From: Myxococcus guangdongensis
Lineage (GTDB): Bacteria > Myxococcota > Myxococcia > Myxococcales > Myxococcaceae
Direction: 5' to 3'
Assembly: GCF_024198255.1 (NCBI RefSeq)
Contig: NZ_JAJVKW010000015.1
Location: forward strand, 124,001 to 188,000
DNA: 64,000 nucleotides
The position numbers and the translations under genes are program-made. Below the pieces are notes generated by a model. The model was not told where the DNA came from and did not search any database. It saw nothing but the letters and a program-made list of their open reading frames with translations. Each line of letters begins with the position of its first letter. The stretch's first letter is position 1. This document shows, piece after piece, positions 1-64,000 of this stretch.

Positions 1-714
1 GAGGGCGCCTCCCGGCGACTCGACGTCACGTGTGATGCCAGTGGCCGTGCGTTGGGCGCGGTGGTCAACGACATCCAGGCGGTGCTGGCGGAGGTCGAGT
101 GGCCGGCGGGACACTACGCGGAAATCCTGGGCGAGTACGCCGAGCGGCAGGCGGCGCGCACGCGGCTGTTCGGCTTGTCCCTGCTCGCGGTGCTGGGCAT
201 CGCCATGGTGCTGTACCTGGACTTCCAGTCGCCGCGGCTGGTGGTCTTCACCCTGGGGACGCTGCCGTTCGCGCTGGTGGGTGGGTTGGTGGGCGTGTTG
301 ATGACCGGCGGTGTGGTGTCATTGGGCTCGCTCGTGGGCTTCGTCACCGTGCTGGGCGTGGCCGCGCGCAATGGCATCCTGCTGGTGAGCCACTACCGTC
401 ATCTGGAGCAGGAGGAGGGCGTTCCGTTCGGACGGGAGCTGGTGCTGCGAGGCACGCTGGAGCGGCTCCAGCCGATGGCGATGACCACGTTGACGACGGC
501 GCTGGCGTTGGTGCCGCTCGTCATCGGGGGGCTCAAGCCGGGGCAGGAGATTGAACACCCCATGGCCGTCGTCATCCTGGGAGGGCTCTTCTCCTCCGCC
601 ATCCTCAACGTGCTGCTCGTCCCGTCGCTGTATCTGCGCTTCGGGGGCGGACAGGCACGTGGGCCCCAGCAGCCCCTGCATCCGGAGGAGCCTGGAGTGT
701 CCTCTTCGAAGTAG
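1..714 (+). CDS. Heavy-metal efflux RND transporter (HME family), C-terminal part
   Basis: The frame is open from base 1, so this is the last ~237 residues of an inner-membrane proton/metal antiporter of the CusA/CzcA type. It contains four or more strongly hydrophobic segments, an RND loop with AARNGILLVSHY, and the ending ILGGLFSSAILNVLLVPSLY followed by a short hydrophilic tail, which is the usual C-terminus of HME-RND pumps. Family knowledge: such pumps work with a periplasmic adaptor and an outer-membrane channel to export Cu/Ag or Co/Zn/Cd; those partners would lie upstream of the window. It is distinct from the complete pump at 16851-20012 and from the decayed copy at 27712-28390. Metal specificity cannot be judged from this part. 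Confidence 0.9.
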   Translation, partial: EGASRRLDVTCDASGRALGAVVNDIQAVLAEVEWPAGHYAEILGEYAERQAARTRLFGLSLLAVLGIAMVLYLDFQSPRLVVFTLGTLPFALVGGLVGVLMTGGVVSLGSLVGFVTVLGVAARNGILLVSHYRHLEQEEGVPFGRELVLRGTLERLQPMAMTTLTTALALVPLVIGGLKPGQEIEHPMAVVILGGLFSSAILNVLLVPSLYLRFGGGQARGPQQPLHPEEPGVSSSK

Positions 715-779
715 CGTGCGCGCTCCGGGGTGCCAGGGGCTCGGCGCCACGGAGAGCTGCTTCCCCGGGAGTCACAAGC

Positions 780-1196
780 ATGGCGTGGTGGGTCTACGCA
801 TTGGCATCGGCGGTCTTCGCCGCCTTGACGGCCATTCTCGGCAAGGTGGGCGTGGAGGGGGTGCCCTCGACGCTCGCCACCGCGCTGCGCACCGGGGTGG
901 TGCTCGTCTTCGCCTGGAGCATCGCCTTGAGTCGGGGGGAGGGCGCCGCGTTGCCCTCCCTCAGCCGGCGCACGCTGCTCTTCCTCGCGCTCTCGGGCAT
1001 CGCCACCGGCCTGTCGTGGCTCGCCTACTTCCGCGCGCTCCAGCTCGCGCCTGCCTCCCGGGTGGCGCCCATCGACAAGCTCAGTCTGGCGCTCACGCTC
1101 GTCCTGGCCTGGGGGCTCTTGGGGGAGGCGATGTCGTGGAAGCTGGTCCTGGGCGTGGTGCTCATGGTCTGTGGCGCGCTGCTGACGCTCGCCTGA
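780..1196 (+). CDS. Half-size EamA-family (DMT) transporter
   Basis: 138 residues, about five predicted membrane helices and little else. The opening MAWWVYALASAVFAALTAIL and the ending with LAWGLLGEAMSWKLVLGVVL are typical of a single EamA domain; full-length DMT carriers have two. Family members export small metabolites or amino acids from the inner membrane; the substrate here is unknown. Half-size members are believed to act as dimers. It follows the metal pump by 65 bases on the same strand, so co-transcription is possible. Start chosen at the ATG directly preceding the first helix. Confidence 0.85.
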   Translation: MAWWVYALASAVFAALTAILGKVGVEGVPSTLATALRTGVVLVFAWSIALSRGEGAALPSLSRRTLLFLALSGIATGLSWLAYFRALQLAPASRVAPIDKLSLALTLVLAWGLLGEAMSWKLVLGVVLMVCGALLTLA

Positions 1197-1204
1197 CCTC
1201 CGCG

Positions 1205-2035
1205 CTACTCGGCGAAGGCGTCCTGCGTCGAGCGCAGCGCGGTGAAGATGGCGCTCTGGGTCTCGCGAAGCGCTTTGGGAACACCCCGCGCCATGGGCGC
1301 GAGGAGCCACAGCGGTGGCCCGCCGTCGAGCTCCCGTTCCAACTGGAGCCGAGCGTCTCCATGCGCGAGGAAGGACGGGAGCGCGGCCCTCCCGAGACCC
1401 ACGCAGCACGCGTCGCGCATGGCCAGGAGTGAGTTGCACGTCACCGCGCCCGGCGCGTCCCCGGGCACCTCGCGCCACCACCGCATCGAGGACTTGGCGC
1501 GCAGCTCGGCGCTCGGCTGGAGCCAGTCCGGTGCTCCGCCCTTCGCGCGATAGATGCCGACCTTCAACCGGCCGAGCCGCCGACCGCGCAGCGCGCCGCT
1601 CGGGTTCTGGCCGGGGCGCAGCGCCAGGTCGACCTGACCGGGCAGGAGCTCCAGCTCGTCGTCGCTCACGAGCACCTCCACCGCCTGCGCGGGTCGGGCC
1701 TTCGCGAGCGCGCGGAAGAGGAGCGGTGCCAGCACGTCGCTGGTCGTGACGACCACGGTGCGTTCCCGGCCCCTCCGCTCGGACCCCAGGAAGCCCTCGA
1801 TGTCCTGGGCCGCGGTGCGCATGGTCGCGGCCCGCTCGGCGATTCGCAGGGCCAAGGTGCCAGGCACCAGCCGCGCGCCCCGCGCGAACAACGCCGTTCC
1901 CAGGCGTGCCTCCAGCGCGGCGACCCGTCGGGACACCGAGGAGTGTCGGAGTGACAGCTCGCGTCCCGCGGCCTCGATGCTGCCGGTGCGGACGAGCGCC
2001 TCGAGGGTCTGAATCTCGTCCCAGGTGATGTGCAT
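1205..2035 (-). CDS. LysR-family transcriptional regulator
   Basis: 276 residues. The N-terminal winged helix-turn-helix (residues ~1-60) contains TLEALVRTGSIEAAGRELSL followed by SSVSRRVAALEARLG, the classical LysR pattern; the remainder is the periplasmic-binding-protein-like effector domain. The start at MHITWDEIQ gives the usual LysR N-terminus; the open frame continues upstream but without LysR-like sequence. It diverges from the pirin gene at 2189, and LysR/pirin pairs of this kind usually mean the regulator controls the neighbour, probably from sites in 2036-2117. At 276 residues it is slightly shorter than the ~300 typical of the family. Confidence 0.9.
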   Translation of the reverse strand: MHITWDEIQTLEALVRTGSIEAAGRELSLRHSSVSRRVAALEARLGTALFARGARLVPGTLALRIAERAATMRTAAQDIEGFLGSERRGRERTVVVTTSDVLAPLLFRALAKARPAQAVEVLVSDDELELLPGQVDLALRPGQNPSGALRGRRLGRLKVGIYRAKGGAPDWLQPSAELRAKSSMRWWREVPGDAPGAVTCNSLLAMRDACCVGLGRAALPSFLAHGDARLQLERELDGGPPLWLLAPMARGVPKALRETQSAIFTALRSTQDAFAE

Positions 2036-2117
2036 GGACGCACATCCTCCGTGCGTCCGCGCGCAGGTGTCAAACGAGGTGTCCCCGGCTATCAATCCCA
2101 CCACGCAGGAGGACGCG

Positions 2118-2192
2118 ATGATGGACCGCCACCCCACCTTCCACCGAGAGGGCCTCGAGTCGCCCGACGACGCCCCGGGGCTCACGTCGTGA
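2118..2192 (+). CDS. Short leader ORF upstream of pirin gene (tentative)
   Basis: A 24-codon frame beginning ATGATG directly after a strong purine-rich ribosome site (AGGAGGA, 2107-2113). Its TGA stop overlaps the GTG start proposed for the pirin gene (GTGA, 2189-2192), which is the arrangement of translational coupling. The peptide is hydrophilic (MMDRHPTFHREGLESPDD...) and is not recognised. The pirin GTG has no good ribosome site of its own, so this small frame may simply deliver ribosomes to it. It could also be chance or the relic of a longer gene. Confidence 0.35.
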   Translation: MMDRHPTFHREGLESPDDAPGLTS

Positions 2193-2962
2193 CGCTCTCC
2201 CGTCGCGCGTTCGTCGCCGGGAGCGCGGTGGTCCTCTCCGGCTGTCGCACCGAAAAGAGCACACCCATGCCGCACCTCGAACACCGTCCGCTGGCCTCCC
2301 TGCCTCGAACCACCCTGTCGTGGCTCTCGCTCCGTGACCACTTCGTGGCGACGGTGGGGCCTCACGCCGGACGGGGGCGGCCGCTGGGGCCGCTGCTCGT
2401 CCTCGCGGACGCGACGTTCGCGCCGAAGTCGCGCTTCCCGCTCCATCCGCACGAGGAGATGGAGATCCTCAGCATCGTCGTGGACGGGACGCTGTCCCAC
2501 CACGGAGACCAGGCGCACGGCGCCACGATGGGGCCCAGGACGGCGCAGTTGATCTCCGCGAGGAACGGGATGGTGCACGCGGAGGGGAACGACACGGACC
2601 GCCCCACGCGGATGCTCCAGCTGTGGTTCCGGCCGAACAGCCACGGGGGGCCGCCGGTCTACTCGTCGCGAGACTTCTCGGGGGCAGGGCGCCAGCTCAT
2701 CGCGGGGGACGAGGGCATGTCGCTGCGCGCGGATGTGAAGGTCTGGTGGCTCCCGCTCGCCGCGGGCCAGTTAGAGCGACTCTCCATCGGCCGCGCCCGT
2801 CGTGGCTATCTGCTCGCGACGACGGGGCCGGTCCGGGTGGAGGCGGTGGGAGGTGGCTCGGGGGTGGACCTGGCGCTCGGTGAGGGCGCGGAGCTGGGGG
2901 AGGGGGAGGTCCAGTTGAGCGCAGCGGCCGCGAGCGCCGCGATCTGGATCGACGTGGCCTGA
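2189..2962 (+). CDS. Pirin-family cupin protein, exported
   Basis: 257 residues from the GTG chosen. The sequence starts with TLSRRAFVAGSAVVLSGC, a twin-arginine-like export signal ending in a lipobox-like Cys, so the protein is probably exported. The pirin metal site is visible: HPHEEME and, further on, GMVHAEGN supply the His/His/His/Glu ligands known from the family. Pirins are bicupin iron proteins; several bacterial members act as quercetinases or redox sensors, and no substrate can be assigned here. An internal ATG at 2266 would give a cytoplasmic form without the signal. It is divergent from the LysR gene at 1205-2035, which probably controls it. Confidence 0.85.
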   Translation: MTLSRRAFVAGSAVVLSGCRTEKSTPMPHLEHRPLASLPRTTLSWLSLRDHFVATVGPHAGRGRPLGPLLVLADATFAPKSRFPLHPHEEMEILSIVVDGTLSHHGDQAHGATMGPRTAQLISARNGMVHAEGNDTDRPTRMLQLWFRPNSHGGPPVYSSRDFSGAGRQLIAGDEGMSLRADVKVWWLPLAAGQLERLSIGRARRGYLLATTGPVRVEAVGGGSGVDLALGEGAELGEGEVQLSAAAASAAIWIDVA

Positions 2963-3001
2963 CGCGCTCTCTCCGAGTGACGCGTTTGATATGACGGCCC
3001 G

Positions 3002-3709
3002 ATGTTCCCTGACCTGGCAACACGCGTCGTCCCGCTCGACGAAATCAAGGCCCGCTTCGAGGCCGCGAACGAGGCGGAGACCTTTGGCTGGTTCGTCGAG
3101 AACTTCGGGCACAGCCGGGAGCGGGCCGGGCAGCACGACAAGCCCGTGCCCGAGATTCATCTGGTGACCGGGCCCGTGCGGCTCGAGAAGCTCGTCCCCA
3201 AGTCGCCGTGGATTCTCGTGGTGGATGGAGACCTCGAGGTGGCCGGCGACATCGACCTGTCGACGAGCCCTTACGACATCAGCCTGTTCGTGGTGTTCGG
3301 CGAGGTGCGCGCCAGGAACCTGCGCTTCAGCGGCAGCGCGTGCTGCTACGTGACGAAGTCCGTGGAGCTCACGGGCGGCTGCTTCGGAGACCACGGGGAC
3401 GAGTCGGCCGAGCTGCACACGGCGCGGTTGAAGGCTCGCGTGTTGATGCTCGATGGCAACACCGGGGTGAACGCCACCGAGCTCGACGCCGTGGTGTTCG
3501 CCAGTGAGGGCTGGGGCCTGCCGCTCCACTTCACCTCCAAGGACGTGGCCTCGGAGGTCTTCGTCCCCGAGGCGCTGAAGGGGGACAGCTTCCATGAAGG
3601 GTCGGTGTGGAAGCTGATGGTGAGCGGGAAGGACCCGTTCCTGCCCGGCGCGCTGGGGAAGCTCCGCGCCAGACACGTCGAGGCAGAGGACCGGCTCAAG
3701 CCCCTGTGA
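3002..3709 (+). CDS. Conserved-looking hypothetical protein with beta-helix-like core
   Basis: 235 residues, not assigned to a named family. After an N-terminal region rich in Glu and Asp (about 1-60) there is a run of short alternating hydrophobic segments such as WILVVDGDLEVAGDIDL and SLFVVFGEVRARNLRF. These are spaced like the rungs of a small right-handed beta-helix, as in bactofilin or polymer-forming proteins. There is no signal peptide or membrane segment, so it is probably cytoplasmic. It stands 39 bases downstream of the pirin gene on the same strand and converges on the gene at 3719-4567. Function unknown. Confidence 0.75.
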   Translation: MFPDLATRVVPLDEIKARFEAANEAETFGWFVENFGHSRERAGQHDKPVPEIHLVTGPVRLEKLVPKSPWILVVDGDLEVAGDIDLSTSPYDISLFVVFGEVRARNLRFSGSACCYVTKSVELTGGCFGDHGDESAELHTARLKARVLMLDGNTGVNATELDAVVFASEGWGLPLHFTSKDVASEVFVPEALKGDSFHEGSVWKLMVSGKDPFLPGALGKLRARHVEAEDRLKPL

Positions 3710-3718
3710 ATCAGGTCG

Positions 3719-4567
3719 TCATTCGGATGCGGTGGGCCTGATGCTGAGCTGGACGGGCACCGCCTCTCGCAGCCGACGCGAGACAATCATGTCGCTCGTC
3801 GCCTTGAGGTAGTGCTGGAAGTGCGGCGTCGAGCGGTGAAGCTCGTACGCGGCTTCGTCCGCGTAGAGTTCGACGAACGTGAGCTTCGCCGGGTTGTCCT
3901 TCTCGGCCACGGCCTGGAGCGCGATGACCCCGGGCTCCGTCCTGACGGACTCCGTCATCTCGGGTCGTACGATGGCGAGGTACGCGGCGAGGCGGGCGGG
4001 GTCGATGTCGAGCTCCGCGATGCGGACGCTCACCGCGGGGCTGGCCGCCGACGCGGGGGAGGGGGCCACTGGCGCGACACCGTATTGCTCGTCGGTGACG
4101 TGCTCCAGCCATTCGACCACCTTGCCGTCCACGCTCTCCTGCTGCGCGGTGTGCGTCATCGCCGTGGTGCTCGTGGCGCCGTGCCAGTGCTTCACGCCCG
4201 GCGGCGTCCAGATGACGTCACCGACTCGAATCTCCTGCTTCTCACCGCCCCACTGTTGAACCCAACCCGTCCCCGACGTCACCACCAGCGTCTGCCCGGC
4301 GGGATGGGTGTGCCACGCGCTGCGGGCGTTCGGCGCGAACGACACGGACGCCGCCGAGGCCTGTCGGTGTTCCATGGCCTGGAAGAGCGGTACGACGGTC
4401 ACGGTGCCGGTGAAGTTGGCGGCGGGGCCCACCCTCGTGAGTTGTGAGCCGCTGCGCTGAATCGTCATCTTCCCATCCGCGCGAGCGGCCGGCGCGGCAG
4501 GCGCCTCCTGCGCGGGCCTGCATCCCGCGGAGGAAAGGAGGAGGGTGAGGATGAATGGGGTCCGCAT
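3719..4567 (-). CDS. Lipoprotein: cupin domain fused to an antibiotic-biosynthesis-monooxygenase (ABM) domain
   Basis: 282 residues. The start [16 protein letters not shown] gives a short lipoprotein signal with its lipidation Cys at residue ~16. Residues ~45-155 are a cupin: [11 protein letters not shown] and PGVKHWHGA carry the metal-binding histidines. Residues ~185-275 resemble the ABM/YgiN fold (short beta-alpha domain with [10 protein letters not shown] and [16 protein letters not shown]). The cupin half closely resembles the stand-alone cupin at 11876-12298; both end their cupin domain in [10 protein letters not shown] domains often oxidise quinols or phenolics without cofactors. A fused, lipid-anchored version suggests periplasmic detoxification of a small redox-active compound; this role is inferred. 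Confidence 0.85.
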
Positions 4568-4690
4568 GTCGTGGTCCTGCCTTTCCGTGCCCTGGAGCCT
4601 AGGCCGTGCATGGGCACCCGACCATGTCGACATCGAGAACGGGCCATGAAGTGAATCTGGATAATCGACGCGGAGGGGGCTCCGGAGCCC

Positions 4691-5593
4691 TTACACCTCT
4701 CCACCGCGAACCGCGGCCTCGCAGGAGCCGAATGTCTCCCCCAGCACCGTGAGCATCGCGCGCAGCGCCGCGCTCGGGTGCCGCGCGGCCGGGTAGACGG
4801 CGAAGGCCTGATGGGGCGCAGGCGCGAAGGGTTCGAGGACCTCCACCAGCGCGCGTGTATTCGCCTGGGCGCGGGGCAGGCGCGCCAGTCCCATCCCCGC
4901 GGCCGCCAGCGCGCACAGCACCTGGAAGCTGTTCACCGCGATGGCCGGCCGGATGCTCACGGGCCGGGCTCCCGTGAAGACCCAGGTCGTCGGCGAGGTG
5001 GTGGTGCCCATGCTCAAGCACCGGTGCGCTGACAGCTCGCGCGGGTGCTTGGGGCGGCCCGCCTTCTTGAGATAGGCGGCGCTCCCGAAGACGCCCACGT
5101 GCGCGGGCACGCTGAGCTTGCGGGCGATGAGCTGCGAGTCCCGGAGTGGACCGACGCGGATGCACAGGTCATGTCCCTCCTCGACCATGTTCACCTCCCT
5201 GTCGGTCAACTCGAGCTCGAGCTTCACCTGCGGATACCGCTCCGCGAAGGCCGCGAGCACCCCGCCCATCAACCGTTGGCCCAGCTCGAACGGCGCGCTC
5301 ATGCGGAGCCGCCCGCTCGGGTGCGCCTGCAGCTCGTTCACCAACGCCTCGGCGTCCCGCAGCGCGGCCACGGCCGGCGCGACCTCGCGTTGGTAGCTGG
5401 CCCCGATGTCGGTGAGCATGACGGTGCGCGTGGTGCGCAGGAGCAACTGGACGCCGAGCTGCTCCTCGAGCACCGCCACGCGCTGGCTGACCGTCGACTT
5501 GGGGAGGGCCAGGGCCCGCGCGGCGCCACGGAAGCTGCCGCGCTCGACCACCTCCAGGAACGCGATGATGCCATTCGGGTCGACTGTCCGCAT
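4691..5593 (-). CDS. LysR-family transcriptional regulator
   Basis: 300 residues, the normal LysR length. The N-terminal HTH reads [20 protein letters not shown] followed by [15 protein letters not shown]. The C-terminal effector domain contains [20 protein letters not shown], a pattern common to LysR proteins that control oxidoreductases. Start MRTVDPNG chosen because it immediately precedes the HTH. Divergent from the ene-reductase gene at 5659 with a 65-base gap that holds a dyad (5597-5630), so it most likely regulates that gene and itself. The effector is unknown, plausibly an electrophilic or quinone-like substrate of the reductase. Confidence 0.92.
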
Positions 5594-5596
5594 GGC

Positions 5597-5630
5597 CGGA
5601 CAGTGTATCCCATCCTGATTGGATTGTCCG
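5597..5630. promoter_or_regulatory. Candidate operator between LysR and ene-reductase genes
   Basis: An interrupted dyad with 6-bp arms CGGACA (5597-5602) and TGTCCG (5625-5630) encloses ATCC and GGAT repeats. It sits in the only space available for the two divergent promoters. This placement fits a LysR binding site, but binding is inferred. Confidence 0.4.
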
Positions 5631-5658
5631 AGACGCCTCGCCCGCGCATGTTCCGCGC

Positions 5659-6726
5659 ATGGCACTGTTCTCTTCCTACAGGTTGGGGCGCATCACGCTG
5701 TCGAACCGCGTCGTCATGGCGCCCATGTCGCGCAGTCGCGCCATCGGCGGGACGCCCAACGCGCTGATGCGCGACTACTACCGACAGCGGGCCGAGGCGG
5801 GGTTGATCATCACCGAGGGGACCAGCCCCTCACCGAATGGCCTCGGCTTCGCTCGTGAGGCCGGCATCTACAGCCGTGAGCAGGTGGACGGCTGGCGCCA
5901 GGTGACGGACGCGGTGCACGAAGCGGACGGCCACATCTTCGTGCAGGTGATGCACTGCGGCCGCGTCGGCCATGTGCTCAACCTGCCGCCAGGCGCACGG
6001 CTGGTGGCGCCGGGGGTGGTGCCCGCGAAAGGAGACATCTTCACCGACGCCCAGGGACCACGGCCCATCTCGACGCCCGAGCAGATGACGGCGGAGGACG
6101 TGGCCCAGGTCCGGCGCGAGTTCGTCCAGGCCGCGAGGAACGCCATCGCCGCCGGCTTCGACGGCATCGAGCTGCACGGGGCCAACGGCTTCCTGTTGGA
6201 GCAGTTCTTCAACCCGCACCTCAACCAGCGCACGGATGCGCATGGCGGCAGCCTGGAGAACCGCGCGCGGCTCATGGTCGAGGTGGCGCACGACTGCGCC
6301 GAGGCGATTGGCGCGGACCGGGTGGGCGTGCGGCTGTCGCCCTACAACACCCACGTCGACATGCCGCTCTACGACGACATCCACGCGCTCTACACCTACG
6401 TCGCCAGCAAGCTGCGCGGCCTGGTCTATGTCCACGTGGTGGGCAACGCTCACGAGGCGCTGCCGACGACGGTGGCGGGGCTCCGCGCCGCCTTCGGAGG
6501 GACGTTCATCGCCAACAGGGGCTTCACGGCCCAGAGCGCCCAGGCGGCCCTCGCCGCCGGGCAGGCGGAGCTGGTGGCCTTCGGCTCGCCGTTCATCGCG
6601 AACCCCGACTTCGTCACGCGCGCACGAGAGGGGCTCCCCCTGACGGAGCCTCGCATGGAGCTGCTCCATGGCAGTGGCGCGGAGGGGTATACGGACTACC
6701 CGCGCGGCACGCCCTCTGTGATGTGA
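5659..6726 (+). CDS. Old Yellow Enzyme-family FMN ene-reductase (alkene reductase, NemA-like)
   Basis: 355 residues, full length for the family. It is a flavin TIM barrel that uses NAD(P)H to reduce activated C=C bonds, nitro compounds or nitrate esters. Visible signatures are the substrate-binding pair His173 and Asn176 in ELHGANG, the FMN-binding start [14 protein letters not shown], and [15 protein letters not shown], which corresponds to the usual RTD-YGGS-ENR motif. The residue after HGANG, usually Tyr, is Phe178, and the Tyr of YGGS is His. These are small departures that could shift substrate range. The gene is divergent from a LysR regulator. Confidence 0.93.
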
Positions 6727-6880
6727 AGCGCGAAGCGCACTCCCGGAACGGGCGACCGGCCATGTCCGCTCGGGCCGGTGCTCGCGTGGGCCGGAGTTCC
6801 CACGAATCGGGCGGTGGAGGAATATGTCCGGCGCGCGCCAGTCGTTCAGGGATGGACGCAGCCTGGTCATGGAGGCTTCG

Positions 6881-8299
6881 ATGCGATGGTCCGGAGTGAT
6901 GCTGGGGCTGTTGGGGTTCGTGGGATGCGCCAGCCCCATGCGAGGCATCGCGACCCAGTACAACCCGGAGACGGGCCAATACGAGGTTCCGGCGGAGGAG
7001 CTCGTCTACCAGGTGCCCGTCGAGGACGCGATGATGACGGCCCGGCACATCCTGGAGACGGGGCGCTTCGACGTGCTGGAGAAGGAGGGGGGCCTGGAGA
7101 TGTTCTCCTCCTTCATCCCGGACATCTCGCCGCCGGAGCGCTTCTACATCAAGGGCGAGCGACACGGTCCCCGGCAGTCCGTCGTCCGCGTCTTCCGCCT
7201 CCGCTACATCCATGACCCGGCCTTCGCCGCGCAGGCCCCCGGCACGCCCAGCAGGCAGGTGGAGGTGCTGGCCGACTTCAAGGGCCTGCCCGGACTGGAG
7301 GGCTACAGGCCGGCGCAGGGCATTCGAGACATGGGCGTGGAGCAGCGGCTCATCGCGGCGCTGGAGATGGCTCCCGCGCTGGAGCTGGTGGGCGGCAATC
7401 CGCCCGTGCCCATGCGCTCGGTGGTGATGGAGAGCGGCGGCGAGGAGGATCGCGCCCCCGTCGTCGCGCCTTCGTGTGGTGCTCCCGTGGAGGGCGCCGC
7501 GTCGCTGTTCTCCGCGGGGGGCGTCCTGCTCGTGGCGGACCCGCTGGGCACGCAGGAGCTGCCGTCCGTGGCGCTGCGGATGTTGTGCGAGGCCACGTCC
7601 CGGGACCTGCCGGTGACGCTGGCGCTGTCCATCCCCGACGTGGAGCAGCCGCTGCTCGAGCGCTATCTCGAGAGTTCGGGTGACTCCTCGGCGTTGCAGG
7701 AGCTCCTCTCGGGGAGCGCCTTCTGGCGCCGGGTGTACCAGGACGGGCGCAGCAGCCGTGCCATGTTGTGGCTCGTCGAGCAGGCGCGCCGCTTGCGCGT
7801 CTCCGGCAAGGACGTGACCGTGGTCGCCATCGACTCCGACAAGGCGCACGGCAACGAGCGCGAGGAGTGGATGGCCCAGGTGCTGTTGAAGGCCCAGGCG
7901 AAGCGCTCCCAGGCGTGGACGCTGGTGCTCACGGGGAGTGTCCATGCGCGCACCACGCAGGTGAGCTGGGATGGAGACCATGAGCCCATGGGGGCGCGCG
8001 TCGCGAAGGCGCTCCCCTCCGTGCGGGCCCTGGACGTGGGCTTCCGACGTGGCACCCAGTATGTCTGTCGCTACAGCGTCTGGGAGGAGGACGTGGAGTG
8101 CAACGTCTTCGGCATCAGCCCGTCGCTGGAGGCGCGACAGGCCACCGCGCAGGCCACCGGGCTGAAGCTCTTCGCCGCCCAGCAGCCCGATGGCTTCTGG
8201 GGCCGGCTCTACGTGGGCGCGTTGACCGCGTCGCTCCCTCCGCTCCAGGCGCCGCCGCGGCCGGAGCCCGTCAAGACGACGGCGCCCGCCACGAAGTGA
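6881..8299 (+). CDS. Lipoprotein with a degenerate ChaN/Tiki-like domain
   Basis: 472 residues from the ATG at 6881, which has GGAGG six bases before it and is followed by a lipoprotein signal ending LGFVGC; upstream in-frame ATGs lack this. Residues ~200-400 resemble the ChaN/EreA/Tiki superfamily, whose pattern is GE-HG-E near the start, then QDGRSSRAMLWLVEQAR, then a late N-HA motif. Here the first motif reads ADPLGTQELP and the last LTGSVHARTT, so Glu and His of the first site are missing and Asn is replaced. The domain may therefore have lost metal or haem chemistry. Residues ~20-190 are unassigned. The superfamily assignment is by eye. Confidence 0.75.
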   Translation: MRWSGVMLGLLGFVGCASPMRGIATQYNPETGQYEVPAEELVYQVPVEDAMMTARHILETGRFDVLEKEGGLEMFSSFIPDISPPERFYIKGERHGPRQSVVRVFRLRYIHDPAFAAQAPGTPSRQVEVLADFKGLPGLEGYRPAQGIRDMGVEQRLIAALEMAPALELVGGNPPVPMRSVVMESGGEEDRAPVVAPSCGAPVEGAASLFSAGGVLLVADPLGTQELPSVALRMLCEATSRDLPVTLALSIPDVEQPLLERYLESSGDSSALQELLSGSAFWRRVYQDGRSSRAMLWLVEQARRLRVSGKDVTVVAIDSDKAHGNEREEWMAQVLLKAQAKRSQAWTLVLTGSVHARTTQVSWDGDHEPMGARVAKALPSVRALDVGFRRGTQYVCRYSVWEEDVECNVFGISPSLEARQATAQATGLKLFAAQQPDGFWGRLYVGALTASLPPLQAPPRPEPVKTTAPATK

Positions 8300-8319
8300 C
8301 GTGACGGTAGATTGGCCGC

Positions 8320-8907
8320 ATGGACTCACCCGAGCTGTTCCAACAAGACCTCCGGCGGACCGTCGTGCTGGGGGCCTACCTGCGCCACTGGGGCATGCCC
8401 CGCGACAGGCAGCGCTTCTCCCGGCAGACCGACGTCATCGAGGTCTATTTCTTCCCGGCCACCGCGGAGTCACCCGTCGCGCGCTTCGCCACCGTCGGGG
8501 CGTCCTCCTTCGCTCGGGAGGGAGGGGCGCGCTCGGAGTTCCTGCTCGTGCTCCCCGCGGACCTGGGAGGGGCCACGTTCGAGGAGGTCGCCGGCTTCCT
8601 CATGGACTTCGTCGTCCACTCGCGCCGCGACGACGTGAAGGTGGAGCCGGGCCGCGCCATCCCCCCCTCGGAGCGGGTGCCGAAAGCGTGGCCGACCCGC
8701 GCGCTCCTCGTGGACGAAGCCGTCGGGGAGGACGAGGAGTTCGGCGGCCTCCATCTGGGCCCTCAGCACATCGAGCTGTGCTGGCTCGTGCCGCTGCATG
8801 AGGCGGAGTACGCGTTCATCCAGAAGGAGGGGTTCGACGCCTTCAGCGAGCTCCTGGATGCCAGCGACTTGAGCCCCGCGGATGTCCGCCGCCCTTCGCT
8901 CGTCTGA
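8320..8907 (+). CDS. Suppressor-of-fused (SUFU) domain protein
   Basis: 195 residues. The pattern DVIEVYFFPATAESPVARFA, then EFLLVLPADLGG, then GGLHLGPQHIELCWLVPLHE, then EYAFIQKEGFDAFSELLD matches the bacterial SUFU family, in which an acidic single-domain protein is thought to act as an immunity protein against polymorphic toxins. No toxin gene is next to it: the upstream neighbour is a lipoprotein 20 bases away and the downstream gene is convergent. It could be an orphan immunity gene or have another binding role. No signal peptide, so cytoplasmic. Confidence 0.8.
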   Translation: MDSPELFQQDLRRTVVLGAYLRHWGMPRDRQRFSRQTDVIEVYFFPATAESPVARFATVGASSFAREGGARSEFLLVLPADLGGATFEEVAGFLMDFVVHSRRDDVKVEPGRAIPPSERVPKAWPTRALLVDEAVGEDEEFGGLHLGPQHIELCWLVPLHEAEYAFIQKEGFDAFSELLDASDLSPADVRRPSLV

Positions 8908-8909
8908 GC

Positions 8910-10559
8910 TCAGGCGGGTTGTCCACGCACACGCCAGCCGTCCGCGCGCAGGGTGGCGCGCAGTCGCGGTGGGTCGCGCACGGGGTCCCAGGCGCCACAG
9001 GCCCAGGGCAGCACTTCGTCCAGGATGGCGCGGTGGACCTCTCGGGCCGCCTCGAGCGGGCCGAGCGGCTCCGAGGGCTCCTGGCTGGTGCCCAGCGCGA
9101 AGGTGATGACGGACTGGCGGCTCAGCGCGCGGCACGCGGCCTGGACGCAGGCGCTCAGCGAGTCCTCGTCCGTCTCGGCGGGCCGCGAGAGACACCGGCT
9201 GGCGTGGTTCACCGCCCAGGCGGCGGAGAAGGCATCCGGTGCGAAGAACTGGCTGGGGGTGAGATTGCCCAGCTCGGCCACCTGGGCCGCGTGTGCCTCC
9301 GTGGGCTCGACGAACCAGTGGTCCATGGCCATGACGGCGCGGCGCGGTCCGTCGTTGTTCGGATGCTGCGTCTCCCACAGGCCGAGCACCCGCCTCGTGG
9401 CCGCGAGCGCCACGCGCACCTTCGTCTCCGCGCCGGAGGAGACCAGCGACGCGAGCCACGGGCGCAGCGCCTCGAAGGGCTCCGGGGTGCTCTCGGTGGG
9501 CCACATGATGTCCGCCATCAGCGCGGCGCAGAGCGGCTCCTTCAAGCGGTCCGTTCGCAAAGGTGGCGCTTGCTGGCGAAGGACGGCGCGCGTGATGTCG
9601 TCGATGACGGCGTCCGCGTACGGGGCCAGGACCTCGACGGCCCGCAGCGCGTCGAGCGACGCCAGCGCTTGCGCGCCCCGTGCCCCCAACTGGCCGATGA
9701 ACAGGAGGGCCTTCTTCCCATCCTCGCTCCGCCGCGTCTCCCCGAGCGGCCCCTTCCAGGCCAGCGGAGCCGGTCCTGAACGCTTGCGCGCCCTCGCGCT
9801 GCTCGCCAGCTCGAGCAACCTTGGAATGGCTCGCGACGGGGCCAGCCCTGACAGCATGCGCAGGGCCTCGAGCCGGTTCTCGTCGTCCAGGATGGCGTGC
9901 TCCTCCATCGCGGTGAGCGCGGCTTCGTCTTGCCCGAAGCGCGTCAGGACCTGGAGCCCCGCCCGGCGCACCGCGGGGTGGACATCCGCGAGCCGTGCCA
10001 GCGCGGCGGCGCGGACCTCGTCCGGCAGCGGAGCCTGCATCGCCGCGAGCACCTGTGTCGCCAGCACCCGCGTCTGTGGGTCTCCTGGGTCCTCGACACA
10101 TGGCAGGACGGCGCGCAGCGCGAGGGTGCTGGCGCGCGGACGCATGCGCGCGAGCACCGCCAACGCCATCCGACGTACGCGGGCCACGGGCTGATGGAGC
10201 ACGTCGAGGAGCGTCGGAATCGCGCAGGTGGGGAGCGGGGTGATGGTGCCCAGCGCCGCGACACACTGTCCACGCAGGTTGAGCGAGGCCTGCCACGAAG
10301 CCGCCGCATCCGCGCGAGTCAGCGCTTCCACCAGCGCGGGCACCGCCGCGAGCCCCGCTTCGAGGATGCGGTCGCTGGCCTCCCGACCATCGAACCAGCG
10401 GATGCGGTCCTGGGCGGACGCGGCAATCCACTCGCGCACCGTCTTGCCTCGGACCTGGTAGCCGGAGCGGACCAGCGCGGCATCCAGCCTCCGCAGGGAC
10501 GCGAGGTCATCGGGTCGCGCTTTTCGCCACAGCGAATCGAGGTCTTCGTGTCCAGTCAT
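8910..10559 (-). CDS. HEAT-repeat protein
   Basis: 549 residues made largely of helix pairs rich in Ala, Leu and Arg, for example ARVRRMALAVLARMRPRAS and HPAVRRAGLQVLTRFGQDEA, spaced as HEAT/PBS-lyase-type repeats over residues ~60-330. The C-terminal ~200 residues are a second helical region without clear repeats. Such alpha-solenoids mediate protein-protein contacts and have no inferred enzyme activity. Start chosen at ATG MTGHEDLDSL; an in-frame GTG at 10610 would add 17 residues. Converges on the SUFU gene with a two-base gap. Confidence 0.75.
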   Translation of the reverse strand: MTGHEDLDSLWRKARPDDLASLRRLDAALVRSGYQVRGKTVREWIAASAQDRIRWFDGREASDRILEAGLAAVPALVEALTRADAAASWQASLNLRGQCVAALGTITPLPTCAIPTLLDVLHQPVARVRRMALAVLARMRPRASTLALRAVLPCVEDPGDPQTRVLATQVLAAMQAPLPDEVRAAALARLADVHPAVRRAGLQVLTRFGQDEAALTAMEEHAILDDENRLEALRMLSGLAPSRAIPRLLELASSARARKRSGPAPLAWKGPLGETRRSEDGKKALLFIGQLGARGAQALASLDALRAVEVLAPYADAVIDDITRAVLRQQAPPLRTDRLKEPLCAALMADIMWPTESTPEPFEALRPWLASLVSSGAETKVRVALAATRRVLGLWETQHPNNDGPRRAVMAMDHWFVEPTEAHAAQVAELGNLTPSQFFAPDAFSAAWAVNHASRCLSRPAETDEDSLSACVQAACRALSRQSVITFALGTSQEPSEPLGPLEAAREVHRAILDEVLPWACGAWDPVRDPPRLRATLRADGWRVRGQPA

Positions 10560-10856
10560 GCGCGGCCCGCTGCCCCCGAGGGAGATGGATGGCGCGAGGG
10601 ATTCTGACACGACGGGGCGGGGCTCGCGCGGCCTCGCGCCTCATGTCGTGGCGGACCCAGGCGTTGGACAGAACGCTTCGCGTCGTCCTGCTCGGTGCGG
10701 TTCGTCGTTGCTTCCTCGGTGTCATCAGGGCTGCAGGGGCGCTTCGAGCGCGAACAACGCGGCCGCTCTCCGCGCATGTCGAGGCGGCCCCGAGCGCTGG
10801 ACACCTACTGCTTCGCGTCGTTCGGACCGGGGAGGCGAGGTGAACCCTCGCCGTCG
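10560..10856. other. Intergenic region with an imperfect direct repeat
   Basis: No convincing gene. Two imperfect ~45-base direct copies lie at 10642-10686 and 10775-10821; both run CATGTCG-GGCGG-CCC--GCG-TGGACA and end in GCTTCGCGTCGT. Both neighbouring genes are on the minus strand, so the region holds the promoter of the HEAT-repeat gene and the 3' end region of the alcohol dehydrogenase gene. Confidence 0.5.
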
Positions 10857-11873
10857 TCACGGCCGCAGGAGCGCTTTGATGGCGCGGCGCTCATCCATCG
10901 CGCGGTACCCCTCGGCGACCTGGTCGAGTGGCAGCGTGAGGTCGAAGACCTTCCCGGGGTTCACCTTCCGGTTCCACACGAGCGCAATCAGCTCGGGAAG
11001 GAAGCGGCGCACCGGCGCGGGGCCTCCGTGCAGGTGGACGTGCGTGAAGAACAACTTCGCGCCATCGAGCTGTACGCCGTGCGGCACTCCGACATAGCTG
11101 ACGAAGCCCCCGGGCCGCGTCGCGCCGATGGCCTGCGTCATCGACTCCTGCGTGCCCACGCACTCGAGCACGGAGCTCGCGCCGAGCCCCTTCGTCAGCT
11201 CCTTGATGTGCGCGATGCCCGCGTCACCTCGCTCTGTCACGATGTCTGTGGCGCCGAACTCACGGGCGAGCGCCTGTCGGGTCGGGTGACGGCTCATGGC
11301 GATGATGCGCTCGGCGCCCTTCTGCTTCGCGGAGAGGACGGCGAGCAGGCCGACGGCGCCATCGCCGACGACCACCACGGTGGAGCCGGGCTTCACGTTC
11401 GCGGCGTCGGCGGCGAACCACCCCGTCCCGAAGACGTCGGAGACGGCCAGCATGCTCGGAATCAAATCCGCCGGTGGCACCTCGGGCGTCGCCACCAGCG
11501 TCCCATCCGCGAGGGGGACGCGCAGCAGGGGCGCCTGCGCTCCGGAGACCGACTTCCGGTGCTGACACGACGAGGGGTAGCCCTCCCGGCAGATGGGGCA
11601 GGTGTTGTCCGACGCGAAGAACGAGCCGATGACGAACTGGCCGGGCTTGATGCTCTTCACCGCGCCGCCGACCTCCTCGACGATGCCGCAATACTCGTGG
11701 CCCATCGGCGTCGGCCGCTCGATGGCCTGGATGCCGCGATACGGCCAGAGGTCGGAACCACAGACGCACGTGGCGGAGAGTCGGAGGATGGCATCCGTGG
11801 GCTCGGTGATTCTCGGCGGCGCGACTTCTTCGAAGCGCACGTCCCGGGCGCCGTGGAGGAGGGTGGCTTTCAT
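10857..11873 (-). CDS. Zinc-dependent alcohol dehydrogenase (MDR superfamily)
   Basis: 338 residues. Catalytic zinc ligands appear as CVCGSDLW (Cys) and GHEYCGIVEEVG (His-Glu); the structural zinc lobe has TCPICREGYPSSCQ with its cluster of cysteines. The Rossmann motif VVVVGDGAVGLLAVLSAK binds NAD(P). It oxidises an alcohol or reduces an aldehyde; the substrate is unknown. Start MKATLLHGARDV has a GGGAG ribosome site. It follows the cupin gene at 11876 with a two-base gap, so the two are co-transcribed. An oxidoreductase plus a small cupin is a common detoxification pair. Confidence 0.92.
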   Translation of the reverse strand: MKATLLHGARDVRFEEVAPPRITEPTDAILRLSATCVCGSDLWPYRGIQAIERPTPMGHEYCGIVEEVGGAVKSIKPGQFVIGSFFASDNTCPICREGYPSSCQHRKSVSGAQAPLLRVPLADGTLVATPEVPPADLIPSMLAVSDVFGTGWFAADAANVKPGSTVVVVGDGAVGLLAVLSAKQKGAERIIAMSRHPTRQALAREFGATDIVTERGDAGIAHIKELTKGLGASSVLECVGTQESMTQAIGATRPGGFVSYVGVPHGVQLDGAKLFFTHVHLHGGPAPVRRFLPELIALVWNRKVNPGKVFDLTLPLDQVAEGYRAMDERRAIKALLRP

Positions 11874-11875
11874 GC

Positions 11876-12298
11876 TCAATCTCCCTTCGAGGTAGAGGCG
11901 CGCGAAGCGCCGTACTGCTCGTCCGTGACCTTCTCCATCCACTCCACGGGTTTGCCGTCGAGCGCCTCTTGAATGGCGATGTGGGTCATCGCCGTCGTCG
12001 GCGAAGCGCCATGCCAGTGCTTCTCGTTCGGGCCCACCGTCACGACATCCCCGGGCCGCAGCTCCTCGATGGGCCCCCCCCAGCGTTGGTGGAGCCCCCA
12101 GCCCGCGGTGACGACGAGCGACTGCCCGAGCGGATGCGAGTGCCAGTCCGTGCGCGCGCAGGGCTCGAACGTCACATACGCGCCGGCCGCGCGCCCGGGT
12201 GGGCTCGCCTGGAAGAGCGGGTCGATGCGCACGGTGCCCGTGAAGTGCTCCGCGGGCGCTCGCTGAGATGGCTGGGTTCCGTTCTTCTTGAGCTCCAT
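11876..12298 (-). CDS. Small single-domain cupin protein
   Basis: 140 residues. Cupin motif 1 is [17 protein letters not shown] and motif 2 is [11 protein letters not shown], supplying three histidines for a divalent metal. No signal peptide, so cytoplasmic. The sequence is paralogous to the cupin half of the lipoprotein at 3719-4567 (shared [20 protein letters not shown]-like and TAMTH-A-QE segments, and the ending VTDEQYG). Members near alcohol dehydrogenases and carboxymuconolactone-type enzymes are often annotated simply as cupins; the substrate is unknown. First gene of a two-gene unit with the dehydrogenase, with a hairpin upstream at 12331-12351. Confidence 0.88.
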
Positions 12299-12330
12299 GG
12301 GTGTCCCTCGCTCGGGCCCGCGCGAAGAGC

Positions 12331-12351
12331 CCCCTCAACGGTGTTGAGGGG
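12331..12351. promoter_or_regulatory. Perfect inverted repeat upstream of the cupin gene
   Basis: CCCCTCAAC (12331-12339), loop GGT, GTTGAGGGG (12343-12351): 9-bp perfect arms with a 3-base loop. It lies 33 bases before the cupin start and 73 bases after the stop of the gene at 12424-13176. It lacks a T-run on the minus strand, so it is either an operator or a weak terminator/attenuator. Confidence 0.45.
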
Positions 12352-12423
12352 CACCGGGTCCTGCAAGGCCATGCGTCAGGAGCAGGCGTCCAGCCCTGCG
12401 ATATCCCTCCCGTGGCTCGCGCC

Positions 12424-13176
12424 TCACGTCTTCCCGTAGCGACGCACGGCCTCGTCGAACTCGATGCGACGCGCGCGCAGCAGCCCTCCCGCCAGGGGCT
12501 CCGCGCGCGCGACGTCCACGTAGTCCAGCTTCCACGCGAAGCCGAGCGCCGGGTCGAGCCGGTCGAGGATGAGGTCGAACGTATAGGCGGGCCCCTTCGT
12601 GGCCACCAGCCAGTGCACGTTGTCGTGCTGGTCGGAGATGCTCGACAGGTCCCCGGGGCCGGACACGCGGTCGATGCTCGGGCGCAGCACCAGGTGTCGC
12701 GGCTGGCTCTCCACGCGCTCGAAGTGGCGCAGGTGGAACTCACCCGCGAGCACCACGTGCATGGACACCATGTTCTGATGTCCGTGCGGCACGACGGCCC
12801 GGCCCTGGGCGAGCCCGAAGAGCTTCGAGCCGAACACGCGGGGCAGCCCCTCGACTCGGGGCAGTGGCGCCAAGACCGCACCCGCGCGGTCATCCGGCAA
12901 CTCGAGGCCCGGCTTCAGCCGCTCCACGTCGATGGCCGCGAGCAGCTCCGGGAGGGGAACCCGGGTGTAGAGCGCCTCCAACTGCTGCTGCCACTCGCGC
13001 GGGGTGAGCTTCTTCTCCCGCAGCTCCGCGCAGAGCTCATGCGTCTTGGAGAGCCAGGCCTGGACCTCCTGGCGCACCGGCCCGGCCAGCGCGTCCTGCC
13101 ACAGGAGGGTGCGTACCAGGGCGTAGCCGGTCAGCGCTTGGAGCAGGACCTCTCGCCGTGTGGCGCCTTGCGACAT
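12424..13176 (-). CDS. Cupin-like exported protein of unknown function
   Basis: 250 residues. The N-terminus (TRREVLLQALTGYALVRTLL) looks like a twin-arginine-type signal, though the following hydrophobic stretch is short. Residues ~125-215 have a cupin-like arrangement: PHGHQNMVSMHVVLAGEFH, a Gly-rich turn, and DQHDNVHWLVA with two further histidines, reminiscent of cysteine-dioxygenase-like folds. The exact family is not recognised. It is 125 bases upstream of the cupin-dehydrogenase pair on the same strand, with the inverted repeat between them. Confidence 0.75.
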   Translation of the reverse strand: MSQGATRREVLLQALTGYALVRTLLWQDALAGPVRQEVQAWLSKTHELCAELREKKLTPREWQQQLEALYTRVPLPELLAAIDVERLKPGLELPDDRAGAVLAPLPRVEGLPRVFGSKLFGLAQGRAVVPHGHQNMVSMHVVLAGEFHLRHFERVESQPRHLVLRPSIDRVSGPGDLSSISDQHDNVHWLVATKGPAYTFDLILDRLDPALGFAWKLDYVDVARAEPLAGGLLRARRIEFDEAVRRYGKT

Positions 13177-13442
13177 GGGATTCTCCTCGAGATGGGCTTG
13201 CCGGGTGAGTGGGGTTCACGGGCAAGTCGGGCTGTCGAGGCAAGGCACATGCCAGCGCACCTGTGGGCGAGCAGCCACAGTTGCGGCTGCTGCTCCGCGC
13301 GGATGTCATCCACTGCGCGAAGTGGCGCGGAAGGCACACGTGAGAGCAGCAAGCGGGATGTCATGCCGTGGGAACGATGCTTAGGTGAAAAGCACGAGGT
13401 TCCACTGGAGGGCTGTCCCCTTCCAGGAACCCGACCCCCGCC

Positions 13443-15557
13443 ATGCACGTCCGTCCTCCCCGAAATCGTTCCTTCTGGGCTCCACTCGCGGGTCGTTACG
13501 GTGTCGCGATTCTCTCCTGGGCGGCCGCATGCTTCGTGCTGTTCGCGGGTCGCCCCTATGCCCCCACCGCCCCGTTCCTGTTCTTCCTGGGCGCCGTGAT
13601 GGTGGCCGGGTGGTGGGGCGGTTGGGGCCCCGCCCTGTTGACCATGGTCCTGTCCCTGGGCGTGGTCGACCTCTTCTACCTGGAGCCCTTGCTCGACCTG
13701 ATGCCAGGCGCGGGAGGGGCCATCTCGATTGCCGCCTTCGTGGTGCTCGCGCTGCTGACGACGAAGCTGAGCGTCCTGCTCCGCTCGGCCCGGGAGGAGC
13801 GCTCGCGGCTGTTGGTCCGTGAGCTGGACGCGCGGCACGAGGCGGAGGCGGAGCGGGCGCGGCTGCACTCGCTCTTCACCGATGCGCCCGGGTGCATCAT
13901 CCTCCTGCAGGGCCCACGGCACGTGTTCTCGTTCTCCAACGTGATGAACGACACGATGATGGGGAAAACGGGCCTGGTGGGGATGGAGGTGCGGCAGGCC
14001 CTGCCCTGGGCGGAGGAGCGGGGCTTCGTCGCCTTGCTGGACGAGGTCTATCGCACGGGGATTCCCTACAGGGGCGACGCCGTGTCGTTCCCTCGCACGC
14101 TGCCGGATGGGACGGTCCGGGAGACGTTCCTGAACCTCGTGTATCAGCCCACGCGGGGCGAGGACGGTCAGGTCAACGGCATCGCCGGCTTCGGGTTCGA
14201 CGTGACCGAGCAGGTCCTGGCCCGGCAGAAGGCCGAGACGCTGACGCGGGAGATTCAAGCGGCCAAGGCCCGGGACCTGCTCATGGCGGAGTCGGGCGCG
14301 GTCCTGGCGTCGTCGCTGGACGTCGAGACGGTGCTCCGGAACATGGCGAAGCTGGTGGTGCCCACCTTCGCGGATTGGTGCTTCGTCGACCTGGTGGAGG
14401 AGGGGGACTATCGCCGGTTGGAGGTCGCGCACCAGCGGCCCGCGGAGGATGACCTGGCGCGGGTGCTCCTGCGGCATGGCCTCTACCCGGAGGGGCATCC
14501 AGAGCACGCCCCCACGCTCCCGCTGCTGAAGGGGGAGCCGCTCCACGTGGAGTCGTTGACACCCGGGCAGGCCGCCGAGTTCGCACACGACGCGGAGCAC
14601 CTCCGGGTCATCCGGGAGGTGGGCGCCGTCTCCGTCATCGGGGTGCCCTTGATGGCCCGAGGTGAGCCGCTGGGCGTGTTCAGCTTCATCTATGCGCACT
14701 CCGGTCGGCACTACACCTCGGACGACCTGGTGTTCGCCAAGGAGCTGGCCCGCCGCGTGTCCTTGAGCCTGGAGAACGTGCGGCTCTACCGGGAGGCCCA
14801 GGAGGCCGTCCGCCTGCGCGACGAGTTCATGTCCATCGCCAGTCACGAGCTGAAGACGCCGCTGACGCCGCTGAAGCTCAAGCTCCAGGCGCTGTCCCGG
14901 GAGCTGAACCGGCATCCCGGACCGATTCCCCGCGAGGTGGTGACGAAGTACCTGGAGGTCGGCGACCTTCAAATCAAGAAGCTGACGGAGCTGGTGGACG
15001 AGCTGCTGGACGTGTCGCGCATCGCCTCGGGGCGCCTCTCGCTGGACCTGCAGCGGCTGGAGCTGGCGCCCATCGTCCGTGAGGTGGTGACCCAGTACGA
15101 GCTCCAGGCGCGCCGCGCGGGCTCGACGCTGGAGCTGGACGTGGGGACGGTGCCCTTCGAGGGGGATTGGGACCGGCTGCGTCTGGAGCAGGTGGTGATG
15201 AACCTGGTGGACAACGCGGTGAAGTACGGCCGGGGCAACCCCATCCAGGTGCAGCTGGTGCCCGTGGATGGAGGCGTGCACCTGGTGGTGCGGGACGGGG
15301 GGATTGGGATTGCGCCCGAGTCCCTGCCCAGGCTCTTCGGCCGCTTCGAGCGCGCCGTGTCCGAGCGCAACTACGGCGGCCTGGGGCTGGGCCTCTACAT
15401 CACCCGCATGTTGGTGGAGGCGATGGGCGGCCGCGTCCACGTGGAGAGCACGCTGGGGGTGGGCTCCACGTTCACCGTGGAGCTGCTCTGTCATCCGCTC
15501 GAGCGCGATGCCGGGGCGACCGCGGCCCTCATGGAGGGTGCCGCGGCGAACCCCTAG
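13443..15557 (+). CDS. Membrane hybrid-sensing histidine kinase (DUF4118-PAS-GAF-HisKA-HATPase)
   Basis: 704 residues. Residues ~15-105 contain about four membrane helices of the KdpD-like DUF4118 type. Then comes a short coiled linker, a PAS domain (~130-260), a GAF domain (~275-445), a HisKA domain with phosphorylatable His468 in ASHELKTPLTP, and a HATPase domain with N-box MNLVDNAVKYG, G1 GIGIA and G2 GLGLGLYI. No receiver domain is attached and no response regulator gene lies beside it, so its partner is unlinked. Such orphan kinases are common in myxobacteria. Signal unknown; GAF and PAS domains suggest a small-molecule or redox input. Confidence 0.93.
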   Translation: MHVRPPRNRSFWAPLAGRYGVAILSWAAACFVLFAGRPYAPTAPFLFFLGAVMVAGWWGGWGPALLTMVLSLGVVDLFYLEPLLDLMPGAGGAISIAAFVVLALLTTKLSVLLRSAREERSRLLVRELDARHEAEAERARLHSLFTDAPGCIILLQGPRHVFSFSNVMNDTMMGKTGLVGMEVRQALPWAEERGFVALLDEVYRTGIPYRGDAVSFPRTLPDGTVRETFLNLVYQPTRGEDGQVNGIAGFGFDVTEQVLARQKAETLTREIQAAKARDLLMAESGAVLASSLDVETVLRNMAKLVVPTFADWCFVDLVEEGDYRRLEVAHQRPAEDDLARVLLRHGLYPEGHPEHAPTLPLLKGEPLHVESLTPGQAAEFAHDAEHLRVIREVGAVSVIGVPLMARGEPLGVFSFIYAHSGRHYTSDDLVFAKELARRVSLSLENVRLYREAQEAVRLRDEFMSIASHELKTPLTPLKLKLQALSRELNRHPGPIPREVVTKYLEVGDLQIKKLTELVDELLDVSRIASGRLSLDLQRLELAPIVREVVTQYELQARRAGSTLELDVGTVPFEGDWDRLRLEQVVMNLVDNAVKYGRGNPIQVQLVPVDGGVHLVVRDGGIGIAPESLPRLFGRFERAVSERNYGGLGLGLYITRMLVEAMGGRVHVESTLGVGSTFTVELLCHPLERDAGATAALMEGAAANP

Positions 15558-15584
15558 GCCGACGCGTGGCCGCGCGTCAGCGGC

Positions 15585-16703
15585 TCACCGGAAGGGGACC
15601 CACCGGCGATAGGCCGCCTCGTAGCAGGACATGGGGGAGATCATCCCGTTGACGCGGTTCTTGCCCTTCAACCCGGACATGGTCCGCGCCGACGCCATGA
15701 TCATCTTCCGCAACTGCTCCGGCGTGAGGGAGGGGCACAGCAGCATCATCTTCGCCGCGATGTTGCTCGCCACCGGGCACCCGAAGGAGACGCCCATGTC
15801 GCGGTATGTCTCCAGTCCCTCGGCGCGCGCCAGCCCTGGCACGGTGTAGAGCTCCTGGTAGTCCCCGGGGACGGCGATGTCCACCAGCTCCGGGCTCCAG
15901 CCCCAGCCCTGCGTCATCCCGTCCAGGCTCCGCTCGAATTCGCCGTCCGGGGTGCAACCTCCGACGAGCAACAGGTTGGGGATTTCATCCCGCCTGCGCC
16001 GGCTGAAGACACCCGCGGCGGCCTGGAAGCGGACGTTGCCCGCGTTGCCGACGAACAGCATGTCGGAGTGCTTCAGCATGGCGTCGCGAAAGGCGGAGTC
16101 GTCCGCGTTGCTGGAGATGCCGGACTGGCTGATGTTGACGACCCTCGCGCCCCTGGCATGGGCGAAGTCGAAGGCCGCGACGTAGCGGGCCTCCAGGTCG
16201 ACCTGCTTCGTCGGCAGGTTCTGGGTGAAGTCGCAGGTGACGCGACAATCCACCAGCTTGATCATGTCCGTGCCCCAGGCGGCCTGCCCGGCGACGGCCG
16301 TCCCGTGCCACATGGAGTCACTGGTGATGGGCGGGGCGCTGCCCACGGTGCCATCCGCCATGATTCGACAGAAGTCCTTGCGGTGCCAGCTCACGGGGTT
16401 GCCGGAGGACCCCGCCAGGTGCGAGCGCAGATACTTCTCCGTGGCCTGGAAGTACGCGCCCCCCGGCCGGTCGGCGTAGATGCCCGTGTCCGTGACGGCG
16501 ATGGTGACCGGGTGCATGCGAGGGCCCGCGAGCTTGAGCATCTTGGCGAACTCGGCGTCCTCCTCCATGTACGTATCGCGAGAATCCGCCTCGTAGACTC
16601 GGTATGCGCCCAATGACATGCCACGGCTCCAGTTGAGATGGGGCCTGTGAGTGAATCGTCCTTTCCCAGTGACGACAAGGACTGTCTCGGTGGGAATGCC
16701 CAT
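15585..16703 (-). CDS. Subtilisin-like (S8) serine protease without visible signal peptide
   Basis: 372 residues. The catalytic triad is present: Asp72 in IAVTDTGI, His133 in WHGTAVAG and Ser306 in GVSFGCPVAS, with oxyanion Asn220 in FVGNAGN. The serine motif departs from the usual GTSMA-P: Thr is Val, and Phe-Gly-Cys replaces Met-Ala-Ala. There is no signal peptide or clear propeptide from the start used, so it may act in the cytoplasm or use another route. The ribosome site at the start is weak, so the true start may differ. It is convergent with the sensor kinase gene, and a repeat region lies upstream. Confidence 0.87.
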   Translation of the reverse strand: MGIPTETVLVVTGKGRFTHRPHLNWSRGMSLGAYRVYEADSRDTYMEEDAEFAKMLKLAGPRMHPVTIAVTDTGIYADRPGGAYFQATEKYLRSHLAGSSGNPVSWHRKDFCRIMADGTVGSAPPITSDSMWHGTAVAGQAAWGTDMIKLVDCRVTCDFTQNLPTKQVDLEARYVAAFDFAHARGARVVNISQSGISSNADDSAFRDAMLKHSDMLFVGNAGNVRFQAAAGVFSRRRRDEIPNLLLVGGCTPDGEFERSLDGMTQGWGWSPELVDIAVPGDYQELYTVPGLARAEGLETYRDMGVSFGCPVASNIAAKMMLLCPSLTPEQLRKMIMASARTMSGLKGKNRVNGMISPMSCYEAAYRRWVPFR

Positions 16704-16710
16704 GCATCCA

Positions 16711-16807
16711 TGAGGACGCGGATTCGTCCTGACAGGACGCGGATTCCTCGGGATGAAACATGAATTCGTCCCGACAGGACGCAGCTTCGTCCTGTCGGGA
16801 CGCGGTC
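16711..16807. repeat. Degenerate ~20-base tandem repeats containing a 12-bp perfect hairpin
   Basis: About five diverged copies of a unit close to GACAGGACGCGGATTCGTCC. Within them CCCGACAGGACG (16770-16781), loop CAGCTT, and CGTCCTGTCGGG (16788-16799) form a perfect 12-bp stem. The region lies between the end of the metal-efflux operon and the start of the protease gene, both minus strand. It could end the efflux transcript or regulate the protease; no T-run follows the stem. Confidence 0.6.
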
Positions 16808-16850
16808 CGGGTGAGCGCTTTCTCAGTCTGTCACCCGACGTGACACGCGC

Positions 16851-20012
<3,162 letters not shown>

Positions 20013-20021
20013 GGTGGCCGC

Positions 20022-21293
20022 CTAGTGGGAGTGGCCTTCGCCCATGCTCTCCTTGGAGAGCTCGGACTTGAGGATGAACGCACCCTGGGTGACGAGGGGC
20101 GCGCCTGGCTCGAGACCTGAGAGCAGCTCCACCTCGGTGGCGGAGCTGGCGCCCGTCTGGACCTCGACGGGACGGAACTGGTGCTCGGCGACGGGGACGA
20201 AGACGACCTGCTCCTCGCCCACCTTCTGCACCGCCGCCCGGGGCACGACGACGCGGCCCTTCACGCCCGCGTCGGTCATCGCCTCCGTGGTGACGATGTC
20301 CGCCTGCGCGAACATCCCGGGCTTGAGCGCGCCCTCGGTGTTGGCCACCACCACGCGAACCGGGATGGTGCGCGTCTTCTCGTCGACGATGTCGCCGATG
20401 TAGCCGACCTCTCCCCGGAAGCGCTTGCCGGGGACCGCCTGGACGGTGAGCTCCACCGTCTGTCCCGCGCGGACCTGGGCGAGCCGCGACTCGGGCAGGT
20501 CGAGCAGGGCCCAGAGCTGGGAGAGTTCGGCGACGGTGAAGAGGGACGTGGTGGCCTCGACGGCCTGGCCCACGATGCCGTGTATCTCCACCACGGTGCC
20601 GCTCATCGGGCTGATGGCGGGGAAGCGCGAGCTGTAGTGCTCGTTGGCGCGCAGCGTGGCGATTTCGCCGTCGGAGAGCCCCAGCGCGTGGAGTCGCCCA
20701 TCGGCCGCGTTCCGCTCGGCCTGGGCGGTGACGAAGAGGCTCTCCGCCTCGCGTGTCTCGCGCTCGCTGGTGATGCCCTTGGCGAGCAGCTCCTGCTCGC
20801 GGCGGAAGTTCCCCTCCGCCACGCGCGCCTGGGTCGCCGCGGAGAGGTAGTCCGCGCGCGCCTGCCCCAGCTCCGGGCTGTCCAGGTGTCCGAGCACCTG
20901 GCCCTTCTTCACCTTCTGGCCCAACACGACGGCGAGGGTGTCGAGCCTGCCCGGAACACGAGAGGCGACCTTGGCCACGCCGTCTTGCGTGAAGGTGATG
21001 CGGGCGGGCACGGAGAGGCCGGACGAGAGCGGCTTCACCTGGGCCTGGCCGAGCTCCAGCTTCGCCGAACGCGCGGCCTCGGGCGTGAGGGTGATGAGCT
21101 GGTCGTGGTCGTCATCGTCTCCGTGCGCCGCTTCTCCGGGCGCGTGGTCGTCGCCCTCCGGGTGGTCGGATGACTTGCTGCTGGAGGAGGGCTTCGTCGC
21201 CGTTTCCGGAGGAGGGGCGCCCTTCTTCTCGGCGCAGCCGGTGGAGAGGAAGGACAGGGCCAGCGTGACGAACAGCGGGATGGACGCTTTCAT
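20022..21293 (-). CDS. RND efflux periplasmic adaptor, lipoprotein (CzcB type)
   Basis: 423 residues. MKASIPLFVTLALSFLSTGC is a lipoprotein signal, followed by a His/Asp-rich stretch (HGDDDDHDQ and neighbouring EGDDHAPGEAAH) that could bind metal, then the barrel-sandwich, alpha-hairpin and beta-barrel segments of a membrane-fusion protein. It ends in GEGHSH, another His-containing tail. It links the inner-membrane pump (16851-20012) to the outer-membrane channel (21290-22516). Its ATG overlaps the channel gene's stop (ATGA), showing translational coupling. Confidence 0.94.
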   Translation of the reverse strand: MKASIPLFVTLALSFLSTGCAEKKGAPPPETATKPSSSSKSSDHPEGDDHAPGEAAHGDDDDHDQLITLTPEAARSAKLELGQAQVKPLSSGLSVPARITFTQDGVAKVASRVPGRLDTLAVVLGQKVKKGQVLGHLDSPELGQARADYLSAATQARVAEGNFRREQELLAKGITSERETREAESLFVTAQAERNAADGRLHALGLSDGEIATLRANEHYSSRFPAISPMSGTVVEIHGIVGQAVEATTSLFTVAELSQLWALLDLPESRLAQVRAGQTVELTVQAVPGKRFRGEVGYIGDIVDEKTRTIPVRVVVANTEGALKPGMFAQADIVTTEAMTDAGVKGRVVVPRAAVQKVGEEQVVFVPVAEHQFRPVEVQTGASSATEVELLSGLEPGAPLVTQGAFILKSELSKESMGEGHSH

Positions 21294-22516
21294 TGGATGC
21301 TCCCCAGGGCCTTCAGGAGTTGAGCCTTGGCGCTGTTGAGCTCCTCGAGCGCCTCGATGTAGCCGCGTCGCGCGTCGAGGGCCTCGCGACGGATGATGAG
21401 CAGTTGCAGGAAGTCCACCTTGCCGGCGCGGTACGCCTCGGTGACCAGGCTCAGGTTCTCCTGGAGCGCGGAGAGGACATCCCCGCCGAACACGTCCGCG
21501 GCGGCCTGGGCCGTCTGGAGTCGGTTGAAGGCGAGCTCGACCTCGGTGCGCGCGAAGCGCTCGAGGGCCGCGAGGTTCTGCCGCGCCTGTCGCTCGCGCG
21601 CGGAGCTGACCCCGCGCGCGGCCTGGTTGCGGTCGAAGAGGGGCAGGTCGATGCCGAGCGTCCCCTGGAGGATGGTGCTGTCCTCCTCGCGCCCGTAGCT
21701 CACGCCCAGGCTGGGGACGGGCAGGGCCTGTCGGCGAGCAAGGCGAGATTCCGCCTGGGCCGCCTCCCATTCGAACCGCGCGGCCTTCACGTCCTGGCGC
21801 TGGCTCGCGGCCTTCTCGACGAGGGATGCGAGGGCCGGGGCGGGGGCGGATTGCGCGCGGAGCTCGCCGTCCGGCGTGATGGGCTCGGTCGGGTCCAGCC
21901 CCAGCAGGAGCTTCAGCTCCGCGTGGGCCTGGGTCCGCTGCCGCTCCGCGCGGACCCGTGCGCTCTGCGCGCGGCCCAGCTCCACGCGCGCCGTGTTGAC
22001 CTCGATGTGGGTGGCCGCGCCGGCCGCGAGCCGGTCATCGGCGGCCTTGCGGCCCTCCTCCGCGAGGGCGAGCGAGTCCTGGGCGAGCGTCAGCTCCTGC
22101 TCGGCCGCGAGCGTGGCGCCGAAGGCCTGACGGACCTCCGCGGCCAGCTCCACCTTCAGCGCCTCCAGGCGGGACTGGCGAGCGGAGAGCGTGGCCTGTG
22201 CGGCGTCCTTGCGGGCTCCACGCTGGCCGAAGAGCTCGAGGGGCTGACTGAGCCCCAGGTTGAGGTCGATGGAGTTCCCCGCGTCGCGGAGGCGCGGACC
22301 GAGCGCCGCCTGGAGTTGGGGATTGCCCTGGAGGAGACGGGACGCGCCTTCGAGCTGGGCCTGGGCCGATGCGGCCTCGGCCTGGCCTTCGATGAGACGC
22401 GGGCTCTGCGCGAGCGCGAGCGCGACGGATTGCTCCATCGTCAGGGCGCGGGTCGCGAGGGCTGGCGCCGACGCGACGAAGAACAGGACTGCGAGGGGAA
22501 TGGCTGTGGGACGCAC
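21290..22516 (-). CDS. TolC-family outer-membrane efflux protein (CzcC type)
   Basis: 408 residues from the GTG chosen, which gives a signal peptide VRPTAIPLAVLFFVASAPALA; the frame continues upstream with Arg/Cys-rich sequence unlike a signal. The two OEP repeats are long Ala/Gln/Arg-rich helices, for example ARQSRLEALKVELAAEVRQA and LERFARTEVELAFNRLQTAQ, with a short VSYGREEDST beta segment between. It forms the outer-membrane channel for the CzcAB-type pump and overlaps the adaptor gene by four bases. Confidence 0.92.
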   Translation of the reverse strand: MRPTAIPLAVLFFVASAPALATRALTMEQSVALALAQSPRLIEGQAEAASAQAQLEGASRLLQGNPQLQAALGPRLRDAGNSIDLNLGLSQPLELFGQRGARKDAAQATLSARQSRLEALKVELAAEVRQAFGATLAAEQELTLAQDSLALAEEGRKAADDRLAAGAATHIEVNTARVELGRAQSARVRAERQRTQAHAELKLLLGLDPTEPITPDGELRAQSAPAPALASLVEKAASQRQDVKAARFEWEAAQAESRLARRQALPVPSLGVSYGREEDSTILQGTLGIDLPLFDRNQAARGVSSARERQARQNLAALERFARTEVELAFNRLQTAQAAADVFGGDVLSALQENLSLVTEAYRAGKVDFLQLLIIRREALDARRGYIEALEELNSAKAQLLKALGSIQ

Positions 22517-22821
22517 GTGGGCACACCGGTGGCGAGAGCGTCGGCGGACCCGTCCCGAGCACGGGCGGAGCCAGGCGGAGCACGTCCACCAAGGCCCGCA
22601 CGAGGGCTCGTCACGGGCGGTCGCCGAGACGTGAATGGAGGGCGCCTCGTCGCCGCCAGACAACGCGCGACGAAGGCCGTGAGCATGGGATGGAAGGGCG
22701 CGAGCCCGTTCACGCGCCCTGGCGTGCGTTCACGCGTGAGGCATCACTCGAACGGACGCGTGCCTTCATGCGTGACGACGCACGAACGGCGCAGGTGGGA
22801 CGTGAGAAGCGGGCTTCGCCG
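22517..22821. other. 305-base gap inside the metal-efflux operon with short direct repeats
   Basis: No gene is supported here. CGTTCACGCG occurs exactly at 22707-22716 and 22727-22736, 20 bases apart, with a weaker copy CCTTCATGCG at 22763-22772. The two-turn spacing suggests a possible regulator site, and an internal promoter for the pump genes is plausible. Confidence 0.4.
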
Positions 22822-23151
22822 TCAGGCCGCTATGGGCGGGCGCAGCAGTCGAGGCAGGAAGGCCTCCGCCTCGCGTTGCGGCTTGCCGAGGATGTCCTGG
22901 TGGCCGTTGTGCGCGACGGGGACGAGGCGGCTCTGGGGCGAGGGGATGAGCACCTGGCTGGCGCAGCAACCGCAGTGATGCTGCGTCGGACCACAGCCAT
23001 GCTCCCGACCGGTGTCTCCCAGGTCGGATTCACCGAGCTCGGTGTGGGCGACGTGTCCGGTGAGTGAGTAGTGGACGGCCAACTCGATGGCTTCCCCGAA
23101 GGAAGGCACGAGGCCGTGCACCAACACCAGCATCACCAGGAGACGCATCAC
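22822..23151 (-). CDS. Small exported Cys/His-rich protein heading the metal-efflux operon
   Basis: 109 residues. The N-terminus MMRLLVMLVLVHGLVPSFGE is a signal sequence. The mature part contains HGCGPTQHHCGCCASQ at about residues 51-66, with four cysteines and three histidines close together, a plausible soft-metal binding site, plus HVAHTE before it. It is not recognised as a named family. Its place 5' of czcC, czcB and czcA on the same strand suggests a periplasmic metal chaperone or sensor for the pump. The 305-base gap to czcC leaves open separate transcription. Confidence 0.7.
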   Translation of the reverse strand: MMRLLVMLVLVHGLVPSFGEAIELAVHYSLTGHVAHTELGESDLGDTGREHGCGPTQHHCGCCASQVLIPSPQSRLVPVAHNGHQDILGKPQREAEAFLPRLLRPPIAA

Positions 23152-23322
23152 CGCGGCGTTCTAATGAAGCCGTGTGGGGGATGCAAGGTGTGACGCGGCG
23201 CACGTGTCGAGGCAGACAACAGGTCATCCCCTCGGTGGGGGTGACAGGGTTTACCGGGTCCTGCCGCGCACAGTCGTGAGGGAACGGGCTCCCGCCGACG
23301 CGGCGCATGCACGGGGCCGTGC

Positions 23323-23350
23323 TTGACGAACCCGGGAGCCGCCGTGTTAC
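23323..23350 (+). promoter_or_regulatory. Candidate promoter for the manganese riboswitch transcript
   Basis: TTGACG (23323-23328), a 16-base spacer and TGTTAC (23345-23350). Transcription would begin near 23357, just before the conserved riboswitch core, which is where a promoter is needed. The -35 is good and the -10 is weak. Confidence 0.4.
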
Positions 23351-23359
23351 CCCTGCGCG

Positions 23360-23475
23360 CAGTAAGGGGAGTAGTTCGCGCCAGGAACCAATGGCGCAGG
23401 GATGCTCGACACACTGGCCTGAGAAGGCCCGGGCACCCACCTCGCGACGTGCGAGGCGAACGAGACCTTCGGACG
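23360..23475 (+). promoter_or_regulatory. yybP-ykoY (Mn2+) riboswitch aptamer
   Basis: The 5' conserved element AAGGGGAGTAG (23364-23374) and the 3' element GAGACCTT (23462-23469) are those of the yybP-ykoY family. AAGG (23364-23367) pairs with CCTT (23466-23469) as P1. GTTCGC (23374-23379) pairs with GCGAAC (23456-23461) as P2. Inner hairpins are GCGCCA/TGGCGC (23378-23383/23392-23397), GGCCT/AGGCC near 23416-23429 and CTCGC/GCGAG near 23441-23455. The downstream gene encodes a GDT1/UPF0016 manganese transporter, the best-known target of this riboswitch class. Mn2+ is expected to raise expression. Confidence 0.88.
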
Positions 23476-23517
23476 GGGTTCAACCCGGCCGAGGTCGTTC
23501 GTGCGTGCGTCCCCGCT

Positions 23518-23549
23518 CCTCACGAGTCCCTCGGCCATGTGACGTGAGG
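23518..23549 (+). promoter_or_regulatory. Ribosome-site-sequestering hairpin (riboswitch expression platform)
   Basis: CCTCACG (23518-23524) is the perfect complement of CGTGAGG (23543-23549), which contains the GAGG ribosome site of the gene starting at 23558. GGCCGAG (23488-23494) can also pair with CTCGGCC (23530-23536), giving a competing fold. This fits translational control by the aptamer just upstream. Confidence 0.55.
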
Positions 23550-23557
23550 TGCATGTC

Positions 23558-24157
23558 GTGCTCGAGGCAATCGTCGGTTCGTTCGTACTCGTCGCCGCCA
23601 GTGAGATGGGTGACAAGACCCAGCTGTTGGCCTTCTCCCTGGCCTCCCGGTTCCGCAAGCCCTGGGTGGTGATTCTCGGAATCCTCATCGCCACCCTGGC
23701 CAACCACGCGCTCGCCGCGAGCGTGGGCACCTGGGTGTCCTCACATGTGTCGCCCCGGGTCATGGCGGGCGTGCTGGCGGTCCTGTTCATCGCGTTCGGC
23801 CTGTGGACGCTCAAGCCCGACACGCTGGAGGAGTCGAAGAACCCCGCGCGCTTCGGCGCGCTGCTCACCACCATCATCCTGTTCTTCCTGGCGGAGATGG
23901 GTGACAAGACCCAGTTCGCCACGGTGGCGCTCGCGGCGCGCTACCAGTCCATCACGCTGGTGACGATTGGGACGACGGTGGGCATGCTCGCCGCGAACAT
24001 CCCCGCCGTGTTCCTCGGCGACAAGCTCGCGGCCAAGGTGCAGATGAAGTGGGTGCGGTGGGTCGCCGCCTCCATCTTCTTCGTCTTCGGCGCGCTCTCC
24101 CTGTGGGCCGCGCTGCGGGGCGGCGTCGACATGACGGCGGGGATGTCCGCGCCGTAG
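23558..24157 (+). CDS. TMEM165/GDT1 (UPF0016) family manganese/cation transporter
   Basis: 199 residues, about six membrane helices. The two family signature motifs E-x-G-D-K-T are present as ASEMGDKTQLLAFSLA near the N-terminus and LAEMGDKTQFATVALAA at about residue 115. These acidic residues bind the transported cation, and bacterial members export Mn2+ (or Ca2+) across the inner membrane. Start GTG at 23558 has GAGG eight bases upstream; an in-frame GTG at 23549 lacks a ribosome site. Controlled by the riboswitch at 23360-23475, so the gene is expected to protect against Mn excess. Confidence 0.93.
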   Translation: MLEAIVGSFVLVAASEMGDKTQLLAFSLASRFRKPWVVILGILIATLANHALAASVGTWVSSHVSPRVMAGVLAVLFIAFGLWTLKPDTLEESKNPARFGALLTTIILFFLAEMGDKTQFATVALAARYQSITLVTIGTTVGMLAANIPAVFLGDKLAAKVQMKWVRWVAASIFFVFGALSLWAALRGGVDMTAGMSAP

Positions 24158-24169
24158 GGCCGGGGCCGC

Positions 24170-25075
24170 TCAGCCGGTCCTCCCCGCCAGCTCCCGGGCC
24201 GCCTCGATGAAGACGCGCAGCGGCCCGGAGCGCTGCGCCCGGCTGGGGTAGTAGAGGAAGAAGCCGGGCACCGTGGGGGCGTAGTCCTCCAGCACCCGCA
24301 CGAGGCGGCCGGAGTCCAGGTACTCCCGGACGGCGGGCTCCTGGACGTACGCGAGCCCTCCGCCCTCGGCGGCAATCGCCGCGCCCGCTCCGTCGTCGTT
24401 GGTGGTGACGCCGCCACGCACCGGGACGCGCCAGGTCTTCCTCCCACGCTCCAACTCCCAGGCGTACAGCGTCCCGGTCGTCTGTGATTGCAGGCCGATG
24501 CACTCGTGCTGGAGCAGGTCCTCCGGTTGCTCGGGGGCTTTGTGCGCCTTCAGATAGGACGGGGCGCCGACGACGACGAAGCGGAAGGGCTCGGTCAGGC
24601 GCAGCTGCACCATGTCGCGTTCGAGCGTCTCGCTCAGGCGCACGCCCGCGTCGTAGCCCTCCGCGACGATGTCGACGAGGCGCTGGTCCACGTCGATGTC
24701 CACCTCGACGCGAGGGTGGCGCGCCCGGAACACCGGCATCAGGGGCGCGATGACGAGCGGCACCGCCACCCGAGGAACGGAGAGCCTCAGCTTCCCGGTG
24801 ACCTCCCCGGGTTGGGCCGACGTCCGCCGAAGCGCGTCGGCGACCTGCGCGAGGCCGGGCCCGGCTTCCTCCACCAGACGCCGCCCCGCGTCCGTGAGGG
24901 CCACGCTGCGCGACGTGCGGTTGAGCAGGACCACGCCCAGCTGCTCCTCCAGCTGTCGCACGGACTGACTCACGGCGGCGGTGGAGACCCCGAGCTCTCG
25001 CGCCGCGCCGCGGAAGCTCTGGAGCCTCGCCACGGCGAGGAAGACGTGGAGCTGTTGGAAGAGACCTGGCTTCAT
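24170..25075 (-). CDS. LysR-family transcriptional regulator
   Basis: 301 residues. HTH: FLAVARLQSFRGAARELGVS followed by AAVSQSVRQLEEQLG. The effector domain contains GYDAGVRLSETLERDMVQLR and ends with APTVPGFFLYYPSRAQRS, both nearly identical in the LysR at 45853-46761, so the two are paralogs. Start MKPGLFQQLHVF chosen immediately before the HTH. It is divergent from the MFS exporter gene at 25199, which it probably regulates together with the hydrolase gene that follows. Confidence 0.93.
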   Translation of the reverse strand: MKPGLFQQLHVFLAVARLQSFRGAARELGVSTAAVSQSVRQLEEQLGVVLLNRTSRSVALTDAGRRLVEEAGPGLAQVADALRRTSAQPGEVTGKLRLSVPRVAVPLVIAPLMPVFRARHPRVEVDIDVDQRLVDIVAEGYDAGVRLSETLERDMVQLRLTEPFRFVVVGAPSYLKAHKAPEQPEDLLQHECIGLQSQTTGTLYAWELERGRKTWRVPVRGGVTTNDDGAGAAIAAEGGGLAYVQEPAVREYLDSGRLVRVLEDYAPTVPGFFLYYPSRAQRSGPLRVFIEAARELAGRTG

Positions 25076-25198
25076 CAATCCCAGCTTAACGGCTCGTTCG
25101 CTCCGGTCGTCTAGCTCCCGGGGTGGGCGCCGCATAGTCCTGTCTCCAGGCCCCGATGCGCCAGTGAACAGGCGGCGCGGGGACCCTCGGAGAGACAC

Positions 25199-26448
25199 AT
25201 GTCCATTCAACACACCGGTCCCCTGGCGGCACCGGCTCCGCGCTCGGCGTCCTGGGGCGCGGTATTCGCGCTGACCCTCTGTGTCGCGACGCTCATCGCG
25301 TCCGAGTTCATGCCCGTGAGCCTGCTGACGCCCATCGCGTCGGACCTCCACTTGAGCGAGGGCCGCGCCGGCCAGTCGATTGCCGTGTCCGGACTCTTCG
25401 CGGTGCTGACGAGCGCCTTCGTCGCATCGGTGACGCGGTCCGTGGACCGTCGCAAGCTGCTGCTCGGCCTCACGGGGCTGATGATGGTCTCGGGCCTCGT
25501 GACGGCCCTGGCGTCCGACTTCATCGTGCTCATGGTGGGCCGGGCGCTGGTCGGAATCGTCATCGGTGGCTTCTGGTCCTTGTCCGCCGCCACCGTGATG
25601 CGGCTGGTGCCCGAAGGGGACGTGCCGCGTGCGCTCGCCCTGTTGAACGGTGGCAACGCGCTGGCCACCACCATCGCGGCGCCGCTGGGCAGCTTCCTGG
25701 GGCAGTCCATCGGCTGGCGGGGGGCGTTCTTCGCGGTCGTGCCCCTCTCGGTCCTCACGCTGGTGTGGCAGTTCTTCTCGCTGCCCTCGATGCCCCCGCG
25801 CCAGTGGAGCGCACCGCCGCGCCTCCGAGCAGCCTCGCCCTGCTGCGGCGCCCCACGGCGCGGTGGGGCATCCTCGCCGTCACGCTCTTCTTCATGGGGC
25901 AGTTCGCCCTCTTCACGTACCTGCGGCCCTTCCTGGAGACCGTCACCCGGGTCGACGGCGCCACGCTGTCGCTGCTGCTGTTGGGGATGGGGCTCGCGGG
26001 GCTGGTGGGCACGTATCTCATCGGGGCGCTCGTGGCCCGGCGGCTGTCGGTGGTGCTCGTCGCCGCGCCGGTCCTGATGGCGGTCATCGCGGTGGCGCTC
26101 GCCGCTCTGGGGCAGTCGCTCGCGGCGACAGCCGTCCTCCTGGTGGGGTGGGGGTTCATCGGTACGGCGGCCCCCGTCGCGTGGTGGACGTGGCTCAGCC
26201 GCACGCTGCCTCGGGACGCGGAGGCAGGCGGTGGCCTGATGGTCGCGGCCATCCAGCTGGCCATCACGGCGGGGGCCTCGCTCGGTGGCGTGTTGTTCGA
26301 CCGGAGCGGCCACCAGGGCACGTTCGCGCTCAGCGCCGCGCTGCTCGGGGCGGGAGCCCTCCTGTCCATCCGGGCCTCGCGAGCGGCCCGCATCGGCGCG
26401 GAGGTCCCCGTGACATCGCTGGGAAATCGCACCGTCAACGCAGGCTGA
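25199..26448 (+). pseudogene. MFS exporter (DHA1/AraJ-like), single-base frameshift
   Basis: Two frames together make one 12-helix major-facilitator drug or sugar exporter of about 416 residues. The first covers 25199 to about 25799 and ends in VWQFFSLPSMPP; the second continues to 26448 from APVERTAAPPSSLALLRR with GQFALFTYLRPFLE, a well-conserved stretch of this family. The junction is a run of five C (25795-25799); adding one C restores the frame exactly, so one base is missing. This is either a real inactivating deletion or a sequence error. The motif for helix 2-3 loop (SVDRRKLLL) is intact. Flanked by its LysR and an alpha/beta hydrolase. Confidence 0.85.
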
Positions 26449-26524
26449 ACGGCCCGTTCACGTTCGACGCGTCGCGGGTGCGCGCGCTGGCCGGTAGCTC
26501 CTGGACACCACTGAATCACACACC

Positions 26525-27622
26525 ATGAGGATGAAGACGATGACGAAGCTGAAGACTCCCCACCGCCGGTTCCTGTCGAGCGCGTTGCTGTTCGGTTCCC
26601 TGTCCGTGCTCGGCGGCTGCGCCGCGGCCTCGGCGACGCCGGCGCGCCCGACGCCAGGCCTCGCGTCCGGGGACACGCGCGACGGCGCGGACAACTTCTA
26701 CACGAGCGACCGCGTCGCGGTTCAGCGCGTCGCCTTCAAGAACCAATACAAGATGGAGGTCGTCGGGAACCTGTTCGTGCCCAAGGGGCTCGAGCGTGGC
26801 GCGCGGGGCCCGGCGGTCGTCGTCGGCCATCCGATGGGGGCGGTCAAGGAGCAGAGCGCGAACCTGTACGCCACGAAGCTGGCGGAGCAGGGCTTCGTCA
26901 CGTTGGCGCTGGACCTGTCCTTCTGGGGCGAGAGCGCGGGTGAGCCTCGCAACACCGTGTCACCGGACATCTACGCGGAGGACTTCAGCGCCGCGGTGGA
27001 CTACCTGCGCGCCCAGTCGTTCGTGGACAGGGAGCGGATTGGCGTCCTCGGGATTTGCGGCAGCGGGAGCTTCGCCATCAGCGCCGCGAAGATCGACCCG
27101 CGCATCAAGGCCCTCGCCACGGTCAGCATGTACGACATGGGCGCCGCGAGTCGCGACGGCCTCCGGCACGCGGTGAGCCTGGCGCAGCGAAAGAAGTTCA
27201 TCGAGGACGCGGCGTTGCAGCGTGACGTGGAGTTCGCGGGCGGAGAGACGCGGTACACGGGTGGGACGCCGGACACGGTGAGCGAGGAGTCGAGCCCCGT
27301 CGAGCGTGAGTTCCACGACTTCTATCGGACGGCGCGAGGGCATCGCTCGAACACGTCGACGCGCCCGACGCTCAGCAGCAGCACCCGGTTCATGAACTTC
27401 TATCCGTTCACGGACATCGAGACCATCTCGCCCCGGCCGATGCTCTTCGTGACGGGGGAGAGCGCGCACTCCAGGGAGTTCAGCGACGAGGCCTACCGGC
27501 TCGCCGCCGAGCCCAAGGAGCTGGTCGTCGTGCCAGGCGCCGGGCACGTGGACCTCTACGACCGGGTGGGCCTGATTCCGTTCGACACGTTGACCCGGTT
27601 CTTCCGCGCGAACTTGAAGTGA
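26525..27622 (+). CDS. Alpha/beta hydrolase lipoprotein (dienelactone-hydrolase/YcjY-like)
   Basis: 365 residues. Lipoprotein signal: hydrophobic stretch ending SVLGGC, Cys at about residue 32. The fold is an alpha/beta hydrolase: oxyanion region VVVGHPMGAVKEQ, nucleophile elbow GICGSGSFAIS, acid residue probably Glu in LFVTGESAHS, and His in PGAGHVDLYD. The elbow carries Cys where the serine of GxSxG is expected, as in dienelactone hydrolases. It lies 76 bases after the MFS gene on the same strand, and LysR-MFS-hydrolase trios of this type recur in proteobacteria. Substrate unknown; predicted lipid-anchored outside the cytoplasm. Confidence 0.88.
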   Translation: MRMKTMTKLKTPHRRFLSSALLFGSLSVLGGCAAASATPARPTPGLASGDTRDGADNFYTSDRVAVQRVAFKNQYKMEVVGNLFVPKGLERGARGPAVVVGHPMGAVKEQSANLYATKLAEQGFVTLALDLSFWGESAGEPRNTVSPDIYAEDFSAAVDYLRAQSFVDRERIGVLGICGSGSFAISAAKIDPRIKALATVSMYDMGAASRDGLRHAVSLAQRKKFIEDAALQRDVEFAGGETRYTGGTPDTVSEESSPVEREFHDFYRTARGHRSNTSTRPTLSSSTRFMNFYPFTDIETISPRPMLFVTGESAHSREFSDEAYRLAAEPKELVVVPGAGHVDLYDRVGLIPFDTLTRFFRANLK

Positions 27623-27711
27623 CGCGTGCGGCGATAGGGCGTGCACACGAGGCCTGGAGTCATGTCCGGTGGATTCGGAGCGATTCGATGGAGGTGGGCT
27701 CCGCACCACCG

Positions 27712-28390
27712 GACGAGGTCGTGTCCACCGCCCGTCGCACGGGCCGCGCCGAACAAGTGCTCGGGACAAGGAGTCACTGCTGGAGGCGCTGCGCGAGGCG
27801 CTGGCCCAGGTGCCCGGCGCCGTCGTCACCCTCGGTCAGCCGCTCAGCCACCGCATCGACCACATGCTGTCGGGGACGCGGGCGAACATCGCGCTGAAAG
27901 TCCATGGGGATGACCTGGACCGGCTGCGGGGCCTCGCCGAGGAGGTGAAGAAGGTGACCGAGGGCACTCCGGGGGCGGTGGACGTGGCCATCGAGCAGCA
28001 ACTGGACATCCCGGAGCTGGAGATTCACGCGGACCGGGACGCGGTGGCGCGCTGCGGGCTCACCACGGGAGAGGTCGCGGAGGCGGTGGAGCCGGCCTTC
28101 GCCGGGGAGACGGTGGGCTCGGTGCTGGAGGGGCAGCGGGTGGTGGACATCGCGGTGCGCCTGGATGACGCCTCCCGGGTCGACTTGTAGGCCATCGCCT
28201 CGGCGTTGGTGGACACGCCGGTGGGGCCGCCCATCCCCTTGAAGATGCTCGCGAGCGTGACGCGCGAGTCGGGCCCGAACACCATCAGCCAGGCGGGCTG
28301 CTGTCCTCCACCTTCCTCAACATGCTGGTGGTGCCCGTGCTCTTCCCGCGGTTCGGTCAGCCGCCTGTCGGCTTCCGCGGCGAGCGATGA
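27712..28390 (+). pseudogene. Decayed heavy-metal RND pump gene (three fragments)
   Basis: Three pieces of a CusA/CzcA-type pump in three frames. 27712-27753 reads DEVVSTARRTGRAE. 27765-28289 begins DKESLLEALREALAQVPGAV, runs through the periplasmic domain and passes an in-frame TAG at 28188-28190, after which similarity continues as ALVDTPVG and ESGPNTIS. 28292-28390 reads GGLLSSTFLNMLVVPVLFPR, the pump C-terminus. At least two internal deletions and one nonsense change have removed all other parts, including most membrane helices. No functional product is possible. The last 34 bases overlap the convergent lipoprotein gene. Confidence 0.87.
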
Positions 28391-29280
28391 ATCAGCAGCA
28401 AGGGGCCGGACCGGTCTCCTGTCACTCCGTAGCCCGCCCGTCCGAAGTGCTCGAACCAATCCACCTCCATTCCAGCGAGGTCGCCTTCAAGCAGCCATCG
28501 ACCGTCCTCCTGGTGCGACAGCGTCAGCGATGGCGCGACCGGGAGCTGGAGGAATCCCTTGGCCAGGGGCAGCTGACCCGTGAGGTGTCCCAGTCCAGTC
28601 GACTGACGTGTCCGGAGACGCTCCAGCAGCGCGAGTCGGGAGTTGAGTTTCGCCAGCCCTCCCGCCAGGACGGTGGACTCCCATCGCTGGATGTCGCGCT
28701 CCGTGGCGATGATCTCCTCCCTCAGCTCCTGGCTGGTTCCGGGCCAGAACATCCCCCGAGGAGGAAGTGGGAACCGGGTGACCGTGGCCGCGACGGCCTG
28801 CAGTGTCGGACAGGCCGGACCCGAGGCGAGGTCCATCGACCACGCCTGTTGATGACGGGAGAGCCGGACGAGTGAGAGAAAGGGCGCGCTCCGCCCGAGC
28901 GTCTCGACTGCCTCGAGGCCGCGCTCCGCTCCCGTCCCTTGAAGCCGAAGCACCACTCCCTCGCGGTCCTTCTGAAGAAGGGATGCCTCCGCGCCCCCCA
29001 GGGATTTCGCGAGCAGGGCGCGCAGGTCGTCCTCCTGGGCAGGAGGGCAGTGGCGGTGGAGTTGTTGCTCGATGGCTTGCAGCTCTCGTGCACTCTCGTC
29101 GAGGTGCGTGACGAGATAGTGCATCTCCACGTGCACGAGCCTCGCGGTGCGCACCGTGTCTCTCAGTTGGTGGATCTCCTCCGTGTCACAGGCGCAGAGT
29201 CCCCACGCCATCATGGCGAGGCACGCCCGTGCCCAGAGGCAATGACCCTGCCTTGGCCTTCCTGTGTCAGCTGCCCCCAC
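28357..29280 (-). CDS. Hypothetical lipoprotein with coiled-coil segments
   Basis: 307 residues from a GTG start. A hydrophobic stretch CLAMMAWGLCAC near residue 20-31 gives a lipobox-like Cys. The mature part begins with a helical, probably coiled-coil region (RDTVRTARLVHVEMHYLVTH) and has a second one at residues ~180-215 (REEIIATERDIQRWESTVLA). No enzyme motif is visible and the family is not recognised; the helix-then-beta layout is loosely like pilus-assembly PilO proteins but too weak to assign. Its 3' end overlaps the pump pseudogene. Confidence 0.6.
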   Translation of the reverse strand: MGAADTGRPRQGHCLWARACLAMMAWGLCACDTEEIHQLRDTVRTARLVHVEMHYLVTHLDESARELQAIEQQLHRHCPPAQEDDLRALLAKSLGGAEASLLQKDREGVVLRLQGTGAERGLEAVETLGRSAPFLSLVRLSRHQQAWSMDLASGPACPTLQAVAATVTRFPLPPRGMFWPGTSQELREEIIATERDIQRWESTVLAGGLAKLNSRLALLERLRTRQSTGLGHLTGQLPLAKGFLQLPVAPSLTLSHQEDGRWLLEGDLAGMEVDWFEHFGRAGYGVTGDRSGPLLLIHRSPRKPTGG

Positions 29281-29349
29281 GGACGTCCTCCCCGGCCCCC
29301 AGGGAGTCCTCCCCGTGTCTGGCTCAGGGGCGCATCATGCCGTGATGCG

Positions 29350-29583
29350 CTACACGTGTCCGCCGGCGTAGCGACACGTCCACCCGATGGTGCAGGAGAG
29401 GTTGGCGGGGCAGCGGCCTTGCGCGTCACAGGGGATGGCCTGCTGGTGGGTGTCCCCGGGCTGGGACTCCTGCATGTCCGCGGCAGGCACCTGCTCTGGC
29501 GCCTCACCCTCTTCCAGTCCACCACAGGCGCCCAGCACCAGCGCCACCGTGAAGACCACGGCGCTCATCCATCGCTTCGTCAT
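29350..29583 (-). CDS. Small Cys-rich lipoprotein
   Basis: 77 residues. MTKRWMSAVVFTVALVLGAC is a clear lipoprotein signal and lipobox. The mature part has an acidic linker and then CDAQGRCPANLSC followed by TIGWTC, four cysteines likely to form disulfides. Start chosen at the ATG right before the signal; the frame extends upstream without signal-like sequence. Small lipoproteins of this type are numerous in myxobacteria and have no known function. Confidence 0.7.
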   Translation of the reverse strand: MTKRWMSAVVFTVALVLGACGGLEEGEAPEQVPAADMQESQPGDTHQQAIPCDAQGRCPANLSCTIGWTCRYAGGHV

Positions 29584-29766
29584 GTCCGGCTCCAGGTGTG
29601 TATCGAGCGAGCGCTCACGCGGTCCTCGATGCGGATGGGAAAGGATGCCCGAGTCCACGGAGCAAGGGCATGACCTCGCGAGCAGCCCTCACCCCCACCG
29701 ATGTCTCACGTGCGGTCTGCCGCTCGAGGCCCGCCTGGGAGGTCCTCGAGAGCACGGAACCTGGCG

Positions 29767-29942
29767 CTACCAGGGACGGGTGCTCACATCCGTGTGGCCC
29801 CCGCCGAACGTGATGGGGTCCGTGCCGCAGCCGCCCGTGTTGGCATTGGTCCCCGCGTCGTGGCCCCAGCGCCGGACCCGGACGGGGTCGCTCTGCCCTT
29901 GCTTGCCCTCACTCCACTTCGGGTCGCCGGGGACGACGGGCT
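29767..29942 (-). pseudogene. Possible gene remnant: open frame with coding-like codons, no start
   Basis: Following the sigma-factor stop in another frame there is a stretch of ~55 codons with strongly GC-rich third positions, including DPKWSEGKQGQSDPVRVRRW and GTNANTGGCGTDPITFGGG, ending at TAG (29767-29769). No start codon in this frame is placed sensibly. It looks like the 3' end of a lost gene; the family is not recognised. The rest of 29584-29942 shows no gene. Confidence 0.35.
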
Positions 29943-30836
29943 TCAGTCCAGCAAGCCCTTCAGGCTGAGCTCCAGTCGGCTGCCGAGCAGTCCGAGGAGG
30001 CTCTCCAGGGCGAGCACGTCATGCTTCAACCGGGGGGCAAGCTCCAGCCGAACGCGCTCGAGCAGCTGCTTGCGAGTGGCCGCGACCCTGCGCGCGATGC
30101 CGGAGCGCGAACCGCCGTACATGCGCGTCAACCGGTCCAGGGTGAACCCATGGAGATGGTGCAGGCTCAGCAAGGTCCGCTCCTGTTCGGAGAGCACGCT
30201 CACGGCTCTTCGGAGCGACTCGGCGAGGAGCCGGCGCGCGTCCTCGCGCAGCAGCGCGCACTCGGGGTCGCGCGGGGACAGGTGCCGCGCGAGCTCCTCG
30301 GGTGACTCCGCGACGAGCTGGAGGTGCGTGTCCCGGTCCATCAGCTCTCCGGAGATGCGCGCGGCGACGATGCCCACCCAGCTGAGCAGCGGCCCCCTCC
30401 CGCCATAGCTCGCGATTCGCGGGGGCGTGTCGCCGTTGGCGACGAGCAGTCGCTCGCGGACCACCTGCAGCACCTCCTGCCGCATGCTCGGCGACAGGCG
30501 CGCGAGCCGGGCGGGGAGGTGCCGGAGGATGTGCCGCTCGAAGTCCTCGAGGGCGGTGGGCTCGCCGCTGGCACAAGCGCATGCGAGGTACAGGTCCTCG
30601 GCCCGCAGGACACGCATCACCTCGGACACCTTGCCCGCGGGCAACCGCGCGGCCAGGTATCGCACGAAGCGCTCATCGGACAGGCTCGGCGTGGGCCAGC
30701 GGGTCCGGGCCGCCGTGAGATGTCGGCGCAGCAGGACCTCGAGTCCCTCCACGGCCTCCAGCTCCGGGCGGCGCTCCGGCGGCAGCGCTGCTCGCAGATG
30801 CTCCACCAGGTCCTCCGTCTTCCGCGCGCCGCTCAT
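29943..30836 (-). CDS. ECF-like RNA polymerase sigma factor linked to a Ser/Thr kinase
   Basis: 297 residues. The C-terminal part has a sigma region-4 helix-turn-helix: LSEQERTLLSLHHLHGFTLD followed by GGSRSGIARRVAATRKQLLE. The middle (about 95-175) corresponds to region 2, with RLARLSPSMRQEVLQVVRER. The N-terminal ~90 residues are extra compared with minimal ECF sigma factors. The kinase gene at 30833 lies upstream, and its TGA overlaps this gene's ATG (ATGA, 30833-30836), so the kinase is translated first and the two are coupled. Kinase-linked ECF factors are known to be activated by phosphorylation; that mode is inferred here. Confidence 0.8.
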   Translation of the reverse strand: MSGARKTEDLVEHLRAALPPERRPELEAVEGLEVLLRRHLTAARTRWPTPSLSDERFVRYLAARLPAGKVSEVMRVLRAEDLYLACACASGEPTALEDFERHILRHLPARLARLSPSMRQEVLQVVRERLLVANGDTPPRIASYGGRGPLLSWVGIVAARISGELMDRDTHLQLVAESPEELARHLSPRDPECALLREDARRLLAESLRRAVSVLSEQERTLLSLHHLHGFTLDRLTRMYGGSRSGIARRVAATRKQLLERVRLELAPRLKHDVLALESLLGLLGSRLELSLKGLLD

Positions 30837-33800
30837 CGCAACCCCTCGCTTCGTTGCCAGGCGAGGACCTTCTGGAGCCCTGCTCGACCCCGGACTCCCA
30901 CCGACTCCAGCCGCGTCCGCGCCTCCTCGGCCATCGCGTGCGCTCCCACCCGGTCGGGGATTGGACGCTCCTGCATCCGCGCCCGGGCCAGCACGAAGGC
31001 GGTCCTCGCCGCGGTCAGCGGGTCACTCTGCTCACCCATTTGGAGGAGGGTGCGCCAGGCGCGCTCGAGCAAGGGCAGGGCCTGTTTCGTGTCCCCCAGT
31101 GCCAGGTGGGCCTCGCCGACACAGGTCAGGGCGCTGGCTCCGTCCGCGGTCTGCTGGCTCTGGACCTGCTCGGTGAGCCTGCGCGCGCGCTCGCAGTACA
31201 TGAGCGCCTCCTTCGGAGCCTCGAGCGCCACGGCCACCTCCGCCAGGGGCAGCAGGACCGAGAGCATGCCCGCCCCCTTCGCGCCCTGCGACTTCTCCAT
31301 CCGCGTCAGCGCATCCCGCAGGTCGCGCCGCGCCTCGTGATGGTTCTCGGAGAACAGGTGCGCGTACCCCCGTATCAGCAAGGGCCTGGAGGCCCGGGGC
31401 GTGTCCGGGCCCAGCGAGCGTTGGAGGCGCTCCAGGGCCTCCGTGGTCAGCGCGATGGTCTGGTCGTTGCGGCCCTGGTCGCCATGCATCATCGCCTGCT
31501 CCATGATGACCTCGACGACGAGGAAGTGGTCGGGTCCACGGATGCGTTCGAGGAGAGCGCGTGCCCGCTCGAGCAGGGGTTGTGCCTCGTCCATCCGCCC
31601 CGCGACGCGCGAGGCCATGCCGAGGTTCAGCAGCAGGTTGGAGAGGACGCCGGGCTCCGGGACGGGCGCCGCCTCCTGGAGGGCCAGCGCCTTGCGCCAG
31701 GTGTCGATGGCCTCCGTGTTCCTGCCCAGCCCGTGGTAGGCGGAGCCGACCCTGTCATAGGAGACGGCGAGGGAGGGGTTGTCGGGGCCCAGCAGCCGCT
31801 TGCGCATCTCGAGCGCCTGGAGGTGGAGCTCCAACATCTCCTGGTCCCGGCGCTGGAGCATGCGGATCTTCCCGAACTGGTGGAGGAGGCTCGCCGCGCG
31901 GAGGCTGTCCTGGCCCTGGCGCTCGCGTGAGAACTCCAGTCCCTGGCGCGCCTCCTGTTCGGCCTCCTCGAGCTTCCCCTGCTGGAGCCGGAGCGAGGAC
32001 AGGGCGAGGTGCAGGTCCGACGTGAGGTCGGGGAAGCGTTCGCGGCCCAGGCGCTCGACGGCGGCCTGGGCATGCCGGACGAGCTTCTCCGCGTCCGCGG
32101 GGCGCGACAGGGCCTCGCCCACCACCCGGACGAGCGCCATCCAGGCGCGCGCCACGGTCTCGTCGTCACGCCCGGCCTCGGCGGCCCAGAGGGCCTGGTA
32201 GAGGGACTCCTCCGCCTGCTGGGGCTGGTCGCTCTCCTGGTTCATTCCGTGGGCGAGCAGCACCTCGGCCGTCAGGGGCTTGAAGTCGAGGGCGCGGGTG
32301 TCCTCGAGGAGCGCCGCCGTCACCGCGAGGCTGTCGGTGCGCCGGCCCGCCAGCAGATGGGCCCGGGCCTGCGCCAGCGTGTGCCGTGCCGCGTCCACGC
32401 GAGGCCGGAGGTGGTCCGGTGGCTGGGGACGGTGGGTGAGCCCGGGGGTGTCCCTGCAGCTGGTGAGTCCCTCGAGCGCGCTCGTCAGCACGAGCGCCTT
32501 CTCCACGGTCCGCGCGTCCGCCTTCTCCAGCACCTCCGCGGTGGTGGCGAGCTGCCACAGTCGGGTGTCGAGGCACGCCGCCGTCTGCCAGGAGTCCTTG
32601 CCCGGGTCCTCCCGGCCCGTGGCGAGGCAGGCTTCGGTCCGGAGCGTGCGCCACTGGTGGGCATAGGCGTCCAACGCGGTGGAGACCCGCTCCCAGGTCG
32701 GCGCGGCGTAGTCCTTGCCCGTGGCGAGGAAGGCCGCATGCACGCGCTCGCGCCGCGCGGGGCCCCAGGCGGCTTCCAGCTTCTGCGCCTCCTGAGCGCA
32801 GCGGGCCTCGCGCCGCTGCGTCACCCCCAGGGCGACGAGGGCGCCCAGCAGCCCCGTCACCGTCGCCGTCGTCGCCACCCAGGTCCGGACCCGTCGGGGC
32901 GGAGGGGTGAGGGCCGCCAGCAGGGGCTCCATCGACGCGAAGCGCTCCGCGGGGTCGGCGCGCAGACCGCGAAGCACCGCGCGTCGGACCCAGACGGGGA
33001 CCTGCGTGTCGCGCTCGGGCGGGCGCACCTGGTCCTTCAGCATGGCCTGGGCCATCTCCCGCAGCGTCGCTCCCGGGAAGGGGCGTACTCCGTAGAGCGC
33101 CTCGTGGAGCGCCACGCAGAAGCTGAATTCATCCGAGCGCGCGTCGGCGGGTCGCCCGCGCAGCAGCTCCGGGGCCAGGTAGGCCGGGGTGCCCAGCAGG
33201 AAGCCCGTCCGGGTGAGCCGCCCGAGGCGATGGGGGAGGGCTTCGGGGCTCTCCGGCGACACGGCGAGCGCCTCGTGTGGGTCGAGGAGCCGGGCGATGC
33301 CGAAGTCCGTGACGCAGACGCGGCCATCGCGCCCCATCAGGATGTTGGCGGGCTTGATGTCCCGGTGCACCAGGCCCGCCGCGTGCGCGGCCGCCAGCCC
33401 CCGTCCCACCTCCAGGAAGACGCGCAGCACCTCCCGCCAGGCTCGACGCTCCTTCATCCACTCCGCCAGGGTGGTGCCCTCCACCAACGCCATCGTGAAG
33501 AAGAGGCAGTCCTCGTGGGTGCCCACGTCGAAGAGGGTGACGACGTTGGGGTGGGAGAGCCGGGCGAGGGCCTGCGCCTCGCGCTGCAGGCGCTGCTGCA
33601 ACTCCGCGCGCTGGCGTCCCTCGGGGCGCAGCACCTTGAGGGCCACCTGGCGGCCCAGCTCGGGGTCCTCCGCCGCGTACACCACACCCATGGCGCCAGC
33701 GCCCAGCCGCGCTCGCACGACATAGCGGGAGACGCGGGTCCCCGGTGTCAGGAATTGGAGGGGAGCCAGGGTGGGCGCCGTCGCATCATCGAGTTGGGTC

Positions 33801-33991
33801 CGGACGTCGTCTCCGGCGGCCAGGGCCCATCGACAGTCGGCGCAGCGCTCCACGTGGGCCAGGACGTGGGCGCGGTGGCTTTCGGCGAGCAGTCCCGCGA
33901 GGAAGTCCGCCAGCGTCGTTTCGGAGGGGCACGACTCCGCCCCGCGCTCCGGTCCGGCCGGGGTGGCGGGTATGGTTTTTCGCTCGTTCAT
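30833..33991 (-). CDS. Ser/Thr protein kinase with N-terminal zinc-binding motif, membrane helix and TPR-like repeats
   Basis: 1052 residues. Residues 46-53 read HVERCADC, the H-x3-C-x2-C motif of zinc-binding anti-sigma domains. The kinase domain spans ~90-350: glycine loop LGAGAMGVVY, Lys119 in VALKVL, catalytic HRDIKPAN with Asp211, DFG with Asp229, and GTPAYLAPELL. A single membrane helix follows at about 368-390, then ~650 residues of helical repeats, many of TPR type (for example ALEMRKRLLGPDNPSLAVSY). The repeat region would be outside the cytoplasm and may sense ligands. The overlap with the sigma gene and the anti-sigma motif suggest it both holds and phosphorylates that sigma factor. 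Confidence 0.92.
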   Translation of the reverse strand: MNERKTIPATPAGPERGAESCPSETTLADFLAGLLAESHRAHVLAHVERCADCRWALAAGDDVRTQLDDATAPTLAPLQFLTPGTRVSRYVVRARLGAGAMGVVYAAEDPELGRQVALKVLRPEGRQRAELQQRLQREAQALARLSHPNVVTLFDVGTHEDCLFFTMALVEGTTLAEWMKERRAWREVLRVFLEVGRGLAAAHAAGLVHRDIKPANILMGRDGRVCVTDFGIARLLDPHEALAVSPESPEALPHRLGRLTRTGFLLGTPAYLAPELLRGRPADARSDEFSFCVALHEALYGVRPFPGATLREMAQAMLKDQVRPPERDTQVPVWVRRAVLRGLRADPAERFASMEPLLAALTPPPRRVRTWVATTATVTGLLGALVALGVTQRREARCAQEAQKLEAAWGPARRERVHAAFLATGKDYAAPTWERVSTALDAYAHQWRTLRTEACLATGREDPGKDSWQTAACLDTRLWQLATTAEVLEKADARTVEKALVLTSALEGLTSCRDTPGLTHRPQPPDHLRPRVDAARHTLAQARAHLLAGRRTDSLAVTAALLEDTRALDFKPLTAEVLLAHGMNQESDQPQQAEESLYQALWAAEAGRDDETVARAWMALVRVVGEALSRPADAEKLVRHAQAAVERLGRERFPDLTSDLHLALSSLRLQQGKLEEAEQEARQGLEFSRERQGQDSLRAASLLHQFGKIRMLQRRDQEMLELHLQALEMRKRLLGPDNPSLAVSYDRVGSAYHGLGRNTEAIDTWRKALALQEAAPVPEPGVLSNLLLNLGMASRVAGRMDEAQPLLERARALLERIRGPDHFLVVEVIMEQAMMHGDQGRNDQTIALTTEALERLQRSLGPDTPRASRPLLIRGYAHLFSENHHEARRDLRDALTRMEKSQGAKGAGMLSVLLPLAEVAVALEAPKEALMYCERARRLTEQVQSQQTADGASALTCVGEAHLALGDTKQALPLLERAWRTLLQMGEQSDPLTAARTAFVLARARMQERPIPDRVGAHAMAEEARTRLESVGVRGRAGLQKVLAWQRSEGLR

Positions 33992-34151
33992 GAGGCCCCC
34001 CTCGGGAAAACTGGGATGTGAACAGGGCCGCGCCCTCCTTATTCACGAGGAGGAATGTACAGGATTGCGTGGACTGCCTTGCGTTGACTGTCTTACAGCG
34101 ATGGCGTTGGTTTTCCACCGGGGTGTGCGAGCCTCTCCGATGTACGTCGCG

Positions 34152-34388
34152 TCAGTCCTCTTCGCCCGTCGTCATGTCCGCCGGGTCGGGGTCGTAGCGG
34201 AGCAGCTCCCCCGGCTCGCAGCCGAGCGCCAGGCAGAGCTTGGACAGGGTCGAGAAGCGCACCCCACGGACCTTGCCCGAGCGGAACAGGGACAGGTGCG
34301 TCTGGCTCACGCCAATCTGCTCGGCGAGCTGCTTCGCCTTCATGCCTCTTCGGGCGAGCACCTCGTCCAGCATGATTCGAATCGGCAT
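34152..34388 (-). CDS. XRE-family helix-turn-helix regulator (YozG-like)
   Basis: 78 residues, essentially one HTH domain: KAKQLAEQIGVSQTHLSLFR then RFSTLSKLCLALGCEPGELL. Small Cro/C1-type proteins of this sort are usually paired with DUF2975 membrane proteins, as here, where the start overlaps the stop of the upstream DUF2975 gene by one base (TGATG). Start MPIRIMLDEVLARRG fits the family. It probably represses the pair and perhaps the divergent ABC exporter; candidate sites are at 34908-34958. Confidence 0.9.
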   Translation of the reverse strand: MPIRIMLDEVLARRGMKAKQLAEQIGVSQTHLSLFRSGKVRGVRFSTLSKLCLALGCEPGELLRYDPDPADMTTGEED

Positions 34389-34891
34389 CAGAAGATCTCT
34401 TCGAGCTCGCTCTGCAGAGCGGAGGCATGCGTCAGGACGTGCGCGAGGAGCGTCAGCGCGAGCCCCACCGCGCCCAGCACCAGACCTCCCACGTCGTAGG
34501 CGATGACATAGCCCGGCTGGAAGCCGAGCGCGCGCATCAGGCTGGGGACGATGAACACGCCCAGCAGCGCGCCTGACGCCAACATGACTCCGACGCGACG
34601 CAGGGCGCGGGTGATGGTCGGCGTGAAGAGCTCGCCTCGCGCGAACGCCGCCAGCGCCTGCCGCACCCACCAGAGCGCCAGCAGGTAGAACACCTCCGGG
34701 ACCGCCGCCACGCCCTGCTGCGCCCACCGGCGCGCCGACTCCCCACCCCCCTCCCGGAACAGCGCGAGCGTGACGGCGGAGAAGCGCTCCAACACCAGCA
34801 GCGCCGTCAGCAGCGCGACCAGCAGGGTCATCAGGCGACGCAGCTGCCCGCTTCGGCTGCGGATTCGGGCGGTCGTGGTCTTCGCGGTCAT
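34388..34891 (-). CDS. DUF2975-family membrane protein
   Basis: 167 residues with four predicted membrane helices: LMTLLVALLTALLVLERF; VFYLLALWWVRQALAAFARG; VGVMLASGALLGVFIVPSL; VGGLVLGAVGLALTLLAHVL. The order and the linked XRE regulator match the DUF2975 family, whose function is unknown. A loop segment RGELFTPTITRALRRVG is typical of the family. First gene of the two-gene unit; divergent from the ABC transporter genes. Confidence 0.88.
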   Translation of the reverse strand: MTAKTTTARIRSRSGQLRRLMTLLVALLTALLVLERFSAVTLALFREGGGESARRWAQQGVAAVPEVFYLLALWWVRQALAAFARGELFTPTITRALRRVGVMLASGALLGVFIVPSLMRALGFQPGYVIAYDVGGLVLGAVGLALTLLAHVLTHASALQSELEEIF

Positions 34892-34907
34892 GGCGAAGGG
34901 GACTTTA

Positions 34908-34958
34908 AGCTTGACTTAAATTCCGAGGCCACTCATTTAATTTAGAGTTAAATTTTTC
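34908..34958. promoter_or_regulatory. AT-rich divergent promoter/operator region
   Basis: A strikingly AT-rich island in otherwise GC-rich DNA. GACTTAAATT (34913-34922) is repeated as GAGTTAAATT (34945-34954), 32 bases (about three helical turns) apart. TTGACT (34911-34916) and TTTAAT (34936-34941) could be -35 and -10 elements for the ABC genes, though the 19-base spacer is long. A likely binding region for the XRE regulator. Confidence 0.45.
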
Positions 34959-34976
34959 GACTCGAGGTCCTGGTCC

Positions 34977-35885
34977 ATGAACTGCGTCGAAGTCCGGGAG
35001 CTGGTGCATCGCTATGGCGGGGACACGGTGCTGGGAGGCATCGAGCTCCAGGTGCCTCAGGGGAGCATCTACGGCTTCCTGGGGCCCAACGGCGCCGGGA
35101 AGACCACGACGCTGCGGCTGCTGCTGGGGCTGCTGAAGAAGCAGCAGGGCTCCATCACCCTGTTCGGACAGAGCCTCGACGCACATCGCATCGACATCCT
35201 GCGCAAGGTCGGCGCGCTCATCGAGAGCCCCTCGGTCTACGACCACCTCACGGCCGTCGAGAACCTGGAGCTCTTGCGGCGGGTGCATCGGTGCCCGCCC
35301 CGTCGCATCCAGGAGGTGCTGTCCCTGGTCGACCTGGCGGACACGAAAGGCAAGAGCGCCCGCCAGTTCTCGCTGGGGATGCGGCAGCGGCTGGGCATCG
35401 CCATCGCGCTCCTGCACAGCCCCGAGCTGCTCATCCTGGATGAGCCCACCAACGGGCTCGACCCGAACGGCATCATCGAGATGCGAGAGCTCCTGAAGCG
35501 GCTCAACCGCGAGCACGGCATCACCATCCTCATCTCCAGCCACCTGCTGGCGGAGATTGAGCGGTTGGTGACGGACGTCGGCGTCATCAGCCACGGGGTG
35601 ATGCGCTTCCAGGGGCCGATGAGCGAGCTCAAGCGCAGACAGCCGCGCGGGCTCACGCTCAGCCTGCGGACCAACGATGACGGCAAGGCCCTACGAGTCC
35701 TCGCGGAGCAGGGCCTGGGAGCGCGGGCCGACGAAGGGCGGCTCGTCCTGCCCAGGTCCTCCGACGGGGAGGTCGCCGCGGTGAACCGGTGCCTCGTGAG
35801 TCAGGGCCTGGAGGTGTACGAGCTCAGCGCCGGCGGGAACGACCTCGAGGCCAACTTCATGGAGCTCATCGAGGTGCGCCCATGA
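34977..35885 (+). CDS. ABC transporter ATP-binding protein (bacitracin/lantibiotic-export type)
   Basis: 302 residues. Walker A FLGPNGAGKTTT, Q-loop region, signature RQFSLGMRQRLGI, Walker B LLILDEPTNGLDP and H-loop ISSHLLAE are all present. The ~75-residue C-terminal extension after the nucleotide-binding domain is typical of the BcrA/NatA-like group. It energises the permease encoded by the next gene, whose ATG overlaps its stop (ATGA). Such pairs export peptides or antibiotics, or act in membrane maintenance; the substrate is not predictable. Confidence 0.94.
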   Translation: MNCVEVRELVHRYGGDTVLGGIELQVPQGSIYGFLGPNGAGKTTTLRLLLGLLKKQQGSITLFGQSLDAHRIDILRKVGALIESPSVYDHLTAVENLELLRRVHRCPPRRIQEVLSLVDLADTKGKSARQFSLGMRQRLGIAIALLHSPELLILDEPTNGLDPNGIIEMRELLKRLNREHGITILISSHLLAEIERLVTDVGVISHGVMRFQGPMSELKRRQPRGLTLSLRTNDDGKALRVLAEQGLGARADEGRLVLPRSSDGEVAAVNRCLVSQGLEVYELSAGGNDLEANFMELIEVRP

Positions 35886-36667
35886 GCCCGGCCTTCTTCT
35901 TCAGTCTCCAGAGTGAGTGGCTCAAGCAGCGCAAGAGCCTCGCCTCCTGGATGGTGTTGTTGGGGGCGTTCTTCACGCCGGCCATCGTCGTCGTGGTCCG
36001 GCTGCTCCATCACGAGGCGCTGCCGGCGCTCTACGCCAAGGAGGACTTCTGGTCCGCGCTCTGGAAGAGCTCGTGGGAGTCGGCGGCCATCTTCTACCTC
36101 CCCATCGGGGGCATCCTGGCGACGACGCTGATTGCGCAGATTGAATACAAGAACAACGCCTGGAAGCTGGTGCACGCGCTGCCGCTGAGCCTGGCGACCC
36201 TCTACTTCTCCAAGCTCGCCATCGTCCTGTTGATGCTCGGACAGTTCTTCGTGCTGTTCAACGTGGGCATCTACCTGTCCGCCGTCCTCCCGCCGCTGCT
36301 CGTGTCGGGCGTGCCCTTCCCGAAGGGGCCCGTGCCCCATGCACGCTTCCTCTGGGACAATGGATGGTTCTTCCTGGACTGCCTGCCCATCGTGGCGCTG
36401 CAGTACGCCATCAGCCTGCGCTTCCGGAACTTCCTCACCCCCGTGGGCATCGGCTTCATGCTCTGGGTCGGCACGCTGGCCGCGCTGTCCTGGCGGTGGA
36501 ACTTCGTCATCCCATACTCGTACACGATGATTGAATACCTGAGCGCATGGAGCAGCGCGAAGGTCGCCACGCCCGCGGTGGACATCCACGTCATGGCCCT
36601 CGGGTACTCCCTCCTCTTCACGCTCGTTGGCTACGGACTCTTCGCGACCCGGGAGGAGAAGGGTTGA
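35882..36667 (+). CDS. ABC-2 family permease
   Basis: 261 residues, six or more hydrophobic helices, starting SPAFFFSLQSEWLKQRKSLA, the usual N-terminus of ABC-2 permeases partnered with BcrA-like ATPases. It overlaps the ATPase gene by four bases, so the two form one transporter. The large loop after helix 2 (QIEYKNNAWKLVHALPLS) is a conserved feature of this permease group. Confidence 0.88.
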   Translation: MSPAFFFSLQSEWLKQRKSLASWMVLLGAFFTPAIVVVVRLLHHEALPALYAKEDFWSALWKSSWESAAIFYLPIGGILATTLIAQIEYKNNAWKLVHALPLSLATLYFSKLAIVLLMLGQFFVLFNVGIYLSAVLPPLLVSGVPFPKGPVPHARFLWDNGWFFLDCLPIVALQYAISLRFRNFLTPVGIGFMLWVGTLAALSWRWNFVIPYSYTMIEYLSAWSSAKVATPAVDIHVMALGYSLLFTLVGYGLFATREEKG

Positions 36668-36728
36668 GCGCCCAGGCTCATACCCTGGGACACTCGCGCC
36701 CCATCGAACGCCTGCCATCTTCTCGGCC

Positions 36729-38354
36729 GTGCGTTGCGACCGACTCGCAGGGTGGGTGGGGTGGGGCGTGGTGCTGCTCGGCGGCAGCGCCGCTGCGGGC
36801 CCGTTCACCCGAGAGCCCTACCTCCAGAATGTGACACAGGAGCAGGCGCTCATCGTCTTCAACCTCCAGCGCCCATGCCCCGCCTCGGTTCGCCTGGGCC
36901 GGGCTGGGGCGGCGATGGAGGGCCTGGTGACGAGCGACGTGGCGCGCACCCAGCACGTGCTGCCGCTGAAGGGACTCCAGGGCGGGACGGCCTACGACTA
37001 CGTCGTGGAGGCCTGTGAGGAAAAACTCGGGCCGTTCACGTTCCGGACGGCCCCCGCGCCCGGGGAGGAAGTCCACTTCATCGCAGTGGGAGACTCGGGA
37101 ACCGGAGGGGTGATGCAGCTGCGCGTGGTCGAGGCCATGCACGCCGCGGACCCGCAGCTGTTCCTCGGGCTGGGCGACAACGTCTACTCATCCGGGACGC
37201 ATGCGGAGTTCCAGAACCGGTTCTTCTCGCCCATGGCGAAGCTGCTGCGGCGCACGCCCGTCTTCGCGACCCCGGGCAATCACGAATACCTGACGGACCG
37301 CGCCCAGCCCTACTTCGACAACTTCCATCTCCCCACGAACAACCCCAGGGGCACGGAGCGGTACTACTCGTTCGACTGGGGCGACGCGCACATCGTCTCC
37401 ATCGACACGAGCTGCGCCATGGGGCTCGCCGGCCGCGACTGTTCAGCCGAGGAGCAGCACGCGTGGCTCGTGGAGGACCTCCGCGCGAGCCCGCTGCGCT
37501 GGAAGCTGGTCATCATGCACCATCCTCCCTGGTCCAGCGGCGGACACGGCATCGACACCCAGTTCCGGGAGATGTTCGCGCCGGTCTTCGAGGAGGGGGG
37601 CGTGGACCTGGTCCTCGCCGGACATGACCATGATTACGAGCGGACGTTTCCCCTCGTGGGCGAGCGGGTGGCGCCCAAGGGGAAGCCCGGGGTGACCTAT
37701 GTCGTGGTGGGAACGGGGGGCGCGGTGCTGCGCAAGTTCCCGGTCCCCAAGCCCCGGTGGACCTCGGTGCGCAGCGACAAGGATTATGGCTTCCTCAGCG
37801 TTCGCATCCATGAGGATGTCCTGACCGCGAGACTGGTGACACCGGATGGCGGCATCGCGGATGAGTTCACCCTCTCGAAGCGATTCGACCTCACGCTGTC
37901 CGTGGTCGCCAGTCCCCTTCGAGGGCGCGCGCCCCTGACGGTCGCCTTCACGGCGGCACCGAGCCGTGAGGGCGCGAGCATCGAATGGCTCCTGGGCAAG
38001 GAAGACGTCGTGGGCACGGGGCCCGACCACACGCAGGTGTTCCAGACGCCAGGGGTCTTCGAGGTCCGCGTGCGGGCCGCCCTCGGGTACGCCCGCGCGG
38101 AGCAGCGGCTGCTCATCGAGGTGGAAGCACCGCCTGCGCTCCCAGAGCCTCCTCCGCGTCCGCCGGCTCCACCTCCGGGGCCCGCGCCGCGTCCGGGCCG
38201 GCAGGTGGTGGCCGAGCCGCTCCATGAGACGACAGGGCCCCTATCGTCGGGCGGTTGCACGGGCGCCATGGCGGCGCCGCTGTTGCCGCTCGTCGAGCTG
38301 TGGGCCAGGTCACTGCGTCGGGCGGGACTCCGTCGCCAGGCCCGGCGGGATTGA
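36729..38354 (+). CDS. Exported purple-acid-phosphatase-like metallophosphoesterase with PKD domain and MYXO-CTERM-like tail
   Basis: 541 residues from GTG, chosen because a signal peptide (GWVGWGVVLLGGSAAAG) follows. An N-terminal fibronectin-like domain (EPYLQNVTQEQALIVFNL) precedes the metallophosphoesterase motifs GDSG, LGLGDNVY, TPGNHEY, MHHPPW and LAGHDHDYE, which bind two metals. A PKD-type beta domain lies at ~395-475, then a Pro-rich linker. The C-terminus is GGCTGAMAAPLLPLVELWAR plus a basic run, like the MYXO-CTERM sorting signal but with a weak hydrophobic core. Hydrolyses phosphomonoesters outside the cytoplasm; the substrate is unknown. Confidence 0.87.
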   Translation: MRCDRLAGWVGWGVVLLGGSAAAGPFTREPYLQNVTQEQALIVFNLQRPCPASVRLGRAGAAMEGLVTSDVARTQHVLPLKGLQGGTAYDYVVEACEEKLGPFTFRTAPAPGEEVHFIAVGDSGTGGVMQLRVVEAMHAADPQLFLGLGDNVYSSGTHAEFQNRFFSPMAKLLRRTPVFATPGNHEYLTDRAQPYFDNFHLPTNNPRGTERYYSFDWGDAHIVSIDTSCAMGLAGRDCSAEEQHAWLVEDLRASPLRWKLVIMHHPPWSSGGHGIDTQFREMFAPVFEEGGVDLVLAGHDHDYERTFPLVGERVAPKGKPGVTYVVVGTGGAVLRKFPVPKPRWTSVRSDKDYGFLSVRIHEDVLTARLVTPDGGIADEFTLSKRFDLTLSVVASPLRGRAPLTVAFTAAPSREGASIEWLLGKEDVVGTGPDHTQVFQTPGVFEVRVRAALGYARAEQRLLIEVEAPPALPEPPPRPPAPPPGPAPRPGRQVVAEPLHETTGPLSSGGCTGAMAAPLLPLVELWARSLRRAGLRRQARRD

Positions 38355-38366
38355 GCCGCGCTCGCT

Positions 38367-39797
38367 TCAGCCCGGTCCGTCCCCGCCATGTGGAGAAGGA
38401 CCCGCCGCCCCACCGTCATGACGAACGACGAAGGCCACCCAGCCACCGGGGCGGTTCTCGGCGCTCACCGTGGCCCCCAGCACGCCGGCCAGTGAGCGCA
38501 CCAGCGAGAGGCCGATGCCGCTGTGCTCCTCGGTCCCCGTGCGGGACGCATCGGCGCGGTAGAACCGCTCGAAGATGCGCTCCAGGATGGGCGGGGGGAT
38601 GTGCGGCCCGCTGTCCTCGACCTCGACGAGGAGGCCTCGCTCGAGGTCGCTCGATACGCGGATGATGCCCCCGGCTTCCGTGTAGTCCGTCGCGTTGCCG
38701 AGCAGGTTGCCCAGGATGAGCCGGAGCTTCTCGCGGTCCGACCGCAGGACGACGGAGCCTTCCACGAGGTTCTCGAACCGCAGGCCGCGCGAGCGTGCAC
38801 GGCCGGCGAGCGGGGTGAAGCTGGCGTCGACCAGCTGCCGCAGGGCGATGGCCTCCTGCTTCACGGGCATCTGCCGCGCGTCCAGGCGCGCCAGCAGGAG
38901 CAGTCGCTCCACCAGGCCCTGCATCAACCCGACGACGCCGAGCGCCTCGGCGAGCGCGGTGGCGTGCTCGCGGGGAGAGCGCTCACGCATCGCGGAGACC
39001 TCCAGGATGGTCCGCAGGCCGGAGAGCGGCGTGCGCAGCTCGTGGCTCACGTCCGCGCTGAACTGCCGCTCCCGCTCGAAGGCGACCTCCAGTCGCGCGA
39101 GCAGGCCGTTCAGGCGTGTCACCACCGGACGCAGCTCGTCGGGGACCTCCGCCTCCTCCAGCCGGGTGTCGAGCCGCGCGCCGTCGATGGCCTCCACGCG
39201 GGAGGCGAGCGCCTCGAGCGGGCGCAGGCCCCGGCGGGTCGCCACCACGCCCGCCAGGATGGCGAGCACGAGCGTCGTCGCGCCCGTGGCCACGAGCGCC
39301 CCCGTGAGCAGCGAGGTGACGGTGTCCAGTGTCCCCGTCTCCCGCGCCACGGAGACCACGACGTGGACGGCACCCTCCTCCTCGTCCCCGGCGGGGAGCC
39401 GCGCCGTGAACATGCGGCCGTGCAGCCCCTGCGGAAGCTCGAGCGCGAGGTGGACGGGCTCGGCGGGCCAGGGCGTCCTGGGGAGCTGTCCTTCGCGCAG
39501 CCCCGCGGAGCGGGTGATGAGCTGGCCGTCCGGGCTCCGCACCTCGAAGAAGGAAGGCGCGTCTGCCTGGGTGAGGAGCAGCAGCGCGGAGGACTCGACC
39601 TCCCAGCGGCCGTCATCCTTGCGCTCGATGAGGCTCGCGATGGCGCGGGCCTCCGCGGCGAGCGTGTTGTCGAACTGATGGGTCAGCGCGCGGGTGAAGA
39701 CGGCGTGGAGCAGGAGGGAGAAGCCGAACAGCGCGGCTCCCAGCACCACGGCGTTCGTCACCGCGAGCCTGCGCCGCAGCGAGGGCACGCGACTCAT
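38367..39797 (-). CDS. Two-component sensor histidine kinase (HAMP-HisKA-HATPase)
   Basis: 476 residues. Membrane helix at ~12-35, periplasmic sensor ~36-160, second helix ~162-188, HAMP, then HisKA with His252 in ADVSHELRTPLSG. The HATPase domain has N-box LGNLLGNATDYTE and a G2 region SGIGLSLVRSLAG. Its ATG overlaps the response-regulator stop (ATGA, 39794-39797), so the pair is translationally coupled. In the G1 box the usual D-G-G is DSGPHIPP, with Gly-Ile replaced by Pro-His, a mild departure. Topology is like QseC/CusS-type kinases. Confidence 0.93.
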   Translation of the reverse strand: MSRVPSLRRRLAVTNAVVLGAALFGFSLLLHAVFTRALTHQFDNTLAAEARAIASLIERKDDGRWEVESSALLLLTQADAPSFFEVRSPDGQLITRSAGLREGQLPRTPWPAEPVHLALELPQGLHGRMFTARLPAGDEEEGAVHVVVSVARETGTLDTVTSLLTGALVATGATTLVLAILAGVVATRRGLRPLEALASRVEAIDGARLDTRLEEAEVPDELRPVVTRLNGLLARLEVAFERERQFSADVSHELRTPLSGLRTILEVSAMRERSPREHATALAEALGVVGLMQGLVERLLLLARLDARQMPVKQEAIALRQLVDASFTPLAGRARSRGLRFENLVEGSVVLRSDREKLRLILGNLLGNATDYTEAGGIIRVSSDLERGLLVEVEDSGPHIPPPILERIFERFYRADASRTGTEEHSGIGLSLVRSLAGVLGATVSAENRPGGWVAFVVRHDGGAAGPSPHGGDGPG

Positions 39798-40468
39798 TCC
39801 GGCGCTCCCAGGACATAGCCCTGCCCGCGGCGCGTCTGGATGAGCTTGTGCTCGTGGTCCGCGTCGATCTTCCGTCGCAGGTATCCGATGTAGACATCCA
39901 CGACGTTGCTGGAGGGCTCGGTCGCGAAGTCGTAGACGTGGTCCCAGATCTCCATCCGGGTCACCACGTGTCCTCGGCGCGCGCAGAGGTATTCGAGCAC
40001 GGCGTACTCCCGCGCGGACAGGGGGATGGCGCGCCCGGCTCTCTTCACGGTCCGGGCGGTGAGGTCGACTTCCAGGTCATCGATGAGGACCTGCGTCTCC
40101 CGCTGGCCATAGCGCCGTCGGGCCATGGCCCTCACCCTGGCCAGCACCTCCTCGAACGCGAACGGCTTGACCAGGTAGTCATCCGCGCCGGCGTCGAGCC
40201 CCAGCACACGGTCCGCCACGGTGTCCCTCGCCGTCAGCAGCAGCACGGCCGCGGGGTGGCGCTGCTTGCGCAGTCGCTGGAGGAGCGTGAGCCCATCCAG
40301 CTTGGGGAGCATGACGTCCAGGAGGATGACGTCGTAGGGACAGGACTGCGCGCACGCCAGACCCTCTTCTCCATCCATGGCCGGGTCCACGGCGTGCCCC
40401 GCCTCCCGGAGTCCCTGGACGATGGCGCGGGAGAGCGGCGCGAAGTCTTCGACGACCAGGATGCGCAT
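39794..40468 (-). CDS. OmpR/PhoB-family response regulator
   Basis: 224 residues from ATG MRILVVEDFAP. Receiver domain: acidic pocket E7-D8, phospho-acceptor Asp51 in VILLDVMLPKLDG, and Lys101 in LVKPF. The C-terminal winged helix has REYAVLEYLCARRGHVVTR and the ending VDVYIGYLRRKID. An in-frame GTG at 40483 has GGAGG only one base ahead, too close to be useful, while the ATG has none well placed, so the start is uncertain. It probably regulates its own operon and perhaps the PepSY-like gene 166 bases upstream. Confidence 0.93.
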   Translation of the reverse strand: MRILVVEDFAPLSRAIVQGLREAGHAVDPAMDGEEGLACAQSCPYDVILLDVMLPKLDGLTLLQRLRKQRHPAAVLLLTARDTVADRVLGLDAGADDYLVKPFAFEEVLARVRAMARRRYGQRETQVLIDDLEVDLTARTVKRAGRAIPLSAREYAVLEYLCARRGHVVTRMEIWDHVYDFATEPSSNVVDVYIGYLRRKIDADHEHKLIQTRRGQGYVLGAPE

Positions 40469-40634
40469 CGTGGGAGTGAACACGCCTCCAGGGCGCGCCT
40501 TTCACGCAACGGGAACGAGCGGCCTGCCGCCCTCCTGTCCGCCAGCGGTAGCACCGTGTCCGCCGGGAGGACAACGAAGGCGGGGCCGTGTTCGGGACAC
40601 ACGGCCCCACCCGGGGCATGGACGTCACGCGGTG

Positions 40635-41150
40635 CTAGTCCTCGTCCTCCTCGCCGTGCTGCCCGCCCGGGTGTTTCCCGGCGTCACGGCCGTGTTCCAG
40701 CAGCTTGCCCTGGCCGTCGAAGACGAGCTCCTGCTTCCTGCCTTGCTGCTCGACGATGAGCTCGTAGCGGACGGTGTCTCCCTTCGTCTCCTTCTCGATG
40801 CGCTGGACGCGGGCCGAGGCGTAGGGGGACTTCGCGAGCGACTGGCCCACCTCGGCGGGCAGCTCCTGGCGCGTGAGCGTCCGCTCCTCGGAGAGCAGGG
40901 TGCCATCCGCCGTCAGGCTGGCCTCCACCTTGTGGGCGCCGGAATCGAAGACGACCTCGTACACCTGCTGGCCCTTCTCCTCCTCCATCGAGAAGCGCTG
41001 GGCCTTCGCGTCGGGGTACTTGCTGGCGACGGTGGCCTTCACCGCCGCGGGGACATCGGAGGGCTGGACGGCCACGTCCTTCGCCCAGGCGGGCCCGACG
41101 GCCCCCATCATCGCGAGGGTTCCCATCACCGCCATCTTCCAGGTCTTCAT
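40635..41150 (-). CDS. Periplasmic PepSY-like protein
   Basis: 171 residues. MKTWKMAVMGTLAMMGAVGP ending in AWA is a signal peptide. Two similar halves follow: VKATVASKYPDAKAQRFSME and VGQSLAKSPYASARVQRIEK, each with a following E-E-V-F or YELIVE strand, as in PepSY-like (PF11396-type) proteins. The C-terminus is His/Glu-rich. Proteins of this kind are often controlled by an adjacent two-component system, here the response-regulator/kinase pair just downstream on the same strand. Confidence 0.82.
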   Translation of the reverse strand: MKTWKMAVMGTLAMMGAVGPAWAKDVAVQPSDVPAAVKATVASKYPDAKAQRFSMEEEKGQQVYEVVFDSGAHKVEASLTADGTLLSEERTLTRQELPAEVGQSLAKSPYASARVQRIEKETKGDTVRYELIVEQQGRKQELVFDGQGKLLEHGRDAGKHPGGQHGEEDED

Positions 41151-41398
41151 GGGTGTGCTCCTGTCTCGGGCGGTGGACCATCCACCGCCGTGCTGCCGTT
41201 GCCGTAGATAGCGGCCGTTCATGAGAGGACCGTGAGAAGGTCTTCCCGCGAGGAGCCGCCGACCTGGGGAGGGCTCGCGAGGCCGTGGCCGAGGTGGGAC
41301 ACGGCCTTGTCCGTCTCGGCCATGAGACTTCCCGCGCGCAGGTCCGTTGAACAGGCGCGGCGCCTCGGGTGGGGGCGCGCGAAGAGGAGTGGGTCTCG

Positions 41399-42400
41399 GT
41401 GCGCATCCTGAAGAGGCTTGTCGGTGGCGTGGTGGTCCTGGCCGTGGTGGCGGGTGGGGCTTTCGTCTGGGGCATGCACCGGGTGTCCCAGGCGCGCGAG
41501 GCGCGGGTGCGGGTCCTGGGACCGCTCGTCGCACGGGCGACGGCGATGGAGACCCTGAGCCCCGAGGATGCGTGCCTCGTCGTCGAGGGCCACTACCTGA
41601 AGCGGGACACGGTGCTCACCGCGGAGTGCAAGCGCGTCACGCTGGAGGCCACGCGCCCCGGGGTCGTGAGGTTCCACGGACTGGTCGTGGCCAGCGACTG
41701 GGATGACGCGGTCCTGGGGGGAGGCTCCGTGCCGACGCTGTGCCTCTCCAAGGGGCCTCGGGGCTGGGCGTTCGCGGGGTATTCGCACGAGCTGCTGGAC
41801 TGCCAGTTCGACCCGCCCACGGGTCCGGAGCCGGCGAAGGAGGCCCTCGCCCAGGTGGAGCACCTGCGGCGCGCCTGGATGGACGACGCGTTCGCGGCGG
41901 TGCGAGCGGCGCTGAAGGGCCCCGACGTGGACCAGGAGGTCTGCGAGGGCCTCCCCGCGTTGCCGAAGTGGGGCGTGCTGGTCCTGGACGCGGACCTGCT
42001 CGGCGACGACCCCTCCGCGCGGACTCCGCGCACCACGTACATCGGCGACATCCTCGGCTTCCAGTGCCTGCCCACGATGAAGAAGGAGGGGGTGAACCTG
42101 GGGCCGTGCGCGGCGAACCAGTTCATCAGCCACGTCGTGCTCTTCGACGACATCGACGAGCCCCCGCTGCAGGTGGCGGGGAGCACCTACTCGGGTGGGC
42201 GCTATTCCGCGGTGGCGAAGCTCGTGGACGTGCGCCGACAGGAGGTCATCTGTCAGCGCGCGGTGTCCTACCAGCTCCCCGAGGAGATGCTCCTGGTGAT
42301 GCGGCAGACGCTGAACTTCGAGTACAGCAAGGCGGTGCGCGCGGCGCTGCGCCAGGAGGTGGCGAAGCTCACCGGAGGCCAGCTGGCGGCGGAGTTCTAG
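41399..42400 (+). CDS. Hypothetical membrane-anchored protein
   Basis: 333 residues from GTG at 41399, which has AGAGGAG nine bases before it. One N-terminal membrane helix (LVGGVVVLAVVAGGAFVWGM) anchors a large soluble domain containing six or more cysteines (for example EDACLVVEGHY, LTAECKRV, TLCLSKG, LLDCQFD, GFQCLPT, LGPCAAN). The spacing suggests disulfides in a periplasmic domain. Not recognised as a known family; no catalytic motif seen. Convergent with the exported protein gene at 42409-42828. Confidence 0.72.
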   Translation: MRILKRLVGGVVVLAVVAGGAFVWGMHRVSQAREARVRVLGPLVARATAMETLSPEDACLVVEGHYLKRDTVLTAECKRVTLEATRPGVVRFHGLVVASDWDDAVLGGGSVPTLCLSKGPRGWAFAGYSHELLDCQFDPPTGPEPAKEALAQVEHLRRAWMDDAFAAVRAALKGPDVDQEVCEGLPALPKWGVLVLDADLLGDDPSARTPRTTYIGDILGFQCLPTMKKEGVNLGPCAANQFISHVVLFDDIDEPPLQVAGSTYSGGRYSAVAKLVDVRRQEVICQRAVSYQLPEEMLLVMRQTLNFEYSKAVRAALRQEVAKLTGGQLAAEF

Positions 42401-42408
42401 GGGCGCCG

Positions 42409-42828
42409 TCAGTCGCCGCAGACCAGCTTCAGCTTGTCCACGGACGCCGTCTTGCCCTCCTTCTTCAGGGTGAGCTTCAGCGCCTTGCGCGTGGTCATCA
42501 CGACCTCGGCGGTGACGGCGCCGGTGGCGTCGGCGTACTTGAGGCTGTCGCCCTTCTTCTCGAGGAGGGACAGGTTGGCGTCCGCCTTGCTCGGCTTGAG
42601 CTCGAAGACCTTCCCGTCCACGTGCACCACGGCCTGGCTGAGGTCGTCGAGCAGGTAGACCTGGTCTCCCTTCTCCAGCGAACAGCCCGCGCCCGCGTGG
42701 GCTTCCATGTCCTGGTCCGAGAGAGGCTTGACGGCGAGCGCCGGCGCGCCCGTCTTGTCCGCCGCCAGCGCGGACCCTCCGAACGCCGCCAAAGACAGCA
42801 CCGCCAGACGCACCACGAGGTTCCGCAT
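42409..42828 (-). CDS. Small exported protein of unknown function
   Basis: 139 residues. MRNLVVRLAVLSLAAFGGSALA is a standard signal peptide. The mature domain of ~115 residues has alternating strands (DQVYLLDDLSQAVVHVDGKV, ALKLTLKKEGKTASVDKLKL) and one Cys near each end (GAGCSLEKGD and KLVCGD), likely a disulfide closing a beta fold. The family is not recognised. Well-placed stop and start, and high codon-position GC, support a real gene. Confidence 0.75.
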   Translation of the reverse strand: MRNLVVRLAVLSLAAFGGSALAADKTGAPALAVKPLSDQDMEAHAGAGCSLEKGDQVYLLDDLSQAVVHVDGKVFELKPSKADANLSLLEKKGDSLKYADATGAVTAEVVMTTRKALKLTLKKEGKTASVDKLKLVCGD

Positions 42829-42994
42829 GATGTCTCCCTGAGTCGAAGCCCCTCACCGGGGCGCGACATCATGTGCCGGGCGGAGCGCGGGCTTCAATCC
42901 AGCGCGCTCGGGTGGAGTGTTGGACGGTGGGGATGAGTGGGTGTTGACCTCGCCGCCCTCGAGCCCAATCCTTTCCAGACACCAGGAGGCGTGG

Positions 42995-44650
42995 ATGGGA
43001 CGACGCTCGGTTTCGAGGAAGTGTCTCGATGTGCTGCTGGGGAGTCTGTTCATCGCGGGGATGGCCTGTGCGCCACTTCCCGGCGAGGAGGAAGACCTGC
43101 CCGTGAGTGTGCTCGAGCAGTCGCTCCTGCCCCCGTTGGACACGTCCTATCAGACCGTCCTGTATGACGATTCCGTCACGGCGGGTTGGAACCTCGGCTA
43201 CAGCTGGGGCGGTATTTCCTATACATCGACGACGAGCACGAAGGCCTATGGGACTTCGTCGTTGCAGGTCACCTCGGGCGCGGACAGTGGGTTTGCCCTG
43301 GGCGCCGAAGGACAGACGTTCCCGACGAACACCCACAAGGCCGTGAGCTTCGCCATCCGTCCGGGCACGGCGAGCCTCGCGGCCATCAAGAGCCTGCGGC
43401 TCATCGTGAGCCAGGAGGGCACGGATGGGAATGCGGGCGTCGCGATTGGCGCCTACGCCAACCCGAGCTTCGACACCTTGCCCGCCGGCGAATGGACGCG
43501 GGTCACCGTCCCGATGAGCGCGCTCGCGGGGGCGCTGACCACGTTCAACAAGGTCACCCTCCAGAGTGTCTCCGCGGTGACCTATGGGATGGACGGAATC
43601 GCGTTGGAGAAGGTGACGGGAGGCAAGACCTATCCCACGGGCGTCGCCTACCGCGGCATCAACCGCGCGGGGATGGAGTACGGCAACGACTGGGATGGTT
43701 GGACGGGGCAGACGTATTACGAGATGCCGTCGTCGACCCAGGCGAACGCCGAGCTCGCGTACTACAAGCGCAAGGGCTTCAACCTGATTCGTCTGCCCAT
43801 TTCATGGGAGCGCCTCCAGCACACGCTCAATGGTCCGCTGGATGGGGCCTATTCGACGGGCATGCTGAACTACATCAACCTGGCCACGACCCAGGGCTTC
43901 ACCCTGGTGCTCGACCTGCACAACTACAACCGCTACGCGACGGGTGCGTTCGATGGCGCGGGCAACCAGACCTCGAACTACGTCCAGCGTGTCATCGGGG
44001 ACGGGACGCTGACGGTGGCCCACCTGGCGGACGTCTGGACGAAGCTCGCGAACCTGGTGAAGACGAACCCCAAGGTCGTCCTGAACCTCATGAACGAGCC
44101 GCACGACCTGCCGATGAATTCGACCACCTGGTTCTCTGGCATCCAGACCGTCATCAACGCGGTGCGAGCGACGGGGTCCACCCAGCTGATCTTGGTCCCC
44201 AACACGCGCGGGTCGGACGTGGGGCACTGGCACACGTGGGCTCCGGGCGGAGGTCCGCTCGACTCGGTCGCCGCCCTGTCCATCACCGACAGCGCGAACA
44301 ACCATGCCTTCGACATGCACTCGTATTACCCGGAAGGCTACGGCAGCAACGACGAGTCGTCCTACGGCGCCCAGCTGACGGCCGTCACCCAGTGGGCGAG
44401 GACGAACGGCAAGAAGCTGTTCCTGTCCGAGATGGGCATTCCGAACCAGGCGTCGTACGCGCAGACGCAAATCACGAACGCGCTCACGTTCATGAACAAC
44501 AACCGAGACGTGTGGCTCGGCTGGTCTCCGTGGGATCTGGCGCCCTGGCAGCTCACCACCAACAGCCACACGGGGGACTACACGGCCAACGGAGTCACCC
44601 CCATCAACTGGTACGCCGCGTTCCTGACCGCGAACTTCCTCGCGTTGTGA
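42995..44650 (+). CDS. Lipoprotein endoglucanase, glycoside hydrolase family 5, with N-terminal beta-sandwich domain
   Basis: 551 residues. ATG at 42995 follows AGGAGG by six bases and begins a lipoprotein signal ending FIAGMAC. Residues ~50-205 form a carbohydrate-binding-module-like beta-sandwich (AGWNLGYSWGGISYTSTTST). The GH5 barrel follows: FNLIRLPISWERLQ, acid/base Glu368 in LNLMNEPHD, His-Tyr pair in DMHSYYPEG and nucleophile Glu479 in LFLSEMGIP. It cleaves beta-1,4-glucan or a related polysaccharide at the cell surface or outside. It converges on the M23 peptidase gene with a 15-base gap. Confidence 0.93.
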   Translation: MGRRSVSRKCLDVLLGSLFIAGMACAPLPGEEEDLPVSVLEQSLLPPLDTSYQTVLYDDSVTAGWNLGYSWGGISYTSTTSTKAYGTSSLQVTSGADSGFALGAEGQTFPTNTHKAVSFAIRPGTASLAAIKSLRLIVSQEGTDGNAGVAIGAYANPSFDTLPAGEWTRVTVPMSALAGALTTFNKVTLQSVSAVTYGMDGIALEKVTGGKTYPTGVAYRGINRAGMEYGNDWDGWTGQTYYEMPSSTQANAELAYYKRKGFNLIRLPISWERLQHTLNGPLDGAYSTGMLNYINLATTQGFTLVLDLHNYNRYATGAFDGAGNQTSNYVQRVIGDGTLTVAHLADVWTKLANLVKTNPKVVLNLMNEPHDLPMNSTTWFSGIQTVINAVRATGSTQLILVPNTRGSDVGHWHTWAPGGGPLDSVAALSITDSANNHAFDMHSYYPEGYGSNDESSYGAQLTAVTQWARTNGKKLFLSEMGIPNQASYAQTQITNALTFMNNNRDVWLGWSPWDLAPWQLTTNSHTGDYTANGVTPINWYAAFLTANFLAL

Positions 44651-44665
44651 GCGCGGGGGGAACCG

Positions 44666-45766
44666 TCAGAAGTTCGGGTTCACGGGCGCCTGCCCGTCGT
44701 TCCACAGGTGGATGCTGAGGGCGCCACTGGGGTGGTTGCGCCACGCCCACGGGTCGAAGCCGCTGGGCGCGGCCCACCCATAGACTTCGATGTTGCTCGT
44801 CATGGGGGGGTGGTCCGTGCTCGGAATCGAGTAGTCCCGGCGGTACTCCGACGCGGTGTTCGTCAAGCGCGCCACGGCCAGGTGCAGGTGGGACGCGGAC
44901 GAGCACCCCGTGGAGCCCGCGTAGCCGATGACCTGTCCCTTCCTGACGACCTGCCCGGCCGTGACGACGTAGGACTTGAAGTGGGCGGAGTAGCTCACGA
45001 ACCGCTCCAGGTATTCACCCGAGCCGACGTCGTGCTGAATGTAGACCTCCTTCTGGATGGGAGAGGTGCAGGGCACCTGCCTGTCTCTGGCGAGGAGGAC
45101 CGTGCCGTTGGCCACGGCGAGGATGGGCGTGCCGGTGACCATTCCCCAATCATGGCCATCGTGGTTGTTGACGAAGGGGGCGTTCGATTGATCTCTCCCC
45201 AGGTGGTCCACGATGTGCGCGGTCGTCGAGCCTGTCTGGCCGAAGTCCGCCACGTCGAGGGGGACGTCCTGCGCGAAGTCGAAGCCCGTGGCGTGGAACA
45301 CGCGCGTCATCAAGGAGAAGGGTGCGTCGAAGATGGGCAGCGCCTCGGGCGCCGTGGTGAACACGCAGCCCCTGCGCTGGTGCTTCGTGGCGTCGGCGTG
45401 CGCGGACTGGAGCGGAGCGGCGCCGAGGCCGCTCCACAAACCCACCGTCCCATCCGCGCATCGGGAGACCACGTTGTTGCGTCCCTGGGCTGAGTAGAGG
45501 CCGGCCCGCGCGACGGTGCCTCCTGGCGCTTGCTCTCGAAGCCGCTCACAGGGCGCCGTGTCCGTCGCGGGCTCCCAGGCGAAGGCCCAGTCCTGCGCGG
45601 GCCAGCGCATGCTGCAGTAGTGCCCCATCCCAGGGGGAACCTCCACCTCGGGGCTCAGCTCCTCTGGAGGCAGCTCCGGGAGCGGCCTCGGGTCTCCCGC
45701 GCACGATTGGAGGACCATCACGAGGAGCACTGCCGGGAGGCGAAGCATCGGGGTGTCGAGGCTCAT
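44666..45766 (-). CDS. Lipoprotein M23 (LytM-type) metallopeptidase
   Basis: 366 residues from ATG MSLDTPMLRL, giving a lipoprotein signal ending LVMVLQSC. The M23 zinc site is seen as NNHDGHDWGMVTGTPILAV (His and Asp ligands) and SSASHLHLAVAR (HLH), with GYAGSTGCSS just before it. The ~190 residues ahead of the catalytic domain are unassigned and contain several cysteines. M23 enzymes cut peptidoglycan cross-links; here the enzyme is probably anchored in the outer membrane facing the wall, or acts on prey walls. Confidence 0.9.
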   Translation of the reverse strand: MSLDTPMLRLPAVLLVMVLQSCAGDPRPLPELPPEELSPEVEVPPGMGHYCSMRWPAQDWAFAWEPATDTAPCERLREQAPGGTVARAGLYSAQGRNNVVSRCADGTVGLWSGLGAAPLQSAHADATKHQRRGCVFTTAPEALPIFDAPFSLMTRVFHATGFDFAQDVPLDVADFGQTGSTTAHIVDHLGRDQSNAPFVNNHDGHDWGMVTGTPILAVANGTVLLARDRQVPCTSPIQKEVYIQHDVGSGEYLERFVSYSAHFKSYVVTAGQVVRKGQVIGYAGSTGCSSASHLHLAVARLTNTASEYRRDYSIPSTDHPPMTSNIEVYGWAAPSGFDPWAWRNHPSGALSIHLWNDGQAPVNPNF

Positions 45767-45852
45767 GCCGCCGACCTTACGGGCGGCCCCGCGTCGCATC
45801 CACCGGAGGAGGGAGCGGTGCCGCGATGTGCATCATCGAGCAAGGAGTCGGG

Positions 45853-46761
45853 TCAGTCGAAGGTCCGGGTGAGCCGCTCCTTCGCCGCCTCGATGAACAG
45901 GCGCAGCGGCTCGGAGCGTTGGGCCCGGCTGGGGTAGTAGAGGAAGAAGCCGGGCACCGTGGGCGCGTAGGCCTCCAGGACACACTTCAGCTGGCCGGTC
46001 CGCAGTCGCTCGGCCACCGCGGGCTCGAGGGTATAGGCGAGTCCCTGGTTCTGCTCCGCCAGGTGCACGCTCAGGGCATTGTCGTTGGTGACGATTCCAC
46101 CGCGCACGGGGACCCGCCAGGTGCGCCGCCCCCGCTCCAGCTCCCAGGCGTAGAGCGCCCCGGTGCTCTGCATCCGGAAGGTGATGCACTCGTGGCGAAG
46201 CAGGTCCTCGGGACGCTGGGGCGTGCCCATCCGCTCGAGATACGCGGGGCCGCCCACCACCAGGAAGCGGAAGGCGCCGGTGAGCCGCATCTGCACCATG
46301 TCCCGCTCGATGGCCTCGCTCAGCCGCACGCCCGCGTCGTAGCCCTCCGCCACGACGTCCACGAAGCGGTCCTCGACGACGACCTCCACCTCGACGCGAG
46401 GGTGGCGCTCGTGGAAGGTCGGCATCACGGGGGTGATGACGAAGGGCGCCGCGGCCCGGGACACGGACAGCCGGAGCCGGCCGACGGGCTCACCCGGCTT
46501 CGCGGAGACCTCGGTGAGGGCCGCGAACGTCTGGCTCAGGGCGGGCCCCGCCCGCTCGACCAGCTGCCTGCCCACCTCGGTCAGCGACACGCTGCGCGTG
46601 GTCCGGGTCAGCAACACCACGCGCAGGTGCGCCTCGAGCTGGCGCACGGCCTGACTGACGGCGGAAGGGGAGAGGCCCAGCTCGCGGGCCGCCGCGCTGA
46701 AGCTGCGCAGCCGCGCCACCACGAGGAAGGTCTGCAACTGGGGCAGGAGCGCCGTCTTCAT
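45853..46761 (-). CDS. LysR-family transcriptional regulator
   Basis: 302 residues. HTH: FLVVARLRSFSAAARELGLS followed by SAVSQAVRQLEAHLR. The effector domain has GYDAGVRLSEAIERDMVQMR and ends with APTVPGFFLYYPSRAQRS, shared almost word for word with the LysR at 24170-25075. Start MKTALLPQLQTF; a GTG at 46773 would add four residues. Divergent from the RND pump gene at 46900 with 138 bases between, so it is the likely regulator of that pump. Confidence 0.93.
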   Translation of the reverse strand: MKTALLPQLQTFLVVARLRSFSAAARELGLSPSAVSQAVRQLEAHLRVVLLTRTTRSVSLTEVGRQLVERAGPALSQTFAALTEVSAKPGEPVGRLRLSVSRAAAPFVITPVMPTFHERHPRVEVEVVVEDRFVDVVAEGYDAGVRLSEAIERDMVQMRLTGAFRFLVVGGPAYLERMGTPQRPEDLLRHECITFRMQSTGALYAWELERGRRTWRVPVRGGIVTNDNALSVHLAEQNQGLAYTLEPAVAERLRTGQLKCVLEAYAPTVPGFFLYYPSRAQRSEPLRLFIEAAKERLTRTFD

Positions 46762-46899
46762 CGCGTGGGTCACTGACAGGTCCGCGGGGCGTGCCGATTG
46801 TTCACTTCGACTTCAAAGCCCATATCCCCGCGGGTGCCTAGTGTCCCGGGGACGTGGCCCGTATTCCTCCGGACCTCACCGGACGACTCCAGACACAGC

Positions 46900-49800
46900 A
46901 TGGTCCACTTCTTCATCCGTCGGCCTGTGTTCGCGGCCGTCCTGTCCATCCTGCTCACGCTGGTGGGGGCCATCGCCATCCCCACCCTGCCCATCTCCCA
47001 GTATCCGGACCTGGCGCCTCCGCAGGTGACGGTGACCTCCACCTACGTGGGGGCCAGCGCGGAGGTCGTGGAGACCGCCGTCACCATCCCGCTGGAGCAG
47101 GAGCTCAACGGGGTGGAGGGCATGCGCTACATCACCTCCACGTCGAGCAACGATGGGACGAGCGCCATCACCATCACCTTCGAGGCCACCCGCGACATCG
47201 AGGTGGCGGCGGTCGACGTCCAGAACCGGGTCAGCCGCGCCGCCGCGCGCTTGCCTTCGGAGGTGAGCCAGACGGGCGTCGTCGTCAGCAAGGCCTCCAA
47301 TCAGCTGCTGATGTCCTTCGGGCTCTACAGCCCGGATGACCGCTACGACGCGGGGTTCATCAGCAACTACGCGGACGTCAACATCAAGGATGCCCTCAAG
47401 CGCGTGCGGGGCGTGGGCGACGTGCGCCTCTTCGGAGAGCGGCGCTTCAGCATGCGCCTGTGGCTGGACCCCACCGCGCTCACGCGCCACCGGCTCACGC
47501 CCCAGGACGTGGCGCGGGCCCTGCGGGAGCAGAACGTGCAAGTGGCCGCCGGGCAGGTGGGACAGCCGCCGAGCCGGAGCAATCAGGACTACCAGTTGGC
47601 GGTGCGCGCCCGGGGCCGTCTGGTGGAGCCCTCGGAGTTCGAGGACATCGTCGTGCAGCGCAACCCCGGGGGCCGCCTGGTACGGCTGCGGGACGTGGGC
47701 CGCGCGGAGATGGGCGCGGAGAACTACGGCATGCTCCTGCGCTTCAACGGCCGGCCCGGGCTGGGGCTGGGCATCTTCCAGCTCCCCACCGCCAACGCGC
47801 TGGAGGTGCGCGACGTCGTCGTCCAGGAGATGGCGCGCCTGAGCCAGCAGTTCCCGCCGGGGCTCGAGTACCGGCACGCCACCGACACCACGCTGGCGGT
47901 GCGCGCCTCCATCGACGAGGTGCTCAAGACGCTGATGGAGGCCATCGTCCTGGTCATCCTGGTCATCTTCCTCTTCCTGCACGGGTGGCGCAGCGTGCTC
48001 ATCACCGCGCTGACGCTGCCGGTGTCGCTCGTGGGCACGTTCGCCTTCGTGAAGCTGTTCGGCTTCTCCATCAACACGCTGACGCTCTTCGGGCTCACCC
48101 TGGCCACGGGGCTGGTGGTGGACGACGCCATCGTCGTCATCGAGAACATCGAGCGCTTGATGGCCGAGCGGGGCCTGAGCGCCCGCGCCGCCGCGCGGGA
48201 AGGCATGAAGGAGGTGGCCGGCGCGGTGGTGGCCATCTCCGTCGTGTTGGTGGCGGTGTTCGTGCCGGTGGCCCTGTTCCCCGGGACGACGGGCGCCATC
48301 TACCGACAGTTCGCCCTCACCATCGCGGCCTCGGTGGGCTTGTCCACGGTGTGCGCGCTCACCCTGACGCCCGCGCTCTCCGCGCTGCTGCTGCGACATC
48401 ACGCCGGGCCGAAGTGGCGCTTCTTCCGCGCGGTGGACGCGGTGCTCGACGCGACGAAGCACCTCTACGGGCGGCTGCTGCGCGTCCTGCTGAAGCACCC
48501 GGCCCGGGTGCTGCTCGTCTTCGTCGCCTTCCTGGGCGCCACGGCGGTGCTGTTCCGCGTGGTGCCCACGGGCTTCATCCCGGACGAGGACCAGGGGTAC
48601 TTCATCGTCTCGGTGCAGGGGCCGGAGGGCATGTCGCTCGCCCGGACGGAGAAGGTGCTCGAGGAGCTGGAGGTCATCCTGCGCGCGCAGCCCGAGTTCC
48701 GGGGCATGTTCGTCATCGGAGGCACGTCGCTGGGCAACAACGGCTCCAACCTGGCCCAGGCCTACGTCAACCTCCTGCCCTGGGACGAGCGCAAGGGCGA
48801 GGGCCACTCGGTGGCCGCCGTCGTGGAGCGGCTGCGCGGGCCGCTCGCGGGCATCGGCGGCGCGCGGGTGATGCCCTTCCTGCCGCCGGCGATTCGAGGC
48901 GTGGGCACGGTGGGCGGCTTCCAGTTCATCGTCGAGGAGACGTCCGGTGGCAGGGCGCTGTCGGAGTTCGCCACCGCCGCCCACGAGCTGGTGGGCAAAA
49001 GCGGCGAGGACAGCCGCTTGCGAGGCGTCTTCACCTCCTTCGCGGCGGACACGCCCCTGCTCGACGTGGAGGTGGACCGGCAGCAGGCGAACGCGCTGGG
49101 CATCCCCGTGGACCAGCTCTTCAGCACGCTCCAGCTCTACATGGGCAGCCAGTACGTCAACGACTTCAACTACGCGAGCCGCACCTACCGCGTCTATCTG
49201 CAGGCCGAGCAGCAGTTCCGGGACACGCCCCAGGACATCGGCGCCTTCTACGCGCGCAACGAGAGCGGGGACATGATTCCGCTCGAGTCGCTGGTGAAGG
49301 TGACGCCCACCACGTCCGCCCAGGTCATCCGCCGCTACAACCTGTTCCGCTCGGCGGAGCTCAACGGGCAGGCGGCCCCGGGGGTCTCCTCCGGGCAGGC
49401 CATGGCCGCCATGGAGGAGCTGGCGGAGCGGGTGTTGCCGCCGGGCACGGCCACGGAGTGGTCCGGCCTCTCCCTGGAGCAGCAGGAGAGCGGCGGGCAG
49501 ACCGGCGTCATCTTCGGGCTGGGGCTGCTCTTCGTGTTCCTGGTGCTCGCCGCCCAGTACGAGAGCTTCACGCTGCCGCTGGTGGTCATCCTCTCGGTGC
49601 CCCTGGCGATGCTGGGGGCGCTGGGGCTCCAGGTGCTGCGCGGGCTGCCCAACGACGTCTTCTGTCAGGTGGGGCTGGTCATGCTGGTGGGGCTGGCGAG
49701 CAAGAACGCCATCCTCATCGTGGAGTTCGCGGAGCAACTGCGCGCGCAGGGGCGCAGCGCGTTGGAGGCCGCCATCGAGGCCTCCGAGGTGCGCCTGCGT

Positions 49801-50061
49801 CCCATCCTCATGACGTCCATCGCGTTCCTGCTCGGCGTGGTGCCGCTGATGCTGGCCACGGGCGCGGGCGCGGCGGCGCGCAACAGCCTGGGCACCGCGG
49901 TCTTCGGCGGCATGTTGGTGTCCACCGTGGTGAACCTCATCTTCATCCCCAGCCTCTACCTGCTGATGCAGAAGCTGCGCGGAGACTCCCGGCGCACGCG
50001 GGATGACGAAGAGGAGGCGCTGCCCGGGGTGCACGCGCATCCCGGCGCACCGTCACCCTGA
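46900..50061 (+). CDS. Multidrug efflux RND transporter (HAE1/AcrB type)
   Basis: 1053 residues, full length. N-terminus VHFFIRRPVFAAVLSILLTL and the porter-domain pattern PPQVTVTSTYVGASAEVVET are typical of AcrB-like drug pumps. The proton-relay helix reads GLATGLVVDDAIVVIENIER with the paired aspartates. It exports amphipathic drugs, solvents or bile-acid-like compounds using proton motive force. No adaptor or outer-membrane channel gene is adjacent, unlike most acrAB loci, so it must borrow partners encoded elsewhere. Start ATG at 46900 fits the family N-terminus; no strong ribosome site is seen. Confidence 0.94.
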   Translation: MVHFFIRRPVFAAVLSILLTLVGAIAIPTLPISQYPDLAPPQVTVTSTYVGASAEVVETAVTIPLEQELNGVEGMRYITSTSSNDGTSAITITFEATRDIEVAAVDVQNRVSRAAARLPSEVSQTGVVVSKASNQLLMSFGLYSPDDRYDAGFISNYADVNIKDALKRVRGVGDVRLFGERRFSMRLWLDPTALTRHRLTPQDVARALREQNVQVAAGQVGQPPSRSNQDYQLAVRARGRLVEPSEFEDIVVQRNPGGRLVRLRDVGRAEMGAENYGMLLRFNGRPGLGLGIFQLPTANALEVRDVVVQEMARLSQQFPPGLEYRHATDTTLAVRASIDEVLKTLMEAIVLVILVIFLFLHGWRSVLITALTLPVSLVGTFAFVKLFGFSINTLTLFGLTLATGLVVDDAIVVIENIERLMAERGLSARAAAREGMKEVAGAVVAISVVLVAVFVPVALFPGTTGAIYRQFALTIAASVGLSTVCALTLTPALSALLLRHHAGPKWRFFRAVDAVLDATKHLYGRLLRVLLKHPARVLLVFVAFLGATAVLFRVVPTGFIPDEDQGYFIVSVQGPEGMSLARTEKVLEELEVILRAQPEFRGMFVIGGTSLGNNGSNLAQAYVNLLPWDERKGEGHSVAAVVERLRGPLAGIGGARVMPFLPPAIRGVGTVGGFQFIVEETSGGRALSEFATAAHELVGKSGEDSRLRGVFTSFAADTPLLDVEVDRQQANALGIPVDQLFSTLQLYMGSQYVNDFNYASRTYRVYLQAEQQFRDTPQDIGAFYARNESGDMIPLESLVKVTPTTSAQVIRRYNLFRSAELNGQAAPGVSSGQAMAAMEELAERVLPPGTATEWSGLSLEQQESGGQTGVIFGLGLLFVFLVLAAQYESFTLPLVVILSVPLAMLGALGLQVLRGLPNDVFCQVGLVMLVGLASKNAILIVEFAEQLRAQGRSALEAAIEASEVRLRPILMTSIAFLLGVVPLMLATGAGAAARNSLGTAVFGGMLVSTVVNLIFIPSLYLLMQKLRGDSRRTRDDEEEALPGVHAHPGAPSP

Positions 50062-50083
50062 AGTGCTCCTTCAAAGCCCATGA

Positions 50084-51208
<1,125 letters not shown>

Positions 51209-51219
51209 GCCCGGGGCGC

Positions 51220-51819
51220 CTAGGGGAGGGGACGCGCGGTGTCCTCGCTCCGCGAAAAGACGTTCGCGGGGATGTCTCCGACAGAGACATTGGGGAAGTC
51301 TCGCACCGAGACGTGTTGCGAGTCGTTCCCGGAGAGCATGCGGAGCAGCAGGTTGGTTCGGGTCTGGGTGTAGAACGTCAAGGGGGCCTTGTGTCGCCGC
51401 TCGATGACCCAGGCATCGGCCAGTTGTCCGAGCACGGGTTCACATCCGGCATGGCGCGCATTCCCATCGACCAACACCGCGCGAGGCAGGAACAGCTCGT
51501 GGAACGGCGTCGTCTCCTCCGGCAACAAGGACTCACAGAGGCAGTCGCCAAGGACGGTGGCCGTCCGCCAATAGGCCATCTTCCTCTTGATGCTCCGTCC
51601 TTGCGCGACATCGCCGACCTCCGACATCCAGAGCTGGTACCCCCGCTCCTTCTCCGGCCAGGGATTGAACAGCCCGTCGATGCGGCAGACGTCCCGGACA
51701 TAGTCGAACCAGCAGTAGCCCGAGGTGACCTGGTCGTCTCGTCGCATGGGCGACCAATAGGAGACGTAGGCGCTGCACCATTGGAGGGGGAGGAGCGGAG
51801 GGGGAGGGCGTGTTTGCAT
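51220..51819 (-). CDS. vioE: Violacein biosynthesis enzyme VioE
   Basis: 199 residues (Chromobacterium VioE is 191). Strong match to VioE: CSAYVSYWSPMRRDDQVTSG, the segment YCWFDYVRDVCRIDGLFNPW, LWMSEVGDVA and the C-terminal DFPNVSVGDIPANVF. VioE has no cofactor; it takes the unstable indole-imine dimer made by VioA and VioB and carries out the 1,2-indole shift that gives prodeoxyviolaceinic acid, so preventing side formation of chromopyrrolic acid. Start ATG at 51819 has GGAAGG seven bases upstream. Last gene of the operon, 56 bases after vioC; vioD would be expected in that gap. Confidence 0.95.
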   Translation of the reverse strand: MQTRPPPPLLPLQWCSAYVSYWSPMRRDDQVTSGYCWFDYVRDVCRIDGLFNPWPEKERGYQLWMSEVGDVAQGRSIKRKMAYWRTATVLGDCLCESLLPEETTPFHELFLPRAVLVDGNARHAGCEPVLGQLADAWVIERRHKAPLTFYTQTRTNLLLRMLSGNDSQHVSVRDFPNVSVGDIPANVFSRSEDTARPLP

Positions 51820-51875
51820 GTCGGGGCCTTCCACGCGAGTGCTTGCTCATGGAGATCCAGAGGGGACGCGCTCGG

Positions 51876-53165
51876 TCAATTCATCCGGCCAAGCCTGTAC
51901 CAGACGTTCTGTTTCCGCTGGAGCCGTCGCAGTTCGTCATAGGGGACCGAATCGAAGTAGAGCTTCTCCGCCATGTCTGGTGGATAGAGGCTGGGGAACT
52001 TCTTGTGCATGTAGCGGGCATATTGGGCCCGCAGGAAGAAGATGACGCTGGGGTGGCTCAGCACCTCGTAGTTCGCGATGGACATGTCCTGCATCGCATC
52101 TGCCTGCACCTTGCGCTGGCGAGTGAACTCGGGGAGCACGGTGTCGAGGTCGTGGGCATGTTGGTCCAGCAGGGTGGCGAAGACGGAGGCGTCTTCCAGC
52201 GCCATGTTCATCCCTTGGCCCAGGAAGGGCGCGGTGGCGTGCGCCGCATCGCCGAGGAGCAGGGCGTTTCCACGATGATGGAAGGTGCTGGCGCGGACAT
52301 TGACGAGGTCGTTGCTGGGCTGGGTCACGAACTGGTCCAGCATCTCTTGCCGGCGTCCGGGTGGCAGGCCCCCGAAGTAGTGATTGAAGAAGGCGCGCAG
52401 GGTGGCTCCATCCTGCGTGGCCAGGCTCAGGGCGCCTTGGTAGGGCAAGCAGATGGCGAAGCTGATGCTGCCATCGGGGATGGTCGCCGCGCGTCCGGCG
52501 AAGAGCCCCTTGGAGTCCATGCCGAAGAAGTACAAGAAGTCCTTCCGGTAGCCCAGCTCGGCGGCATTGGGGAGGACCAGGGTCTTGTAGCCGTGGCGGA
52601 AGAAGGTCTGCTTGAATTCGAAGCGCCGCAAGCCACTCTGCATGGACTGCCGGACCGCCGAGTGCGCGCCATCCGCGCCGATGATCAAATCCCCTCGGTG
52701 GTGCCGGAATCCGCCGTCTCCCTCCTGGACGAGGACCGACTTCTTCTCCAGGTCGACGTTGATGCATTTGCAGTCGAAGTGGAACTTCACCCCGAGAAGG
52801 GCGGCGTGCTGGTTCAGCAGCTGTTGGAACGCCAGTCGATTCAGGGACAGCGGGGAGAGGTCCTCGAGCGGTGTGAGCTTGCGGATCTTGTATTTCCCGC
52901 CCACGCAGAAGGCCATGCCCGTGATGGGCTCACCACATCGCGCCAGCTCCTGCGCGGGGATTCCCGCCCGCAGGACCGCCTTCATGCCCCTGACGTTCAT
53001 GCTGACGCCGATGGCGCGTGAGGAGGTCCGCTCGTGGGCGGGGGACGGGCTTCGCAGCGGGTCGCTTCGCTTCTCGAGGACACGGACGTCGTACCCACGA
53101 CGTGCCAGATAGATGGCGGTCAGGCTCCCCGCCAGTCCACCGCCCACGATGATGGTTTCATGCAT
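51876..53165 (-). CDS. vioC: FAD-dependent monooxygenase VioC
   Basis: 429 residues, the same length as Chromobacterium VioC. FAD-binding GGGLAG at residues 8-13, conserved SRAIGVSMNVRG, FFRHGYKTLVLPN and GDAAHATAPFLGQGMNMALE around residue 305, and the ending RRLQRKQNVWYRLGRMN all match VioC rather than VioD. VioC uses NADPH and O2 to oxidise the second indole to an oxindole, converting prodeoxyviolaceinic acid to deoxyviolacein (or proviolaceinic acid to violacein). Its start abuts the vioB stop (53166), so it is in the same transcript. Confidence 0.96.
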   Translation of the reverse strand: MHETIIVGGGLAGSLTAIYLARRGYDVRVLEKRSDPLRSPSPAHERTSSRAIGVSMNVRGMKAVLRAGIPAQELARCGEPITGMAFCVGGKYKIRKLTPLEDLSPLSLNRLAFQQLLNQHAALLGVKFHFDCKCINVDLEKKSVLVQEGDGGFRHHRGDLIIGADGAHSAVRQSMQSGLRRFEFKQTFFRHGYKTLVLPNAAELGYRKDFLYFFGMDSKGLFAGRAATIPDGSISFAICLPYQGALSLATQDGATLRAFFNHYFGGLPPGRRQEMLDQFVTQPSNDLVNVRASTFHHRGNALLLGDAAHATAPFLGQGMNMALEDASVFATLLDQHAHDLDTVLPEFTRQRKVQADAMQDMSIANYEVLSHPSVIFFLRAQYARYMHKKFPSLYPPDMAEKLYFDSVPYDELRRLQRKQNVWYRLGRMN

Positions 53166-56100
53166 TCAGGCCTCCCTTGAAAGCTTCCCGTGGGCCAGGT
53201 CGGTCAGCTGTCGGTCGAAGAACTCCAACATCTCTATCGGTGCCACGCCGACGAGGTCCGCGCCGAGCTCGCGGGCCCGTTGCGCCAGCGTCAGGCATCT
53301 CCGAGCCAGCTCCAGGCACCCCTGCGCGTAGTCGCTGCTGATGGGCTCATGGGCTGACTCGGGCACGGGGGGCCCTGCGTTGCGCCCGGGAATGCCGGAT
53401 GGCGTCCGCATCAGGGTCGTCGAGAGCGGACGCAGCAGGCCCGTCATGATGTCGATGGAGGCATTCATCAAGCGGGAGCGGCGCAGGCTGCCCGACGGGC
53501 TCTGCGCGAAGTGATGCGTCATCAACGACATCATCAGCGCGTGACACCCTTGATAGAGCGTCATCAGCGCCCTGGCGCGCTCGTTCGTGACCTCGACGCA
53601 GCTCTCGCGTGGCTCCAGGGTTGGGTTCCTCAAGGCGGGAACCGCGGGCTCGAAGGGCTGCTTCCGCGCGCTGAATCGGGAGGCCATGCCGCGCAGTCTC
53701 TGGAAATGCGAGGACTCGAAGTGAGGCGAATCGACCGCGACCCCTTCTCCCTGGGCGGTGACGTAATCAATGGAGAAGAGCGCGCTGTCCCGGTCGAAGA
53801 CCTCCAGTTGATAGGCTGGAAAGTGTTTGTTGGTCAGCTCATTCAAGAAGAGGTGGTGTTCCCCTCCGGGTTTGCCAGCGCGGGGGGCGAACAGGTCGGG
53901 CAGCTCACGGAGCGCCTGGCGAATCGAGGTGTAGAGGTCCGAGATGGACCTTCCTGGCGAGGGGAGATGTCCGGGCCATTCGAAGCGAATGAACTTCGCG
54001 AGCACGTGCTCGGAGAAAGGCTCGAGGGCGAACTCGGCATCCAGGCCGAAATGCCGCCGCGCCTGGGCCCCCAGCATGGAAGTGCCGGCATGGAAGGGCT
54101 CACCCAGCGCCATCAACACATTGTTGATGACCAGGTAGTGAATCATCTCTTCATGCGCGATTTCGAGCAGCGTCCCCCGCATGCCGCTGTTGCGGCGTCG
54201 GTCCTCGGAGCCGCAGGCCAGTTCCAGCTCGGCCAGCTGCCAACGGCCCGCCCGGACCTGCTCGAGTCCCTGTTCGTAGTTGGGAATGGAGTAGGCGGCG
54301 TACAGATATTGATGCAGCAGGGACAGCTCCAGATCGATCGCCCGCTTCAATTCCTGGACCAGTTGGGCCTTGCTGTGGATGGGGCGCGGTCCCTCCGGCT
54401 CGGGGAGAGAGGTCCTGGAGGTGGCTTCGATGTTCGTCAGGTATTTCAGGAACAGGTTCGACTTGGGGAGAGAGAGCTCCCGGGTGCTCGGCATGTAGTA
54501 GCTCTTGTCCCGGTTGAGCGGATCACACATCTGCCACATCAGTCGGGAGTACGTTTCGCATTTGCAGCGGTCCGCCATGCTGAACACCTTGTTCGACATG
54601 AACGGGTAGATCAGCTCGTAGTAGCTCATGACGTGCCGATACAAGAATGCGTAGTCGACCTGCTCGGTGGGGACCTCCTCCAGATGCCAGTCGTCGGGTA
54701 ACACCCGGACACCGATGAACTGGCTGTCGTCTCCGACGCTGAGCGCGACGCGGGTTGCTCCAGGCCGTTGGCCGATGAGGGTGAGTTGCGCATGGCCCGT
54801 CCCATGCGGAGAAGGGGCCAGCTGCGCCGTCGCGATGTCGGAGTCCTCGACGTGCACGGCCAACGCCGGCGGGGAGGCCAGTTCGCCACGGAGGCGACTC
54901 TGCACCGTGAGGGTCTGGGGGAAGACCCGGTTCTTTCGTTTGTGGGGGGACTCGAGGAACAGGTGGTTGTCGTCGGACTGCACCACCCAGTCGACCTCGT
55001 CCCACTGCGCGTGTTCGCCTGTCAGGGACAGCGAACCCGTGGCGGAGCCCAACAGCGGCACGTCGAGGACGCCATGGTGACGCCCATGGTCGAGATAGAG
55101 TGCCTCGGGGAGCCGCGCGAGCAGGGTGCCGGATGGGTCGCGCAGCTCGAGGTCCCCCAGTGGCAGTTTCCCGCCCAGGCCATGCGTGGGGTGTTCGGCC
55201 GAGACAGGTCGAGCGCTTCGGGTCGTGAAGGGAATCGCGGTCGGCATGTTGAGGGACACCCGGTCCGGCTGCACCTTCACCGCGACCGGTCCCAGGCCGG
55301 GTTGGCGAGGCAACAGCAGGCGTCCTGCTGGGTACGTCTCCAGCTCGTGCTTGCACCACAGCCCGATGGTGCCGATGAGGTCATGGAAGACGGCGGAATC
55401 GGCGGCTCGCGGCGTCGACATGTTGAACAAGGCGTACTGGACCGTCAGTCCCAGAATCTCCTCGTCCTCCAGTGCTCGCTGCACGGCACCCAGGCCGGGG
55501 GACGCCGTGGCCCGTGAATCGAGTGGGAAGAGCGCGTCCTTCTTGGGGAGGGAGAACTGGAACAGTCGCGAGCGGCTGAATTCTTCGTCGAGAAAATGAG
55601 GGCTGCGCTCGACGACATGCCCTGCTCCGAGCCAGCGGACGGAATGCGCCCGCGGAATGCTCGCCGTGAGCAAGGGTGGGGTGTGAGGCGTGGCGTGCTT
55701 GTCGCTCAGCGTCAGCTGCCCGGCGTAGATGAGGGTGGTGTCCGGTCGGCTGGGGTTGTTGTCCACCCATCTGGCGCGGTTGAACGTCGTGCGCAGGTAC
55801 TCGTTGTAGTGCCCCCAGAGCGCCAGTCGGGCTCCCACCAGAGGGTCTTCCGTGTCGATGACACCTTCGCGCAGCTGTACGCCCGTGAGCCGGACCTCCT
55901 CCCAGGAGAAGTGATTGTTGCCGCCGAGGTTGTAGCCGGCTGCCTCGCTGAAGATGCCTTCAGGGGCGGGTCTCCCCTCCGCATCGAATCTGGGAGCCAG
56001 TTGCTTCAGGTGCTCATGGAATTCAGAGGGCGCCCGGTGGAGGTCGAACGGCGCGCCATCCATGAAGACGGTGTTGGTCGCGAGGTCGAGCTGCCCATGG

Positions 56101-56177
56101 GTGTTTCGGTTCCCGGTGGGGACATTGGCGCGGGCAAAGCCTCGAAAGTGAAGCCGCGGGAGATGGAGGATGCTCAT
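53166..56177 (-). CDS. vioB: Iminophenyl-pyruvate/indole-imine dimer synthase VioB
   Basis: 1003 residues (Chromobacterium VioB 998). Start SILHLPRLHFRGFARANVPT matches the VioB N-terminus; later landmarks are NHFSWEEV, LFNMSTPRAADSAVFHD, CKCETYSRLMWQMCDP near residue 540, and a ferritin-like region with LELSLLHQYLYAAYSIPNYE and LLEIAHEEMIHYLVINN near residue 670, ending AHGKLSREA. Family knowledge: VioB couples two molecules of the indole-3-pyruvate imine made by VioA, using a haem/iron centre, and releases H2O2. A GTG four codons upstream is an alternative start. 33 bases after vioA. Confidence 0.97.
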   Translation of the reverse strand: MSILHLPRLHFRGFARANVPTGNRNTHGQLDLATNTVFMDGAPFDLHRAPSEFHEHLKQLAPRFDAEGRPAPEGIFSEAAGYNLGGNNHFSWEEVRLTGVQLREGVIDTEDPLVGARLALWGHYNEYLRTTFNRARWVDNNPSRPDTTLIYAGQLTLSDKHATPHTPPLLTASIPRAHSVRWLGAGHVVERSPHFLDEEFSRSRLFQFSLPKKDALFPLDSRATASPGLGAVQRALEDEEILGLTVQYALFNMSTPRAADSAVFHDLIGTIGLWCKHELETYPAGRLLLPRQPGLGPVAVKVQPDRVSLNMPTAIPFTTRSARPVSAEHPTHGLGGKLPLGDLELRDPSGTLLARLPEALYLDHGRHHGVLDVPLLGSATGSLSLTGEHAQWDEVDWVVQSDDNHLFLESPHKRKNRVFPQTLTVQSRLRGELASPPALAVHVEDSDIATAQLAPSPHGTGHAQLTLIGQRPGATRVALSVGDDSQFIGVRVLPDDWHLEEVPTEQVDYAFLYRHVMSYYELIYPFMSNKVFSMADRCKCETYSRLMWQMCDPLNRDKSYYMPSTRELSLPKSNLFLKYLTNIEATSRTSLPEPEGPRPIHSKAQLVQELKRAIDLELSLLHQYLYAAYSIPNYEQGLEQVRAGRWQLAELELACGSEDRRRNSGMRGTLLEIAHEEMIHYLVINNVLMALGEPFHAGTSMLGAQARRHFGLDAEFALEPFSEHVLAKFIRFEWPGHLPSPGRSISDLYTSIRQALRELPDLFAPRAGKPGGEHHLFLNELTNKHFPAYQLEVFDRDSALFSIDYVTAQGEGVAVDSPHFESSHFQRLRGMASRFSARKQPFEPAVPALRNPTLEPRESCVEVTNERARALMTLYQGCHALMMSLMTHHFAQSPSGSLRRSRLMNASIDIMTGLLRPLSTTLMRTPSGIPGRNAGPPVPESAHEPISSDYAQGCLELARRCLTLAQRARELGADLVGVAPIEMLEFFDRQLTDLAHGKLSREA

Positions 56178-56210
56178 GACGTCCGGCACGGAGTGCTGTG
56201 AGGAGGGGTG

Positions 56211-57479
56211 TCAGGGCCGACGCTCGGGGGCGCCGACGAGCCGTTCCTGCAACAGCCGGGTTGCTTGATGTGCGCTGAGGAGGCCCCCCTCCATCCAGCC
56301 ACCATGGGGTGTGTAGGCATCCGAGCAGGCGATGACACCATCGCGATGAAGCAAGGCCCCGGGTTGTCTGACCCTGGGCTCGAGGCTGAACTCCACGCCA
56401 TGTGACCAATGCTTGTGGAAATGGTCCTTGATGGGAGGCAGGGGCTTGCCGCCGAGGGGGAGGACCTGCTCCATGCAGGCGCGGACCTTGCTCAGATAGA
56501 CATCCTCGCCTTGCTCCACACAGTCACGCCAATAGGTGGCGTTCTCTCCGTCGGTGTAGAACTGGACGTATTTCCTGCCTTTGAAATAGAGCTTCCTCAA
56601 GGGGTTGTCGACCACCAGGACCTTGTCGGTCAACTGGAGGTCTCGCCACCAGGGGGTGTCGAAGGTCAAGAAGCCCTTGAACAAGGGAAGTGAGCCGTAT
56701 TGATGCGGACTCCAGCGGGTGGGGAATCCGAGATTGAGCCGTGACATGGCGGATGGTGGGATGGCCAGGATGAGGTGCCGCGCTCGATGGAACTGCGAGC
56801 TGCCTCGGTGGCTGAAGGCGAGCAGGTAGCTGTCTCCAAAGCGAGAGATGGAGTGCAGGCAGTGTTCCATCCGAAACTCGACCCGGTCGGACTGGGCCTG
56901 CTTCTGCAGTCGCGCCAGGAGCTGGCCGTAGCCCGCCGGTGCGTAGCGCCATTGGTTGCCTGTGTCGTCGAGCAGCCCCTGTGTCTCGGGGTGCTTCTTG
57001 ATGATGCCATAGGCCATGGACGCGGAGACCATGGGCAGGAGCAAGGCGTCATACCCCATGGCCTTGATGGTCCGCCTGGCCTCGCCTTCTCCCAGGTAGT
57101 GGCTGACGAAGCCCAGGAATGAATCATGCGGATGGGCTTCCAGCAGGCAGAGCAGCTCGAGCAGGGTGGCTCTGAGTCGTCCCTGTGTGTGGCCTTGGAA
57201 CTCCGCCTGGGTGAATGGATAGGTCTCATGTCGATGCTGGAAGCCGTGCATGAGGGCCTGGAAGCGTGGGTGCAGTTGCGGTGAGTAGCGTGCCGCGCCC
57301 AGTTCGGCGATTTCTCCGCAGTCGAGCTTTCTCGAGAGGATTCGGCCGCCCACGTGGGTGTTCAAGTCGAACACCTTGATGCTCAGGTGGTTGCTCGATG
57401 GCGCGGCCGCCAAACGGGCGGCGCAGGTCAGTCCGCCGATTCCGGCGCCAACGATGCAGATGTCCGAATGATGTGCCAT
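56211..57479 (-). CDS. vioA: L-tryptophan oxidase VioA
   Basis: 422 residues (Chromobacterium VioA 418). FAD-binding GAGIGG at residues 11-16, then VGGRILSRKLDCGEIAELGA, ARYSPQLHPRFQ, GYDALLLPMVSASMAYGI, HLILAIPPSAMS, YGSLPLFKGFLTF, VDNPLRKLYFKG and the C-terminal SDAYTPHGGWMEGGLLSA, all characteristic of VioA. It oxidises L-tryptophan to the indole-3-pyruvate imine with O2 and releases H2O2. First gene of the vioABCE operon. Start ATG at 57479; the frame extends upstream with low-complexity sequence not related to VioA. Confidence 0.97.
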   Translation of the reverse strand: MAHHSDICIVGAGIGGLTCAARLAAAPSSNHLSIKVFDLNTHVGGRILSRKLDCGEIAELGAARYSPQLHPRFQALMHGFQHRHETYPFTQAEFQGHTQGRLRATLLELLCLLEAHPHDSFLGFVSHYLGEGEARRTIKAMGYDALLLPMVSASMAYGIIKKHPETQGLLDDTGNQWRYAPAGYGQLLARLQKQAQSDRVEFRMEHCLHSISRFGDSYLLAFSHRGSSQFHRARHLILAIPPSAMSRLNLGFPTRWSPHQYGSLPLFKGFLTFDTPWWRDLQLTDKVLVVDNPLRKLYFKGRKYVQFYTDGENATYWRDCVEQGEDVYLSKVRACMEQVLPLGGKPLPPIKDHFHKHWSHGVEFSLEPRVRQPGALLHRDGVIACSDAYTPHGGWMEGGLLSAHQATRLLQERLVGAPERRP

Positions 57480-57792
57480 CTCAGCTTCAGGGTCCGAGGA
57501 GTGAGGCGGGTGTGGAACCCGATGGGACGAGGAGCGGCCTCGTTCATCCATGGAGCCTTCGGTGACGATGATTGGAATGGAGGCCGCTGGGGCCGGGAAA
57601 TAGCTCACGCCCGCCCGGTGGAGGCCACTGACCAGGGAGTACGATGAGAGCGTTGCTGAACGCCGCTTGGATGGTTGGAGGGGCATGTTCACGGACCCGG
57701 GGTACGAACCCATGCCCTGGGGACGCCACCGGAGGCCTGTGCTGAACACTCGCCGCCGTCCGGCGCGCGATGTGTCGAGAACCCGGGGCGGC
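57480..57792. other. Gene-free region upstream of vioA
   Basis: 313 bases between the start of vioA and the end of the GON-domain remnant. It must hold the operon promoter, but no convincing -35/-10 pair, operator palindrome or regulator gene is visible. Confidence 0.5.
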
Positions 57793-58233
57793 TCAGCGAT
57801 TGCTCGCGCTCGTGGGGCGAGGACCTCGCGAGGGGGGCGTCCGGAAAGCGAGCCGCAGGACGTTCTCGGGAGGGCCGATGCTCCCGCAGTAGCCGCCGTC
57901 TCGGAGGTTGACGATTTGGCTGCCCCTGAAGGTGGCCGTACCGCTCGGATTGAAGCCCGAGGTCTGGAATTGACCGGGCTCGATGCTGAACGGGGTCCCG
58001 GTCAGGTCGATGTTGCCTCGGCCGGTCTGTGAGTCATTGGCAACGCAGTCGCCCGCGGTGGCCAGCGGGGTGGCCTCGATGCGAGTGTCTCCGAAGCTCG
58101 CCCAGCCTTGGCGGACGGCGAAGGTGGTGTCGGAGAGCTCGAGCGTGAGGGTCGCGGGTTTGAAGCGCACCTTCTGGAACCAGGTGGTTTGCCATCCGTG
58201 GAGGCTCGCACGCGCCCATGGCCTCGCCGTGGC
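57793..58233 (-). pseudogene. 5'-truncated GON-domain protein remnant
   Basis: About 146 codons with a GON-domain C-terminal pattern: HGWQTTWFQKVRFKPATLTL, DTTFAVRQG, GDCVANDSQTGRGNIDLTGT, PFSIEPGQFQTSGF and GGYCGSIGPPENVLRL. Coding similarity runs right back to the stop codon of the upstream gene (58234-58236), which is in the same frame, and no start codon exists before GTG at the start of VRFKPA. So the 5' part of a larger exported protein has been lost. GON domains occur in large exported myxobacterial proteins and in animal ADAMTS enzymes. Confidence 0.65.
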
Positions 58234-59475
58234 TCAGTGCCAGGTGCCCGCGCCGACACCCCAGGCGAAGTAGCGACGGGACACATCGGCGAAGCCGCTG
58301 ACTCGCCACGAGGTGTCGGGCGACATCAGGCCGAAGACGGACCACTGGAACAGCCGCACCTCCGCGCCGACGGTGCCGTGCAGGCGCGGCCCGACGGTGT
58401 CGAAGCGGCTCGGCTCCAGGTAGCTGCCCGCGCGCAGCTGCAGGCGATTCTCGAGGGGCTCCAGCTCCGCGCCGATGCGAGGAGAGACCGACAGCCGCCG
58501 CCCCGAGCGCTCCAGCCGCTGCGACAGGAATGAGTCGAAGCCGATGGCGTTCGACACCGCGCCGCTGAACAGCACGGAGCCCGTCAGCAGCAGCTTGGAG
58601 CGGGGCAGGGCCTTGAAGCGCTCCGCGCGCTCAGGCCCCCACGGCATCTGGAGCGGGCGTGCACCGAACTGCCAGGCGATGCCCGCTTCGATTTCCCAGG
58701 GGAGCCTCACGGAGTCAGGCAGGTAGAGACCGGCGACCCGCACGTTGCCCGCGTCATCCGCGGTGGCGGGTCCGCCCGGCGTGAGGCTTCCCTTGACGGG
58801 CGCCCGGAGGGACAGCGCGGCGCGCAGCGGCAGGTCCATGGGCGTCCAGAGGGCCCCAGCCTCCACGTTGGCGCCGAGCATGGTGGCCAGCGTGTTGTTG
58901 GTGTCCTGGGCGGGGTTGATGTTCAGCGAAACCGCGCGCAGGCCCACGCCCACCACCAGCTCCGCCTCGAAGAAGCTGCGCGCGAGCTGGAGCTGGAAGC
59001 GCGTCATCCCCAGGTCGAGGACCTGGCCGTTCGCGTCCTGGCCCAGGGTGTAGTTCTGGATCGACGCGGCGCCGCCCACTCCCCAGGGACCCCACTGGAT
59101 GAGGCCTCCCAACTGGACGAAGACGAACTCCTCCTTGGCGAAGCCCACCGAACCGTTGTTGTCGAAGTCGGTGTCGCGCAGCGAGCTGGGGAACGTGAAG
59201 CCCGCGGACAGGTCGTAGTCCACGTGCTTCGACGAATAGAGCGAGCGCATGGCGGGCGCGGCGGTGTTGACGCTGATGCCCTCGACGCCCTCGGCGATGG
59301 GCGCATAGGCGCCCGACAGACCCGACACCCGCACTGGCGCCAGCACCGGGCCCTGGTACACGTCGATGGCGTAGTTCGAACCCGTCAGCGGTGGGTTGTC
59401 CGCGAGCGCCCCGCCACTGGAGGCCAGCACTGCCGCGATGATGAACCCGAGAAGAGAAGACGCGCGAGGAGGCAT
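58234..59475 (-). CDS. Predicted outer-membrane beta-barrel protein
   Basis: 413 residues from ATG MPPRASSLLG, which precedes a signal peptide ending SSGGALA. The mature part is a series of amphipathic beta strands with Gly/aromatic residues (VGGAASIQNYTLGQDANGQV, FFEAELVVGVGLRAVSLNIN, RLHGTVGAEVRLFQWSVFGL) and the C-terminal FADVSRRYFAWGVGAGTWH, typical of a barrel in the outer membrane. Function unknown. A start 27 bases upstream is possible. The GON-domain remnant follows it in the same frame. Confidence 0.8.
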   Translation of the reverse strand: MPPRASSLLGFIIAAVLASSGGALADNPPLTGSNYAIDVYQGPVLAPVRVSGLSGAYAPIAEGVEGISVNTAAPAMRSLYSSKHVDYDLSAGFTFPSSLRDTDFDNNGSVGFAKEEFVFVQLGGLIQWGPWGVGGAASIQNYTLGQDANGQVLDLGMTRFQLQLARSFFEAELVVGVGLRAVSLNINPAQDTNNTLATMLGANVEAGALWTPMDLPLRAALSLRAPVKGSLTPGGPATADDAGNVRVAGLYLPDSVRLPWEIEAGIAWQFGARPLQMPWGPERAERFKALPRSKLLLTGSVLFSGAVSNAIGFDSFLSQRLERSGRRLSVSPRIGAELEPLENRLQLRAGSYLEPSRFDTVGPRLHGTVGAEVRLFQWSVFGLMSPDTSWRVSGFADVSRRYFAWGVGAGTWH

Positions 59476-59577
59476 GGTCGTATCGCTCTCGCGAGGATAC
59501 ATGGCCAGGGGCGCCTGCTCGCTCCACGGTGGTGTCCCGGGGATGGACTTGTCCGAAAGTGGCGCGGTCCCGTGCGG

Positions 59578-60441
59578 TCAGCCGAGCGCCTTGGCGACGA
59601 CATCGCGCATGTTCATCGGCGCGCGACCGAGCAGCTCCGACAACGTGGGGTCGACCGCCGCGAACTCACCGTGACGGCTCGCGCGGTAGAGGCCCAGGGA
59701 GATGGCGACCACGTGCGAAGGCATGCCGGCCGCCTCCAGTCTCGCCTGCATCGCGTCTTCGGACACGGTGCCGCGACGCACCGGACGACCCAACACTTCT
59801 GAGGCGATAGCGCAGAGCGACTCGAAGTCCAGGGCTCGTGTCGCCGTGAGCGGCGGGGTCGGGCCTTCATACCGACCCTCGTTCGCCAGAACCACGGCGG
59901 CGGCCTCCGCGAGGTCCTCGTGCGTGGTCCAGGAGACCTGGCCATCCTCCGGTGCCTCGAAGACGCCCGTCTCCACGCTTCGCATCAGCAGCATCACCGC
60001 GCTCGCCGCGTAGAATCCATTGCGGAGCGCGGTCCACTGAAGGCCGGAGTCCTTCAGCAACTGCTCCGTCGCCGCGTGGTCGTGCATGGGAGGGAAGGCC
60101 GAGGAAGGGCTCGCGGCCATATGGCTGGTGTAGACGATGCGCTTCACGCCCGCGGCACGCGCGGCGTCGATGGCCGAGCGATGCTGCGCCAGGGTGTCCC
60201 CGCCATGGGCACGTGCATTGGAAGAGACGAGCAGGACCTGGGTCGCTCCCTCGAACGCGTGCACGAGGCTGGCTGGCTGGGCGAAGTCGCCCTGGCGCAC
60301 CCGAAGGCCCCTCGCGGCCAGCTCCTGGGCCTTCCCCGGGTCGCGGACGCTGACGGCGACCCGCTCCACGGGCACCCGGGTGATGAGCCTCTCCACGATG
60401 AGGCGGCCGAGCCGCCCCGTTGCTCCGGTCACGACGATCAT
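59578..60441 (-). CDS. NmrA/atypical-SDR family NAD(P)-binding oxidoreductase
   Basis: 287 residues. N-terminal Rossmann motif VVTGATGRLGRLIVERL, then VRQGDFAQPASLVHAFEGAT, VLLVSSNAR and VKRIVYTSHMAAS, as in QorB/NmrA-like proteins. The classical SDR catalytic Tyr-x3-Lys is absent, as is usual in this group, so it may be a quinone reductase (QorB-like) or a redox sensor. Start ATG at 60441 has GGAGG seven bases ahead. Divergent from the TetR gene with a palindromic operator between (60466-60487). Confidence 0.9.
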   Translation of the reverse strand: MIVVTGATGRLGRLIVERLITRVPVERVAVSVRDPGKAQELAARGLRVRQGDFAQPASLVHAFEGATQVLLVSSNARAHGGDTLAQHRSAIDAARAAGVKRIVYTSHMAASPSSAFPPMHDHAATEQLLKDSGLQWTALRNGFYAASAVMLLMRSVETGVFEAPEDGQVSWTTHEDLAEAAAVVLANEGRYEGPTPPLTATRALDFESLCAIASEVLGRPVRRGTVSEDAMQARLEAAGMPSHVVAISLGLYRASRHGEFAAVDPTLSELLGRAPMNMRDVVAKALG

Positions 60442-60465
60442 CCGACTGCCTCCAGGTGTTATCAA

Positions 60466-60487
60466 TGGAAACGGATTATCGTTTCCA
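60466..60487. promoter_or_regulatory. Palindromic operator for the TetR regulator
   Basis: TGGAAACG (60466-60473), centre GATTAT, CGTTTCCA (60480-60487): perfect 8-bp arms, 22 bases in all. A half site GGAAACG follows at 60491-60497. It lies in the 123-base gap between two divergent genes, the standard position for a TetR operator that represses both. Confidence 0.65.
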
Positions 60488-60564
60488 GCGGAAACGTAGG
60501 GCTCGTTATCGACGATGTCAATGTCCCGTTAGCGGTGATTCTGGCCGCGTGCTATCCCCGTGAA

Positions 60565-61290
60565 ATGACGGACCGGGAGAAGCTCGCCGACGAGGCCGAG
60601 GCGGGCTCGGATGTGCGCATCCGCATCATCGAGGCCGCGGCCGAGCTCATCGCCACGGGAGGGCCGGATGCGGTGACGACGCGCGCGGTCGCCTCCGCGG
60701 CCGGCGTGCAGGCACCGACGCTGTACCGGCTCTTCGGCGACAAGCGGGGCCTCGTCGGCGCGGTCATCGAGCATGTGATGAAGCGCTACGTGTCGGAGAA
60801 GGCCACGCGGCGGCCGCACCCCGACCCGCTCCAGGACTTCCGCGATGGATGGGACATGCACGTGGCGTTTGGCCTCGGCCACCCCGGTCTGTTCGCGCTG
60901 ATGAGCAGCGACCCCTATCTGTCGTCGCACTCGCCGGCCCTCGGCGATGGGGCGGCGGTGCTGCGCAGGCGCATCCGGAACATCGCGCTCGCGGGGCGGC
61001 TGCGGGTCAGCGAGGAGCGTGCGTTCGGTCTGGTGTCGGCGATGGGCACCGGGGCCGTGCTGATGCTGCTGGCCCAGCCCGAGGACCAACGAGACCTCGG
61101 GCTCGCCGAAGCCGCGCGTGAGGCGGTGGTGGCCGCGATTTCGAATGAGGGCGAGTCCCCGGCGAGCACGGATGCCCGCGCCGTCGCCACGGTCATGCGC
61201 GCATCCATGGAGGGGCTCCAGGGCGTGCTCTCGCCCGGCGAAAGCCTGCTGCTGCACGAGTTGCTCAAGCGCATCGCGGACGCGCGGTGA
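60565..61290 (+). CDS. TetR-family transcriptional regulator
   Basis: 241 residues. The N-terminal HTH contains RIIEAAAELIATGGPDAVTT and ASAAGVQAPTLYRLFGDKRG, the TetR signature; the C-terminal helical ligand domain is less conserved. Start ATG MTDREKLADE chosen because no family-like sequence lies upstream. It is divergent from the NmrA-like oxidoreductase gene, and the shared palindrome at 60466-60487 implies ligand-responsive repression of both. Confidence 0.93.
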   Translation: MTDREKLADEAEAGSDVRIRIIEAAAELIATGGPDAVTTRAVASAAGVQAPTLYRLFGDKRGLVGAVIEHVMKRYVSEKATRRPHPDPLQDFRDGWDMHVAFGLGHPGLFALMSSDPYLSSHSPALGDGAAVLRRRIRNIALAGRLRVSEERAFGLVSAMGTGAVLMLLAQPEDQRDLGLAEAAREAVVAAISNEGESPASTDARAVATVMRASMEGLQGVLSPGESLLLHELLKRIADAR

Positions 61291-61456
61291 CAGCCGGTCG
61301 AGTGATGCCTTTGCCTCGCGCCGCCGCGCAACGGCCCTCGTCATGGTCGCCCCAAGCCCGGACGGTGCCGTTCGACTTCAGCGCCGATGACAGTCTTCAG
61401 AAGGCAGGGCGGCGCGCGTACAGTGGTTGAACACCGCGCACCGGGGGAGTCTCGCC

Positions 61457-62818
61457 TTGTCCCATCGTTCCCGACGACTGTTGACGACGGTCCTGGGCAT
61501 GCTCCTCTCGTGGAGCCTTCCCTCGCCGTCATGGGCCCAGACGCCCACCCCGGAGGCGCCTCCGCGCATCGCCCTGCGCGCCGCGCGACTCTTCGATGGG
61601 AAGCGTGACAAGGCCCTGCCGGACGCGGTCGTGCTCATCGAGGGCTCGCGCATCCAGGCCGTGGGCAGCGGACTGCCCATCCCGGCGGGGACACGCGTCC
61701 TGGACCTGGGCGACGTCACCCTGTTGCCTGGGCTCATCGACTCGCACTCGCACCTGCTGCTGGAGGTCGATGCGGAGAGTGGCGACTCGCTCGGGCCTCT
61801 CTTCCAGCAGAGCACCGCCGAGCGTGCGCTGCTGGGCGCGAAGCTGGGCCGTGAGATGCTCGAGGCGGGAATCACGACGGTGAGAGACCTCGGCAACTCC
61901 GGGCTCAACGGGGACGTGGCGCTGCGCAACGCCATCCAGCGTGGCTGGGTGAAGGGGCCGCGCATCTCCGCCAGCACCCGCGCGCTCGCGCCGCATGGCG
62001 GTCAGTTCCCCACGCTCCAGGTCCCGGCGCAGCCCCTCATCGAGCAGGAGTACGTCACCGTCTCCGGCGTGGAGGAGGCCCGGCGCGCCGTGCGTCAGGC
62101 CATCGCTGACGGCGCGGATTGCATCAAGGTCATCGTCGACAACGGACACAACCTCCTCTCGTTGGAGGAGATGAAGGTCATCGTCGAGGAGGCCCACCGC
62201 AAGACGCGGCCCGTGGCGGCGCACACCACTCTCGACGAGAGCATCCGCGTGGCGGTCCAGGCGGGCGTCGACTCCATCGAACATGGGTACTCCCTTCCCG
62301 ATGACGTGGTGGCGCCCATGGTCCGCAAGCGCATCTTCCTGGTGCCCACCGACGGCCCGTTGGAGGTCTGTGATTCCTTCGAGGCCCGGGGAGGCGATGT
62401 GGAGCGCCAGCGCAAGATGAAGGAGCGCTGCAGGAGGAACCTCACCAAGGCCCAGGAGCGCCTCCGCCGCGCGGTGGCCGCGGGCGTCCGGGTGGCCGCC
62501 GGTTCGGACATGTACCTGGGGATGCCAGGGCTGACGCGAGGGCAGGCCAGCGTGAAGTGGTTCATCGCCTATGCCGAGGCGGGCCTGAAGCCCGTGGACA
62601 TCCTGCGCGCCGCGACGGTGAACGCGGCGGAGCTGCTGCGGATGCAGGACCAGCTCGGCTCCGTCGAGCCGAACAAGCTCGCGGACCTGGTCGCGGTGGA
62701 GGGAGACCCGCTGAAGGACATCCACGCGCTGAAGCAGGTGAGGTTCGTGATGAAGGACGGCCAGGTGGTCCTGGACACACGGGCTCCGCGACAACAGGTG
62801 GATGCCGCGACACGGTGA
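61457..62818 (+). CDS. Exported metal-dependent amidohydrolase (imidazolonepropionase-like)
   Basis: 453 residues from a TTG at 61457 with GGAG seven bases upstream, giving a signal peptide with hydrophobic core LLTTVLGMLLSWSL and cleavage after SWA. TIM-barrel amidohydrolase motifs: HxH in LIDSHSHLLLE, Lys in IKVIVDNG, His in VAAHTTLDE, His in IEHGYSLPDD and Asp in AAGSDMYLG. Close relatives act as prolidase-like or Xaa-Arg/Pro dipeptidases and related peptide or lactam hydrolases; the substrate is not assigned. It probably works in the periplasm. An upstream TTG at 61427 lacks a ribosome site. Confidence 0.9.
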   Translation: MSHRSRRLLTTVLGMLLSWSLPSPSWAQTPTPEAPPRIALRAARLFDGKRDKALPDAVVLIEGSRIQAVGSGLPIPAGTRVLDLGDVTLLPGLIDSHSHLLLEVDAESGDSLGPLFQQSTAERALLGAKLGREMLEAGITTVRDLGNSGLNGDVALRNAIQRGWVKGPRISASTRALAPHGGQFPTLQVPAQPLIEQEYVTVSGVEEARRAVRQAIADGADCIKVIVDNGHNLLSLEEMKVIVEEAHRKTRPVAAHTTLDESIRVAVQAGVDSIEHGYSLPDDVVAPMVRKRIFLVPTDGPLEVCDSFEARGGDVERQRKMKERCRRNLTKAQERLRRAVAAGVRVAAGSDMYLGMPGLTRGQASVKWFIAYAEAGLKPVDILRAATVNAAELLRMQDQLGSVEPNKLADLVAVEGDPLKDIHALKQVRFVMKDGQVVLDTRAPRQQVDAATR

Positions 62819-62910
62819 AGGGGCGGGCCTCGGATATCTCATTTCAGACAGACATCGGATGCATGCGACGCATGTGTCTGCGTGGGCGCGTATTGCGGCT
62901 TTTGCGGGGA

Positions 62911-62916
62911 TATAAT
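62911..62916 (+). promoter_or_regulatory. TATAAT -10 element placed for a leaderless mRNA
   Basis: A perfect TATAAT ends seven bases before the ATG at 62924, so transcription would start at or next to the A of the start codon. No ribosome site precedes the ATG. The -35 region is weak (GCGTAT at 62888-62893). Confidence 0.45.
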
Positions 62917-62923
62917 CCCAGGC

Positions 62924-64000
62924 ATGAGAGAGCCATCCAGCACACGAGCGGCGGCTTGGAGTCTGGCCATCTTGGGGTTGTTCATCGGCGCCTGTGGGAA
63001 CGCGCCCCAAGCTCATCACGATGAATCGCCGCCTGTGGCTTCGTCGACTGCGACGCCCCTGGCCCCAGTGGTCCCGCTCTTCGACGCCAGCACCCCGCTG
63101 GAGCCCGCGTTGGTGGTGGATACGCCCACGGCGCTCATCACCCGCCTGGCGGACCGGTCGAGAGACCGCCACGCGCGTGAGTCACAATTCCAGAGCTACG
63201 AGCACTACCTGCCGCTGTACTTCGAGTACCGCACGTACAGCATCGAGGTCATCGACAGGGTCGCCAAGGGTGGCAACGACATCACCGTCAACATCACCTC
63301 GCTCTGGCCCCTGGACACGCCGGACTTCCGCGCCTTCTACCAAGGCCAGGCGGTGCTCTCTCAATACTGGTTCAACGTGGACATGGCGCAGGTGGACCCC
63401 CTGCGCTACACGGCCACCCTCAATTACAACGCGAAGGAGAACCGGCGGCTCCAGGTGGGCGACCGCATGGAGATTGAAATCAGCCCCTTCATGCTCCCGC
63501 CCGTCGTGGGACGCGCCAACTATTACGGCACGGCGTTCCTCTACCTCGTGGGCCAGGGCGGCATGGTGCCCTGGGAGGGACGGGGCTCGAACCTGGACTC
63601 GTTCCCCCTCCCGGAGACCGCGTGGCTGGGGGGGCGTACGACGCTGGGCTACAACTACTCGAGCGAGCCGGCGCACCTGTTCAAGCAGATGGCGACGAAC
63701 CTGGCGCCTGTGAATGCGCAGCCGTTCGTCGAGGGCCGGCGCCTTCATCACACCGACTTCGCGGATGGCTCCCACTCGGAGGCCGGCAACCCGAGCCTCA
63801 CCGCGCAGCAGAACAAGCTCGGACCCTCCTATATCGCGCGCAGCTGCGTGGCCTGTCACATCAACAATGGCCGCGCGCTTCCGCCCGACCCGGCGACGTC
63901 CGTGTACACCGTGCGGTTCCATGTGAACGCCGCGCCCTGGGCGGACGTGCACTATCGGCTCAACGGTGGCGGGCAGCAGAGCTTCCGGATGGCGCGTGAC
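62924..64000 (+). CDS. Lipoprotein, di-haem oxidoreductase-like, truncated by window end
   Basis: The frame is open for 359 codons to the last base. The start MREPSSTRAAAWSL leads into a lipoprotein signal ending LFIGAC. A unique N-terminal half (~30-280) has aromatic-rich beta segments (EHYLPLYFEYRTYSIEVIDR). Around residue 307 there is a c-type haem site CVACH in YIARSCVACHINNGRALPPD, matching the first haem motif of the di-haem oxidoreductase (DUF1111-like) family; the second haem would lie beyond the window. Predicted to carry electrons or act as a peroxidase-like enzyme outside the cytoplasm. Confidence 0.75.
   Translation, partial: MREPSSTRAAAWSLAILGLFIGACGNAPQAHHDESPPVASSTATPLAPVVPLFDASTPLEPALVVDTPTALITRLADRSRDRHARESQFQSYEHYLPLYFEYRTYSIEVIDRVAKGGNDITVNITSLWPLDTPDFRAFYQGQAVLSQYWFNVDMAQVDPLRYTATLNYNAKENRRLQVGDRMEIEISPFMLPPVVGRANYYGTAFLYLVGQGGMVPWEGRGSNLDSFPLPETAWLGGRTTLGYNYSSEPAHLFKQMATNLAPVNAQPFVEGRRLHHTDFADGSHSEAGNPSLTAQQNKLGPSYIARSCVACHINNGRALPPDPATSVYTVRFHVNAAPWADVHYRLNGGGQQSFRMARD

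Follow-up and report, generated by a model that had tools for sequence, protein, structure and literature searches.

The window, by which we mean the whole 64,000-nucleotide stretch of the Myxococcus guangdongensis genome that was analysed, contains a real, natural vioABCE operon, a variant of the known violacein pathway. In that pathway, VioA oxidises L-tryptophan and so yields indole-3-pyruvate imine, two molecules of which are coupled by VioB; VioE then turns the dimer into prodeoxyviolaceinic acid by rearrangement, and the 2-oxindole is formed when VioC oxygenates the indole. The VioE step is what sets violacein biosynthesis apart from that of the indolocarbazoles. By examining the genes and their junctions, the distribution of the operon among related genomes, and phylogenetic trees of its enzymes, we consider it very probable that this violacein-type operon, which has no vioD, was acquired horizontally and has been kept as a deoxyviolacein operon. 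We infer the direction of transfer, the loss of vioD as against its never having been present, the expression of the operon, and its product.

Gene content of the operon and the search for VioD

All four enzymes VioA, VioB, VioC and VioE of a violacein-type bisindole pathway were found in the window (Table 1), each above the cut-off of its NCBIfam equivalog model: VioA with 609 bits against 600 (NF053546; scanned as a 512-aa open frame), VioB with 1787 against 1250 (TIGR04492), VioC with 815 against 760 (NF053548), and VioE with 284 against 177 (TIGR03650; Pfam PF18234 was also matched). Among PDB sequences, VioA matches 5zbc (E 4.5e-141) and 5g3s (E about 1e-140), and VioE matches 2zf3 (E 9.9e-72) and 3bmz (E about 1e-71). 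These matches are far beyond chance. The first-pass annotation had described the proteins as matching Chromobacterium VioA, VioB, VioC and VioE along their length, and identities to Chromobacterium vaccinii (L018) of 52%, 60%, 69% and 58%, respectively, over nearly whole lengths bear this out. The myxobacterial context that it had named was also confirmed, the window's genome falling in the same genus group as a related genome in our set (G061).

Table 1. Features of the vioABCE operon in the window
Feature	Position	Strand	Basis and remarks
vioA, L-tryptophan oxidase, 422 aa	56211..57479	-	NF053546, PDB 5zbc; start by alignment
vioB, iminophenyl-pyruvate dimer synthase, 1007 aa from GTG	53166..56189	-	TIGR04492, full-length relatives
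vioC, FAD monooxygenase forming oxindole, 429 aa	51876..53165	-	NF053548
vioE, prodeoxyviolaceinic acid synthase, 204 aa from GTG	51220..51834	-	TIGR03650, PF18234, PDB 2zf3
vioC-vioE junction, 41 bp	51835..51875	-	place of vioD (~1.1 kb) in vioD-bearing operons

Three of the start codons call for comment. The vioA frame stays open as far as 57749, and family similarity begins at about the ATG at 57479. For vioB, an ATG lies 12 bp inside the GTG and is the likelier start because family similarity begins at residue 5; the GTG-started vioE frame likewise has an ATG, at residue 6. Near the C-terminus of VioA, all six myxobacterial proteins carry Gly before the motif GWMEGG, where four other aligned VioA sequences have Cys; among the structures, 5g3s has Cys there and 5zbc has Ala, presumably as the C395A variant of Chromobacterium VioA.

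Gene order is that of vioABCDE minus vioD, as had been claimed for the operon before. Since vioB and vioC abut and only 41 bp separate vioC from vioE, the usual place of vioD is empty. The check proposed at the outset, a search for a VioD homolog elsewhere in the genome, was run in three ways, all negative with positive controls. Janthinobacterium VioD (L003) found no match at E 0.001 in the window's genome or in five related vio-bearing genomes, nor in the window's genome even at E 10, and it matched all three vioD-bearing control genomes at E 2.3e-135 or better. A ten-row VioD alignment reached at best E 0.33 over 39 residues in the window's genome, and the NCBIfam VioD model NF053547 at best E 0.11; both matches are short and generic, and vioD-bearing controls gave E below 1e-130 in the VioD searches. 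As the draft assembly comprises 53 contigs (99.96% complete), an assembly gap could conceal a gene; the single-contig relatives G060, G069 and G077 gave no VioD with NF053547 either. The strongest VioD-profile match among the five other vio-bearing relatives, in G015 (E 2e-4 over 68 residues, with 22 bits where the cut-off is 620), was read as a generic FAD monooxygenase, since sub-cut-off matches to NF053547 also turn up in 11 of 14 unrelated control genomes at the same lax limit. A complete vioABCDE set would include the VioD C5 hydroxylase, and because protein, alignment and model searches found none in the genome, we class the operon as a deoxyviolacein-type vioABCE operon and not as a complete violacein operon.

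Distribution and probable insertion site

VioE was found in 6 of 96 Myxococcaceae genomes and 6 of 195 Myxococcota genomes, the same six from two genera. All six carry vioA, vioB, vioC and vioE in this order, and none yielded VioD in the protein, alignment or NF053547 searches. In the wider genome collection, 48 of 56 VioB loci carry vioA, vioB, vioC and vioE together, and 46 of these 48 also have vioD, always between vioC and vioE; the exceptions are a Myxococcus locus (L001) and one from Fluviispira, a member of the Bdellovibrionota (L026). Because the scan of this collection relied on six exact peptide patterns taken from the window's VioB, distant VioB operons may be overlooked. VioE had no match among 72,556 plasmid records. 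The vioABCE variant is thus not peculiar to the window, as six myxobacterial and two Fluviispira-family genomes have it.

The Fluviispira family contributes two VioE-bearing genomes out of 14, Fluviispira itself and a relative (G209), whose 14.5-kb stretch (L159; 29% G+C) carries vioABCE and in which no VioD was found. In Fluviispira the gap between vioC and vioE holds a stretch whose 32 aligned residues are 66% identical to Iodobacter VioD (E 3.8e-9) and which genome searches also recovered (E 2.3e-6 with the VioD alignment, 3.7e-7 with NF053547). At the DNA level 93 bp of this gap align to Iodobacter (L025) at 84% identity; about 900 bp of vioD are gone ahead of the aligned stretch and about 100 bp behind it. 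The remnant is direct evidence for the loss of vioD there. In a review table, Fluviispira is entered for "violacein-like production" (PMC7308576).

A separate observation concerns the cyanobacterium Calothrix sp. PCC 7103, in which three such genes lie adjacent (L053:9995-16435). They encode a VioB-like dimer synthase that, at 917 bits, falls short of the 1250-bit VioB cut-off, as well as a flavin amine oxidase and a VioE that passes its own cut-off (274 bits against 177). Neither VioC nor VioD had a match in this 23-kb locus, and the minimal cluster may make prodeoxyviolacein-like compounds.

The insertion site can be viewed through a near relative without VioE (G058), which matches the window at 41323-45803 (90%) and 58184-59511 (92%). 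The two matches stand 1.65 kb apart in G058 and 12.4 kb apart in the window; G058 also lacks window 59512-61387 at that place. Between the first match and the operon, window 45853-51208 is a block of a LysR regulator, an AcrB-type RND pump and an aldo-keto reductase. We rejected these three as pathway partners: in G059, of the same genus, the block (45859-51209) stands elsewhere and without vio genes, so that in the window it neighbours the operon and probably has no part in the pathway, and the six loci have few flanking genes in common. A mechanical comparison of open reading frames found few flanking genes common to the six myxobacterial loci, mostly between G060 and G069, in a comparison that is incomplete, its G+C filter having dropped all vio genes of L071 and the vioA of L075. 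Because the six loci share few flanking genes, the four genes vioABCE appear to move together as one unit. On the other side of the operon, a short frame beside vioA (57793-58170) matches the GON domain (PF08685; 29.7 bits against 22.6) and sits just inside 58184, where similarity to G058 resumes; it is perhaps a gene fragment that was brought in with the insertion or cut by it.

Phylogeny, probable loss of vioD and probable maintenance of the other genes

The phylogeny that had been suggested as a further check places the myxobacterial vio clade beside the vioD-bearing Oxalobacteraceae. Tree rows were picked by hand: the first VioA+B+C+E tree used 30 of 61 loci, the second 22 of the 61 plus L159, and the VioB tree 26 of the 61, with L001 omitted as the same locus as L075. 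With the four proteins combined, all myxobacterial operons group in a single clade (100/100), whose sister group is Oxalobacteraceae (100/100), and both Fluviispira-family operons fall with Iodobacter. Six cyanobacterial and actinobacterial homologues served to root the VioB tree, which again puts the myxobacteria beside Oxalobacteraceae. These two separate placements suggest that vioD is missing at least twice independently, in the myxobacteria and in the Fluviispira family. In the best VioA+B+C+E tree vioD-bearing Iodobacter is nested inside the Fluviispira-family operons, and the tree calls for three changes in whether vioD is present. Three losses were nevertheless not adopted: a single Fluviispira-G209 clade is not rejected (p-AU 0.11), and the claim is therefore limited to at least two.

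The junctions were compared with mononucleotide shuffles for remnants of VioD. None is detectable in the window's junction (L076), whose score was reached by 77 of 200 shuffles, or in those of L071 (36 of 200) and L072 (198 of 200). Remnants in L073 and L074, suggestive by eye, were dismissed when 147 and 101 of 200 shuffles reached their scores; the L075 junction, of 7 bp only, gave no score. In the same test none of 200 shuffles reached the score of the Fluviispira junction (109, against a shuffle maximum of 42). Because the myxobacterial junctions hold no remnant, the case for vioD loss in that clade comes wholly from the tree.

This lack of remnants would also suit an ancestral vioABCE in the myxobacteria, into which vioD was inserted later in Pseudomonadota, and one of the deepest forks among vio operons in the rooted VioB tree has a support of only 14. 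We regard that history as extremely unlikely, given that the myxobacteria are placed amid vioD-bearing lineages, as the sister group of Oxalobacteraceae, that vioD occupies the same place in every one of the vioD-bearing operons, and that the operon is unlike its host surroundings in G+C, which is lower in the operon than in the flanks at all six myxobacterial loci (0.558-0.638 against 0.673-0.686; 0.638 against 0.686 in the window). A decaying, silent relic, in which vioD was lost first with the rest following, would account for the patchy distribution within the family and has a partly decayed vioD in Fluviispira as a parallel. Such a relic is nonetheless improbable: no stop codon was found in the aligned stretches of 24 genes (four genes in six genomes of two genera), dN/dS is 0.10-0.27 (five of 15 genome pairs, for each of the four genes), and the window proteins all pass their cut-offs.

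It is more improbable still, though less so than an ancestral vioABCE, that the strain makes violacein after all by means of an unrelated monooxygenase that hydroxylates C5 in place of VioD. Other FAD monooxygenases are encoded, the VioC model matching ten stretches of the genome, VioC included. Against this substitution stand the identity of the best match after VioC, a kynurenine 3-monooxygenase (PDB E 2.9e-103) beside a kynureninase (TIGR01814), the short and generic nature of the VioD matches, and the flanks of the six loci, among which the mechanical comparison showed no tailoring gene accompanying the operon.

The preferred reading, a vioABCE operon kept for its own product, agrees with the constraint on its proteins. 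Columns invariant among the 46 vioD-bearing operons are kept in all six myxobacteria at 68 of 71 positions in VioA, 244 of 254 in VioB, 155 of 171 in VioC, and 48 of 51 in VioE; these retained residues and the low dN/dS suggest that the whole set of four genes is maintained. Invariant columns with a change in one or more of the six myxobacteria are more frequent in VioC than in VioA, VioB and VioE together (16/171 against 16/376; p 0.029, uncorrected); with Oxalobacteraceae removed from the background, the uncorrected p is 0.068. For columns that differ in all six, the counts are 4/171 and 3/376 (p 0.21, uncorrected). The two Fluviispira-family operons have no VioC excess (7/171 against 13/376; p 0.81, uncorrected), and in the same VioC test the vioD-bearing Chromobacterium and Pseudoalteromonas clades give p 0.03, uncorrected, in the opposite direction. 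On balance these counts speak mildly against VioC having come under weaker constraint once vioD was lost. At VioC residue 405, Asp is found in all six myxobacteria, and Thr in the 46 vioD-bearing and both Fluviispira-family operons; Asp405 might relate to the handling of unhydroxylated substrate only.

Expected product and comparison with known systems

In the window's operon, VioA would oxidise L-tryptophan to indole-3-pyruvate imine, VioB would join two of these imines, VioE would convert the dimer by rearrangement to prodeoxyviolaceinic acid, and VioC would oxygenate the indole to a 2-oxindole, yielding deoxyviolacein; because VioD is missing, no 5-hydroxyl and no violacein would be formed. 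VioC is described as acting on both protodeoxyviolaceinic and protoviolaceinic acid, and engineered vioABCE in Escherichia coli has been used to obtain deoxyviolacein alone (PMC5896143), for which reasons deoxyviolacein is the expected product here. Its use is most likely that of a defensive or predatory bisindole.

Violacein-type clusters have been listed for Myxococcus stipitatus and strain SCHIC003 (PMC8307915) and for Myxococcus spp. (PMC12211065), and an antiSMASH "violacein" cluster of "differing organization" for M. landrumus SCHIC03, whose fruiting bodies are white to purple (PMC10435759). That colour is consistent with deoxyviolacein as the product and is no proof of it. A word search of the main texts of these three papers found no mention of vioC, vioD, vioABCE or deoxyviolacein. 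The first-pass annotation knew of no described natural vioABCE-only operon in Myxococcota and left the novelty unverified; violacein clusters of Myxococcus are already in print, and on vioD these main texts are silent.

Deoxyviolacein has been called a side product of violacein biosynthesis (PMC5896143). The chances are about even, in our estimation, that natural operons dedicated to deoxyviolacein exist and that the vioABCE lineages found here outside Pseudomonadota (the myxobacteria, and Fluviispira with G209) lost vioD at least twice independently. If so, natural operons in two phyla, with the same gene independently missing, should give deoxyviolacein as their end product, which suggests that these hosts favour the pigment without the hydroxyl, perhaps in predation or the protection of fruiting bodies, or that VioD is costly to them. 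This would allow the role of violacein's 5-hydroxyl to be addressed, sharpen the "violacein" label given by cluster software to myxobacterial operons, and offer natural enzyme sets for deoxyviolacein alone.

Among known systems, the "violacein" clusters published for Myxococcus (PMC8307915, PMC10435759, PMC12211065) are very probably the same operons as those described here. The engineered vioABCE operons (PMC5896143) have the same gene set and were built in the laboratory, whereas the window operon is natural. The operons of Fluviispira multicolorata and G209 are likewise vioABCE without vioD and lie outside Pseudomonadota; unlike the myxobacterial operons they group with Iodobacter, and the former retains a vioD remnant. 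With the vioABCDE operons of Chromobacterium, Janthinobacterium and other Pseudomonadota, the window operon shares the same four enzymes in the same order and with tight spacing, but it differs from them in being without vioD, in standing in a myxobacterium, and in belonging to a genome in which no VioD was found.
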